The notes beneath the pieces are model-generated. The model made no database searches and was not told the DNA's origin. It saw only the letters and a program-made list of their open reading frames with translations. A DNA stretch of 64,000 nt from the NCBI GenBank assembly GCA_003615045.1, contig ML014140.1, positions 62,001 through 126,000 on the forward strand, written 5' to 3'. This DNA comes from Caulochytrium protostelioides. Taxonomy: Eukaryota > Chytridiomycota > Caulochytriomycetes > Caulochytriales > Caulochytriaceae. The position numbers were made by a program, and so were the translations under genes. Shown here in pieces: positions 1-64,000 of the stretch; positions within the stretch are counted from its first letter, which is position 1, and each line of letters begins with the position of its first letter.

Positions 1-865
1 GCGCCAAGGGGCCGCCCGCATTGACCACCACCGAGAGCTGCATCTGGAGGTGGCGGTCGATCTGCGCCGGATGCACGCGGGACGTGATGCCAGCGTCGGC
101 AGGGCCCGTGCGGCCCAAACCATCGCCACCGCCATGGGGCACGCGGACGACGCGGCCGTCGGCGCCGCGGCGGAACAGCGGCGCGCGCGCATCGACAAAC
201 TCGTTGACGTTGCTCGCGTTGATTTTGGCCTGCGTGCGCGCGATCAGCTGCGCCATCTGCTCGGCGATCTGCTCGCGCCGCAGCGGGAGCTGCATCGGCC
301 GTGCCGCGAGCCGGGTCGCCGCTTCACGCACGCGCTTCAGCCCCGGCGGCAGCGGCGGCGCGGCGGTGGAGGTGTCCACGTGCCCGTCAGCGATGTCGTC
401 TGCCGCAGCGTCGCCGATGGCGTCCGCGGTGGTCTCCGCATACGCCTCGCGCGGGTAGCGCCAGAGGCTGCCGAGCTGGTTCTTGCGGCCGAAAGCCGTC
501 AGCCGGTCCATTGTGTCGTGCATTGCGACCGCAATCCAGGCCTTGCGATCCTCGAGCCCGAGGGTGACGCGAGCGCGGCGTTTGCGTGGGCGCGCGTCGC
601 CCGGGTCGCCGCCGTCGCCATCGTCGTCGCCATCGTTGTCGCCATCGTTGTCGCCATCGTCGCCGTCGCCGCCGTCGCTCTCGCCGTCCCGTCCCAGGAC
701 GCCGTCCGAGGCCGACACCTCAAGCGGCACGTCGGGCGGCGTCTGGTGCACCGTCTGGAGCAGCTGGGTCAGGGCATTCCGAGACGTCTCCAGGAGCTGG
801 ATCAGCTCTGCAAGGTGCCCGAGGGCCAGCGTGTCATCACCGCCGAGCGCCTGCGCGTCGGCCAT
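1..865 (-). CDS. MBIP-like coiled-coil protein, partial at the left edge
   Basis: The reverse strand is open from an ATG at 865 to the window edge (288 codons, no stop), in good Kozak context (GTCATGG). The N-terminus has a short helical stretch (about residues 16-42) followed by an acidic Asp/Gly/Asn repeat (about residues 65-95, from a GTCGCCATC-type DNA repeat) and a basic RPRKRR patch. The last ~90 residues, with QLIARTQAKINASNVNEF, then an arginine-aspartate-poor loop, then a RHLQMQL helix and a glycine-proline end, follow the order of the C-terminal region of metazoan MBIP, a subunit of the ATAC acetyltransferase complex. That assignment is from memory of the family and is moderate. Its role would be nuclear and scaffold-like. 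The frame stays open upstream of 865 without another ATG, so an unseen 5' exon is possible. The end of the protein lies outside the window. Confidence 0.55.
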   Translation of the reverse strand, partial: MADAQALGGDDTLALGHLAELIQLLETSRNALTQLLQTVHQTPPDVPLEVSASDGVLGRDGESDGGDGDDGDNDGDNDGDDDGDGGDPGDARPRKRRARVTLGLEDRKAWIAVAMHDTMDRLTAFGRKNQLGSLWRYPREAYAETTADAIGDAAADDIADGHVDTSTAAPPLPPGLKRVREAATRLAARPMQLPLRREQIAEQMAQLIARTQAKINASNVNEFVDARAPLFRRGADGRVVRVPHGGGDGLGRTGPADAGITSRVHPAQIDRHLQMQLSVVVNAGGPLA

Positions 866-1371
866 GACGGCGGCGCCCCGTCCGGTCGACAGTATGAAGC
901 GGTCGTCGGCGCGATACCGAGCGATGCCCACTCGCGTGGTTGGCCTGCACAGCGACCGACGATGCAAATCGACGATCGGTGCGATCGGCAGAACGGAGTG
1001 ATGCCACCAGGCAGCGATGCAGAAAAAGGCCGCGATGCAGAAGAGAAGGCAGAGACGCGATAATATGCGCAAATCTATTAGAAAAAGGAGATCGAAAGCG
1101 GGAAAACAATCGATGGTTTGTCCGCGGTACGCTGAATATCAACATCGCATGGCAGCGCCTGGCAGCGCAGCGACACGTGGGAGGCGAGGCGACGGGTCCA
1201 GCGCCGCGAGGCCTTCGGCACACCGCCGCGGCGGCGAACTTGAACCCCGCGCGCTTGAGGTGGCGCAGCAGTGGCGTCTCGGGGGCCCCGCGGCGACGCT
1301 ATCACAACCGTTTCGCCGCGGCTTCGACGCCCCGTCGCGTCGCGCAAGAACACAGGCCCCGCGTGAGCTCA
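866..1371. other. intergenic, MBIP-like 5' side / TAF2 3' side
   Basis: About 500 bases between two reverse-strand genes. It should contain the 3' UTR of TAF2 and the promoter of the MBIP-like gene. An A/T-richer patch lies at about 1015-1115. I see no RNA gene and no convincing donor site that would add an upstream exon to the MBIP-like gene. Confidence 0.5.
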
Positions 1372-4300
1372 TCACGGCTTCGGTGTCAGCTTGAACTTGA
1401 GTTTCAGCGTCGGGCGCGGTGCCGACGCGGCGTTTGGCAGCGATGCCGTTGGCGTGGACGCGGCCGGCGTCGACGCGGCCGGCGAGGTCGCCGCTGCCGC
1501 CGGATCGGCCGCCGTCGCGGGCTCGACGGCCGCAGGGTCACCCGCCAACGACGCGGGATGCAATGCGCGGTGATGCTTCTTGTGTTTCTTGCGGCTCGGC
1601 GCGCCGTGGACGCCGGGCCGACCCGTCCCATCGGCGTCCGTGTCGGTGTGGACGTCGACGTCGACGTCGGCGACGCCATCGTCCACCGCGGCCTCAGCGC
1701 TATCCGAATCCATCTCGATCTCGACATCCGAGAGCAGGCCAGACCGGGCTGCGCTACTGCGGGCCGGCGCGTCAGGCACGGGGTCCGCGCCAGCATCGAC
1801 CGCCGTGTCGACGACGCCATTCGCTGCGGCATAGCCAGGGGACGCATCGGCAAGCGCCTCCGGCTGCGGCGGCGAGCGCGATGGCGAGCGCGATGGCGAG
1901 CGCGATGGCGAGCGCGGCGGCAGCGACGCCTGCGCAGGGTCATCCCCATTGTCAGGGCGATCCAGCACTGACGGTTCTTCTTCGCCTGCCGCCGTCGTGG
2001 CGGTGACGTCGGGCTCCTGCTTGACTGCTGCATCCGTCGCGGCCGAGGCAGTCGAGGCAGCCGCAGGCTCAGCCGCGAGAATGAGGGCCATCTCGTGCGG
2101 CGGCGCCGGCATGCTCTTCAGGTAGGCGTTGCGCAGGCGGCGGTAGACTTTGCCCGCGGCGGCGCCCATCTTGTGGCCGATCGTGCCTGGCCGGTTGTAC
2201 GCGGCACAGTTGGCGAGCATCCGGTTCATGTCGGCATCGAAGTCGCGGAAGGTCGTGTACCGCTGCTGCTCGAGCGTGTCCAGCATGTCCGAGACCGCGA
2301 TCGGCTGCGCCACAAACGACAGGTAGTCGGTATACACCGTGAGGTCCACCGGCTCCAAAAAGATGAGCGCGTTTTTGTCCTTTGAGAACTGCTGCAGCAG
2401 CGGCGCGATGGCGGCGAGTGCCGGGAACGTCGGCGTTGTCGCGCCGGCGGCAGCGGCGGCGGCCGTCGACACGGCCGTAGGCGCCGTGGACGCGGCGGTC
2501 CCGTCGGCGGAGGGCGCGGCCGCGCTGGCCGACGGGTCGGAGGCCGGGGTCGGCGCGGCGCGTGGCTTGGCCGCAGCGCCCGCGGCGCTGCTCACCGCGG
2601 CCTCAAGGTCGGCGCGGAAGAGCTGGCGCATCGTCTTGGCGGCGGTCACGACGGGGTGCGGCTCAGGATTGAAGGTGATCGCGTTCGCGACGATGCGGTC
2701 GAAGTCGGGCATGATCTGGTCGCGCTGGGTGTCGTAGAAGCCGCGGTCGAGCCGGTCCAACATCGTGCCGAGGTCCATGGGCTGCGTGATGATGTCGGTG
2801 TAGTGCGGGATGTTGAGCGCGATGGGGTCGACGGGGTGGTGGAATGCGACCGAGGTCGGGTGAGACCGGATGCGCAGCAGCGCCTTGCGGACGATGGCGC
2901 GGTTCATCTTGGGCGGCGCCGCGGGCTTGCTGCCCTGCTTGCCGGCCGGCTTGCCGGCCGGCTTCGCCGCGGGCGGCGTGACGGGCTTCATGGCGAGCGC
3001 CTGCAGCTTCATGGCATGCGCATAGATCAGCGTGCCCTTGTTGTTATACCGCATGGCGTTCTGGCACATGCGCTTCAGATCGTCTTGCAGATCGCTGAGC
3101 GAGGCATACTCGTGTGCGTCCAGGCGGTGCCGGATCGTACACAGATCGACGGGCTGCTTGATGAGCCGGTAGTAGTCCACGTGGAGCGGCGGAACAGGGA
3201 AGAAGAAGGCGTGCGACTCGGGGATTTTGAGTTCGATGCGCGCGAGCGCGCGGTCGAGCCGCCGGTAGGCGTCGGCCGGCAGCCGGGGGCCCGGGCGGCG
3301 CACGAGCAACGTGTCCCGCGGCAGCTGCGCTTGGCTCACCAGCCGGTCCCGGAGCCGCGACGCATCCACCGCGACGTCGGTGCCCGGCGGATTGAAGAGC
3401 AGGGCGTTGTCAAAGATGCGCAGGAAGTCGTCGTAGAACGCCGCCTGCTGCGTATACGCGCCCTGCTCGACGCGCAGCTTCAGAGTGCGCAGATCCATCG
3501 GGTGTTTGATGGTCTCCAGGTACGTGGGCACGCCGTCGGCAACGGGGTCGATCGGCTGGTGGAACCAGAACGACTGCGGCTGCTTCGCGATATCCCAGAT
3601 TAGTTCGCGCGCGACCTCAACGTCAAACGGCCCGGACGTCGCTGACGTCGCAGCTGTTGATACGGATCCTGACGAAGGGGCCGCCGCGGCAGGCGTCGTC
3701 GGGACCACAGCGCCAGCGGCCGGCAGCGTCGTGCCCGTGGCAGCAGCCGCAGCTTTCGTGCTCTTGCGCGCCGGCGGCGTCGCGCCGGGAGGACGTGCGG
3801 CCGCCGATTTGCGGCCTTTGACCGCTGGCGCGGGCGCGAGCGCGGGCGCGGTCGCCGCCGTGGCCATGGCCGCCGCGGGCGAGGGCACTAGCGCTGGGGC
3901 GGCGGCAGCGGCACCACTGGCCGCCGTCGACGCCGCGGGCAGCCCGACGGCCGCCGGGGAATGGGCCCGATCGCCGAGGGCACCGTCGTGGAGCGGCAGG
4001 GACGCCGGCTGCAACGCGGCGCCGTCGGCCGCCGCCGGCGGCAGCGACGTCACGGCGGCGCTGTCGGTGCCGCGAGCGCCGTCGGCCGCCATCTCGTCGG
4101 CGTCATCCATGACGGCCTGCTGGAGAAAGGGCCGCGCCTGCGGCAAGACGTCGGCCACCATGAACTGCTGCATCTTCTGGCCCTGGCGGTAGACCGGCGT
4201 GCCTGGCTGGTTGTACGTCAGGCAGTTGGCCCAGATCTGGTGGATGTCGGCAAGGAAATCGGCGACCGTCGCATACTGGCCGGCAGCGACCTTGCGCGCC

Positions 4301-7300
4301 GCCGTCGAGAGATCCATCGGGTGCTTGACCAGATCGAGGTAGCCTGGGGCGAAAGCAACGTCGACGGGCAGCATGAAGAGGGCGGAGGCGCCGTGGTTCT
4401 TGAGGCGGTCCACGATAGCGGCGAGCACCGCTTGCACGCGCGGCGTGTGCGCGGGATGCGCCGCAATCTGGGCGTCGCCCGGCAGCGACGACGCGTCGCG
4501 CCGGTCTTCGTCCTTCATGAGCGCGCTGAAGCTCGGCAGACGGAGTTTGAGGCGGCCGACCTCGTTCTCCATCTGCTGCCGCTGCGCTTCCTCGCGCAGC
4601 GTCGCGACGAGCGGCTCCAGGAGCTCGAGCATCCGGACAAGACTGCTCTGGACGGCCCGGGCAGCCGTCGTCTGCTGCGCCACGCGCCACATCTGCTGGA
4701 TCAGGTACCCGTTGTGCTTCGCAAAGACCTGCTGGATCATCTGCCACTTTTGCAGCCCCGCGGCGCTGATGATCCGCGTCAGCCAGACCGACGACAGGTG
4801 GGGACGTTCCGTAGCCGCCACCTTCGGTCGCGCGGCCGCCGCGTCTTTCGCTAGACCGCCGCCCGCGCTGGCGGGATCGTCGTGCCCAAAGGGGCCGTCA
4901 CGAACGCCCGCAGCGCCTGCGGCGGCAGTGCCATCCATGTCGGCGCTGCTGGGGACGCCGCCGCGGCCGGCGGTCGGCGCCATGGAAGCGAGCGGCGGTT
5001 CGGAGGGCGGGCGGTCCGAGACGCTGAGCAGCGTGAGGTAGGCGGCCATCGTCTGGGCCGCGTGCTGGGCGAACACGGGGCAGCCGCGAGCGTCGAGCAT
5101 AAGACGGACGAGCCCCGCGGCGATGTTCTCGTGGAATAAGCCGTTGAGCAGCAGCACGGCATCAAATGCAAAGCAGCGGACAGCGACGTCGGTCGTAGGA
5201 TGCAGCAGTTTCAGGAACGTGGCGTAGTCGAGCGGGATGAGGCCGTGCAGCATCCACATGAGGTGCGCCTGCAGGATGGCGAGCTTGATGGCCCACGGCT
5301 GCGTCGGGTCGCGCGGGCGCATGGTCTCGATGGACGCGAGCGTCGCAAGCACCTGCTTCGCGTGCCCGAACCACGCCTTGAACCGGCGCTCAGCGCGGTG
5401 GTCCGGCGGCGGCGGCGGCGGCGCGTCGTCCATGTCCTCGTCGTCCTCACCCTCCTCGCCCTCCGTCAGCGGCGGGCTGCCCGGCCCGATCTCGAACGTC
5501 TCGACCGGCTCGTCCATCAGCGGCAACGGGGTCGAACCCGAGGCCGAGCCCGCTGCCGCCGCTGCCGACGCAGACGCCGACGCCCCGGGCAGCAGCGCCG
5601 CAGTCTGCGGGCCCGCGGTCCCGCTGAGGGCAGCGTTCGTCTGGCGCGAGAACCCGATGAGCACGTTGGCGGCTTGGATCGGACTGTCGTACTTCGCAAT
5701 CGGGATAAAGCAGCGGCCGAGCGCGACGATCATCTCGGCCATCCAATCGGCATCTGAGATCGGCACGGCGCCGCCGCTGCTGCCGTTGCCGTTGCCGTTA
5801 CCATGGCCGCTGCTGCTGCTGCCGTCGGCCGTCGGTGCGGGCGCCGTCGTCACGGTCGACGCCGTGGATGCCGTCGACGCGTCGTGGGCGATGGCGTCGA
5901 GCAGGAAGGCCATCACGAGCACGGGGGCGGCATGCTGGGCGCCATATGGCATGGCCAGGTCGGCCCACTCGTTGCGGGGCTCGCTGAGCCGGACAAAGGA
6001 GAGCGCGCGGGCGGCGGCTTTGACGACAATGAACTGGTCCGCGCGGTCCAGCGACAGCGTCGGCGGGAGGTAGATGACGGGCCGGTCGGCCGGCGTGTCG
6101 GCGTGCAGCGGCGGCAGCGTGACGCGCTCGCCGCCGTGGCCGTGAAGCGATGTGCTGGCCACAAGGTGGCGGACTGCGGCCTCGAGCTGGGCCGCATGCG
6201 TGGTTTGCTCGGCGAGCACCTGCCACGCATACGTGTGCACCAGCGGGTAGACCCAGTCGCTCGCGAGCGACGTCAAAATCGCTGCGTGGCTCAGCTTGCT
6301 CGGCTCCTGGCCGCGCATCGCTTCGAGCGCCTCGAGCTGCGCCTGGACCGACCGGTCCTTGTGCAGCTGGTTGCACCAGACAAAATCGGGCAGGTCGTAG
6401 TGCTTCAAGCAGCACCAGTCGAGGTCGGGGTCGAGGTTGACCCACTGCACGATGGCCGCGGGCGCCGACGGCGACGAGGATGCCGCTGGCGAGGCCACCC
6501 CTGCTGTGGCGGTCGCTGCCGATGACGCTGCGGTGGCAGCCCCCGCCGCCGTGGCGGTCGAGCCGGGGGCGCCCGACGAGCCCGGACCCGTCGCGGCGCC
6601 GCCGTCGGCCTCGGCGTCGTCGTGGCCATCGTCGTGGCCGGCGCCGTCGCCGTCGCCGCGCTTGCGATTGCGATTCGCGGCAGCAGCAGCAGCAGGCAGC
6701 ACGGCCTTGCGCCGGTTGCGTCGGGCCTTGGTGTGATAGACGAGATCGAACTGCTGCATGGCGTCCTCGATACTGACCTCGGTGTCAAAGACGCCGTCGG
6801 GCTCGTGGACACGGAACAGAAAGAGACCGCCGAACTTGGTGCCGTTGAGCGTCGGGTCGCTCGTGTTACTCTGGGCGAACTGGACCTCGAGCATCGCGCG
6901 CTTGCGGTTGAGGCTGTGGTGGAAGGAGAAGATGGGGCAGCCGGCGCGGTAGATCCACTGGTCGGCGAAGCGGCCCAGCGAGGCCTTGTTCGTGAGCTTG
7001 CGCGCGGCGCGCAGCAGGCCGTGCGTCGACAGCCCCTGGGCCAGCTCGCCCTGCGTCTCGCCCAAACAGAGCTGCGTCATGAGCTTTTGGAACTGGCCCG
7101 GGCCGAGGTGCCGGTCGAGCATGTAGACGACAATCATACTTTTGAGGGCCAAGAACTCGCTGTCCATGCTCAGCGCGTCCAGCGGCGGGTCGAGGCCGCG
7201 GGCCACCGAGTAGTCGATGATCACGGCCGCGGGCGGCCACTGGTGGCTGGTGAAGAGGGGCGGGACGAGCGCGCCCGCGGCGTCCGGCGGCGGCGGCGGC

Positions 7301-8889
7301 GCCGTCGGATGCATCGAGGACAGCGACGGAAACAGCGGGGACCGCCCGACATCCAGCCGGCACAGGCGCCACATGTCGAGCAGCAGATGGAACTTGAAGT
7401 GGTTCTTGCCGTGCAAGCGCCGCAGGTACAGACGCGCGAGGTAGTGCTCGATGCCGATGTGCAGCCAGCGGTCGGCCCACGTCTTGGGCGTGATCACGAG
7501 ATACAGCCACTGGGCGATGCACGCGCGGCTGACGACCTCATAGAAGGCATAGAAGCCGTCGATGCTGTTCAGGCGCCGCAGGAACCGCTCGTCGAGCAAG
7601 CAGAGCCCGGCGTGGCTAATCATGGGCGCGGACAGGCGCGGCAAAAAGCAGAGCTGCAGCCGCGGGAACGGGAACGCGTACGACGTGTACAGCTCCGCCC
7701 ACTCCCAGACGCCGTGCATCAGGTTGGCGGCGAGCTCCATCTCCCGCTCACGGCCACGCAACGCGTACGCGTGGCCGAAGTGCCGGCGGCTGCGGACCTG
7801 CGCATGGCCGGGCCGCGGCTGCAGCGACGAGAAGCCCCACGGATGCGTCGCGATCGTGTGGAGCCGCTCGGGCCGCACGGCCGTGATGTTGCTGTGCCGC
7901 GGGAACGTCGTCGCGGCGAGAGGCCCGATCAGCAGCCCGATATCGCCGGCGCGGACCTGCATCTGCGACTCGAACGTATACACGTCGACGCGCGCCCGGT
8001 CGGCGGTCGAGGCGCCCGACGCGCGCCCCGACGGCGCCGACCGACCGAGCAAAGCGTCCCGGGGCACCGTATGCGTCGAGAACGGCGCCCCCAGCGAGGA
8101 CAGCACTTCCCAGGGCGGTCCGTCGTCGTCTTCGTCGTCATCGTCGCCACCCGCGTGAGGCCCGCGGTGCGGCACGACGATCTGCAAGCGCCACGGACAC
8201 CGCGCGAACTGGCTCGGAGTGTCGGGATACGTGGGAAGCCACGCGGGCTGGGCGCGCTGCCCGTGCACCAGGTACAGTAGGTCGGCTGCGGGCGGGTCGC
8301 CGCCGGCGCTGCGACCATTCCCCGCCGGCCGGGTCTGGGCAAAGACATAGTCGGGGTTGGTGCCGGGCGCAGTGAACTCGATGCGCGCCGTGATGGTGAG
8401 CAGACTGCGGACGTCGAAGCCGGCTTGGCCCGAGCCATCGGGCCCCGGGAGCAGCGACGGCGGCGTATGGATGACGAGCGGCACGGCGTTCGTATAGAGC
8501 CGCTGCGACAGGTGGTCCTTCAGCTGCGGGACGTCGTAGGCGGGGCATGCAAAGACATCCGGGTCGTGGTGGTCCCAGCGCGCGTCGACGTCGTGGACCT
8601 GCACATGCCGGATCTGCAGGTGCGGCGCAGCCAGCACGATCGTCTCGGGCAGCTGCACCGCGTCCTCGTTCAGCTCGAGCACGATCTCCAGCGTGCCGTG
8701 CACACAGCGCCGCCGGAAATCGGGCACCAGGAACACTTTCTGCTGCGACGGCCACAGCCGCGTCGCGGTCTCGCCACTGCTGCCGCCACCGCCGCCGCCG
8801 CTCGCGGTACCGCCGCCGCCACCGCCGCCGCGGCCGGTGGGTGTGTCACTAGGCGGCATGTCGCCCAGCAGGTCGTCGTCCATGGTCAT
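1372..8889 (-). CDS. TAF2: TFIID subunit TAF2 with five C-terminal bromodomains
   Basis: One uninterrupted 2505-residue frame. Residues ~48-700 carry the TAF2 aminopeptidase-like fold, beginning with a beta-rich segment (KVFLVPDFRRRCVHGTLEI). Near residue ~455, where M1 peptidases have HExxH, the sequence reads VSRACIAQWLY, so it is a non-catalytic TAF2 and not a peptidase. Residues ~880-1400 are the helical TAF2 solenoid with Ala/Ser/Gly inserts. Five bromodomains follow at about 1475-1575, 1750-1840, 1880-1956, 2000-2083 and 2163-2233; each has the Pro-(M/V)-Asp-Leu type ZA-loop element or a variant and the acetyl-lysine-binding Asn (YNQPGT, FNPPGT, YNNKGT, FNPEPH, YNRPGT). The tail has an SPSR repeat, an acidic patch, KKHKKHH and a basic C-terminus. 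Within TFIID it would contact core-promoter DNA and, here, acetylated histones. TAF2 of budding yeast and animals lacks these bromodomains. Confidence 0.93.
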   Translation of the reverse strand: MTMDDDLLGDMPPSDTPTGRGGGGGGGTASGGGGGGSSGETATRLWPSQQKVFLVPDFRRRCVHGTLEIVLELNEDAVQLPETIVLAAPHLQIRHVQVHDVDARWDHHDPDVFACPAYDVPQLKDHLSQRLYTNAVPLVIHTPPSLLPGPDGSGQAGFDVRSLLTITARIEFTAPGTNPDYVFAQTRPAGNGRSAGGDPPAADLLYLVHGQRAQPAWLPTYPDTPSQFARCPWRLQIVVPHRGPHAGGDDDDEDDDGPPWEVLSSLGAPFSTHTVPRDALLGRSAPSGRASGASTADRARVDVYTFESQMQVRAGDIGLLIGPLAATTFPRHSNITAVRPERLHTIATHPWGFSSLQPRPGHAQVRSRRHFGHAYALRGREREMELAANLMHGVWEWAELYTSYAFPFPRLQLCFLPRLSAPMISHAGLCLLDERFLRRLNSIDGFYAFYEVVSRACIAQWLYLVITPKTWADRWLHIGIEHYLARLYLRRLHGKNHFKFHLLLDMWRLCRLDVGRSPLFPSLSSMHPTAPPPPPDAAGALVPPLFTSHQWPPAAVIIDYSVARGLDPPLDALSMDSEFLALKSMIVVYMLDRHLGPGQFQKLMTQLCLGETQGELAQGLSTHGLLRAARKLTNKASLGRFADQWIYRAGCPIFSFHHSLNRKRAMLEVQFAQSNTSDPTLNGTKFGGLFLFRVHEPDGVFDTEVSIEDAMQQFDLVYHTKARRNRRKAVLPAAAAAANRNRKRGDGDGAGHDDGHDDAEADGGAATGPGSSGAPGSTATAAGAATAASSAATATAGVASPAASSSPSAPAAIVQWVNLDPDLDWCCLKHYDLPDFVWCNQLHKDRSVQAQLEALEAMRGQEPSKLSHAAILTSLASDWVYPLVHTYAWQVLAEQTTHAAQLEAAVRHLVASTSLHGHGGERVTLPPLHADTPADRPVIYLPPTLSLDRADQFIVVKAAARALSFVRLSEPRNEWADLAMPYGAQHAAPVLVMAFLLDAIAHDASTASTASTVTTAPAPTADGSSSSGHGNGNGNGSSGGAVPISDADWMAEMIVALGRCFIPIAKYDSPIQAANVLIGFSRQTNAALSGTAGPQTAALLPGASASASAAAAAGSASGSTPLPLMDEPVETFEIGPGSPPLTEGEEGEDDEDMDDAPPPPPPDHRAERRFKAWFGHAKQVLATLASIETMRPRDPTQPWAIKLAILQAHLMWMLHGLIPLDYATFLKLLHPTTDVAVRCFAFDAVLLLNGLFHENIAAGLVRLMLDARGCPVFAQHAAQTMAAYLTLLSVSDRPPSEPPLASMAPTAGRGGVPSSADMDGTAAAGAAGVRDGPFGHDDPASAGGGLAKDAAAARPKVAATERPHLSSVWLTRIISAAGLQKWQMIQQVFAKHNGYLIQQMWRVAQQTTAARAVQSSLVRMLELLEPLVATLREEAQRQQMENEVGRLKLRLPSFSALMKDEDRRDASSLPGDAQIAAHPAHTPRVQAVLAAIVDRLKNHGASALFMLPVDVAFAPGYLDLVKHPMDLSTAARKVAAGQYATVADFLADIHQIWANCLTYNQPGTPVYRQGQKMQQFMVADVLPQARPFLQQAVMDDADEMAADGARGTDSAAVTSLPPAAADGAALQPASLPLHDGALGDRAHSPAAVGLPAASTAASGAAAAAPALVPSPAAAMATAATAPALAPAPAVKGRKSAAARPPGATPPARKSTKAAAAATGTTLPAAGAVVPTTPAAAAPSSGSVSTAATSATSGPFDVEVARELIWDIAKQPQSFWFHQPIDPVADGVPTYLETIKHPMDLRTLKLRVEQGAYTQQAAFYDDFLRIFDNALLFNPPGTDVAVDASRLRDRLVSQAQLPRDTLLVRRPGPRLPADAYRRLDRALARIELKIPESHAFFFPVPPLHVDYYRLIKQPVDLCTIRHRLDAHEYASLSDLQDDLKRMCQNAMRYNNKGTLIYAHAMKLQALAMKPVTPPAAKPAGKPAGKQGSKPAAPPKMNRAIVRKALLRIRSHPTSVAFHHPVDPIALNIPHYTDIITQPMDLGTMLDRLDRGFYDTQRDQIMPDFDRIVANAITFNPEPHPVVTAAKTMRQLFRADLEAAVSSAAGAAAKPRAAPTPASDPSASAAAPSADGTAASTAPTAVSTAAAAAAGATTPTFPALAAIAPLLQQFSKDKNALIFLEPVDLTVYTDYLSFVAQPIAVSDMLDTLEQQRYTTFRDFDADMNRMLANCAAYNRPGTIGHKMGAAAGKVYRRLRNAYLKSMPAPPHEMALILAAEPAAASTASAATDAAVKQEPDVTATTAAGEEEPSVLDRPDNGDDPAQASLPPRSPSRSPSRSPSRSPPQPEALADASPGYAAANGVVDTAVDAGADPVPDAPARSSAARSGLLSDVEIEMDSDSAEAAVDDGVADVDVDVHTDTDADGTGRPGVHGAPSRKKHKKHHRALHPASLAGDPAAVEPATAADPAAAATSPAASTPAASTPTASLPNAASAPRPTLKLKFKLTPKP

Positions 8890-10276
8890 GGCGTCGGCGC
8901 GGCCGTCCGCCGCAGGCCGCCGTCGGCAGCGCCGGGCACGGCGGCGGCCGGCGCTGAGCCACGCGCGACGGGCCTGCGCGACCGCGGCGCGTCGTCGTCG
9001 CTGCCGTTGTCGTTGCCGTTGTCGTCGCCGTTGTCGTCGCCGTTGCCGCTGCCGTCGTCGCGGTTGATACGGCCGGTACGGCCAGGACTGCCGTCACGGA
9101 CGTTGTTCTCGCTGCGATCGCGGTCAGGCGGCTCCCACTCCAGCGGACGTCGCGAGAGGACGGCGCGGGGCAGCCGTGCGAGCGAGTGGCGGCGTCGGAG
9201 ATGGCGGGGCCGGCGTCGGGCACGACGGCGTGCGTCTGGGGAGCACGTCGCGCGGTCGCACGGTGACAGCAGCGCTGCTCACCGCCTGCTGGCCACGAAC
9301 GTGTGGGTGGGCGAGGCGATGCCAAAGGATATGCAGAAGAGAGGCGCGTGGTGGTCGACACCAGGAGGGCGATAGGGCGAGACCCGTGATACCACTCACC
9401 GACGGAGGTCGCCGCGGGTCGACGGTGGCGCGCGGTCGTGGAGGGGGGAGAGGGAGCCAGGGTGCCGGTCGCGGCGGGGACGCGAGCCGCACCACGTTTT
9501 AACGTCATCTGGGCAAGACAGGTGGAGCACGACGAGTGGTCCGGTATGGCGCGCGTGGGTCTGTTTCGAGACGGCCGGCAGCCGGCAACCGGCGGTCGCG
9601 GCGCCATGGGGACTGGTCCGCGCCACATCCCGGTGCCCGTGGCGGCGGCGGCGGCGGCGGCGCGCAGCGCGGCGCGGCCGGCCGCGCAAGCCAAGGGGTG
9701 CTCGCCCGCCACCGCGGCCGCCGCCCAGGTGCCGGCTGCGCACACACCTTTCGAGCGCATGCCGACGGCATGCCGTCAGGACCACAGCACGCGGACGGAG
9801 GAAGCGCCTCCTGCGACCGGAGCCGTATGGACGCAGAAGACTCCGCAGCGGCGAGTCGCCAGATGGATGAGCACTGATACCCATAGACATCCGCGGCTCG
9901 GGCGGCCGCGGCCGTCGGATCGCCGCGGAGGAGGCTTCTCCCGTCGCGTGCCCGCGGCGACCGACTCCTGACCAGGCCCAGCGCGATCGCGCTCCTGATC
10001 CCTTGCTTCGTGATCCGCCTCGTTCCGCGCGCTTGGTTGGCCGTCATCGACCTTTTTTTTTTCCTCAAGCGTTGCTGTGAGCGGTGACAGGGTGGCGATC
10101 CGCTGAAGCGCTTGGACACGGCCACGACGGGTGCGGCGTCCTGCATGGCGACAGACCGCGCCTGACGCTGGACGCCCCTGTTCACAGCTGCGGCCGATCA
10201 CGCCCGAGAACGCGGTTCGACGCCGCGGCTGCCACGGCCGCTGAGACGTGCTGTCGGCGCGGGATCGTCTGGCGTG
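8890..10276. other. divergent promoter region of TAF2 and GDT1
   Basis: About 1.4 kb between divergently transcribed genes. It holds a degenerate triplet repeat of TTG/CCG/TCG units at about 8999-9060 and a run of T at about 10051-10063. Several open frames exist in both strands but none has credible protein composition. I see no RNA gene. Confidence 0.5.
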
Positions 10277-11381
10277 ATGACGGACGGCGATACGGTGCTG
10301 GCCGCTGGCATGGCGCTGGCCGCCGCCGCCGCCGCCACGCCGACCACCACGCTGCTGGCAGCCGTGGCCTCGCCGACCGTGAAACTCGCCATGGCGGGCG
10401 CCGCCGCCGCTGCCGCCGCCGCCGCCGCTGCGGCTGACGCGCCGTCCCCGACGACGCCGCCGTTTCAGGTCCCGAAGGCCGCGCACGACGCCTCGGATGC
10501 AGGGCTTCAGGTATGGACACCTCCTGGCCGGCTGGCCGACTCGACGTTCCCGTCTTGGACGTCGAATGATGGACGATGATGGAAAAACTCACGCAACGGT
10601 TGTCATGTGTTTCCGTCGACAGTCGCTCTTCACGAGTCTGGCCGTGATTGTCGTCTCCGAGATCGGCGACAAGACGTTTCTGATCTGCGCCGTGATGGCG
10701 ATGCGGCACGGCCGCGGCCTGATCTGGTCGGCGGCGATGCTGGCGCTCGGCCCCATGACCGTGCTCTCGGCGCTGCTCGGGACCCTGGTGCCCAGCCTCA
10801 TGAGCCGGCATACGACCCAGACCCTCGCGGCGCTGCTATTTCTCGCGTTCGGCCTCAAGCTCGCGTGGGAGGCGCGCGGGATGACCGGGTTTGAGCAGAC
10901 CGAGGAGCTGAAGGAGGTCGAGGAAGAGCTGATGGCCGATGAGATGGAGCTCGGCAAGCCGCGCCGGCCGCACCGCCGCAACAGCAGCAGCAGCAGCAGC
11001 ACCAGCCCTGCCGACGACAGCGGTTTGGACGGCGTCGACGGCGCCGAGTCACTGCCGCCGTCCGCGCCGCAAAGCGCCTGGCGCAATCTCGCCTACTTCC
11101 TGTTCTCGCCGGTGCTCGTGCAGGTCTGGCTGCTGGTGCTGCTCGCGGAGTGGGGTGACCGCAGCCAGTTCGCGACCATCGCGCTGGCGGGCGCCACGGG
11201 CTTCTGGTGGGTCACCCTCGGCGGCGTGCTCGCCCATGGCCTGTGCACCCTCGCGGCCGTCACTGCGGGCACGCTCGTCGCCCAGTGGATCAGCGCGCGC
11301 ACCATGACCTACCTCGGCGCCGCCACGTTTCTCGTCTTTGGCGTCGCGACCCTCTTGGAGGTCTCGCGCACGCCATACTAG
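10277..11381 (+). CDS. GDT1: GDT1/TMEM165 family (UPF0016) membrane cation transporter
   Basis: Proposed as two exons, 10277-10510 (78 codons, phase 0) and 10623-11381, with an intron 10511-10622 (donor CAG|GTATGG, acceptor GTCGACAG). The joined 330-residue protein starts with a hydrophobic Ala-rich leader and then has the two family hallmarks, SEIGDKTF in the first half and AEWGDRSQ in the second, each starting a three-helix bundle. The family exchanges Mn2+/Ca2+ for protons in Golgi or vacuolar membranes and supports glycosylation and pH control. The two halves are joined by a charged loop (EELKEVEEELMADEMELG) with a poly-Ser stretch. The stop codon is TAG, which shows TAG is a normal stop in this genome. 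The Ala-rich first exon is low complexity, so the exact start is less certain than the core. Confidence 0.9.
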
Positions 11382-12737
11382 CGGTCGTCGGCGTCAATAT
11401 TAATCACAATCACAATCACCATCTCCATATAGCCCTCTCGTCGAGACCGTTGAGCGCTGACGGTTCGCCGTTCATTGGTCAATCCATCAATCATGGCTGC
11501 TCGCCGATGCAGGTGCTGATGCTGCGAAGCATGCGAACGAACGCCCTTCCCATCGATCCCATCGTATCGGTCACCCTGTCACGCACCCGTCTTCGGCTCA
11601 AGGATCCATGGAGCGGCGGATACCGCGAGATGGAAGGATCGGCCATCGGGCCGTCGACCCGACTCGGCCTCGGCCACCGGCCAGCGATCGCCGGCTCCCG
11701 AGTGATCGCAGCGATCGAAGGGACCGAAGGCGTCGCGTCATTACTGCTGTCGCCGGCGCCTGCGCTCGCGGGATGGGATGAGCCGCGGACGGCGTCCGAC
11801 AGCCGAGCCGAGCCCACGACCCCTTCTTTCCTCGGGCATCGCCGACGCCGACGCCTGCCGCGGCCACGGGCTGCGGCAGTGGGGAGGAAAGGCCACGGTC
11901 ACGCCGACGACGCCACCTTGGCTGCGCCCGTCTCTTGCTCTTGCGCTTGCTCGTGCTCGTGCTCGTGCTCGGCCGGGCCTCGGCGTGCTCGCCCAGGCGG
12001 GCCGCTCGGTCGACACCCTGGGCTGGCCTGGGCCTCGCCTGGTCTGGCCTGGCCGGGCCTGGCCTGGGCCTCGCCTGGGCCTCGCCACGCCGCGCGCCGC
12101 ACACCACGACCGAGTGGGACGACGTCGAACGACGCTCATACGCACGCCTGGAGCGCGTCGTCACCCGAGCGCGTCGCGCCTGACGCTGCCAGCCGCCGCG
12201 GCCGGCGTGCCGCGGCGTGCTCAGATGGCCTCGGGCCGCTCAGGCGACGCCGGTCCCCCCTGGCGACGCTGGCGACGCTGGCGACGCTGGCGATACGTGC
12301 TGCGCATCGAACCCGCGTGCCATTCGCCCTCCTTGTGCCGCCCGTGCCGCTCGTGCCACGTGTGCCACTCGTGTGCGTTGTCCCTCGATTGGCCGTGTCC
12401 TGCTGATTCTCGCCAGACCGCCCGCGTGCCGCTCCGACCCGAACGGCGACGTCGACCTGCGTCTCGCGACGACCTGCCGCGACCCTTGCCAGCCTCCCGT
12501 GAGCCCCCGTCTCGCGACGCCTTCGACCACGTGCGTGCCTCTGCACCTTGGTACCGCTGTGCCACTGCGCCACTGTGCCGCGGCCTCTCCTGCCGATAAC
12601 CGCGGTCTCGCTGCTGCCGCTGCTGCTGCCGCCGCCGCTTCTGCTGCCGCTGCTGCCGCCGCTGCTGCTGCCGCTGTTGCTGCCGCCTGCTCCACGAGCG
12701 CACGTGAAGGAGACCTCCCCGAGACCCACTCGACATC
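11382..12737. other. intergenic, KAP95 promoter side
   Basis: About 1.35 kb between two forward genes. It contains CACAAT-type repeats at about 11400-11425, a degenerate GGCCTGGGCCTCGCCT family at about 11940-12085, four TGGCGACGC units at 12260-12293, and a CTG/CCG triplet tract at about 12610-12690 just before the KAP95 start. I see no gene. Confidence 0.5.
11935..12085. repeat. degenerate GC-rich tandem repeat (GCCTGG / CGTGCT units)
   Basis: CTCGTG-type hexamers at about 11940-11975 pass into alternating GGCCTGGGCCTCGCC and CTGGTCTGGCC units up to about 12085. The units are imperfect, so this is an old or slipping minisatellite and not a recent array. Confidence 0.6.
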
Positions 12738-15700
12738 ATGACGATTGGCGAGCTCTTGAGCCGTATCCTGACTGGCGGTGGTAAGTGCCTCCTCTTCCTC
12801 CCCGACGGCGCGGCGCCCCTCGGCGCTTGATGGCGACCCTCCAACCCTCTCCGGCCCAAGCCGGTCCCGGGGGAGACGACCCCGCCAGCGTCCTCACGTA
12901 GACCGCGTCGTCCGGTCACGCACGATGGCCACGTGCCTGGGACCCTGTTCGTCCCAACGATCAGACCCCAGCAGGGATGGCCGCTGGGTGCTCCAGACAT
13001 GCGCTGGGCATGGACATCCCTTGGCTGAGAATACATGGCATGCTACGGGCGATGGATCAGAGTGCGCGTTTCTTTTCTTGGTTTTCGGTATCACGACTCA
13101 CCCCGCCATTTGATGCTTGATACGTGATGCTCGATAATTGATTCTCGGTGCTGGATGCTGATTCACGGCAATCGCCGTCGCCAGACCCCACCAGCCGCCA
13201 GGATGCTACGGCACAACTAGAGGCGCTGAGCGTCCAAGATTTTGTAAGTAGCGCCGATGATGCGTGACCGCAAGCCCTGTTGTTGAGCACGATTCCGCGC
13301 AAGGGTCTCGCAGCCCCCCTTGTCTTTTTCTTGACTTATCTGACTCACCTGCTGTCTCTATCGTTGATGGGCCTCTCCTTGCTCCGATCGCTGCTCACGA
13401 ATCGCTGCTCATCCATCGATGACAACGTACATCGCATCCCATTGGGATGGAAAATCATGGATGTATTGCTGGTTGCTCATGCATGCTGGTTTCGTTCTCG
13501 CTCGTCTTCTTGCTCGCGCTCGCGCTCGCGCTCACGACCATCTCCGGCATGCGCTTCTACTCTAGCCCTCGTATGTCGTGCAACTCGCGCAAGAGCTGGT
13601 GAACGAGCAAAACTCGCCGAACATCCGCAGTGCGGCCGGTGTGATTCTGAAGAACGCGCTGACGGCGCGCGAGCCCGCGAGGAAAGAGGAGTATGCGGCA
13701 CGGTGGCGGGGCACGGACCCGGCCGTCCGGCAGCAGATCAAGTCGGCGACGCTGCAGACGCTGAACTCGCAGGACGGCCGCGCTGGGTCCGCCGCGGCGC
13801 AGGTCATTGCGTCGATCGCCGAGATCGAGCTGCCCAACGACCAGTGGCCCGACCTGATCGACCAACTGCTGGCGAACGTCACCTCCGCGGACGCGTCGGT
13901 GACGCTGCGCCTGTCGACGCTGCAGGCCGTCGGGTACATCTGTGAGGCGATCGAGCCGCACGTGCTCGCGTCGCGCGCGAACCAGATCCTGACCGCGGTC
14001 GCGCAGGGCGCGCGCAAGGAAGAGCCGTCGGACTCGGTGCGCCTGGCGGCGATCACGGCGCTGTACAACTCGCTTGAGTTCGTCCGCGAGAACTTCGAGA
14101 AGGAGGGCGAACGCAACTACATCATGCAGATCGTCTGCGAAGCGACGCAGTCGCAGGACGGACAGGTCCAGGTGGCCGCGTTCGAGTGCCTGGTGCGCAT
14201 CATGCAGCTGTACTACAGCAAGATGGCCATCTACATGACGCAGGCGCTGTACTCGATGACGATTGCGGGCATGCGCCACGAGAACGAGAAGGTTGCGCTG
14301 CAGGCGATCGAGTTCTGGTCGACGGTCTGCGATGAGGAGATCATGCTGGCCGAGGAGGCCGAGGAAGCGGGCCTCGACACCATCCCCGAGAACCCGAGCC
14401 ACCACTTCGCGCTCGCGGCGACGAACGACCTCGTCACCGTGCTGCTCCACCTGCTGACCAAGAAAGACGAGGACGAGGATGAGGACGAGTGGAACGTCTC
14501 GATGGCGGCAGCCACGTGTCTCGCGCTGCTGGCGTCGTGCGTCCAGGACGCGATCGTGGCGCCCGTGATTCCGTTTGTCGAGACGAACATCCGCTCGCCG
14601 GACTGGAACTACCGCGAGGCCGCCGTGATGGCATTCGGCTCGATCCTCGAGGGCCCGCACCCGACCGTGCTGCACCCGCTCGTGTCCTCGGCGCTCCCCG
14701 TGCTGATCGGGATGATGCAGGATAAGAACTTGCATGTCCAAGACACGACGGCGTGGACGCTGGGCCGCATCGCCGAGACGCTGCCGGACGCCATTAACGA
14801 GGCGAATCTGCCAGACCTGATTCACGCGGTGCTGACCGGCCTCGCGAGCACGCCGCGCGTAGCGGCACACGCGTGCTGGGTCGTCATCAATCTCGCCGAG
14901 GCATCGAATCCGGAGGGCGAGGGCGAGCAGCCGCCGTACCGCTTGGCGCCCCACTTCAACCACCTCATCCAGACCTTGATGCAGCTCGGCGTCGCGAACC
15001 AGACGACGAGCGACTCCAACTTCCGCGCGTCCATCTACGAGGCCATCAGCACGCTGGTTAGCCACGGCGCTCAGGACTGCACGCCTTCGGTCGAGGCGCT
15101 CGCCGTCGCCGTGCTCGACCAGCTCGAGCAGACGCTCGGCATGACAGCGCAGCTGGTCGGCATGGACGATCGCCGCATCCACGCCGAGATGCTCGCCAAC
15201 CTGTGCAGCGTTGTCACTGCCGTCGCGCGCCGTCTTGGCCCGCAGGTCATCCCGCTCGCGGACCGCATCATGCAGGATATGATGACCGTCTTCCAGACCG
15301 CCGGCCGGTCCTCCACCGTGCTCGAGGACGCGTACCTCGTCGTCAGTGCCGTCATCACCGCGACCGACGCGTACTTCCTGCGCTACATGGAGGCCTTCAA
15401 GCCGCACCTGCTCGCCGTGCTCCACAACGTCGAGGACGACCAGATCTGCAGCATCGCCGTCGGCATCGTTGGCGACCTCGGCCGCGCCCTCAACGGCGAC
15501 CTCGCGCCCTACTGCAACGACATCGTCCAGCTCCTGCTCCAGGCCGCCTCCAACCCGGCCGCCCACCGCGACATCAAGCCCGCCATCCTCTCCTGCTTCG
15601 GCGACATCGCCCTCGCCATCAACGGCCACTTCGTCATCTACCTCGACTATGTCATGCAGGCGCTCTCGCAGGCCGCGAGCCTCCAGATCCCAGTCAACAC

Positions 15701-16073
15701 GGACGACTACGAGATGATCGACTACACGAACCAGCTGCGCGAGGGCATCATCGAGGCCTTTGTCGGCATCACGCAGGGCCTCAAGACCGGCGACAAGACG
15801 GCCCTCTTTGCGCCGCACGTGCCGGGCATCCTCAGCTTCGCCGAAGTCGTCGGCACCGATCCCATGCGCTCCGAGGGCGTCACCCGCTCCCTGGTCGGCC
15901 TGCTCGGCGACCTCGCCGACGCCTTCCCCCCGGGCCAGCTCAAGGCCCTCTTTCAGCAGCCCTGGATCGAGAGCCTTCTCAAGTCGACGCGCAAGGACAG
16001 CCGCGCCTCGCCATCCACACGCGAGGTCGCCCGCTGGGCCGTCGAGAACGTGCGCCGCCAGCTCACCGCCTAA
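12738..16073 (+). CDS. KAP95: importin subunit beta-1 (karyopherin beta)
   Basis: Proposed exons: 12738-12780 (43 nt), 13185-13243 (59 nt) and 13566-16073. Donors are GTAAGTG and GTAAGTA; acceptors are GTCGCCAG and ACTCTAG. Joining gives MTIGELLSRILTGG, then DPTSRQDATAQLEALSVQDF, then PSYVVQLAQELVNEQ, which reads straight through the first HEAT repeat of the family. The protein is about 869 residues, the usual length. It carries HEAT repeats throughout and, near residue 332, the acidic loop (KKDEDEDEDEW) followed by NVSMAAATCLALL, characteristic of importin beta-1. It carries importin-alpha/NLS cargo through nuclear pores and releases it on Ran-GTP binding. The 13578 frame alone would miss the first 38 residues. 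Intron 2 contains a GCTCGC repeat at about 13500-13540. Confidence 0.95.
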
Positions 16074-16456
16074 GCGGGGCTCTCGCCGCACTAACGCGGG
16101 ACGGCGACTGCGACGGTCCGGACCAAGTTCCCCCCAAAGTGAAATCAATGTCCATCATCGGGAACTGCCCGCGCGCTCAAGCACCAAGAAGTGGGGAAAC
16201 GGCGGGGGGTGGCCGCCCGTTCTCCGTCCCCCTTTTCGGACGCGTCGCCGACGTGGATACGCGAGAAAGAGCCTTCCCCATCCACTCCATGCGCCGGCAG
16301 GATCCAGATGCCGTGGCGTTGTGGCCTCCGGCACATCGCTTGCCCGTTCCACGACGACGCGTCACACTCAGGTAAGATGAATCCAAGGTAACGTAATGAA
16401 CTACACACAGAATAAACACAAAAACCAGAGAAAAAAGGGACCCGGATACGTTTTCT
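16074..16456. other. convergent 3' region, KAP95 / TOR
   Basis: About 380 bases between the KAP95 stop and the TOR stop, which face each other. It should hold both 3' UTRs. An A-rich segment at about 16395-16440 is the likely 3' end of one of them. No gene seen. Confidence 0.5.
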
Positions 16457-19400
16457 TTACCAGAAGGCACACCAGCCAATGTAGCACTGGCACAGGTTCT
16501 GGAGCGACGTCGCTTGGAGAATGAGCTTCTGGACCTGCGAGGGAACGTCGAGCGGCGCATTGGCTTTGAAGTCGCGGCCCGTCAGTTTGTTTTGGACGCG
16601 GTTGATGACCAGCAGCGCACGCGTGTTCAGGCCCTCGGGTTTGATAGCCGCCGCCGCCGCTGCGGCCGCGGCTGCAGCCGCAGCGGCCGCCGCCGCCGCT
16701 GCTGCGGCTTCCATCTCCTTGGCACCTTCCAGCTTCTTGCCCGAAGCGGCGACGCGCTGGGCAGCGGCAGCGGCGGCGCCCTGGATGGCGCCCGCGGAGG
16801 GCATCGGCGGCGGCGGTGGCACGGCGATCTGGGCGGGCGCGGCGGCAGGCGCGGCGGTCTGGGCGGGACTCGGGTTGGTCATGAGACGCCAGTTGATGAG
16901 GGGGTCGTAGACGAAGGCCTCGAGGACGGCCATGAGGGAGTCCTTGTTCTCGCGCAGAACGCGCATGACGTTCTCGCAGGTGATGCGGTAGTTGCCCTCG
17001 ATGCCGCTGACTTCCATCGCGTTGATGAGCATGCGGGTGAGGCGGAAGGGAATCTTTTCGGGGAACTTCTCGCGGTGCATGGCGACCTCGAAGCAGTCGC
17101 CGAAGTCGATATGGACGACCTTGCCCGTCAGGCGGTCCAGCATCAGGTTCGACGGGTGCCGGTCGCCGAGGCCGAGGATGTAGCCGACCATCGACATCAG
17201 AGCGAGCGAGCGCGTGTAGTTGGTGCGGCGGTCGAGCCAGAACTCGGAGTTTTTGCTTTTCAACCAGAGCACTTTGTACAGGTCCTGGCCGGTCGTGTTT
17301 TCGAGCGCAGACTCGAAGACCTCGACCTTCTGGAGCAAGGTGAGGTTGTCGTAGTCGGGCGCCATCTGCAGCATGAGCCGGTGCTCGATGTTGAGCGGGA
17401 TTTTGCGGCTCTCGCGGTAGTCGCGGATCAGCGTGTGCAGCGTGTCCGTGTTGGGCACCCAGCCAATGAGCCCCGAGTTGGGCGACAGTGGGATCACGGG
17501 GTAGCGGTGGATGCTGAGGTGGCGCTTGAACGTCTCGGCATCGGCCGTCAGCAGCGTGTTGACGAGACCAAAAAGCTGCATGACGCGCTCGTCCTGGCGG
17601 ATATCCTCGTGACCCTTCAGCAGGTACGGATAGTCCTTGCCGTCGGAGCCCTTGATGGTCATGCGGCGCGGGCGCTGCTTCGAGGTCATGACTGTCAGCG
17701 TCGACACGAACGACGCGATTCGGATGATCGGCTCGTTGCTGCGGTACGTGCCGGGCACCGCGAGCTCGAGATCCTTGGCGGCGAGCAGGCGCGGCGACAC
17801 GTACTGCAGCTCGAGCGTCGTCAGCTGCGGCAGCTGCTTGTTGATCTTGCGGAACACCTGGTAGTACAGATTCCACGCAGCGTTGAGGTCGTTGGCGTTC
17901 TCGGTGCGCTTGTACTTGCGGCACCACTCGAGCGCCTCGTTCAAGTCGCGCCCAAACGCCTGCGCAAAACTGATCTCCCGCAGCGTCTCGGGCCCGCGCT
18001 CCAGCATGTGGTGCAGCGGCTCGAGCGTGGCGAACATGCCCTCGCAGTCGTGGTCGCCGAACCAGAGGCGCGAGGCTTCCTCGAGCCCCTCGGCCCACAT
18101 CTCGTGCCACAGGATCGCGACGCGGATCAGCTCCTGCGAGACCAGCAGCGCTTGGTCCACGAGCGTTGCCGAATGGTTGCGCATCTTTTCGATGATACTC
18201 AGCGCGGCCTTCTTGCGCGGAATCGACTGCGACTTGGACGCGACCGTCAGCGAGTACACGAGCGCCTGTGGATGCTCTTTGCCGACCTCAATCAGCAGGC
18301 CGTGGATCAGCTTGCGCACGTACGGGCTCGGCGTATGGATACGGGCAATGATCTGGGGGATGACCTGGAGCCACGTGTCGATGCTCACGTTGTTGAAGCC
18401 CTCCGAGATCGCGACATTGACGTCCTGCTGGTAGCCATACTTGAACCACAGGGTCAGCAGGCGCAGCGTGTCCTGGAGCGAGTTGCCCTTCGACAGCGCG
18501 ACCGATCGGAAGAAGCCCTGCACCGAGGGCACCACGTGGGCCACGAGCACCTGCATCGGAATCGTCTCGTGGATCTTCTCGTAATAGCTCAGCGCTTCAA
18601 AGTTGGCAAATGCCCACGCGTGCCACGCCTTGTACCACTGCCGGTCGCACACATACGCAAGTGAGTACGACTGAAGAATGCTCGGGATGTTGTCTTCGTT
18701 CAGCTCCTCCGCCAGCGCCGTCTGCCACTCGCCCAGCCGCAAGTAGCATCGCGCCAGCAGCTTGATGGCCGCCGAGCGGTCCATCAGGTTCATCGTCGCG
18801 CTCGAGGCCGTCGTGCCGAACCCAGCATCCGCGGCCGACGCCATCGACCCGCCGCCCAGCGCGTTCGCGTTCGCAATGCCGTTCGTCACGAGCGCGGTCG
18901 CGGGCGAGATGAGTGCGCTGTGGTTCAGCGCGCCGCCGGCCTGGTTGACCGTCATACTGACGCCCCACTTCTGCATCATGAGGCGCGTGAACTCGCGGAG
19001 CTGCGAGAGCGCGCCCTCGCGGTTGCCCGCGGCCCACAGGTGCTTCAGGCACCCGTAGATGACGTGCGGCGCGTTCTGCTGTAGGTTGAGGCGGTTAAAG
19101 TCGACGTCGCGTGTCGCCGCGTCCGGTGGCTGGTTGAGCAGCCCGCACAAAGTTTTGTAGGCCAGCGTCATGCGGTTCCCCTTGCGGCACAAGCTAGCGA
19201 ACTTCATGCGGATCGCCATGTCTTCTTTTGGCGAGATGACGAGCGCGCGGACCTTGAGGATGCGCTGCCAGACTTCGACATTGCGCTGGCAGCCATACAA
19301 GCGCTTCATCCACGTCTGGCGGATGTTGGCCTGGCGGTGCGGCTGATCATACAGCTGTTTGTAGGCAATGATCTCCTCAAGCTCGGCCAGCATCTGGATG

Positions 19401-22400
19401 CGGACCACCACGGCATACGCGCGGTTGTAGGACTCGCCCACGAGGGCCATCAGCTCGGTGTTCAGCAGGTCGCGCGTCTTGTCGATGTAGGCCGCGGACT
19501 GCGGGAAGAGGTTGCGATGCAGTGCGAGAATGGCCTGGAAGAAGGCGCTGTCAGGGCTCTCGTGCTTCATGACGGTTATGTATTCGTCCATCAGGTCCCA
19601 TTCCTGAAGACCCCAGGCGCCCGCCGTCGCGAGCGGCGCGATCGCGCGCTTCACATCGTCCGTCGCAGTAGCCCAGCGCTCCTGCGCCAGACGCGTCAGT
19701 GCTTCCCATTCGCCGAGGTTGTGCAAGCAGCGCATGCGGCCCAGCAACGCTTCGATGCTCGCCGGGTCCTCAGCGGCCTTGCGCTCGTAGGCGGCCAGCC
19801 CGTCCTCCCAGCGGTGCAGCTTCTCGAACCACGACTCCTTCAGTTCCAGGGTCGACTCGTGGTTTTGCTGGGCATACGTGAGGATCCCGATGGCGGAATC
19901 GGGCTGCTGGAGCTGGTTGTTAATCGAGATCAGGTTTTCGATGGTCGATGCCAGCGGCTCCGAGATGAACTCAAGCTCCTTGTAGTGCAGGGCTTTCGCG
20001 TACGCGTGGCACTTCGCCGCATAGCGCCCGAGCATGCGGATATCGATAGGCAGCGCCTTGTCGTCGTGCTCCATAAACTCTGCCAGGTTGAGGAGCATCT
20101 GCAAGATCTCAGGCGGGATATTGGGCGAGGTCAGTGCCGTCTCGAGCGAGCGGACGAGCGCGTCCTGGAACTGGTCATACAGCTCCGACCAGCACGAAAC
20201 GAATGCGGCATTGAAGAGCTCGCGCGCAAGCGGATAGTGGCCCGCAGCGACAGTGGCGCACGCGCGGAGCGCGTGCGACGGGGACTCCTTGAGCAACTCA
20301 ACGCTGAAACGCCGGATCCACTCCGCCCAGTCTTCGCGTGTCGAGCGCTGCGACGCCTCCCAGGCCTTTTGAAGATTCGGCTGGTTGACAGGCAGCTTTT
20401 TGGCCCCGCCCTCCGTCGGTGCCGGCGTATGGCTCTCGGCCGTCTCGTAGAGATCGCGCTCGAAATCCGTGTCCGGCGGCAAGGGCTGGTGGTGCAGGAG
20501 CTTGCTGACGAGCATCTCATACTTGGCGTGCGGCACGTTGTGGTTGCGCAGCAAGGTGCGGTTGATCATCGGGATAAAGATCACAAAATCTGTGCCCATT
20601 TGGTAGATCAGCGCACAGATGGTGTTTAGCGCCGGGCCCTTGAGGTCGACGGCCTGCTGGCTCGTGGTGAGCGCGGCCGGACCGGACGGCATCACCGAGG
20701 GCGCCATGAGCAAGCGAACCAAGGGGTGGATGATACGCGAGGCTTGGTCGCTGAAGTTGACCTTGTGGCAGAGCTGCGCCACCGTCGTGATGGCCTGCTT
20801 CCGGATCGGGAACGGCAAGTCCGCGCGTTCGAAGAGCCGCGTCATTTGGGGCACGACGAGGTGGAGGTACTCCTCGAGGTTGTTGCCGAAGACAAGCAAG
20901 GCATGCAACGTCCGCTGGGTGAGCTGCTTGCGCTCCGAAACGTCAGCCTCGAGCGAGGGCAGGATCTGCGGGAGCAGCGATGACAAGTAAATTTTGAACT
21001 CGCCGTCTAGGGCAGTTGCGATCGCTTCGATCAGCGAGAGAATGGTCAACTGGATGTTGCTGTTGGAGCTCCAGTACTCAGAGATCAGCTTGAAGATCTC
21101 GGGCAGGTAGTTGCGGATGTGCTCCTTGACCACCGAGACCAGCGTGCTGAGCTGCTTGAAGTGGAACTCGAGGATCGCGATCGGGCAGTTGTACATCATG
21201 TTGATGAACGACGGCATGATGCGCGGCAGGAACGGCACGCACTTGAGACCCAGCGTTTCGAAGATGAACATGAAGGCCTGGATCACGTTCGCGTGGTGAT
21301 TGGACAGGCTGGGGTCGTGCAGAATCTTCATGAGCGCGTTAATCGCGACGGTCGGGTAGTAGTCATCGTGTGGCGGCCCGATCATGAGCATGGGCATCTG
21401 GTCGTCGGCGCCGCCGCTGACGACCGACGTCTCAAGCAGGTTCTGCGAGCTGATCTTGTGCTTGTACGGATCCAACGCGCCGAGGATACCCATCGTCTTG
21501 ACGGTTTCGCGGCACAGCGAGACGCTCGACTCGGTCTTGAGGATACTGATGAGCACATTGAGCAGGTTCGGGTACTTGAGATACGGCTCGATGACCCATC
21601 CGGTGTTGGAGGCGAGCAGGCCGAGGGTGCGCAGCGCGGCCTCCCGCTTCGCGGGGCTGCTCTGGTCCTGAATGGTGTCCATGATCATGGGCATCAGCCG
21701 GTCGAGATGGACCCGCAGGTCTTCACAGCCCACGTGGCTCAGCTCGCCGATCGCGATCAGCACGAGCGACGCCACCGAGGGCGATGGGTCTTTGACCTTC
21801 GCCATCAGCACCTTCAGGATCGGGTCAACGTAGGGTTTGATGAGGCGCTGGGTCGATGCGATCAGGAAACTCAGTAGGCGCGCAGATTCCTCCTTTTGGC
21901 GCGTGACGGCCGAGTACTCAAGCTCCGTAAGCAGCTGAATGAGGGTCTTGCGGAGCGCGGGCATGACATACGCCGGGTTGTACGTCGAGAGGCGCCCGAT
22001 AATGATCATAGCGAGCTCGCGAATCGCATAGACTTCGTCGTTGAGGGCGATGAACAGGCTGCGCAGGTGCTCGGCCTGCGCGAGGTAGTGGTCGAACCGC
22101 TCGTCGAAGTGTGCCATGACACTCTGCCGGATCGAGGCCTCCTGATCCGTAAGCGCGACCGTCAGCAGCTTCTGCAGGATCTCGTCCAAAATCGCAAGCG
22201 CATGCGCGCTGTTCTGGTAGCAGATCGGGTCACGGACGAGCAGCTCGCAGCACGTGACCGCCGCCGACTTGCGCACGTCCGCCACCTCGTCCTCGAGGTA
22301 CACGGCCGCGCACTCGCGCAGCAGCTCGTGGAGCGAGTGGCCGGCGAAGTTAAAAGTGCTAACGATCTTGAGGGCGAGCACGATCGTCTCGACGTCGCGC

Positions 22401-24028
22401 ACTGTCCCCGCGGGGCCGTCCTTCATTGCGCTGCCCACGACGCCCGGGGGCGGCCCGGCGGCCGAGAGGGCCGAGCCCGTGCGGCCGCCGTGCGGATGCA
22501 TGCCCGGCTGCCGGTAGGCGTGGCCAAAGAGGACCTGCGAGCACATCACGAGCAGGCGGTCGCAGATATTGGGCGCCAGCGGCGGGATATGGATCGACAT
22601 GTCGACGAGGGCCTGGTGCAGCGGCTCGGTGAGGGACCCTGCGAACATGAGCTCCAGCAGCTCGTGCACGTACTTGGTGAGCGCGGGGCCGACCGCGACG
22701 GAGAGCATCCGGATGCACTGATAGATGGGCGGCTCGGTCATAGCGCGCATACGGCCCTTGAGGGAGAGACCTTCCTTGATGTTCTGCAAAATGTTCTCCA
22801 GGTAGGGCCCCATGGCGCTGCCCATCGCGATGGCAATCTTGCCGATGGCCGTGAACGCGACCGCGCGCTCGCGCTCCTTCTTGAGCTGGAGCAGCAAGTA
22901 CGCCATCGTGCCGCTGAGGTAGGAGGAGCCGAACATGACGGGGTCGAAGTTGGCAATGACGGGTGTCAGCAAGATCACGGTCTTGCGGATAAGCGCGTCA
23001 CGGTGGTCCTTGTAGCGGAGGATCATCTCCATGATTTCCTTGCGATCGACCTTCTTGTCCATGTTCAGCAGAACCTTACCGGTATGCGAGAGCAGCTCCT
23101 GCAGCGCGAGCAGAGACCCGTGGATGGTGTCGACACTGGACATGCGCAGCCCCTTCTGGATCTCGCTAAAGAACTTGAGGTACCACTGCTGGCGCAGCCG
23201 GCTCTCGCGCTGGTGCACGAGCTCGAGCGAGGCCGCGAGGGCCTCGGCGCCGCCTTCGCGAATATTAGCTTTGGGGTCGTGCAGCGCGACCCAGATGAGG
23301 TCCAGGATCTGCGAGACGAACGCATAGATGAGGGTCGGCGCGCTGATCGCCAGCTCGCGGAGCACCAGCACGGCGGCTAGCCGCCGCGACTCGTGGCGGT
23401 CGCCCTGGAGCCACTCGAGGGCGGTCTTGACCTCATGCTCCACGAACTCGGGCGTCAGCGCGCCGCCCGGGATCGCGAGCTTCCCGAGCGCTTTGCTCGC
23501 CATCACCGCAATCTGGGGGTCCGTGCCCGGCAGCACGCTGTGCAGGTAATTCGCGAATCGCGTGATCTTCATGGCGTTTTCGTCGCCTTCGAGGTCGATC
23601 AGCCGCTCAATGGCGACGATGCCGCCCATCTTGTCCGCATTGTCGGCGCTCGTGATGAGTTTCCAGATGCGCTGGTTGACGTCGTTGTTGAGCTTGGCAA
23701 AGTTCTCGCCGGACAGCTCGCGGGCCGAGCTGCCCACAAACTCGCGCAGCTCATTGGCCGCGCGGTTCCGAACATCTTCGCTCCTGGAATCACGTGGTCG
23801 GTCATCGTATCCGCCCAGCAACCCGAGGGATCACCCAATCCAGGCAGAAGAAAATCAGACGATGAGCATCTGTACGTTCGCGGAGACTCAGCCAAAACAG
23901 ACCAGGCGCACGCACGCCACATCAGCCATCCGGGAACGCCCGAACGGGGTCCCTTCGGTCATACGAGCAACTTACTTATTGCGCAGATCATTAAAGATCT
24001 GCAAGAGCTCAGGCATCCCGGCGCTCAT
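16457..24028 (-). CDS. TOR: TOR phosphatidylinositol-3-kinase-related protein kinase
   Basis: Proposed exons on the reverse strand: 24028-23976 (53 nt, MSAGMPELLQIFNDLRN) and 23783-16457, with a 192-nt intron (donor GTAAGTTG, acceptor GATTCCAG). The junction restores the conserved NDLRNKSEDVRNRAANEL start of TOR kinases. Length is about 2459 residues, usual for TOR. Order: HEAT solenoid (1-1250), FAT (1270-1850), FRB (1902-1996, ELIRVAILWHEMW and EEASRLWFG), kinase (2065-2325) with GDRHPSNLM near 2225 and HIDFGD near 2243, a 20-residue-class poly-Ala insert near 2375-2395, and a complete FATC ending CQCYIGWCAFW. The Ser in EEASR that is mutated in rapamycin-resistant TORs is intact, so FKBP12-rapamycin binding is expected. 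It is the catalytic core of TORC1/TORC2 for nutrient-controlled growth. No second TOR is in the window. Confidence 0.97.
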
Positions 24029-25334
24029 GGCGGCGTCGGCCGATCCCGAACGGGGCGCGTACAGACCGGCGGGGCGGCGACGGCGTCGTTAGGCGGCCAG
24101 CGGACGCAGCGCCACGTGGGCGCAGCGCAGCGATGGAAGAAACGCGGGACGGCGGGGACGGCGACGAGAGCGGTCAGGCGGCGACCATCGCCTGGCAGCA
24201 GCGCGCCTAGACAGTGCACAGGAGGTGCACAGACCGTGCACACGGCACTCACCCGATGCCGGCGCGTCGGGTGTTCTGCGGGTCTCGTGGACGTGCAGCG
24301 CCGACGGCAGGGCCGACGCGTCTCTATTACGCGTGGTCGCGGCACCCACGGCAGCGGGTCCCGTCCGGGCCACGCGGTGGCGGCGCGGCGTCTCCGGATC
24401 GAGAGCGACCCGAGATGGCGGTGATCGGCCGGGGTCGACGTTGGGTGGCGACCGTCGCTCGATCGCTGGTCAGACGCTAGTCAACAGAGGAAGGCGGAAT
24501 CCGCCGCAGCAATGAGCACTGATGCGTGACAATAAGCCGCAGCGAGGCGCTGCGCTGCAAAGACAATCGGTCCACGTTGTCTGGAAGCCGAACACGGATA
24601 GGGTGAATGGAAAAAGGCCCCGGCTGCAACAACGATGCGATACAATACGATGCGATACGGTGGCTGAGGATCCGGCCAACAATCAGGGCCCATGGACAGC
24701 GAGCGGCATCGCACCCGGCGTGAGTGGCGGGCGAAGGCAACCGCACGAAGCCCAAACCTGCGACCCGGCGACCCGGCGACCCGGCGACCACGCGACCACG
24801 CGACCACGCGGTCCCTGTTCAATCGTCGCTACGACGTCCCCAACGATCCGCCGCGCGTTGGTCGCCAGAGCGGAAGGTCCGCCACGTGTCGGCGACGCGC
24901 GCGCGCGGCTGTGCTGTGGCGACGGGACACGCGGACGCACGGCACGGCTCGCTCCTCGCGAGCGGCGCTAAAGCAGCGGGAGTCGCGCGATCCTGCCTCG
25001 GCCGGCCCGCGCGTGGCCATGGGTGCGACGCGATGCCGCGCTGCGCTGCGCTGCGCTGCGTGCCAGCCGCACCAAGGAGCGCTCTGGGACGGCGCATGCG
25101 GGCGACGGCGCGACGGCGACCGCGGGCCGGAGGAGGGCCGGGGCAGAAGGCGGGCACCCAGCCGCCGCAGCCCGCCACAGCAACAGGCGGGCTTGGCCGC
25201 CTCTTGCACGATTCTTCGTCTTGCCGAATCATCGATCGAACACCGGAAGCCCACGGCATGGTGATCCTTGGGAGCGATCTTGTCACAACATCGACTGGGT
25301 GGACACATTCTATATTGAGTTTCACGCGGTCGTT
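24029..25334. other. intergenic, TOR promoter side
   Basis: About 1.3 kb upstream of TOR. It contains GTGCACA-type elements at about 24213-24245, CGATACAAT/ACGATGCG repeats at about 24636-24660, an array of CGACCCGG then CGACCACG units at about 24765-24815, and a GCTGC repeat at about 25038-25062. No credible gene seen. Confidence 0.5.
24763..24815 (+). repeat. short tandem array (GACCCGGC then GACCACGC octamers)
   Basis: About three units of a GACCCGGC octamer are followed by about three units of GACCACGC. The change of unit inside one array suggests it expanded twice. The array is not coding in any believable frame. Confidence 0.65.
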
Positions 25335-25414
25335 CATATACCGACCCTATGCGCATACCAATCTTCGGTGGTGCCCCCCGGGGGATCCCCCCGCGAAGCA
25401 GACGCGCATTCGGT
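25335..25414 (-). repeat. Fanzor copy A, 3' flank shared with copy B
   Basis: Read on the reverse strand, the ~80 bases after the copy A stop resemble the same interval beside copy B (28305-28390): ACCGAAT, a GGGGGATCC core, a GCACCA block, a GGTATG-like block and GGGTCGGT. The core at 25374-25392 is a G-run/GATCC/C-run that folds on itself. In TnpB/Fanzor elements the guide-RNA scaffold is encoded here, at the 3' end of the gene. Function is inferred; only the shared sequence and the palindrome are seen. Confidence 0.5.
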
Positions 25415-26353
25415 TCAGTATCGGATGATGTTGCCGACCACGGACCGCAACCTGGTTTGCTCCGGGTTGCGGCACAGCGCTATTGGCCTTTCGGGTAAGG
25501 CCAGGCAGCGTCGGATGTTCAACGCGGCATTGAGGCCGCGGTTCACCAACTTGCTGTGGGTCGCTTCATTGCTGGGGGTGGCTTCATACCATAGCAAGCC
25601 ACGAACCGTGGTTCTCTGGCGCCGGCGTTGGCCGGGTTTCAGGACCACCTTTGTCGGGGCATACCCTCGAGTCCTACGGACCGGGTTGGCCGGCGTCGAC
25701 GCGGTCGGGTGGGGGCCCGCCTGAAACGCGCGAGGGATCTGCACAGCCGTGGGGTCCCGGGTTGGCACCTTGGTGAGGATGCCATTCGTCTCGGCATGCA
25801 CCTGGGTCGTCCGGAACGCGTCGACCAGAACGGTGCGGAAGCGCTGGGCACACGCCTGGTACGCGCGAGCGGTTGGAATCGAGATCTTGCTCTAGCCTCC
25901 GGGGGCCAACTTGGACGCCCCCTAGGCGATCACTACTTCAGCGACGACGGGCGCCATCTCCGTGGCCGCCTCCTAGGCGACGCGGTTCATGAACTTGGCA
26001 AACACGCGTTGCTTGTCACTATACAGCCGCAGGATCTGGTGCGCCCAGCGCGGCTTCAGGAATTCGGCCCACAACGGCTCGTACGTAGCGAGCCACACCT
26101 CCAGGGAGCGGTGATGCGCGTCGAGCGCTGTGCCCTAGGAGCTCACCCCGGACCGCCGCAGCAGCAGATCTTTCAGATGGTGCTGCCACGTCTCTGACTG
26201 CTTTTGGGCGGCCTTCATGCCGACTTCCACATAGTACGGCTTCCGGCTCAGCTTCCAGCTGACGACCTGGCCTTTGGGCCCCACCATGGCCATAAAGATG
26301 TTGGTGCGGCCTGGGTCGTTCCCGATGATGCAGTAGTCATCCCGGCTCTTTGC
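25415..26353 (-). pseudogene. Fanzor (eukaryotic TnpB-like RNA-guided nuclease) remnant, copy A
   Basis: One reverse-strand frame of 313 codons from about 26353 to a TGA at 25415-25417, interrupted only by TAG codons at 26135-26137, 25973-25975, 25922-25924 and 25892-25894; there is no frameshift. It matches the nuclease half of Fanzor proteins in order: a RuvC-I motif (YCIIGNDPGRTNIF), LSRKPYYVEVG, a helical block PLWAEFLKPRWAHQILRLY, the GASKLAP..ISIPTARAY segment, TVLVDAFRTT, and a C-terminal VNRGLNAALNIRRCL (RuvC-III). The RuvC-I Asp is kept. The Glu usual in VDEFRT is Ala, and the Asp of NRDxNAA is Gly, and the zinc-ribbon cysteines are missing, so it is dead by several routes. The N-terminal half is absent: an in-frame TGA lies just upstream and I find no homologous sequence further on. 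Intact relatives are typically 500-700 residues. Confidence 0.85.
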
Positions 26354-27135
26354 TCAGTCAAAATCAAACTCAGTCAAACTCACCCAAAGATCACTCAAGT
26401 ACAACAAAACATCAACTATCTATCTTTTTGCAATAGAGATACGATACTGCTGTTCGACGGTTATCAGCGCCGTCACCCACACGTTCTGCCGATCTCCTCT
26501 GACGCACCAACGTCCGGGCTCTGCCCTCCTCATTTTCGATGATGACGAACGAAGGGCCCTGTGAGCCGCCATGGGTGGTGCTCGGGGCGGCGCCCTTCCG
26601 TGTGGCGTGGAGCCTTCGCTTCTGGTCGGAGGACCCATCGGACTCAGCGGCCAACGCCACATCGGTCGACCGTGCGGGCGACGCCGCCTTCGATGCGAAC
26701 GCATGCAGCGACGCCGCAGCGACGCCACCGGTGACACGGGCGGGCGAGCACCCAGACGCCGATCCGTCTCGCCGATCGCCGACGACCATCGAAGGCGACA
26801 TGCGCCCGACTCAGGTCGCGCCATCAGCCTGCAGCGCGGTCCGAGCCGCTCGTGCCGTTGTCGTGACGGCCGTGTGACGTGGCCGAAAAACTCCGATCGA
26901 GGTGGAAACGAACTCGCAAGAATGGAACGCCGGAGCTCCAGCGTGGCTTCGCTGGTCGTGTCATTCGATTGTCGGTTGAAATCATCCATCGTCTGCCCCG
27001 TCATAATTGCCCATCCTTGGTTCCATCGTGACGCGCCTCGTTGGCTAGCGTGCTTCTGGGAGACGCGCACCCCTCGGCGGTGCCCCTTCCATCCCAGGTG
27101 GACCCCTCAGCCCAACCCGAGTAGGGGATGCCACG
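26354..27135. other. intergenic, YJU2 promoter side
   Basis: An A/T-rich segment with repeated GACTGAGTTT-like units (26355-26395) marks the edge of the Fanzor fragment. Beyond it lies ordinary GC-rich sequence up to YJU2. Open frames of about 110-130 codons exist on both strands at 26412-26877; composition does not decide for either, and I call neither. Confidence 0.45.
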
Positions 27136-28281
27136 ATGGCCGAACGGAAAGTGCTCTCGAAATACTACCCGCCGGACTTTGATCCGGCGAAAGTGCCGCG
27201 GCTGAAGAAGTCGGAGGCGAAGCCGTCGCAGATCCGAGTCCGGCTGGCGGCGCCGTTCTCCATGCGATGCACGACCTGCCACGACTACATCGGCAAGGGC
27301 CGCAAATTCAATGCCCGCAAGGAAGCCGCTCGCGGCTCGGTCTATCTCGGGATGCAGGACTGGCGCTTCTACATCCGGTGCCCGACCTGCGCCGCCGAGA
27401 TCACCTACCGCACCGACTATGCTACCAGCGACTATGTCGCCGAAGTCGGTGCCGTCCGCAACTTTGAAGCCAAGGCCCCCGAAGCCATCTCGACGTCCTT
27501 TGACCCGAACGCGCCAGCGACCGCAGCGGGGTCCGGCGCCACAAAGGACGCCTCGGCCGCGACCGCCGCTGCGTCCGCTTCGACGGCGGCCGCGGCAGGC
27601 AACGACCCGCTGGCCGCGCTCGAAGCCCAGGCTGACGCGCTCGCGCGCGAGATGGCGACCGCTGACGCGCTGCACGAGCTGCAAGCGCGCAACGCGCGCC
27701 TCAATGCCCGCGCAACCGCCCGTGCGATTGGCGACGGCGACGGCGACGGCGGCATGGACGCGGTGCTAGCCTCGCGGATGGCACGCCAGCGCGCGGAGGC
27801 GGCGGAGGCAGAGGCGGAGGACGCGCGGCTGGCCCGTGCGGTCTTTGCCGCCCGCGACGCGGCGTCGGCCGACGCCAGCGCTGGCGCGGCGGCGCTGGCG
27901 GCATCGGTCGAGGCTGATTTGACCTACGATGCGCATGGGTTCGCCAAAATCCCGGGGCCCCAGCTGGCCGCGGGACACGGATCCAGCGCGCGTGTTGGCG
28001 GCGGCGCCGCCCAGACGGCGGCTTGGTTAGAGGCAGAGCGCCTTGCCCGAAGCCGGCCCCGGCAGGCCCTTGACGGCGTGGTCATTCCTGCGAAACGCCG
28101 TAAAGTGCAGGCCGCCGAGGCTACCGAGGCCGTCGCTGCCACCGCAGCCACCGAGATGCGCGCGATCCCAGCAGCGTCGGCTTCGCCAGCATCGGCAATT
28201 ACATCAAAGCCAGCGTCATCATCAACCCCTGTGACGGTATTAGTCGATGGTTATGCGTCCTCATCTTCCGACGATGACTGA
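27136..28281 (+). CDS. YJU2: splicing factor YJU2 / CWC16 (CCDC94 family)
   Basis: A single 381-residue frame starting [17 protein letters not shown], which is the near-invariant start of the family. A zinc-binding core uses C45, C48 (MRCTTC) and C82, C85 (RCPTC), with the family segment [12 protein letters not shown] between them. The N-terminal ~130 residues are conserved; the rest is Ala-rich, with a coiled coil near residues 160-190 and 210-240, a KRRK-type nuclear signal near 317, and a Ser/Asp tail. In yeast this protein binds the Prp19-activated spliceosome and promotes the first catalytic step at the branch point. The gene sits between the two Fanzor fragments, with copy B starting about 25 bases past its stop. 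No intron is needed to explain the protein. Confidence 0.94.
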
Positions 28282-28304
28282 TTTATATTCACTTTACAGA
28301 ACGT

Positions 28305-28390
28305 ACCGGCCCCCCCTAACCGACCCAATACGAACACCATACCCTCCATGGTGCGCCCATGGATCCCCCACAGAGGTAGTCCGTATTCGG
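28305..28390 (-). repeat. Fanzor copy B, 3' flank with perfect hairpin
   Basis: Corresponds to the 3' flank of copy A. It contains a perfect 7-bp inverted repeat, TCCATGG-TGCGC-CCATGGA (28345-28363), at the site where copy A has its G-run/GATCC/C-run palindrome. The primary sequence of the stem differs between copies while the potential to fold is kept. A role as guide-RNA scaffold or element end is inferred. Confidence 0.5.
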
Positions 28391-28660
28391 TTCGATGTCG
28401 GATGGATTTGCCGATCTTGGGCCGCAGCAACGCTTGCCCAGGGTTGCGGCACAACGCCCTCGTTCTGACCCGTGAGGCTAGGCAACGTCGGATGTTCAAA
28501 GCGGCATTGAGGTCGCGGTTTACGAACTCGCCGTTGGCGGCTTCACACCACAGCAAACATCGGACCACGGTTCTCACACGCCGGCGCTGCTCGGGCTTCA
28601 CGACCACATCCGTCTGGGCATACACCCGGGTCCTGCGGACCCGGTTGGCAGCCGTCCGCT
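28391..28660 (-). pseudogene. Fanzor C-terminal fragment, copy B
   Basis: The reverse-strand frame contains NRVRRTRVYAQTDVVVKPEQ, then VVRCLLWCEAANGEF, then VNRDLNAALNIRRCL and RALCRNPGQALLRPKIGKSI, aligning residue for residue with the last ~100 codons of copy A. Here the RuvC-III Asp (NRD) and two cysteines (CLLWC) of the zinc ribbon are preserved, so this fragment is closer to an active ancestor than copy A. Homology stops near 28660 and everything N-terminal is missing. The frame runs on in both directions without stops but no longer resembles Fanzor. It lies about 100 bases downstream of YJU2 on the opposite strand. Confidence 0.8.
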
Positions 28661-29056
28661 CGGCGCTCTTTGCGCGATCCGCCATGAGGAAACATCTCAA
28701 CCTGCGCATGGACATGAAGTATACGCGCAGGAGCAGGTGCAGGAGCAAGTGCAGAAGCATGAGCCTGATGTTTCCGGGTGCATTAGTAACATTTGCAACG
28801 TCTTGGGACGTTTGAGCCAGCGGCAGACTGGTGGAGGACAGGCTGACAGCAACAGCTGCGCCATCTTGCGGATGCTCTTCCAGATGGGGCCCATCTGTCA
28901 AACAAACTCGCGCCGATGGACGGGGTGCTTGGGAGGGAACGTCAGGAGCTGATCTGCTGGTTTGATCTGATTTGATTTGCTCGAGTGAGCCATGAGACAA
29001 AAAAAGTGCTTCACTGCTACATACAAAACAAAAAAATCTATCGCATATTCGGAAAA
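28661..29056. other. intergenic between Fanzor copy B and AP beta 3' end
   Basis: Lower-GC sequence. A CAGGAGCAGGTGCAG-type repeat lies at about 28725-28760, and the arms CCTGCGC / GCGCAGG (about 28700-28730) could form a hairpin. A-rich runs at about 28997-29040 may serve the AP beta 3' UTR. No gene seen. Confidence 0.45.
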
Positions 29057-32000
29057 CTATATCACACCAGGCGTCGTCATCACGGCCAGCATGGCTTCGT
29101 GGTACGCCGGGATCCAATGTGGCGCGGCGGTGCGCGTCGTGATTTGCGTGGCGCCCGTCAGCGCATTCACCGTCACCTCGCTCAAAAACACTTCCGGACG
29201 GTATGACGCGAGTCGCGTCGCCATAAAGAAGAGCTGCAGCGGCTCAACCCGGCGCTGCGCGACCACGTGGCATCCGCATGCAATCAAGCGCGCCTCGATG
29301 GCCTGAACATCCCGGGTCCACGCAAGGGGCAGCGCGGCCTCCGACGCGCCGGACCCCGTGGCCGACGCGAGAGGCGCCGACGGCAACGCCGGCACCGCGA
29401 GCACCTCCGCACACAGCACGCCCACGGGACCCGTCCACGCCGCCAGCCACGCCGTCGCGTCGGGCGTGCCGTGCGCGCTCCAGTGCAGCCAGAGCGGGAT
29501 CGCGAGCGGCGCGTACGCGACGCCGGCGGACGTCCGCAGCGCGGCTTGCACGTGGTGCAGCGCTGCCGGCGGCCCCACGTCGGCTGCGGCCGTCTCGGCG
29601 CCGGGCGCGGCACCGTCGTGCAGCGCCACGACGACTGCGCCTGATGCCTGGGGCGCCAGCGGCGGCAGCGCGAGGGGCGCCCGGCTCGCCGGCGCCAGGG
29701 CGAGGACGTTCGTGTTGAGCAGGAGGCCGAAGCCGGAGAGCGTTCCGCCGCCGACGTTCTTGATGAGGAGGCGCAGGCGGCGCTGGCCGGACCGCGTCCG
29801 CGCATACCCGACGGCGAGGGCGATCCCGTGATTCGTGCCGGTGACGGGCACGAGAAGAGGCGGCGTCGCAAAGACGGGCGGGTCGTCAGAGTTCTCGAGG
29901 GCGACTGAGCGCTGAGCGTCGGGCATCAAGGATAGACGCTGCATGGCAGCCGTCGGGTGATCGGGCGACATCGAGAGGCCCAAGCTGCCGCTCGCAGCGG
30001 ACGTGGGCGGCGGCGTCGCGGCGAGCGGCATCGCGGACACGGGGCGTTGACGCGGACTCGTGGGCCCACCGCGGAGTTCGGCCAAACGGTCGTTCGATCG
30101 CGCGGCAAACGGGTCGACCAGCGCGTTCGGCGTTAAGCCTCCCAGGCTGCCGGTTCCAGACGGACCCATGCCCAGCCCCGGTGAGGCCGTCAGCCGTCCC
30201 GGCGGGCTGCTCATGGGGCTTTGGGACATAGCTTGGGGGTTCGCTTGCATGGTGGGTGTCCAGCCCGTGACATGCGGCGCCATGCCCAAGCCCATACCCA
30301 CGCCTGCGGGATGCGGCGAGGCGGACGACGATGAGGGCGACGATGCATGAGATGGAAACTGGCCGATCCGTGCGTTCGCATAGGAGGGCGGTGTGACGGC
30401 CGCACCACCCGTAGCAGGACCGGCACCGGCACCGCCACGGCCCACCATGGCCGGGCTGCCGCCCGCCGAGAGCAGCATGGTTCCTGACTGAGCACCGGTT
30501 GATTCGACCGATCCACGGGCCATGCCCGACAGCGCGAAGGGGTTAACCGGGCCATCGCTTCCCGCCAACGGCGTAAACGGTTTCAACGCGGAAGCAGCAC
30601 CGCTGCCCCCGGCGGCGCTGCCGCCGGCATCGAGATGGCTATAATAACGACTGTAGCCGCCGTCCGCATTGAGTCCGCTCGAGGTATTCAAGACGTCTTC
30701 CGATCGGCCGGCGTCCTCGGCTTCGGGTTCGTCGGGCCCAAAGAGCTGCATCAGGTCGTCCTCCAGCATCCGCGAGGCCGGACCTCCCTCAGCGGTGACG
30801 ACGCCTGCGTCGACGTGATACGGGTTAGTGGCGGGTGGCTGGGCGGCTGTTGCCGGCGCGGCCGTCGGCGAGGCCGGCAAGGCGACGGTGGACGGCGGGA
30901 CGCCGTGATAGATAAAGGCCGGCGAGTTCTGGATCTGGATCGGGCGGTAGGTGCCGTATATGCCCTTGGGCGGCTTCTGGCTGAGACTCGACAGCGTGGC
31001 GATATGCAGAATCAAGTCTTCGAGCAGCGCGGGCTCCATCGACTCGCCTTCGACGTTCATGACGGGTTTCTGCGAAAGGACAATTGCTTTCGCAGCGACC
31101 GGGTCGGTGGACAGTAGGCGCCAGTAGATAAAGCCGCGGTCGCGAATGTCGGGGTTGTCCACGTCTTCCGTACAGTGCTTCAAGATGCGGGGCAGCAAGG
31201 CCTGGCCCGCCGAGGGCCGCTTGATAAACAGCTTGACAGTCGCCGTCAAGAGGGCAAGCTGGACCTCCGCGGCGGACTCGAGGAACGTGGCAGCGAACTG
31301 ATTGAGGAGATCGCTCGCGTTATCGATGCGCTCCGCATACTGCCCAATGATCCAGATCATGGCGGCACGGGCCTCCGGCTCGTCGAGACCAGCCAGATTG
31401 TCGCAGAGCACCGCGATCATTCCTTCATAGCGGTTAGGGTACTTTCGGAAGATATCGCGAATCACGACAATGGCTTCTTGTACAATGTAGTTGACCTGTG
31501 TCTCGATCAGCCGGCGCAGGGCAGCGACGCAGCGGTCGGTGGCGAGCTCGATCTTGATGGCGATGCGGCCCAGCGTGCGGAGCGACCGGCGGGCAAAGCC
31601 GACATCGACTTCGTTGGCGTACTCTTCGACTTCCGTCAGGACCTGCTCCACATTGTAATCGTCGGTCAAGTGGAAGATGATTTCCAGCTTCGCCAACTTG
31701 ACGTAGATGGGGTCACTGTACTTGCAAAAGAAGGGCTTCGCGCCCAAACTCTTGAACATGTCTGCCTGCTTTTTGATCAGCAGCTGGATGTTCTTGAGCG
31801 CCACAAACTGGATTTCAGGCTCACTATGCAGCAGCGTGATGAGCGGCGGCTCCATCTTGGCGTAAATGCGACTGACGACCTCCTTGGCTTCGATATAGTG
31901 CGTCAGGTAGGCCAGCACACGGATGGTCGTGAGGACGATGCCAGAGTTGGCATGCTGCAGGCGCGGGACAATGCGTTCGGCCAGCTGCTCGGCGTCCGCA

Positions 32001-32973
32001 TGGCTCTGCGGAACGACAAAGAGAATGCTCTCCAAAATGTAGGCCTGGCTCCATTCTGAGGCCTCATCCAGCGCCACCAAGTACTTGCTCATCGCACTAT
32101 ACTCGACAACGAGCTGGGGCAAGTGGTCGGATCCGTCGCGTTGGTAGATTTCGGCGAGCGCGACCAAGGCGTTGGCGACCACGTTCGGGTTCTCATGAGA
32201 CAAAAGGTTGTGCAGGAGATTCAACGTTCCGCTGCTCTGGATGCGTTCGCGGTCCTGGACCCAGACTTTGGCCACGCACAGCGCGGCAGTCTTAGCGACA
32301 TACGCGTCGCTGTCCTCTAAGCACCGCGCGAGGGGTTGTTGCAGGCTATCGATGATCTGCGGCGTCTGGATCGATGCCATGGTCCGCAGTGCCAAAGCAC
32401 GGATCAACGGGTTCGGATCGGCGAGATCGCGCAAGAAGTCGCTGATCGCATCCGCGGCGAGCTGAGGTCGTGACCGCGCATAGTGAATTAAATAGAGATA
32501 GACCATCTTCTTGACTTCGAGCATCGGGATTTGGAGGCAGGCGACGACGTCCGCGAAAAGCGGGAGCATGTCGTTGCCCATCGTCATGTTGGCGACGATG
32601 CGTTTAAGCGCATTGCGCTTGCGCGTATGCTTGGCATCGCGCTTATCCGAAATCAGCTCGGCATGCAGTTCCTGCGTCTTGCCTAAATGGCCGATACCAC
32701 CATCGGATCATCATGGGGTCATTAGATCGGACCAAATGAGATCAAATCAAGAAGAGAATATCACATCGGACGGGAATGAGTGGCTTGTCAGCTTCTGGCC
32801 ATCGGGAGAAATCGTCAGCGAGTAACGCAGACCCCTGGCACGAGGACACGTCGGAGGTGAACTCTGACATTCACCCGCTTTACTCTGCTGCACATATCGC
32901 GTATGGCGCACAGAACCCATCGCACGCCCGAGGTCTTACCCTTCTGGAAGAACTGGGCATCCGTGCCCGACAT
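29057..32973 (-). CDS. AP-1/AP-2 complex beta adaptin
   Basis: Proposed exons: 32973-32940 (34 nt, MSGTDAQFFQK) and 32682-29057, with a 257-nt intron (donor GTAAGACC, acceptor GCCATTTAG). The join gives QKGKTQELHAELISDKRDAK, the expected beta-adaptin start. Total about 1219 residues, longer than the usual 700-950. Residues ~1-620 are the conserved HEAT-like trunk (VANMTMGNDMLPLFADVV, LEVKKMVYLYLIHYA, DPNPLIRALALRTMA). Residues ~620-950 form a long Gly/Ser/Pro hinge. The rest is the appendage domain (LLLNTNVLALAP, ending near MTTPGVI). Beta adaptin links cargo and clathrin on Golgi/endosome (AP-1) or plasma membrane (AP-2) vesicles; I cannot say which complex, and some lineages share one beta for both. 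The stop is TAG. Confidence 0.92.
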
Positions 32974-33734
32974 AGCGCGCTACGCCGTCCCGAACGGCAG
33001 GCGCGGCCGTGACGCGCGCGATCCCGCCACCAAAGAGAGATACGCCCGACGTCACGCACGCATGGGTTGCAGACAGAGATATCGATAATGATACCGATAC
33101 CGACACCGATACCGATGCTGACGACACGGACGTGCGAGAACGTCTCAGGAGATCATTCAAGGATCGCCGATCCGAGGCTCAGGGATTCTCCAGGGACGGA
33201 GATCAGGGATCGCCAAAGATCAGGGTAATTATGGGAACATGCACGAGGGATCGTGGCCACCATCCCCAAAAGAGGCGAGCTCGTCGCGTCTGGAGCTCGA
33301 CGATGGGTCGATCGTGAAGCCGAGAGCCGGAACGGACAAAGCAGACCAAAAAGGACACGTGTACGGCCGTCTTTCCTTTTGATGCCTGCAGCTGTTGCAT
33401 ATCGCTCACGCCTCAAGCGTCCCTCGCCTCCCGAGTCCCACGCGCTTCTGAGGCTGGCCTGGCTCACGTGTGGCGGGGCATCGGTCGATGGTGACGCGGC
33501 ACAGCGCGGTGCAGGCCGAGTGGGAGTGGGGGATTGGCCACCGATGTCCATGGGCCTCGCCTCGCCGGCTTGTCGGCGATTTTTCGTCTTGCGGAAGTCA
33601 TGTGGCGGGAGGCTGGCTGGCGCTAGGCGCCGCGGGGCGGAGCCTGTTCGCCGCCTGTCTTTCTTTCTGCAAAACCGGTTCGAGCGATGCTTAGACTGCA
33701 TGAAGCTAGACGACCTGCCAGAACTCCGATGGCC

Positions 33735-33862
33735 AAGGGCGAGGCGAGGCTAGGCGAGGCGAGGCGTCGCGAGGTGACGCTAGGCGAGGCGAGGCCAGAC
33801 GAGGGCCCACTAGGCGAGGGCAAGGCCTAGCCTAGCATAGCATAGCATAGCATAGCATGGCA
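33735..33862. repeat. GGCGA / TAGGC minisatellite ending in CATAG repeats
   Basis: About 100 bases of GGCGAGGCGAGGC and TAGGCGAGGC units are followed by GCCTAGCCTAG, then about four CATAG pentamers and three CATGG pentamers up to about 33862. The unit changes by single bases along the array, showing repeated slippage. Confidence 0.75.
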
Positions 33863-35302
33863 TGGCATCCGTCGCCACGACGGCCCTGTTGAGGCCGGCC
33901 AGGCTGCGCCAACACCCCGTTCAACAGGGAGGCCAGGGCACGCTGGGCGCGTCGCTCGTGCCGGCGCCGCCGCACCCGCAGCATAGGAGTGGCGGCCATG
34001 GCCATGGCCATGGCGCCCAGACGCGCCGACCCGCGCCAAGCAGAAAAGGCCAAGCGGTCACGACGAAGGGGGGACCCGGTCGTGTCGGGCTCGCGCCGTC
34101 GGCGGCGGCGGCGGCGGCGGCGGCGGCGACGGCGGCGACGGCGACGCCGCCGCTGCAACGGCCGCCTGTTGCCGACGACCCCCGCTCGCGCATCCTCGCG
34201 GACCGCGTCCACTGAGACCTCCCAATCCACCGTGGGTTGCGGACGGCGAGACCGACATCCGATGCCTGCATGCCGGCGAATGCCGTCTCCGGGACGCGGG
34301 TCATGCCATGCGAGCGCTGCCGCATGTGGGACGGCCCGGTGGAGAGTATGAATGCGAGGTGCTTTTGAAGGCCGAGGCGTCATTCACCACACAGGACACG
34401 GCCAGAGCGGCATGCTTCCTCGTAACAAGGGTATACCTTGTCTTGGGGGCTGAGAAGTCGCTCTTTTGATAAGAAGGACTCGCCAGACTGTCGTGATCCC
34501 CGAACCCACCCCGAAAGGTAACTTTCCATACCTGGACTGCTCGCCGACGCCCTTTGACGCCTTCGATGTCTCCGGTGTCCGCGACCGCTGGAGGCGGGAG
34601 ACCGCGTTCTCTTTCCTACCGGCTGCTTCGGCGCGCACGCGACGTGCTGTGCGATGCATCGCTGCAAGGAGCCTACATCGCCGCGCGAAGGAGACCCCCA
34701 CGGCCAGGACAGCAGCAGCATATGCATAGTCAACGATATGGCCATGCCCACGCACCACCGCTCGGCTCTGCCATACCTGTGGGGTTCACCGCAAAGGTCA
34801 TGGAGTCGCGGAAAGCGTTGACCCCGCTTTCCGCCCTTCTTCGTACGACGCTTCTGCTTCGCGTCATTCCGGCTGGCTTTCATGTGAGCTGCTTGTGTCG
34901 CGGTGCTAGCAGCTATGACGAACGAGCAGGCGTGGCTTGATACGCGGCAGGTAGCGACCTGCCGCTGAGTATGCGCATCCTCCGCTGGCCACCGGCCACG
35001 TCATCGACGCTGCACGTGCTCTTTCTGTGACACCTGTATGTCGTTGGCCGACGTTGTCATATCGGTGAATCAGGTCGCTTCTGCGTCAGGCTTGCTGTGC
35101 TCTTGAGCTGCACATGCTCTTGGCCACGTTCTGCGATAGGATGCCTCTACCATTTTCGATGCATCCGTCACTTGGTCGGAGTCTCGTCCCGGAAATGCAA
35201 AACTATGCGTCTGTCTTGCGCTGGCCTTGTTGCTGTTCAAGCCTGCCGACTCGCGTGTCCATGCTCTCCGCTGCATCCTGTGCTGCTGCTGTTAACTCTT
35301 AA

Positions 35303-35821
<519 letters not shown>

Positions 35822-36069
35822 ACGCATCGCGCGGGCCAGGCGGGAAGCATCGCGCTCTGGCGCGCTGTGCCCAGGTCTCCGGGGCCGCTGCGGCGCGGAA
35901 CGCCAGGACGACGTGTGTAAACAGGCAGTCGCTTCTGACACGGGTGCCCCTCTCTTTCTGCATGTAACCTAACTTTCCTTCTCCCTTCCCCATTCTTACT
36001 TTTTTTCCCGGTCGGTGTTCCTGTCCGTTAGATTCGATGTTGATGCTCTCAAGGTGGCGAGGATATGTT

Positions 36070-36296
36070 TCAGGTATACTCGGGCGCGCGGATCATGGTC
36101 ACAATCGCGTCTGGGTAGGCGGCGAGCAGGGCCGCAATATCGCGCGGTGTCATGCCTTCGCGCACCATAATGTCATCGGTATGGTAAGAGCCGTCAAAGT
36201 AGGGCAGCAGGCGGATCAGCAGGGCACCGATCGGCGTGACGGCCGGCACCGTGCGCATCGTTGCCGCGCCGCCCTCGCCGCCCTCGCCCGCGCCGC

Positions 36297-36327
<31 letters not shown>

Positions 36328-38049
36328 CGCACCGACGCTCCCGACGCGCGCGCCATGCGCCGTCGCGTACGGCTCATCGGACACGACGCGGCCCTGCCCG
36401 TCGGGCGTCGCGCTCCACGGCGCGCCGGGCGCCGATCGCACCGATAGCAGATGGATGCATGCCATCTCCTCGGCCGTCGCGCGCAGCGGATCGGCGAGAA
36501 TTTTGGAGCAGGTAAAGTCCTCGTCGTCGGCTGCCGCCGTCGCCGCCGGCGGCACGGCGGCCGCAGCGGCGTCTATGGGATCGGCGAGCCCGCCGTCGGC
36601 GGCCACGGCGGCGGCCGCGTGCAGGAGATCGATGGAGGACTGCTCAGTCGCGGCGGCGGCCTCGGCCTGACGTCGGGCGGCGTCGCGGACATGCCGCGCG
36701 TGCACGGCGGCGCGGAGCGGGCCCGGCAGGAGAAGATGGAGGTAGACGTGCATCTGGACGACGAGCTGGTGGCGCAGCAGATAAGTGGCGATCTCGAGGT
36801 AGATGGCGGCGGAGTCCGGGTCGGGCACGTGGGCCGTGAAGGGCTTGGGTGCGGTGAGGCGCGAGAGGAAGTCAACGAGGTCGAGCTGCGGGAAGCGAGA
36901 GAGCGCGTCAGCGGCGAGATATGCCAGCCGGTGGCGTGGAACGTCGGGCGCCACGACATAGATGTTGCGGAGTCGCACGACGGGGACGACCCACGCCGTC
37001 TGCCAGTAAACGAGGTGCGCCACGAGTTTGTAGATCTGGCCGAGCGTGCATTCCAAGGTGGTCGCGAGCGAGTCAAACGTCTGCGTCGGCGTCACGACCG
37101 AGATGAAGTGGACCAGCAAGGACGCGGCGCCCGATGGGAAATGCTTGAGCAGTTCTTCGGGATCCGACAGCAGCAGCAATGCGTGGTGGGGCTGGAGCGC
37201 CGTGTTGCTGAACCGCACCTCGGCGCCGCCGCCGCTGCCGGGCATCCCGAGCTGGCCGTCGCGCCGCGCATACTCGCCAGACGAACCGAGCATCCCGCCG
37301 CCGCCACCGCCATGGCCGTTGCCAAGGAGATGGCGCGAGGTCCCGTGGCGGGCGACATACTGGTGGTGCGCTTGGGCGAGCACGAGCCCGGGCTCGAGCC
37401 GCGTGGGTAGTGCGGCGCTGTGGCGCCCTTCGGAGGCCCATGGCACTCGCAGCGCGAGATGAATACGGTTGTTGACGAGCACGTGGGCCACGCGCCGCGC
37501 TTTGACGGCGAGAAAGACGTTCTGAAGCAGCGCTGCGAGGCCATTCGGGTCTTGTGGCCCCGACGAGGACGGCGACGCGGGAACCGGCTGGGACCGATGG
37601 CCGCCGCCCATACCTGCCGTCACCAAGCTGCTGTTGCTGCCGCCGCCATTCCCGCATGCGACGGTGCTGGGGCTGACGCCGCCGCCGCCGCCACCGCCTG
37701 GGCCGCCGTCTTCACTCGCGCGCAGGAGCACCCGCGCTTCGCGTATAATGTAGTTGCGGTGTAGCTGCTCATACTTAAGGGCATTGGTCACGCGCACAAT
37801 GACATTTTCATAGAGCATGTGGGCCTCCGCGTCAATAGATTCGCCCGCGCGTGGCTGGATCGCGCACACGAGATGGAACATGGTCAAGCCGGACGCGTGG
37901 TGGCCGCCGTCAGGCGCGCCCACGTCGGGCTCGTCGTCGCTCAGCGACCCGTACACTAGACTGCTCAGACGACGGGCGTCTGAGAGACCGGCGGGCAGCG
38001 CGTCATTCGGAGGCGGCGGCAGCGTCGTGTTGACGCCGCCGAGACCCAT

Positions 38050-38080
<31 letters not shown>

Positions 38081-39150
38081 GCCGTCGCATGAGCCCCAGC
38101 GCCTTTCTGCTGTTGCTGCTGCTGACGGCTCGTCGCACGGTCACGATCGCGATCACGGTCGCCGCCGTCCTGTCGCTCCATCTTGCGCCGCTGAACCAGC
38201 CGGGAGTAGCGCAAGCCGTGCCCCGGCCGCTCGACATTGAGCAAGGTCGGGTGCCCGACGAAGGTGATATCGTCGATCGTGAGCTGGAAGGGGCGGTCGC
38301 AGAGCGCGACTTTGGGCGAGAGGATGTTGGACAGCGCCGACGACGGGAAGCCGAGGATCATGTCGTCGCTCGGGCCGCCGCCGCCGCCGCCCGTGCTGCT
38401 GCTGCCGCCGCCGCCGCCGCCACGACCACCGCCCGTGCTGCCGCTGCTGCCGCTGCCCCCGTTGCCGCCAGCACCGCTGCCGCTACCGGGCGGCGTCAGA
38501 GAGGACACGCTCGAGGACAGGCCTGAGCGCATCGCGGCGCCGGCGAGCGGCGGCGAGGTCCGCGCCGTCAGGCCTATCACGGGATGCCCGCCGCCGCCTA
38601 GCGGCCGCTTCGTCTCCGCGTCGTGGCGCTCCTGCCCCGGATCGGAGGTCTTGTCGCTGGCGGTGCCCCCAACCGACAGCGCGCCGGGCGTGCCGGGCGC
38701 CGCGGCGCCGTGATGGCCGAGCGGCGTCCCCGGTGCATCCGTCGTGGCGACGGCGTCCGCCCCGTCCGCATGCCGCCCCGCGGCCGACGCCGCGTTCGAC
38801 GGCGGCGGTGTGGACAGCACGGGCGGTGGCGTGCCGACGCGGCCGGTATAAAGGGGATGCGCGGCTGATAGAGCCGTCTTGGGCGATCCGGCGGCGGCGG
38901 CGGCGGCGACGGCGGCGGCGGCGGCCTTGGCCGCGACATGGCGGTGCAAAGGCCGCGGCGCCGGCGACGGCGTCTGGGAGGCCGTGGAGGGGCCCGAGGC
39001 GGCGGGCCATGGCGTCGGCGTCGGCGGTGGTGGCGGCGGCGGGAGGGCGCTGTTAGCGCCGCCGCAGAGTGAGGCTTGTGGCGGGTACTGGGCGACGATT
39101 TGGTGACCTTTGCTGCTATAGCAGACGAGCATAATGGCGAGCAACGTCAT
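36070..39150 (-). CDS. NPR3: NPR3, nitrogen permease regulator-like TORC1 inhibitor
   Basis: A 1026-residue frame starting MTLLAIMLVCYSSKGHQIVAQYPP, the typical longin-type NPR3 start. Conserved blocks: ILGFPSSALSNILSPK near 263, MFHLVCAIQP near 423, EQLHRNYIIREARVLL near 470, LLLSDPEELLKHFP near 660, TLGQIYKLVAHLVYWQTAWVVPVV near 705-730, and a C-terminal winged-helix-like part (GALLIRLLPYFDGSYHTDDIMVREGM). Between them are long Gly/Ser/Pro/Ala inserts encoded by GGC/GCC triplet runs, which make it longer than most NPR3 proteins. With NPR2 and IML1 it forms SEACIT/GATOR1, the GTPase-activating complex that silences TORC1 in amino-acid shortage, at the vacuole surface. It lies about 12 kb from the TOR gene. 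No NPR2 is in the window. Confidence 0.93.
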
Positions 39151-39829
39151 GGCGACGACCGGCGCTCAGCGCCTGTGGCGCAGCTGCGGGAAAGGAATCG
39201 CGGTAGAGAGATCTGTCTTGAGCGACGCGACGCACATTTGTCAAAAATTCTATGAACCATTGGCGGTGGCGTCGCCACGAAGATGTTTCGGAACGGGGCG
39301 TATCGGCGTGTTTCTGGGATCAGCGGCCGGTCCGCATGGGCCATCGGAGATTGGGTGTGGATCCGCTGATGGCGAATGAAGCCACGCGGGCGAGAGACGA
39401 TCCCGCTCGCCGTCATCGACGGCCCTGTGTACCGCGATTCCGGCGACGCGTGCGGCCTCCACTTGGTAGACTCTGAGCCAGTAGGCAACGTGAGACGATG
39501 TAAGCGTCGACAGGGTTGCGGGCGAACTGAGCGCCTCCCATGCTTGAACGCGGCGTGTGTGTGGTGCGTGTGGCGTGGGGAAACAGCCCGATGGACCCTG
39601 CGTGCACCGACGGTGCGGCCGGCGCTGTTTCCTTGTCTTTTCTGATCCGACGCCAAGCCACACCCCAGAGCCAAGCCGCCGATCCTTCGTCATGAACCCA
39701 TCGAGTCAATTCCGATGGAATGGCGTCGAGGACATCGATCCCGATGCGAGCGGTTGACGACGGGGAGATCGATGCCAGGCATCGCGCTGAAGGACCGTTG
39801 TTCAAGTCTTTTGTTGATTTTTGGTATCA
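39151..39829. other. intergenic, NPR3 promoter / AXDND1 3' side
   Basis: About 680 bases between two reverse-strand genes. Three near-identical copies of CGGATGCCGACGGCT at about 39898-39932 lie just inside the AXDND1 tail and not here; the spacer itself shows no repeat, gene or RNA that I can support. Confidence 0.45.
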
Positions 39830-42660
39830 TTACGATTGAGGTGATGAGGACGCCGCTGACCGTGCGGACGGCGGTGCCGACGACTGAGATGCCGACGGCT
39901 CGGATGCCGACGGCTCGGATGCCGACGGCTCGGAGCGCGAACCGGGCCCGTCCATCATGCGTGCCCAAGCCTCGTCGGGCGGCGCATCGTCGTCGACGAT
40001 GGTGACCATAGGCACGCCGACGACGCGCGGCACACCCGAGCTGTTCACGAGTCGCGTGTTGCGCAGGAAGCTCAGGATGGTCTTGGCCGTGCGGTCCCAC
40101 AGCAGAATGTGGTTCTGGAGCACCATCCGCAGGCTTTTGTTCTCGTCGGATTTGAGCTCGAGCGCTCCCATATCGCGGACGAGGTTGCGGTGGAAGACGG
40201 CAATCTCGTTGCCGGTCTGGCTTAGCTCGCTGTCGATGTGGCTCTCGTTAGAGCTGAGCGACTCGACAAGATGCACGAGCCACGCCATCGCGCTCGTATG
40301 CAGCTTGACGTTTTCCTCGGCGCGCACGTCCGTGTCAGTGCTGAACTGGTCCGCAAGGCGTGTGGCCCATGCGTCCATGATCCCGGGTACGCGGTGCTGG
40401 TCGCGCTCGCAGTTATTGGCCAGCAACTTCACGATGTGCCCGACCTGGTCGCACCACGGCGTCATAAACCCAATCAGCTGATTGCGCTCGGATGCCGTCA
40501 GCGGCTTGTTCTCGCGGCGGCCCATGAACAGCGCCGCGCGGTCCTCGACCTGGTTCTGCAGCGTGCTCAGCGCGGTCGCCAGCCCATCGTCGCCCGTGAT
40601 GCGGATCTCCAGCCGGGCGATCCACTGCTCCACGGCTTCCTGGAGCACCATCAGCTCTTCAGAGAATTTGGCGTAGTCCTTGCCGTTGGCATTGCCCTCG
40701 TTGCGGCGCAGCAGCCGCGCCGCGTCCTCCATCCAGGCTTCGGCTTTGGGGCGCAGGGCCCGCAGCTCCTCGATGACGCCGAGATCGGTCTCATTTAGGA
40801 AGCGGTGACTCACGCGGCTGATCGCATTCAGCCATTTCGTCAGCGCCTCGGCAAGGGTGCGCACATCGATCAGCGCGAGACCCTTGATCAAAGGATGCGA
40901 CGTATCCATGGACGCCGGGTCTTCGAGGTTGCCGAGCACGAGCTTGAACTCCTGCTGTAGGTTGCTGAGCAAGTCCATCCCGTTGATGTCCTCATTCGAG
41001 ATGGACTGACTCAGCACAAGCATGCGCTCGCGCCACGCGACCATCTTGGTCGTCATCTCCTGGAACGCGTGCGTATTGATCGTGCTCAGCTGCACAATGA
41101 TGTTGTGCGCCGCGCGCAGGCGGCCGTGCTCCGCGTTCTGGAGAACCGGTAGATCACGGATCCCGTGCTCGATGCCCAGCCGCAGGGCCAGCCCCACGCT
41201 CGTCGTCATCCACATCGTCTTCTCGGCCTCCGACCGCCGGATCGCTTCTTCGAGCCGCGAGCGCTGCATCCGGTACAGCTTGTGGTACTCCTCCAGCACT
41301 TCCTCGGTGTTGTCGCTCTGGCTGAGGATGGCTGTCAACTTCTCCTGCGCGGCCTGCGCCTGGTCCGCGAGGTGAGAGTCGTGCTTGCGGATCGTCTCGA
41401 CCTCGCCCATGATATCCGTCAGTGTATCCCGCGTCCGCGTCAGCTCTTCGGTCAACCGCTTGTTCAGAGCGCGCTGCGCCACCAGCTCGACATGCAGCAG
41501 TTTCACGTGCCGCGGCACGCGCTCGAACAGGGTGTGGTAGCGGTGTCGAATCTCCGCCAACAGCTCACCGCGCTCAATCATATTGATCGAGACCTGCCGG
41601 ATCAGCTCGCTGAACGCGCTGTCGTAGATTTGCTGCTCTTCGCTCAGCACCGACAGGAACGCGTGCATCGACGTCGGATACGCGCCGCCCGTCGCGAGCC
41701 CCAGGTCCGTCAGCAGCGCGGCCATCGTGTTCTTCATCTGCACGACTTCGCGTCGCGTGACCGGCTTCGTGCTCGCACCCACGTAGAACGGATTGTCCGG
41801 CTGCGGCGCCAGCAGCGGGTGCTCGTGGTGCGCACCCTCGTGCAACGCCGCCGTCAAGCCGTCCTCACCGCCCGCATGGCCGCCCTCGCCGCCGTCTGCG
41901 GCGCTCTCCGACGCCCACCGGTCCGCATCATACCGCGGCCCCGGATCGCGCGGCATCCCGACCATCGCCAGCTCTGCCGCACCCAACGTGGCTTTGAGGC
42001 CCAGGTAGCCCGCGGCGGTCGTCGGGTCGACATCGGGGTCCGGCGCCTGGGCGAGCACGCCATCGAGCGTCATATGCGCACGGGCGCCCGTCTGGCCCGG
42101 CTCATGACCAACGTTCGTCGATGGAGCGGCCGCGGCGCCGGCGCCGGGACGGCGGCCGGTCCGCCCGTCCGCGTGGGTCACGGAGGCCCGGTGGGACGGC
42201 CGCGGCATCGACATGTTGCGCGAGGCCCCATGGGGCTCGGAGGCCTCGGCCTCAACGAGAAACGCCGTGCTGGCATCGAGAGGCGGTGCTACGACAGCAA
42301 CGTATGCAGAATAGGACGGATGATGGACCCGTTCGACGTGTTACACCCGCAGAACATTGGAAAAGGTGAGCTTGGATCATACGTTGATCGACACAAGAGG
42401 CAACGAGCGTGATGCATACACGCATCTAGGTATGGACTCGCTTTCTTGTCCAAAGGCGGGCACTTACCTCGGACCGGCCTGGCGCGGGGTGGTGCATGCG
42501 TGGACGGCGTGGCAAGCGCGCTGGGCGCTGGCAGCGTGACAGGCGCGCCCGGCACAAGCGTCAGTTTCTTGGCGTGTTTGTTCTTGCCCGCTTCCAGCTT
42601 GGCGTTGCCCGTGCTGAGCTGCCGCATATCGGCCAGCAGCGCCGGCGGGAGGTAAGCCAT
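39830..42660 (-). CDS. AXDND1: axonemal dynein light chain domain protein (AXDND1-like)
   Basis: Proposed exons: 42660-42468 (MAYLPPALLADMRQLSTGN..., phase 1) and 42288-39830, with a 179-nt intron (donor GAG|GTAAGTG, acceptor TTGCTGTCGTAG). The junction reads RPVR-A-PPLDASTAFLVE and extends the frame that would otherwise start at residue 90. The protein has about 883 residues. Residues ~274-420 match the axonemal dynein light chain (p28-like) region: FSELIRQVSINMIERGELL, then RHYHTLFERVPRHVKL-type sequence, then a long coiled coil to about residue 500. The rest is helical, with WxxRL motifs, and ends in PSASEPSASEPSAS repeats (from CGGATGCCGACGGCT units). AXDND1 relatives work in assembly or stability of motile cilia and sperm tails. 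Its presence argues for a fungus with flagellated zoospores. Confidence 0.85.
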
Positions 42661-43605
42661 GATTGCTGCTGGGCCCGGAGGAAGGGGCGGGGAACCCTCG
42701 TGTGCCCGCCACGTGCGCCACGTCGGGGCCTAGGAGATCAGCGGATCAGCGGGCGTTCGCGTCAGCAGGCAAGCGGTGCCACGGCGGCAAAAATATCGGG
42801 AAGCGACCTTGGTAATCAGCGTGAATTGATTGATGAGGATCGATGAAGGCGAGGGATGCGTGAGGTCAGCGGTGAAGCGAATGCCATCCTTATATCCAGA
42901 ACCTCTCCTCGTGCTAGGCGTTCGGGTGTAACACGATATCACGAGCGAAAGCAATTCGAAGAACCGTTAACAGGGTATTCCAGTCGTACTGGGTTCATCT
43001 CGTGAATCACTCACGTCGCCTGGGTGCGCTGATGCCACGATCACCGCCCGGCCCATTCCAGCTTGGACGCGTCGGAGTTGAGCGGGCATCATCAGGCCCT
43101 GCCGAACCCCCCCACCCCGGCGGAGCGTGAGCGGCAGCGCGAGCCGAATAAGAGGGTGGGGGCATCACATCGGGTCCGCCGATCGCCGCGTCTCCGCCGC
43201 CGAATCCTCAGATCCCCGCTCGGCCCCGCTTTTTTTTGGGTGAACGCTGAACACACCTCCGCTACTGCTTTGTGAGGCATCGCCCCAGCCTGAAATTAAA
43301 CGAAACAGAGAGGTATGCCATGATACAGGCTCTCATTGCTATGCCAGGCCATGGCCTCAGCGTGCTCCATCCGAGCTATCGATACATCGATGCCGCTCTC
43401 CTTGACTAACAGCATGCTTGTGGTTACCTCCTAGTCAGTATCATGCATCCTTTTCATATCGCTAGCATAGAGCAGCACGCGTTCAATATACGAATTCAAC
43501 AATCACGTTCAATGAGAGGAAAAGGAGAGTGAAGGCGAAAGAGAATGATGGCTAGAGGCGCCACCTCCCGCCACAGGCGGGATCGAGATCCCATCGGGAA
43601 AAGAT
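42661..43605. other. intergenic, AXDND1 promoter / PDX1 3' side
   Basis: About 950 bases with reduced GC, especially at 42830-43010 and 43280-43520. I see no gene. A run of T at about 43229-43237 and scattered A/T-rich words are the only features. Confidence 0.45.
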
Positions 43606-44535
43606 TTAGTCACCGCGAGCGGCGAAGCGGGTATAAGAGGCGTTCGACTCGTCGCAGTTGATGCCGACCATGGCCTCGCCAAGGCCAGCGCTGGCTTTGG
43701 CGATCGCGCCGGGATCCCTCCAGCCGGTGGTGGCCTGGACAATGGCCTGGGCCCGCTTGGCAGGGTTGCCGCTCTTGAAGATACCGCTGCCGACAAAGAC
43801 GCCGTCCATGCCAAGGTGCATCATGAGTGCGGCGTCCGCGGGGGTCGCAATGCCGCCGGCGGCAAAGGTCGTGACGGGCAGATGGCCGAGGGCGGCGGTC
43901 TCGGCGACGAGACTGATGGGCGCCGCGATGCTCTTGGCGAAGTGGAAGCGCTCGTCCTCGCGCATCGCCTGCAGCGAGCGGATGTCGCCCATCAAGCGGC
44001 GGGCGTGGGTGACGGCATTGACGACGTCGCCGGTGCCGGCCTCGCCCTTCGTGCGGATCATAGCGGCGCCCTCTGCAATGCGGCGCAGCGCCTCGCCGAG
44101 GTCGCGGCAACCGCAGACGAACGGCGTCTTGAACCCATGCTTCGCAATGTGGTACGTGGGATCCGCGGGCGTCAAGACTTCGGACTCGTCGATGTAGTCG
44201 ACGTTCAGATGCTCGAGCACCTGCGCTTCGACAAAGTGGCCAATGCGGACCTTCGCCATCACGGGCACCGACACAGCCTCCTGGATCTTGCGGATCAGCT
44301 CGGGGTCGGTCATGCGCGCCACGCCGCCGTCACGGCGGATATCGGCGGGCACGCGCTCCAGAGCCATCACGGCAATGGCGCCAGCGTCCTCGGCGATCCG
44401 CGCCTGCTCGGGCGTCACGACGTCCATGATCACGCCGCCCTTCAGGTTCTGGGCCAGACCCGTCTTCAGACGGAACGCATCCGAGTGCGAATCGTTGACG
44501 GTCCACGTGGGACTCGACTTGTCAGCGGAAGCCAT
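43606..44535 (-). CDS. SNZ1: pyridoxal 5'-phosphate synthase subunit PDX1 (SNZ/PdxS)
   Basis: 309 residues from the ATG at 44535 ([13 protein letters not shown]). The frame is open further upstream, but that part (to 45126) is promoter sequence; the N-terminus after this Met begins the family-conserved [16 protein letters not shown]. It is a (beta/alpha)8 barrel with the two catalytic lysines visible: K95 in [11 protein letters not shown] and K163 in [11 protein letters not shown]. It also has the phosphate-binding [13 protein letters not shown] and [13 protein letters not shown] loops. The enzyme makes vitamin B6 (PLP) from ribose 5-phosphate, glyceraldehyde 3-phosphate and ammonia in the cytosol. 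Ammonia comes from the glutaminase PDX2/SNO, which is not in this window. Codon use is C-ending biased, suggesting good expression. Confidence 0.97.
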
Positions 44536-46082
44536 TTTGACTCGTAAATGAGGAGGATGTAAATTGGAATTAGTAATCGGCAATCGGCAATCGGCAATCA
44601 AGGTCGGATCAGCAATGATGCAGGATGGTTGGTCAAGGATAGGACGACTGGAAGATGGCGTGACAAACCCAGAAAAAAAAGGCCGACAAGACGATTCGAA
44701 TGTTCGGCACGCTTCCGTGAAAGGCGACGTGTCATGTTTCGCTTCTGAAACATGAATGGCATGTTTTCCCTGAAATTTTGAAAAAACAGACTTTGCGCAA
44801 GCAAGGATCGGCTCCTGGCGGGAGACCGTCGTGACGTTGTCTCGTCCCGGCATTACGTTGGACGGGTCTGAACCATCGTTTCCCGCCGTCTGAACCATCG
44901 TTTCGTTTCCCATCGCCTCCCATCGTCTCCTATCGGATGCCCATCGGACGACCATCTGGGTCGGGTCCAGCGCCACGCCAGCGACCTGCATGACCACGCC
45001 GACCCCGTGGTCACCTGCCCCACCCAGAGCCCTAGGAGGAACCGGGTCGACGTGGCGCATCGCCACAGGCCCACCTGCACACCCACACGCACACCCACCT
45101 ACAGCCGGTTGGGCACCGACGGGCACCCCTGTTGTTGTTCTTGCGCATCGCCGCCATGGCGAGCAGGCGGTGGTGGTCCGCCCGCTTCGGCGCGGCCCAC
45201 GCTAAGCGCCGCTCGTTGTGCCTGCTGGCTCTCGCCTCCCTTTCTTTCCTTCCGTGCTGGCTCGCCCTTTCGCCACTTTCCCGCTGGCTCCGCGGGCAGG
45301 CTTCGCCCAAGCGCCCGTGTTGCAGCCCAGGGACGAGGCGGGAGCCGAGATGACGGTGCCGGAGGTATCGGCGAGGCCGCCAGGCAGCGAGGAAGGCGGC
45401 CGGGGCTGGCTCGCGACGACCGGCGACCGGGCGGCTCGCGGGCGATGGCTGATGCCGAGGCCGAAACACGCCATCGCGGCCACCCGCGACTCCGCGAGAA
45501 AGGATGCTGCTTCGCCGCAGGAGCAACGCGAGGGACGGCCGCGGGTCTCGTTTGGGTCAGCATCACCCTCGGCGCCCTCGGACTCAGCCCCGCTGGTCGT
45601 GGTAGGCTCCCAGGGGTCGTGGTAGGCTCAGCCCCTGCCGATGACGCCCCCCCGGGCCACCCCCGACACCCACGCACGCCAGTCTGCGTCATCGCTTTCG
45701 GAGGAATTTTCGAAGGAAGTTTGAATAAAACATTAGATCATTTCGTACTATAGATACCGAGCGCTGCGGAAAACCGCAGACCGCGAAGGCTGGTTCGGTC
45801 GGGGATGGAAGGAGACATCCACGGTGGTCCATGCAATCATGGCCGGGGGGGCGAGGGCCACGGGAGGCCATGCATCCCGCATAGCATACCACCCTGGCCA
45901 GGCCAGGGGATGGTCCGTCACGCCTCATGAACACCAAAACATGGCATCGCATGGCATGCGCCTCGGTGTGGCCGGAGAAAAAAACACTCCTACACACGAT
46001 GAGGCGACGCGAAACGGCATCCATCCATCGCAACACCACCCCCGACGCAGACGGAGCGCCTCGAGAACAGACAACAGACAGC
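44536..46082. other. intergenic, PDX1 promoter / permease 3' side
   Basis: About 1.5 kb. A CGGCAAT heptamer repeat (44574-44602) lies 40 bases before the PDX1 start; direct repeats CCATCGTTTCC/CCATCGTCTCC occur at about 44872-44935. A/T-rich sequence around 45695-45755 is a plausible transcript end or promoter. Several GC-rich open frames exist at 45000-45750 on both strands; none looks like a protein. Confidence 0.5.
44574..44602. repeat. CGGCAAT heptamer repeat in the PDX1 promoter
   Basis: About four units of CGGCAAT in tandem, 39-67 bases before the PDX1 start codon, within an otherwise A/T-richer leader. It could be a slippage product or a cluster of protein-binding sites. Confidence 0.65.
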
Positions 46083-47636
46083 TTAGTGGCCGCCGGCCTC
46101 GAACTCAAAGTCCGGGTCCATGCCACGACCCCAGAAGTGCCAGGCAGGGATACCCGAGAGAATGAATAGCAGACCCATGGTGGGCGGCGCCCAGTACGGG
46201 TAATCGGGCGAGGGCGTCGGGTAGAAGGGGAAGGTGCACAGGAAGATGGCGACAAGGACAAAGAAGAAGGCCACCGGCAGGAAGACGCGGAACGGACGGT
46301 GCAGGTCCGGGTGCGTCTTGCGCATAAGGATGAGACCAATGATGCACAGGGCGTAGAAGAACCAGGTCGGGTAGCCGACCATGCCGACGAGGAAGTCGAA
46401 GGCCGCGCCCGGGGGCGGGGCGAGCAGCAGGAACACGGTCAGCGCGTAGTTGAGGAGCAGCGCGTTGATCGGCGTCTGGAAGCGCGGGTTGAGGGTGGCG
46501 AGCCAGCCAGAGAAGGGGAGCATGCCGGCCTGGGCGGCGGCGTAGACGACGCGGGCGGCCGAGAAGACCATGGCGCAGACGGCACCGAACGCGGCGAGGG
46601 CAATGAACAAGGGCAGCACGCGCTGGCCCATGAACTCACCAAAGACAATGATGAAGAAGTTGGAGGCCACGAGCTCACCGCCCGAGATCAGCTGGTCCAA
46701 AGGCACAACGGCGAGGTAGGCAACGTTGGCGAGCAGGTAGAGACCGGTCACGATGGCGACACCCATACCGGCGGCCTTGGGCAGGTTCTTGGAGGGATCC
46801 TTGAGCTCGCCGACGGCGTAGTTCAGGTTGTTCCAGCCGTCGAACGACCACAGGACGCGGAAGAGCGCAGTGGCGTAGGCACCACCCGAGGTCGCAGCGC
46901 CGCCCCAGGTGTTGGCGAAGTTGCCGGCCTGCGGGATGGAGGTCATGCCCGAGGCGACGGCGACACCCGAGAGCGTGATGAGCGCGAGGATGCCCATCTT
47001 GACGACGGTCAGACCGTCGTGAATGCGGATGGCCCAGCGCAGCGAGACCATGTTGAGGACGGTGATACCGGTCAGCGAGATCAGACCGACGATGCGCTCG
47101 GTCCAGATGCTGGAGGTCGGCGAGTGGGCGAGCAGCAGGTACTTGGCAAAGATGGTAATGTCGGCGGCGGACGCACCGGGACGGGCGCACATGATCATGG
47201 CCCAGCAGAACATGAAGGACACGAGACCCACGGGCTTAGGGTAAGAGACGCAGAGGTAGGCCTGCTCACCGCCGGACTTAGGGATGGCCGTGCCGAGCTC
47301 GATGTAGCAGAAGGTACCACAGAAGGCGACAAAACCGCCGAAGGCCCAGCACAGCAGGGCGATGCCGGGCGAGCCGACGTCCGAAAGGACCTTGCCGGGG
47401 GTGGAGAAGATACCACCGCCAATCATGAGACCGACGACGAGGCACATGCCCGAGAACCAGCCCATCTGGGCGGCGGCGGGAGCGCCGGCTTCCTCGTCGA
47501 AGTCCGCGGTGGCCACGGGGACATGCTTGTCATCGTACCAGGACTCGCGTGCCGAGTGCACGGATTTGACCTGGGAGTCGCGACGGGCGTACGTCTCGCG
47601 CTGCCAGGCCTCCATCGAGCCCTTTTGGTCCGACAT
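46083..47636 (-). CDS. APC-superfamily amino-acid permease (LAT / MUP1-like)
   Basis: 517 residues with a charged, soluble N-terminus (about 57 residues, several Ser/Thr/Lys) and about 12 hydrophobic helices. The first helix has the APC substrate motif GLMIGGGIFSTPGKVLSDVG; helix 3 region has ELGTAIPKSGGEQAYL; helix 6 region has LFRVLWSFDGWNNLNYAVGELKDPSKNLP. These fit the L-type amino-acid transporter / methionine permease branch and not the YAT branch. Substrate cannot be decided; large neutral amino acids or methionine are the best guesses. It would sit in the plasma membrane. Codons are C-ending biased, similar to PDX1. No signal peptide is expected. N-terminal lysines could take ubiquitin for endocytosis, which is typical of fungal permeases but not shown here. 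Confidence 0.9.
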   Translation of the reverse strand: MSDQKGSMEAWQRETYARRDSQVKSVHSARESWYDDKHVPVATADFDEEAGAPAAAQMGWFSGMCLVVGLMIGGGIFSTPGKVLSDVGSPGIALLCWAFGGFVAFCGTFCYIELGTAIPKSGGEQAYLCVSYPKPVGLVSFMFCWAMIMCARPGASAADITIFAKYLLLAHSPTSSIWTERIVGLISLTGITVLNMVSLRWAIRIHDGLTVVKMGILALITLSGVAVASGMTSIPQAGNFANTWGGAATSGGAYATALFRVLWSFDGWNNLNYAVGELKDPSKNLPKAAGMGVAIVTGLYLLANVAYLAVVPLDQLISGGELVASNFFIIVFGEFMGQRVLPLFIALAAFGAVCAMVFSAARVVYAAAQAGMLPFSGWLATLNPRFQTPINALLLNYALTVFLLLAPPPGAAFDFLVGMVGYPTWFFYALCIIGLILMRKTHPDLHRPFRVFLPVAFFFVLVAIFLCTFPFYPTPSPDYPYWAPPTMGLLFILSGIPAWHFWGRGMDPDFEFEAGGH

Positions 47637-50600
47637 GGCCGATGCTCGACTGGAGATTCGGGGGGGAATATAAAAACGGGGCGCCGAGGCGGCGTGGCGG
47701 GAGGCGACAGGTATCGCTCACCGAGACCACGACTAGACTCAGGAACACGGAGCAGGAACCAGAGAAAGCAGAGAAGGGATGAGTCGGGGTGTTTTGAGCG
47801 GCGACTCGACGCAGGAGATAACACGAAGACAAGGACGTAGGCTCGGTGGAGCGAAGGCTGTGCAGACTCCCAGCGGCGTCGGTAGCGGGAGATCGACTTA
47901 CAGTATGCAGCGAGGAGAAATTCAGGGGGAAGCAGCACCCAAGGACTTGCCGGCTGTCTCTAATATATATTCTAAGAACCGTGCGGATACCACGGTCGGC
48001 GTGACTCGAACGGGGTTCGGGATGGACACACCCCGCGTTTCTTTGTCAGACCCATGCCCTGGTCCATTCCATTCGTCATACATGGACGCGAAATGTCGTA
48101 CAAATTCATTCCGAAGGTCCGACAGGCTTTATATACCAGGGCTCGCCCCCTTGCTCCCTGGGGTCCGCTCGGCATGCTTCCCGGCGGTCGGGCAGACGTC
48201 CGCCCTCCGCTGGCTGGCCTCATGCCTCATGCCTCATGTCGACGCTCGGGCCTCGTCTCGGGTCCTCCTGAGCGCCGAATCCGCGGCGCGCTTTCTCAGC
48301 GCATTGTCCGGTGACCCGCGGTGCGGCCGGCCGCTTGGCGCGCGCTGACCCGCTGCTTCACTGTCCTTCCCGGGTGGCCGAGTCGTACCGTGTCGTAGCG
48401 TGCCGAGGCGCGCCGATGCGTGTGGTATCGTGTCGTGTGTGCGACTCGCGACCCGCGCCCCTAGCGGGGACGCGACGGCGTCGAGTCGGCCGAGGTGTCG
48501 TGCTCGACCGCCTTCCGCTGACCCCTTCTTGCGCTCCTCGCGCGGGCTCATGGGGCCCTCTCCGCCTCGGCGCCTCCTGGGCTCTGGGTTCAGCGGCCGC
48601 CGCCTCCTCGCGACGCGGATATCAGCCCGGACGGCCGCGGTCCGCGTCGCTTGCGCCGCTCGGCTGCTGAGCGAGGTCGACGCTGGCGATGGCGCTGAGC
48701 GGGGTGGACCCGCGGGCACGCGTTGTGTCCAAGCCGGGCCCAGACGATGCTTTCTGCCGAGCCCTTCGGGCCCCGCTGGGGTCTATCACAAGCATCCGGC
48801 ACGCGCGCCCCTTCAAAATGCCTCCTGCTGGGGAAGGGCAAGAAAAAAGGGCAAAAAACAACCGCCTCCGTGAGCAAGGCAATCGGCATGGCCGGCCAGC
48901 GGCGAGCACCGCGCGCCGCGCCCGACCAGGGCAGCACGGCAGCATCAGCGCCACCAGGGTACAAGACCCTCCTCCGCTTGCCCGGCACTGGGGCACCTGG
49001 GGCGCTCGACCCCTCAGGCGTCTCCGGTGGTCGACGCCAACGGCGTCAGCATCAGCATCAGCGTCAGCCCGCTGTGTCACGAGCCGTCCTGTGCACGGCC
49101 GGTGGGGTGCTGCCATCGCGCTCCGCTCCGCAACGCGGCGGCGCACCACGACGAGCACGGACCGCCAGCGCCGGCTGGCACCATCGATGGCGGGAGGGGC
49201 CTGTCGAATGGCGTTCGCGGCTCGTGCCTCCACCCTCTGACCGCCCGCGGGCCCGGGCCCGGGCTCGAGTCCGTCGCTCGCCGCGCGCTCGCGGCTCCCC
49301 CCGAGGGCGGCAGCCGCCGAGAAACGGAGCGGCGACACGAACGAAGGCGGGGAAAGCGTGCGGCGCGGGTCCGCACAGGCCCCGTCGTGACCATGACCAA
49401 CGGTCAGGGGTCGTTGGTCGGGACGGCGCAACGGCCAACCAAGAAGGGCGGGCTTCGTCGGACGGATGGCCGCGTCAGATGAGGCGCTGGAGGACCCGTC
49501 GCGTCGAGCGCCCTGCGCAGCGAAGCCGCCGGTCAGAGCGAAGCAGCACGAGCGTAGCGGCACCAGACGAGGGGCGGATGTGACGCGTGCGATGTCATTT
49601 TTTGTATCCTGAGCTCGAAGTTCAATTCGTCCTGCTGGGACGGCCAGGCTGGGCCCTGTAGAGAAAGGCCCGACAGCGCCAACGCGATGCGCGACGCTTC
49701 CGCAGGGGACGCTGGACTTGTCAGCGGAGTTTTCTAGCAATTTTGTGGGCAATTTTGTGTTTCTCTGTGCTTTTGTCTCATTCAAGTTTGATACATCGAC
49801 CAGGACGCGCGCCGCACGTTCCCGCGCCTGGCAGAGTCCGCGGACGTCCAAGAAAAAGAAAACGACCAGGACGGCCAACGTCGGCTCGTCGAAACCGAGG
49901 CGTGAGCAGCGTGGAGCCACCGGTTATCAGCACATGCGCCCTGTGGGCTGATGGGACACACTTCTGCTCACCGGCGATGAGAAAACTCCGACGGAGGCAC
50001 TCCGAATGAAATGGCAGAACAGCGCGCTCAGCCTCAAGGGCTCATCACGCCAGGAAATCATGGCGGCAGGATGAGTCAGCCCAAGGAGCCAAATGTGCAG
50101 CGGCCATGGCTGCTATCACGCTTCATCTTAGCGGTCCGCCTGACGTCTCACGGTGGAGTGAGCTTGCATGTGACCGCCTCAGTTACCGAGGGGAAGCAAA
50201 GCTGCTTAGACAGACTTTCACGTGTCGCCGATCGATGATAAGAACGGGCCGGCCATCCAGGCAATCCCCTGAATCGGCCTCACGGACATGAGATGACCTC
50301 ATGAGGCGCTTGCCGCGCTCGAGAGGACGTCGTTCACCGACAGTACCCTTTGAGTGCTTCAATGCCGTCAGACTCGCCTCATGACTTGGGGGATACCGTA
50401 GACATCGCATCCGTGGCGCCCCGGGTCCGCCAAGGACCGCATCGGGGTTTGTCTTCCCTATGCTCCAGTGACGGCTACGCCGGACGAGCCTGATGCGCTC
50501 CGAGGATTGGCCGTGGGTGCGACACCTTGCCAGGGATGGGTCGATGCCCTCCGCCGCCGACCATGTGCCAGTGACCCATGCATCGCGGATGGCGTTCCGC

Positions 50601-51097
50601 ATGCCGAGCGCACGAGAACACCGATGGGGACCGTCGACGGCGATATCCCGGAACCGGGATGGTCGATGTCCTGCAGACACCACGATCTTGTGCAAGAGCG
50701 CAACCGGTTTGAAAGGAGAACGCGCGAGCGAGGGGACACAAGCAGGCTCAAGCAAGCACGACGTTCGCGTGGAAATGGGAAGTTCGAGTCGCCTCGAGCA
50801 TCGCTTGGGCAAGCGGATGCTTGCATGCGGCGTGCGTTCTGCAGCGGCCATTAGACGATCAGACGATCGTATCGTGACGCATGAGCCATCATCGGCACGG
50901 TTTCGAATCAGGGGAGCTCGTACAATGAAGCAGGCTCATGAGGCATTGTCAAACGAGACGGGTTCGATGGGTAAGTCGTCGTTGGATGTATGTGTTGAAA
51001 AGAAGCATCGGCGACGAAATTACGACGAGTCATCAAAAAACTGCGTCGCGTGGATGACATTTCTTAGACGCTGGACAATGGGCCCTGACGCCTCTAT
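47637..51097. other. long gene-poor stretch downstream of the permease promoter
   Basis: About 3.5 kb. It begins with the permease promoter (A/T-rich TATATATTC near 47965). Two small inverted repeats lie at 47979-47998 (ACCGTG/CACGGT) and 48008-48022 (CGAAC/GTTCG). The rest alternates GC-rich sequence (48100-49580) with more balanced sequence (49590-51100). Open frames up to about 430 codons occur but with Arg/Pro/Ser-rich composition typical of random GC-rich DNA. I see no tRNA, rRNA or recognisable transposon. Confidence 0.45.
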
Positions 51098-51444
51098 TCA
51101 TTCCCGCTTCTGCTCGAGATACTCAAACTGAAAATGAAAGCAAACATTCGCACGTGTCGCATATGTGTCCGAATGTAGAATGCTGTCGTATCTCATGATT
51201 GTCATCCCATCGTCTCCCGACGCTTGAGAGAAGTGTACGGCGGCTGCAATGCCATCAAGCGGCCCATTATGCGACTCTTCTGATTTAACAACTGCCTCTG
51301 TCGAAGCACGTCTCCTCCATTTCTGTGCACGCTTGTGTATCGCTTGCATGATGTCAAGCTGCGTGCCATCGCTGTACACGAGGCCTACCCACAAGAGCGC
51401 CACGGGTGCGATGATGGGAAGCGAACGCGGGAACCACCGTCCGC
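51098..51444 (-). CDS. possible small membrane protein, last exon only
   Basis: I do not recognise this. In a region near 50% GC the reverse strand has about 115 codons without a stop, starting after a plausible acceptor (GCCACAG at about 51445). It reads RWFPRSLPIIAPVALLWVGL, a single hydrophobic helix, then a basic stretch (IHKRAQKWRRR), then a polar tail ending FHFQFEYLEQKRE. Composition is more protein-like than other frames nearby. No first exon with a Met was identified, so it may be spurious. Confidence 0.28.
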
Positions 51445-52264
51445 CTGTGGCGCAGCCGTGACTACGCCACTCGCGTCGACGGTGTGGCCTGGTGTTAGCG
51501 CGGGCGGCGCTAACACGCTGCACGCTGTCCCGCGCGCGCGGCGTCGGCCCCGCCAGCGGATCGTGCGGAGCGCCGGCCTCGCACGCTCGTGGCCCGTGGC
51601 GTGGCCGCCTTTCGCGGGCGCTGGCCCGGTTCGGCGCCTTCGCCATTCTTGCGGCACCTGCGTGGGTCCCGGCGCGTCGGCCATGCTCGGCATACTCGAT
51701 GGTGCGCGCGCGGCTTTCGCGCGATGGGTGGTGCCGTTCACGACGCCTGTGTCGACCCGGAGCAGGGAGCGATGCAAGCATGCCGGCGCAAGTCCTACGG
51801 GATCGTTGCATCCCGGTACGGCACGGCACGGCACACTATCGTGTGGCATCATCTCGTCTCGCATCTCAGTGCGTCCTCATTCCCACTCACGCGCACGAAG
51901 TGCGCGTAGCACCGTTTCCGATTGACACCCGCGGCAGAAGGCTATCACTGAGCCGCCACCGGCGCTCCTTTTGTTTCCGCCAGAGCCGGTGCGAAGCACG
52001 GCAGACGCGACCCGCACCAGGCGAGACGCGCTCACGACCTGATCGCCACCTTTCCTTGGCGTGAGCCTCTACGACGATCCGTCCAGCTGACACGGGGTCT
52101 TTTGTCAACGCGAGCGGTGGCCGTCTCCAGGCTGCCACTCCCCCTTGTGACGCCGGCTTGCTGCTGCGCTTCCCGCGCCGGCGGACTCGGGCGTCGACGC
52201 GCGTTGCGCTATTCGGACCGCGGGTATCGCTGGCTGCGGTGCGTCCGAGCGGAGTCGCCATCCC
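51445..52264. other. intergenic, promoter side of the 52265 gene
   Basis: About 800 bases of GC-rich sequence with GGCACGGCACGGCAC repeats at about 51817-51835. Nothing else supported. Confidence 0.4.
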
Positions 52265-54082
52265 ATGGACTACCTGAGCCCGGGCCCGCTGGGCCACCCG
52301 GGTCTGTCGCAGCATACCCCGGGCAGTGCGCCAGGCACGAGCAGCTTGCACGGCCCATCGTCCCATCTACCCGTCTCGCAGCCCCCGTACGCGTATCCGA
52401 CCCCGCATTCCCACCACGCGCATCCCCATACGCATACCCACACGCATACCCAGGCTCTGGGCGACCCCTACCATAGCTACAACATGTATCCGTCGCGCCA
52501 CCGCTCGGCCGCCACGCTCTACCGCGGCGGCACCGCCTCGCCACTCTCGGGCAGCGGTCACGCCGGTCACACCGCAGCCGCGCATCCCTCGCATCGCTCT
52601 GGCGCCCACGACGACCACCTGTGGCATCCCGCAGCATCCGCGTCGTCGCCGTCGGGCCACCTGTCGGTGGCGCCATCGACCACGGGTCCGCCCGCGTCCG
52701 GGTCCGCTGCGGCAGGACGTCCCGAGCCATACCTCATGAAATCGCTCGGAATGGGGGCCATGCCGCGTCGATCACCGCGCTCCGCGCTCGGCAGCGGCGG
52801 TGGCGCGGGTGGCGGCAGCAGCAGCAGCAGCAGCAGCAGCGCGGCCACGCCGCATCTCTCCAAAGATACCGCGAAGGGCATGGTCACGACGTCTCACGGC
52901 AGCGCGATCGGCAGCGGTCTGGGCGCGTCGGGCGCCTTCGGCTTCGGATCGGGGTCGCGGAGCGCGGCGCCACGTCCAGCGATGGGGTTCTACAACGCCC
53001 ACGAGGCTGGCGACGACCCGGCGGGCGGCAGCGGCGGCGGCGGTGCGTTGACGGGCACGCCGTTCACGAGCGGCGGGATGGGCAGCCGCGAGACGGGCGC
53101 GAGCGACCTGCCGCTGCACGGCGCGTTCGGCGGCTTCGGCGGCCACCCCGCGGCCGTCGCGGCGACGCCGCACCATGCCGCGTATGCGGGCACGTCGCCG
53201 GGCGACCCCCACCGTTCGCCCGCCGCCCACAGCCGGTCGCCGGGCGCCATGACGAGCGACGGCTTCGATTTCATCCCGACCCAGAGCCGCATGAGCGCCG
53301 ACGCCGAGAACGGCCGCACCGGCCGCTTTGGCGCCGCGCCGCGGCCGCCGCTCCCTGCCCACACGGCCGCGACTGCCGCGACCGCCACCGCGGTGCCGGC
53401 GGCTCCGACATCGCCGCCATCCCCGGCGCGGTCGACGCCGCTGGCCAACGCGGCCCGCCGCGCCTCGACGCCGCGCGGCGTCCGGCTCTTCCCGGGCCTC
53501 TACGCCGACGCCGCCGGCCAGCGCACACCGTGGCGGCCCCCAGTGGTGCCCTCAGGCGTCCGCTTCGATCCCACGCCCTACGCCGTCTCGGAAATGGCCC
53601 AGCCCGCGCGGCGCGACGGCGCCAACGCCGGCGCCGGCGCCGGCGTTGGCGGTGGCCGCGACGCGCGCGGCGATGGCAATGGCGACGGCGACGACGACGA
53701 CCCCTTCCGGTCGACCGCGGGCCCCGTGCGCCGTACGCCGTCGTACCGCTTGACCGTGGGCCGCGCGCACGCAGGTACCTCGGCGGCGCCGTCCCCGCTC
53801 GCGCCGTGGCATCCCTCGCACCCGTCGCCCTTTAAGGCGCGCTCCAGCGACCGCGGCGCCGCGTCCATAGCGGCGTCGGCGTCGGCGTCATCATCGTCGG
53901 CGGCGTCGGCTGCGCAGGTCGGCCGCGCGCGCTACCGTGCGCTCTCGACGTCGCGGCGTCCCCGGGGCCAGCTTCCGCCGCAGACGACCGGCCGCGATGT
54001 GCCGGACGACGCGCTGATTCGTGTGGCGCCGCGGCCCTGGTGGCGCCGCCTGCGCGAGTCGTTGTGGCGCGTCTACAGCTGA
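52265..54082 (+). CDS. low-complexity protein of unknown function with FG dipeptides
   Basis: 605 residues, one frame, starting MDYLSPGPLGHPG. I do not recognise a family. The N-terminal third is rich in His/Pro/Ser/Thr, with a run of alternating His-Thr near residues 52-62. The middle has Gly/Ser tracts and a few FG or GF pairs (GAFGFGSGS, GAFGGFGG, FGAAPRPP). A more conserved-looking block, TPRGVRLFPGLYADAAGQRT to VPSGVRFDPTPYAVSEM (residues ~398-445), precedes an acidic Asp run. The C-terminus is short, basic and aromatic (RPWWRRLRESLWRVYS), possibly an amphipathic helix. No signal peptide or clear membrane helix. It converges with the next gene, 75 bases between stops. A nucleoporin- or coat-like disordered protein is possible but unproven. 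Confidence 0.7.
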   Translation: MDYLSPGPLGHPGLSQHTPGSAPGTSSLHGPSSHLPVSQPPYAYPTPHSHHAHPHTHTHTHTQALGDPYHSYNMYPSRHRSAATLYRGGTASPLSGSGHAGHTAAAHPSHRSGAHDDHLWHPAASASSPSGHLSVAPSTTGPPASGSAAAGRPEPYLMKSLGMGAMPRRSPRSALGSGGGAGGGSSSSSSSSAATPHLSKDTAKGMVTTSHGSAIGSGLGASGAFGFGSGSRSAAPRPAMGFYNAHEAGDDPAGGSGGGGALTGTPFTSGGMGSRETGASDLPLHGAFGGFGGHPAAVAATPHHAAYAGTSPGDPHRSPAAHSRSPGAMTSDGFDFIPTQSRMSADAENGRTGRFGAAPRPPLPAHTAATAATATAVPAAPTSPPSPARSTPLANAARRASTPRGVRLFPGLYADAAGQRTPWRPPVVPSGVRFDPTPYAVSEMAQPARRDGANAGAGAGVGGGRDARGDGNGDGDDDDPFRSTAGPVRRTPSYRLTVGRAHAGTSAAPSPLAPWHPSHPSPFKARSSDRGAASIAASASASSSSAASAAQVGRARYRALSTSRRPRGQLPPQTTGRDVPDDALIRVAPRPWWRRLRESLWRVYS

Positions 54083-54157
54083 TCCATGTATACTAAAAGA
54101 AGAGCACATGGATGAGAATGGCCGGCAGGGCCTCGGGTGGGCGGGATCCGTCTGCCT

Positions 54158-55279
54158 TCACGCCGTCGGCACCGCGTGGCCAGCGGGCGGGGGCGCGGCC
54201 GCCGAGGCGGGTTGTGGCGGGGGCACGGCCTTGCCGTGGCGGACGGCGACGACGCTGCCGATGTCGACGTTGCGGATGGGGTCGAAGGTGTTGCTGCGCA
54301 GGAAGCTCTGCGCGGCGCGGTCCGAGAGCGCGACGGCGCGCGTCCGGTCGGCGGCCGCGAGCTGCTGGCCGGCGGGCGAGGCGAGATACTCGCCGGTCAG
54401 CACGTTGTAGGCGACCGAGGACGCGCCCTTCTGGTGCGTGCGCTGAAGGTGCTGCGCGCGACGGTGGCTGCGCTCGTCGGCTTGCTGCGCGCGCTGGTGC
54501 CGCGCGGCCTCCATCTGCCGGCGCTGCTCGGCCACAAACGCGATCGCGCTGTTGTGGCGCACGGCTGACGGGTTCGGCACGTGCGCGACCGCCATGGCCG
54601 CGGTGCTGGTCATGGCGCCGTCCGCTGGCACGAACGGATGCGGCGTCGTCGGCCACACCGGCCACGCGAGCGTCAGCGGACCCGTGCGTTCCGGCAGATG
54701 GTGCGGGTACCCAGGCGGTTGGCGTGCAAGTAATGCAGAGGATGAGTATCCAGGATGGCGAACGTGGCGCGGTGGCCGCAGCGGGGAGGGCGTCGGCGTT
54801 GTTGTCGCCGAGACGGCGGCGCCAGCGGCCGCAGCGGTCTCGCTCGCGGAAGCGGCGGCGGTGGCCGCCATGACGCCGCCACCACCACCACCACCACCAC
54901 CACCACCACCGCCGCTGCTACGATACGATACCGTCGCGGGCGGATGGGAGAAGCCGACGAGGCCCGAGCGGCCGCCGGCGTCCGGCATGTCCGGCGACGT
55001 GGCCGCGAGCGCGTTCGCCGGGTGGAGCACATAGGACAGCCCCGGGAACGTGCGACGCCCGCGCCGCAGGATCTTGCTGGAGGCCGGCGTCGGCGGCAGG
55101 AGCGGGAGGCGTGCGAGGCTGCTGCCGCTCGCGGGCCGCGGCACGCCGGCCGGGCCGCTCGCGCCGCTTGGAAGGCGGTCCGCGGACACAGAGGGAAGCA
55201 GCTTACCCGGTGTGGAGGAGGCGATCGCGCCAAAATACCGCGCGGGGTCGCTCTGGTTGCGCCCCGAGTTGTAGATCAT
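54158..55279 (-). CDS. unknown protein with YNVLTGEYL / FDPIRN C-terminal region
   Basis: 373 residues from the ATG at 55279 (MIYNSGRNQSDPARYFG); the frame is open further upstream but lacks protein-like composition there, and the Kozak context (ATCATGA) is acceptable. The N-terminal half is Pro/Ser/Ala-rich with an oligo-Gly run (from GGT/GGC triplets near 54880-54915). The C-terminal ~120 residues look folded: a basic Gln/Arg-rich helix (FVAEQRRQMEAARHQRAQQ), then SSVAYNVLTGEYLASPAGQ, then SDRAAQSFLRSNTFDPIRNV. Sequences of the YN-(I/V)-(I/L)-TGE ... NPI type occur in many flagellar microtubule-associated proteins, so a flagellar role is a guess that fits the AXDND1 finding. No family is recognised with confidence. 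Confidence 0.65.
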   Translation of the reverse strand: MIYNSGRNQSDPARYFGAIASSTPGKLLPSVSADRLPSGASGPAGVPRPASGSSLARLPLLPPTPASSKILRRGRRTFPGLSYVLHPANALAATSPDMPDAGGRSGLVGFSHPPATVSYRSSGGGGGGGGGGGGGVMAATAAASASETAAAAGAAVSATTTPTPSPLRPPRHVRHPGYSSSALLARQPPGYPHHLPERTGPLTLAWPVWPTTPHPFVPADGAMTSTAAMAVAHVPNPSAVRHNSAIAFVAEQRRQMEAARHQRAQQADERSHRRAQHLQRTHQKGASSVAYNVLTGEYLASPAGQQLAAADRTRAVALSDRAAQSFLRSNTFDPIRNVDIGSVVAVRHGKAVPPPQPASAAAPPPAGHAVPTA

Positions 55280-58200
55280 GATGGCGGCGGCGGCGGCGCC
55301 GGGGTAGCGCTCGAGATGGGCGGTCCACGTGAATGGCCGGTAGCCAAGAAAGGGGGAAGGAAGGGGAGGGCGATCGCAGGCAGAGCCGTCGGTGCGTCCG
55401 GGATGCTCGCCGCGGAGAATGGGAGATGGAAGCGCGAGGAAGACGGCACCCTCGAGCCTGAGGATGACCGGACAGGTGTTCACGACCCGCAGAAAGAAAC
55501 AGGCCGCGCTGATGGGACAGGGTGCTTGAAGCGGGGCCCCGGATGAGGAAGACCAGAACCGGATGGGCAGCAGGCCAGGAGCGATCGGCAAGAAGGAAGA
55601 AGGGAAGGAGCGGCGAGCACGTGGCGCAAGGATGCCTCGCGCGCCACGGGTTCGTGGCGCTACGTGAAGGGGTCGTCGACAGACGGGGTCGTCGGATCGG
55701 TCCGTCGCGAGCTGTCGGTAGCGGCGTGCGAGTCCAGGAACTCGCTCGCGTCGGAAAGCGACTACACACGGGTGCCGGCGTCGGAGTCGGCGTCGGAGTC
55801 GGAGTCGGCGTCGGAGTCGGAGTCGGAGTCGGAGTCGGAGTCGGAGTCGGAGTCGGAACTCGGCAAGCCGGAATCAGGTCACGGAGGCGGCGGGCGCACA
55901 CCAGGGATCGCCAGGGATCGGAGGTACAATCAAGCAGCGCTTGTCCCACACACGACCGCAGACCGACGTCACAACCCTCCGCCGCATAGAGGGAATGGAG
56001 GACGGATGGGTGAGTCGGCGAATCGGCGAATCGGCGTATCGGCGGCTCAGGCGGCGCGGTGATCACTCGTCAGCGCAGCCGGGATCGGGCCATCCAAAGC
56101 CGGAATCGACGAAGGATGGGCGTCATGCGCGGCAGGTGGCGCGTGGCGGCAGAACGTTGTCAGGCTGCCTTTTTTTTTCGCCCGCCGAACGACTGCGGAA
56201 GTATGGCAGTATGGAACGCATCCGAAGGGAGGCATTCCCCGGGACCAGGAGGCGCGCCGAAAGGATCAAACGCCTCGCGGCGCTGCGGCCGATGCCCTGA
56301 AAAAACGCCACCGACGCGGCGATCGTTCGAGGCGAAGTCTCCGGCAGCCGGTGGGAAGTGCGGAGCCGGAGCAATGCTGGCAAGACGGCCGTCACGCGGT
56401 CACGCGGTGATGGGGGAATGGACGAGGCCAGCGCATCCGCCAGCCATCAGCGACGACGACGCGACACGGTGAATGCGGGCGGGCAGCGCCAGCGGTCTCG
56501 ACGACCGCCGCTGCGCATTTCGCATCCACGGGCCAGCAACGACGATGGCGCGACGCCCTCGCATGCTCCCTCGACGGCCGCCGTTCATCCATCTATTCGG
56601 CATCCGTCCGGTGTGAATAGGCCTGCCCTGCTGGAACGTCAGACCGCTACGGCCGGTCAGGCGATCCCCATCGCTCGTCGATGTCCTATGGTCCAGGGCC
56701 GGCGACCAGCCGCCAGCAGCCATCGGCCCTTGGCCCCGTGGGCGAGGAGCCCTGCGTCTCCCTCGTGAACCGCGGATGGCCTGTGGATCTGGCCGCTCGC
56801 AGCCGGTTTGGCGGTGAGGGTGTCGAACCCCTTGCGCAGCGTGTCCTCGGGCAGCGCGATTTTCTCCCATGCCCATGCCCATGCCCATACCGGAGAGAGT
56901 GACAGGGAGGGGTTTGCTTGGTTGCGCACTCCGTGGCCGTGGCAGGAACGACGTCCGATGCGGTGGATTTCTGATGTTTAGTTTCTTGGGGCTGTCGCTC
57001 TTCCGAAGGGCTTCTCGATGTTTCTCACCTTTGCCTGTTGGGTCTGAGGCCCCGCTGCCGCGGCTCGACGGTGATGAGCGGCGCCCTTTCTTTTACGACG
57101 ATCGGCCCGCTGCCGCCCCCTCGATCGCGCCGCGCTCACCCGGGGTGAGGACGGAGCCGGCATGTGCCTACGCCAGCGTCGCGTCAGATACCGATAGCGC
57201 GCTGGGGATGGTGCTGCGGCCGCGTTCGCGGCATCGGCCACCGTGATCAATCCATGCGAGAGACGCGGATGACGTCGTTGCCATCCGCATGGTCGTGCCA
57301 CTGATCTCCAGCATGCTTTGGCGATCGACGCCTCCTGCTGGGTTCTCGCGGTCGCTGGCCAGGTGACAACGACCAAGACAGAATGCATGCCCGAGCTTGC
57401 CTTCATGTCATTGTCTTGTCCCTGACGGCGGGATGGGCAGGCATGGGTCTGGCCTTGCGCGGCGCCGGGCAGCCTGGCCTGGCGCCTTGCGCCTCGCGAC
57501 TGCGCAGATCAAACGCGCTACGCATGGAATCATCGATGGCACGTGGGCAGGAAAAGGGAAAGCGGTGGGCTGATCGAGCGGCGAGGGCCGGCGGCACGGG
57601 CGGGCACGTTGCTCAGCCGCAACGCGCTCGCCCGGGCCACGGCACGCCGCGGCACACCACCCGGCGGCGAGCCGTGGCCCAGCGCCCAGGATCGGTGTCC
57701 GCGGTGTCCGCGGCATCGGCGTCTGCCGACGAGCGACGGCGCGGCGATCGGCTGTCTTAGCCGGAGGATCGGCTGGGCGCGGCGGCACCGGCCGCCGTCC
57801 ACGCTCCGGACCGCGTGCATGGGGCTCGCGCGAAGGCCACGCGGCGTCCTCCTCTTGCGGCGACGGCGGCGGGATCCGCGGCACCGCTGGGGTATGGCCA
57901 GGGAAGCCGCTTGAGACGACGCGCTGAGCGGCAGTTGGCGCGACGGTTCCGCACGCGACGAAAAAAAAAAAAAAGGAACCCGCACGGCGCCGTCGTTCGC
58001 ATCGAGTGGGATCCTGGGCACGGCATCCCTGATCGACGGTTGTCTTGCACGCCCACGAAGGCGCCGTTCCTCGTTTTTTGTCTTTCCGCTCGTCCGATCC
58101 TCATACCGCGCATGATCCCTCGACGCCGACGCAGTCCGCGATTTCCTTGATCGAACCGGCCGACACGACGCGGCGTCCGACACCCTGATCCGACGACGAC

Positions 58201-58449
58201 GACCACGGCGGCGACGACGCAAGCTGATCCAAGGCCGCGTGTGGTGAGATCCGCTTTGTCGCCCGTTGCCACGGACGGCCGCCGAAGGCGTTCGCCCGCC
58301 GTGCCGGCCACGTCCACGTGAAGCACGCGTCCCGCGGCTGTCCGGTGAACCTCCCCGTTGCCCCTGACTCCTCCGGCAACGACCCGGCCAGCGGGTGCCT
58401 GGCTGTTCCCCCGCTGCCGATCGAGCCCTGACGCTTCCGACGCGACGCG
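55280..58449. other. long intergenic region, divergent promoters (54158 gene and MAPK 1)
   Basis: About 3.2 kb. It contains a GTCGGA hexamer array (55776-55860), GAATCGGC repeats (about 56010-56045), four CCCATG hexamers (about 56866-56892), a run of about 15 A at 57959-57974 and GC-rich sequence elsewhere. No gene with believable composition was found on either strand. Confidence 0.45.
55776..55860. repeat. GTCGGA hexamer tandem array
   Basis: About 13-14 units of GTCGGA with some GTCGGC variants, forming an uninterrupted stretch of roughly 80 bases. It is translated as alternating dipeptides in every frame (Ser-Glu, Val-Gly), so the long open frames across it are a by-product of the repeat. 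Confidence 0.85.
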
Positions 58450-60007
58450 ATGTCCTCATCGTCCGCGCGCCCTGCGGCGCCCTCCATGCAGTTCCCGACA
58501 CTCATCGACCAGAAGTACCGGCTGATCCGGGAGCTCGGGCAGGGCGCGTACGGCGTCGTCTGCGCGGCACGCAATACCGAAACCGGCCAGGAGGTCGCGA
58601 TCAAAAAGGTCACGAAGGTCTTCGAGAAGGCTATTCTGGCCAAGCGCGCCTTGCGCGAGCTGAAGCTCCTCAGGCATTTCCACGGCCACGAGAATGTAAG
58701 AATGGCACCGGGCGCGTTTCCGAAGCCACGGCGACCCCCCGAGGGGGGTGCTGGAAACGCGCGGGATCCGTCTTTCCTCATGTCGACGTAGTCGATGCGA
58801 TGGAACCCTGCGACTCACGTGTTTGCTTGCTTGCTTGCTTGCTTGTTTGCTCATCATTGCTTGCGCATCGTTCCCTCAGATCATTGCCATTCTCGATATG
58901 GAAATCGCGGATGCCAACGAATTTAATGAGATCTACTTGGTGCAGGAGCTCATGGAAGCCGACTTGCACCAGATCATTCGGTCCGAGCAGCCGCTGACGG
59001 ACGCGCACTTCCAGTACTTCATTTACCAGATCTGTCGTGGCCTCAAGTATATCCACTCCGCCCAGGTGCTCCACCGCGACCTGAAGCCGGGCAACCTGCT
59101 CGTCAATGCGGACTGCGAGCTCAAGATCTGTGACTTTGGACTCGCCCGCGGCTTCTCGGCCCAGCCCGACAGCCATGCCGGGTTCATGACCGAGTATGTC
59201 GCCACGCGGTGGTACCGCGCGCCCGAGATCATGCTGTCGTTCCGCTCGTACACGAAAGCCATCGACATGTGGTCCATCGGCTGCATCTTCGCGGAGCTGC
59301 TCGGCGGCAAGCCGCTGTTCAAGGGCCGCGACTACGTGGACCAGCTGAACCAGATCCTGGCGGTGCTCGGCACGCCGGACGACGAGACCCTGCGCCGTGT
59401 CGGGTCCGAGCGCGCGCAGCTGTACATCCGGAGCCTGCCGCCGTCGCCGAAAGTCGCGTTCGCGACCATGTTCCCGCGCGCGCCGCCGCTCGCCATCGAC
59501 CTGCTGGAGAAGCTGCTGCAGTTCGATCCGGCCGCCCGCATCACCGTCGAGGAAGCCCTCGCCCACCCCTACCTGGAAGCCTACCACGACGTCGACGACG
59601 AGCCCTCGCACCCGCGGCCCTTCGACTTCTCCTTCGAGTCCCTCGAGACGCTGGATGAGATGCGGCAGATGATCGCGCACGAGGTCATGCAGTACAAGGC
59701 GCAGCAGGTCGCCGGCGGCGCGACACCGGGCGCCGGCGTCGGCGAGGCGGCCGCCGCCGCCGCGACGACCGCTCCCGCCGCGACGGCAGCGGCCGCAGCG
59801 ACATCGCCGGATCCGCTCGGCGAGGCGGCGGCGGCCGTGGGCGCGAACGCGTCTGGCGCCACGGGCAGCAATGCGCCCATGCACGCGCGGCCGCAGCAGC
59901 CGCTGGCCGGCCCGACGCGCGACCAGATCCCCGATGTCCCGCGCGACGACGCCGACGAGCACGGCGTCATGGACATTGACGAGGAGCTCCGCATGCGCGA
60001 GCAATAA
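58450..60007 (+). CDS. SLT2: MAP kinase, SLT2/MPK1 (cell-wall integrity) type, paralogue 1
   Basis: Proposed exons 58450-58695 and 58880-60007, with a 184-nt intron (donor AAT|GTAAGAA, acceptor TTCCCTCAG). The joined 457-residue protein reads [17 protein letters not shown] across the junction. Kinase features: GQGAYGVV glycine loop, VAIKK lysine, HRDLKPGN catalytic loop, DFG, the TEY activation motif at T186-E-Y188 ([16 protein letters not shown]), and [19 protein letters not shown], which is typical of the SLT2/MPK1 branch. The C-terminal ~110 residues are Ala/Gln-rich and end in an acidic tail. It would be switched on by a dual-specificity MKK during cell-wall stress. The intron holds a TTGC tetramer run (58823-58850) and a CCCCCCGAGGGGGG inverted repeat (58736-58749). 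Confidence 0.94.
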
Positions 60008-61017
60008 GATTTATAGCCCTTTCCCTCTTGCTGTTGATTCTGATTTCGATCGTGATCGTGGTCGTGTGTAAAGCGAACCCCTCGAGCCGAAACGCGCGGA
60101 AGCGAGGTATGAACCGCGGGCTCGACACATGGTTGATGGGATGTGGATGCGAACTTGGGAGCAAACACCGCGAGAAGTCAACCTACTCTGACAGAGGGTC
60201 GACCTGGTGTTTCAGACCTCGTCATAGCGTGGTCTGACGAGACGACTATGTGAAACAGATGCCGCCGGATGCCATCATCATCTAGCCATCGTTTGATGAG
60301 AGGGAAGATCGTGTGGGTCTGAGCCTCTGCTATGGGCGAGGTGGGCGATTGTGATCGCACCGGCGTCTCGCCACCGTGGCACCGCCACGACCGTTTCTCG
60401 TCATAACGCTTCTTCCCGTTCGATGCGTTCGATTGGCCTGATTCAGGCTGCCTGATTCGTGACTCACGGCGCATGCCGAATGCCGACAGCGGCCGCAGGA
60501 GAACGCGGCCTGCGGCTCCATTCACCGGCGGTGGCCCGCGCGTCGGCGATCCCTGTCGTCGCCCGTCGCCACGCCCTCTCGTGTGGTCGTCGCTTGGTTC
60601 GAGCGCCAGGCGGCGAGCGTCCGGCGGCGGCGGCGGCGGCGGTCCGGCGAGGCGCCTCTCGTGCACCCGCCGCGCCGATCCTGCCGAGGCGGTCGGCCGA
60701 ACCGTGGTGAATCGCTCGCGACCGCCGCATCGCTCACCGCCATCGCGTGCGCTTCGTGCCATGAATCTCCGCGAGGCACGCGCGTCCGCGTCCGCGTGCG
60801 GTGATCGCTCGCCGACGGGCTGGCGCCGGTCCATGCCACCTAGCCAGCCGGGGGACGAACGCCGCCCGGCGATGGGGCGCCTCTCACCCGCCGCCCGCGA
60901 CGGCCGCCGCCGCCGCCGCTCATCGTGGGCGCGCGCCGTGGTGTTGGACGCCCGAAGGCGGCCGCGATGTTGCCCGCGGCCTCCGCGGTCGGCCCGCGTC
61001 CTTTGCGTTGGATCCCT

Positions 61018-61090
61018 TCGGCATCGGCATCGGCATCGGCATCGGCATCGGCATCGGCATCGGCATCGGCATCGGCATCGGCATCCGGCA
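61018..61090. repeat. GGCATC hexamer tandem array
   Basis: About 12 perfect GGCATC units followed by degenerate GGCATCC/GCATCCG units to about 61125. Perfect units suggest recent slippage. Confidence 0.85.
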
Positions 61091-61854
61091 TCCGCATCCG
61101 GCAGCGGCATCCGGCATCCGGCAGCGGCGGCCAGGCCAGGCCAGAATTGGCGAGCACGACAGGTGACGGAGGACCCTCCCGCGGCATCCACGGGTCGGGA
61201 TCTCGGCGGCGTGCGGCCGCACGCGACGGCGCGGGTCGGCCGGCAGACCCCACTCCGGTGCCGCCGCCGGCATACCGCCGCGCGAGCCCCTTCCTGGCGG
61301 GATCGGATCGGAGGCGGCGGCCGCCCGCGGCGCACGGCGTTCTGGAAGGCACGCTCCCGCCGTCGGCGAGCCATGGCCGTGGCGCCGCGTCGCGCTGCGT
61401 GCCGCGTGGGCCCGGGTGGCCACCCCGTGGCGAACGACGCGGCGGCACACGGTGGGCGGCCCGAAAGCGACCCTGCGAGGCGTCCACGTCGCGATGGCCG
61501 TGGGCGACGCCCAACGGCGACCGGGCCTGCCAGCGAACGGAGGCGACGGCGACGGGAGGATCGGCGCCTGCCGCCGCGGCGCTCCCGAGGAGGCCGCGTG
61601 ATCACGCATGGCGAACCGAGGCGACGGCCGCGGCATGGCCGTCCAAGATCTGCTTCTCGCACGTCTTCAAGAACCGAACATCCCAGCACCAGCTCGTTTC
61701 CCGGTTCCTCTTGACCCCTGTTGCCATTCGGGGTGCCGGCCAACCCGATTCCCGATCGTCGTCTCGCCGATCCTGCTGCGCGGTCCATGCTCTTTTGCCG
61801 TGCTCATTGGATCCCTCGCCGCCACCGTTCTACCGTTCTCCCACTCTCGGACTC

Positions 61855-61908
61855 CGCTGATTCGCTGATTCGCTGATTCGCTGATTCGCTGATTCGCTGA
61901 TTCGCTTC
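61855..61908. repeat. ATTCGCTG octamer array in the MAP kinase 2 promoter
   Basis: Six tandem units of ATTCGCTG, ending about 105 bases before the start codon of the second MAP kinase. The units are identical. A related but degenerate GAATCGGC series is at about 56010-56045. Confidence 0.85.
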
Positions 61909-62011
61909 GCTGCAGCGCTGGTCGACCCCGCCCACCGCGGCCGATCCTTCCATTGTTTTCCCGGCAGTTCCCGCTGTCGTACCCTGCGACCACCTCTGTC
62001 TGGCCGCCATC

Positions 62012-63434
62012 ATGAAGATGGGCGAGCTGAACGCTCCCGAATCGCTTCTGCGCAAGTATGACGTGATCCGGGAGCTCGGCCAGGGCGCTTACGGCCTCGT
62101 CGTCTGCGCCCGCCACAAGGAGACCGGCCAGGAGGTCGCCATCAAGAAGGTCCAGCGCATTTTTGAGAAACCCATCCTCGCGAAGCGCGCGTTGCGCGAA
62201 ATCAAGCTGCTGCGCCACTTCAATGGCCATGACAACGTAAGGCTTCTTAGGACGGATGGATCCGAGTCGGTGGACCCTGTGATACAGTGGATACATTGGG
62301 AGGCTCGATGAACTCACACACCATGACGGAGACGCTATGCTGCTCTGGCGGTGGCTACTGTTGCTGTTGTCGCTGTTGCTGCTACTGCTCTTGGGACGGA
62401 ATGGCCGATGATTGCAGATCATCTCCATCCTCGACATGGAAGTCGCCGATGCGCGCAACTTTAACGAGATCTACTTGGTGCAGGAGCTCATGGAAGCCGA
62501 TCTCTACCAGATCATCCGATCAGGCCAGCCCCTGAACGATGCGCACTTCCAGTTCTTTGTCTACCAGATCTGCCGTGGCCTCAAATATATCCACTCCGCC
62601 AACGTCTTGCACCGCGACCTGAAGCCGGGCAACCTGCTCGTGAACGCCGACTGCCTGCTCAAGATCTGCGACTTTGGCCTGGCACGCGGGCTCAACGCCT
62701 CGGAGGCCGGGTTCATGACCGAGTATGTCGCCACGCGATGGTACCGCGCGCCCGAGATCATGCTGTCGTTCAAGAGCTACACGCGCGCGATCGACATGTG
62801 GTCCGTGGGCTGCATCTTCGCGGAGCTGCTCGGCGGCAAGCCGCTGTTCAAGGGCCGCGACTACGTGGACCAGCTGAACCAGATCATCGCGGTGCTCGGC
62901 ACGCCGGACGACATGACGCTGCGCCGGATCGGCTCGCAGCGCGCGCAGATGTACATCCAGTCGCTGCCGAAACAGCGCAAGGTGCCGTGGACGACGATCT
63001 ACCCGAACGCGACGCCGCAGGCGATCGACCTGCTCTCGAAGCTGCTGACCTTCGACCCGGCGGCGCGCATCACGGTCGAGGAGGCGTTGATGCACCCGTA
63101 CCTCGAGGCCTACCAGGACTCGGAGGACGAGCCGGTGCACGAGCGCGCGTTCGACTTTACCTTCGAGGAGCTCGACTCGGTGGACCGCATCAAGACGGCC
63201 ATCCAGGAGGAGGTGCTCACGTGGAAGACGAGCAAGATGGCGGTCGCGGGCGCCGACGGCAAGGCCGACGCGGCCGCGGGCAAGCCCGACGCCGAGAAGC
63301 TTGGCGCGCGGCCGGCCGAGCCGCTGCCGGGCCGCAAGGACCTCGGCGATGTGCCGGAGAGCGACGCGATTGACGAGCCGCTTTCGAATCCCAACGACCT
63401 GGACGCCGAGCTCGCCCACAAGCAGACCGCTTAA
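62012..63434 (+). CDS. SLT2: MAP kinase, SLT2/MPK1 type, paralogue 2
   Basis: Proposed exons 62012-62236 and 62418-63434, with a 181-nt intron (donor AAC|GTAAGGC, acceptor GATTGCAG) at exactly the same codon position as in paralogue 1 ([16 protein letters not shown]). The protein has 413 residues. It has the glycine loop [27 protein letters not shown] at T176-E-Y178, and the same [18 protein letters not shown] block. The catalytic domains of the two paralogues are nearly colinear, with most differences in the activation-loop flank (RGLNASEAG versus [12 protein letters not shown]) and the C-terminal tails. The shared intron position and tandem orientation show a local duplication. Both keep all catalytic residues, so both should be active. 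The intron contains a TGTTGC/TGCTGC repeat near 62355-62390. Confidence 0.94.
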
Positions 63435-64000
63435 GCTGCGCTCCGCCTCTCTGCGTCCAGGCCCCCTTTCCTCCTCGCGTCCATGTCGGCCACCCCGTGG
63501 CTAGGCCCTGGATGCGCTTCCGCTCCCTCTATGCTCAATGATATCTCGTCGGAACAGCGGTCTCGGGAATGGGAGGAGGGTATGGGGGGTATGGAAGGGT
63601 CTGCGACCTCATCCGCGGGGAGGGCCGTGCGCCTCCATGGACAACGCCAGGCTGGGGAGGGAGCACGCCATGCGAGGCCCATGAGGCCGCCGCGTCGCGT
63701 CGCGTGGCGTCGCGTGGCTGCGCCGTCCACGACCTGGGCTCCCACCCCGTGCTGCAGGGCCACCGTGGCGGCTGGCGGGGAGGTGGGAGCAAAAGCAAAG
63801 CGGGGTCACACGCGTCCGGCGGGAGCCGGTCCGGCGGAACGCCGGCGGCCGGGAGACCCGCACGCTGAGCGACGCGGAGTCGACGGCTTCGGCGGCTTCG
63901 ACGGCAGCGTCGACAACGGCCTCGATCGCGTCGATCCACGCGCGTGTGGGAGGGCTGATAGCCTCCGCGGGGTGGGCGCGGTGATGGCCGCCCGACGCCG
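63435..64000. other. right-edge region, possible partial reverse-strand gene
   Basis: The first part is the 3' UTR of the second MAP kinase. From 64000 back to about 63870 the reverse strand is open with protein-like composition (PPTRAWIDAIEAVVDAAVEA, then EAVDSASLS), so a gene entering from outside the window may end or have an exon here. The evidence is only composition, and nothing identifies a family. Confidence 0.25.

Follow-up and report, generated by a model that had tools for sequence, protein, structure and literature searches.

Positions 25312-26354 on the reverse strand of the window, the 64,000-nucleotide stretch of Caulochytrium protostelioides DNA analyzed here, very probably represent a dead, 5′-truncated remnant of a Fanzor1 element, which would once have encoded an RNA-guided nuclease and would have been copied in trans from its 3′ end. 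Fanzors are DNA-cutting enzymes and kin of CRISPR-Cas12. A reading made from the DNA letters alone (the sequence-only reading) had proposed a Fanzor origin for this locus and had noted that Fanzors are known in chytrids; the host is a chytrid, and the origin was borne out by sequence profile, by fold, and by a fingerprint of a DPG motif and an alternative Glu in relatives.

The window copy and its lost catalytic residues

In the translation of the reverse strand, GNDPGR, LSRKPYY, PLWAEFLKPRWA, SKLAP..SIPTARAY, VDAFRTT and NRGLNAALNI follow each other in one frame and in the order originally described (Table 1). The decayed state of this frame was also evident, with four internal TAG codons and a terminal TGA, and the N-terminal half is indeed gone. 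Homology to other copies begins at position 26354. The homologous stretch is longer than the frame first noted and covers approximately 25312-26354, including ~100 nt of conserved tail beyond the TGA. The claim that the whole RuvC half is preserved holds for its extent but not for its function: according to the alignment to P0001, an intact metagenomic relative, the RuvC-I Asp is the only one of the three catalytic residues that was kept, the alternative Glu being replaced by Ala and the RuvC-III Asp by Gly. With four stops, a missing N-terminal half and two catalytic residues lost, the window copy is dead and yields no working protein.

Table 1 Features of the Fanzor1 copies in the window (positions refer to the window)
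Feature	Position	Strand	Basis
5′-truncated decayed Fanzor1 element copy (RuvC half and 3′ tail)	25312..26354	(-)	Homology to other copies: start 26354, end ~25312
Former Fanzor reading frame, 312 codons and TGA, four internal TAG	25415..26353	(-)	Translation and alignment
RuvC-I catalytic Asp of GNDPGR, kept	26315..26317	(-)	Aligns with P0001 D381; invariant in 36 relatives
In-frame TAG 1	26135..26137	(-)	Alignment
In-frame TAG 2	25973..25975	(-)	Alignment
In-frame TAG 3	25922..25924	(-)	Alignment
In-frame TAG 4	25892..25894	(-)	Alignment
Alternative catalytic Glu site (DEFRTT), here Ala	25817..25819	(-)	Glu in 36/36 relatives
RuvC-III Asp site (NRD), here Gly	25535..25537	(-)	Asp in 36/36 relatives
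Conserved 3′ tail past the stop, potential hairpin, subfamily terminus ...GTGAAACTCAATAT; candidate omega-RNA scaffold or terminal hairpin	25312..25414	(-)	
Second, shorter 5′-truncated copy: last ~80 codons and tail, NRD kept	28284..28664	(-)	End 28284 set by eye

Residues 373-628 of P0001 matched the window frame with E = 4e-64 (tblastn), and the host genome contains at least 168 matches to this frame including itself (127 of 1139 candidates scored); hence, the resemblance is not due to chance. Mismatches between the window copy and 63 aligned stretches of other copies amounted to 17.0, 16.6, and 23.2% at the three codon positions, one place (locus pair L013/L047) being counted twice. These values point to a faint remnant of earlier coding constraint on a background of mostly neutral decay.

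That all four internal stops are TAG could indicate that this codon is recoded or read through and that the frame is an intact gene. However, the host adaptin ORF at 29057-32587 terminates with TAG, other Fanzor copies contain TGA and TAA stops as well, and neither the two lost catalytic residues nor the missing N-terminal half of the window copy would be restored by such decoding. Recoding, to which we assign a negligible probability, was rejected based on the adaptin stop and the TGA and TAA codons of the sister copies. A C-to-T mutation bias as source of the TAG codons was dropped after inspection by eye, as the aligned codons in copy L002 encode Lys, Glu, Tyr, and Lys, not Gln.

The second copy in the window sits between a Yju2-like gene and the adaptin gene, and its tail ending differs. 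Elsewhere in the window, a TAF2-like ORF (1372-8889, reverse strand; 2505 aa) also has five bromodomain matches, which is an unusual domain mix if this is one gene. Two members of one nutrient-sensing pathway, mTOR (16457-23821, reverse strand) and the GATOR1 subunit NPRL3 (36070-39150, reverse strand), are located ~12 kb apart.

Fanzor1 identity and the missing zinc ribbon

The profile search suggested in the sequence-only reading, when run on the window frame itself, returned 0 Pfam families, and a single-sequence search of the PDB retrieved only IscB (best E 0.13). These direct searches were negative, and significant support for the Fanzor assignment of the frame was obtained by way of its relatives. 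The open frame of the sister copy L009, used as query, yielded 99 proteins at E ≤ 1 among 7991 candidates scored. Many of these relatives are ~600 aa long and metagenomic, two belong to the green algae Tetrabaena socialis and Chlamydomonas eustigma, and P0009 is annotated as a C. protostelioides protein. Tested through relatives, Fanzor1 topped both the profile and the fold comparisons by a wide margin, and the fold of a relative agreed with solved Fanzor1 proteins.

In Yoon 2023 (PMC10711439), Fanzors are defined by a DPG at RuvC-I and by an alternative Glu of RuvC-II, located six residues ahead of the zinc-finger site. The window frame contains GNDPGR, and D, P, and G are invariant in 36 of 36 relatives, all of which also possess the alternative Glu. 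The Fanzor/TnpB motif given in the available parts of Bao and Jurka 2013 (PMC3627910), D-X(125,275)-[TS][TS] with RD near the C-terminus, is present in P0001 (D381, T549 T550, R589 D590), the window copy having RG at the latter site. An affiliation with IscB, prokaryotic TnpB or a Cas12 family instead of Fanzor is highly improbable: IscB was the sole PDB match of the window frame, and a shared, Cas12f1-like TNB domain scored above the Pfam cut-off in the distant relatives P0080 and P0098 (two of eight scanned), but Fanzor1 ranked first by profile and fold, and DPG co-occurs with the alternative Glu. An IscB/TnpB origin was rejected, since fold and profile favor Fanzor1.

In the available text of PMC3627910, the strictly conserved Fanzor/TnpB motif includes a C4 zinc finger between RuvC-II and RuvC-III. 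The sequence-only reading had named a zinc-ribbon end, which was not recovered: no CxxC exists in the translation of the window frame, and the zinc-binding cysteines are absent, with HAET at the first CxxC site and Tyr in place of the second-site Cys. Based on alignment columns, the first CxxC occurs in 1 of 36 relatives (P0098), and of the second zinc site the first Cys alone remains, in 20 of 36. The Fanzor1 of the fuller Caulochytrium element contains an insertion of ~45 residues in the former zinc-ribbon loop. As it lacks the C4 zinc finger, the family is filed here as a variant of Fanzor/TnpB. No earlier report of a zinc-less Fanzor clade was found in the open-licence literature (parts of PMC3627910, PMC10711439, and PMC10432273), and the word “zinc” is absent from the accessible text of the Cell 2024 structure paper (PMC11423790).

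Fanzor1 copies in the Caulochytrium genome

The proposed spread of the element in this lineage was confirmed by the number and the phylogeny of its copies. The best non-self genome match of the window frame was 68% identical (E = 1.4e-120), and 150 of the matches listed merge into at least 120 places. Pooled searches with the frame, the tail, the terminus, P0001 and 5′ sequences located Fanzor remains on 141 of 337 contigs, at a minimum of 198 places if pieces separated by more than 1.5 kb are treated as independent. The 40 copies with enough sequence formed one clade with P0009 in the tree (own support 0.70), which was sister to P0001-P0003 (parent support 0.998). No intact copy was found in the genome-wide search with P0001 (95 matches; 70 of 1182 candidates scored), as none of the matches spanned more than ~380 of the 629 residues in a single frame. 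Across the scored places the catalytic columns are eroded, with the RuvC-I D kept in 24 of 31, the alternative E in 31 of 47 and the RuvC-III D in 40 of 52 places (both window copies being merged in one locus, L032, in this tally). The copies are old, the best matches to the window copy being ~82-86% identical.

In the open-licence literature, no paper naming both Fanzor and Caulochytrium was found, and the SpuFz paper was the only one found on Fanzor in a chytrid. The accessible text of the Caulochytrium genome paper (PMC6784888) contains a single, general mention of transposable elements. Fanzor1 in chytrids and Fanzor1 elements with over-abundant 3′ ends are already known, and no description of a zinc-less clade or of the Caulochytrium expansion was found in this literature.

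Some copies resemble each other more closely than most pairs do. Along 462 bases, L049:1153-1614 and L050:1155-1614, each on its own contig, share 96% identity, and L053/L057 are another unusually close pair of short copies; these pairs could reflect either copies that moved recently after they had been truncated or segment duplication. Of the 198 Fanzor places, 32 are situated no more than 3 kb from the beginning of a contig, where ~10 would be expected, which points either to assembly breaks at these repeats or to their clustering. Given this excess, recent copies may be collapsed or missing in the assembly. In the public gene model P0009 (CXG81DRAFT_23488; nearest copy L014, contig C6 ~206904-207542), a Fanzor fragment is linked with ~400 aa of different sequence, which reflects either a gene-model error or a fusion. 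At the start of contig C94, a reverse-oriented Fanzor fragment (L078:2-109) is followed, after a few hundred bases, by a protease/RT (LTR-type) element.

The 3′ ends of the copies agree and are located ~100-125 nt past the stop. One subfamily ends with ..GACCGCGTTAAACTCAATAT(A), and this terminus was detected at 64 genome sites with ≤3 mismatches (0 in the reversed control), while other subfamilies have different tail endings. The 5′ ends vary: the 50 tailed copies have total lengths of 212-2576 nt (three cut by the locus end), their 5′ boundaries being set by alignment depth, which makes some lengths too short (L027 extends further). Sequence from the 5′ part is rare: the 5′ region had 12 candidates and the 5′ terminus 8, compared to 332 for the tail. 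Five extra loci contain 5′ pieces; four of them are internally deleted, and the fifth, L074, shows no interruption in the part covered. The longest copies possess a 5′ region of ~300 nt, with CCTATATAAA in some. The fuller element measures about 2.5 kb: its single Fanzor1 gene (~620 codons) is preceded by ~300 nt that include a TATA-like box and followed by a ~100-125 nt tail ending with ..CAATAT(A), so that neither a transposase nor a reverse transcriptase gene would fit.

Possible tail structure and proposed mode of copying

The guide RNA of known Fanzors derives from the 3′ end of the element, and the tail of the Caulochytrium family can fold into nested hairpins. A 25-pair three-helix structure, taken from one of the scored sequences (L049), was placed on 26 tails that had been chosen by eye from 51 and belong mostly to one subfamily; 86.2% of the cells were paired, compared to 35-46% when the structure was slid. 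Two-sided changes occurred in 14 cells of this structure versus 7.9 in shuffles (5 of 500 shuffles reached 14), and pairs with two-sided change were not above shuffles (246 of 500). RNAalifold recovered 0 consensus pairs on 43 of the 51 tails, eight poorly aligned tails being omitted, and 8 pairs on the chosen 26. Among five single tail folds, that of the window tail alone was clearly better than its shuffles (z = −2.71; others −1.29 to 1.55). Rfam and tRNA scans within the window revealed nothing. These folds weakly support a structured tail. Given these mixed results, the guide RNA is putative: the live protein would have been an RNA-guided DNA endonuclease, and its guide would have been supplied by the tail and the adjoining flank, as in other Fanzors.

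Truncated copies might even have remained useful if their intact tails and flanks were transcribed as guide RNAs for a full-length Fanzor in trans, so that the over-abundant 3′ ends would form a dispersed guide set. The tails are the best-kept part of the copies, and both the degree of pairing in the three-helix structure and its cells with two-sided change, above most shuffles, would fit this scenario. It is nevertheless very unlikely, as the 95 P0001 matches (70 of 1182 candidates scored) include no intact Fanzor, the structure stems from one of the sequences it was scored on, its pairs with two-sided change are no more frequent than in shuffles, and four of the five single folds are unremarkable.

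With regard to mobility, we infer a partner enzyme that would have copied the element in trans from its 3′ end and would often have halted prematurely, leaving most copies with the tail but with a 5′ side shortened to varying degrees. Copying may have been rolling-circle and Helitron2-like, as was inferred for CRe-1/2/3 of Chlamydomonas reinhardtii by Bao and Jurka 2013. In the accessible parts of that paper (PMC3627910), CRe-1/2/3 are Fanzor1 non-autonomous Helitron2 elements whose copies are truncated at the 5′ side and internally deleted but intact at the 3′ end, a pattern attributed there to rolling-circle copying from the 3′ end; target-site duplications flank 70%, 57%, and 10% of the copies of CRe-1, -2, and -3, respectively. 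Like these elements, which occupy 35 to 150 loci each, the Caulochytrium family has a Fanzor1 gene without a transposase, and its copies are mostly 5′-truncated, contain internal deletions and keep their 3′ ends. Its relatives also occur in the green algae T. socialis and C. eustigma, and Chlamydomonas hosts CRe. In contrast to CRe, whose sequences themselves were not part of the comparison, the Caulochytrium family is fungal and old with no intact copy found, and its copies have no target-site duplication signal, no Helitron partner found, and no zinc ribbon.

For Spizellomyces punctatus, we take SPu-1 to be the element of the Fanzor1 SpuFz1. A CCCC zinc finger is reported for SpuFz1 (PDB 8gkh) in the available text of PMC10432273, and 33-bp terminal inverted repeats with putative TA duplications for SPu-1 in that of PMC3627910. 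In the Caulochytrium family, unlike in SpuFz1 and SPu-1, neither a zinc finger nor shared terminal repeats were seen. PpFz, the Fanzor1 of Parasitella parasitica (PDB 9cf0), is distant kin only (14% identity).

Shared words at the two ends of the copies were not in excess (mean 5.1 versus 5.2 in shuffled pairs for 47 of 50 copies, which are old and have fuzzy boundaries), and target-site duplications may have eroded given the age of the copies. Upstream of the copies, T was mildly enriched (25.5% of 12 bases versus 20.0% background), which is not the T-rich tetranucleotide of CRe. Helitron_like_N had no match in the genome, but its control was also silent, which makes this result non-decisive. 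No partner for copying was identified, two PIF1 matches being all that was detected.

LINE-type copying, in which Fanzor transcripts would be copied by a non-LTR reverse transcriptase through target-primed reverse transcription, is the main rival to rolling-circle copying. This process, too, would keep the 3′ end and shorten the 5′ side, as seen in the fixed 3′ and variable 5′ ends of the copies. The genome holds at least one endonuclease and RT element (C234), an RT fragment (C183:11550-11840, reverse strand) lies ~0.8 kb upstream of a Fanzor copy (L041) on the same strand, and the bases directly after the tails are 58% A/T versus 41% background, partly owing to A/T-rich tail ends. Still, we consider LINE-type retroposition rather unlikely, because a target-site duplication signal is absent, the 3′ ends lack a consistent poly-A, the copies contain internal deletions, and the eight stretches compared, which come from 6 of the 16 RT-hit contigs, do not contain the tail (best E 0.008, for 15 bases that lie within an ORF). 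By analogy to CRe, rolling-circle copying from the 3′ end appears to be the most likely mechanism. A viral carrier was rejected, as two scans of viral contigs (6 and 600 pattern-matching stretches) gave none that was confirmed by tblastn, and phage records gave no match.

Possibly, and we propose this tentatively, a zinc-ribbon-less D-E-D Fanzor1 clade exists in a chytrid, green algae and metagenomes, in which one Caulochytrium founder gave rise to a high-copy, 3′-anchored repeat whose truncated copies were short parasites or guide-RNA sources of the full-length element, with a mobilizing partner that is unrecognizable in the genome. The single window copy is dead and ordinary, and the interest lies in the family. 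An apparently intact clade with invariant D-E-D and without the first CxxC offers a direct route to the role of the zinc ribbon in these nucleases. Moreover, approximately two hundred 3′-anchored, mostly 5′-truncated remains in a 21 Mb fungal genome represent the Chlamydomonas pattern in a distant host, and this expansion bears on how Fanzor-only elements move.
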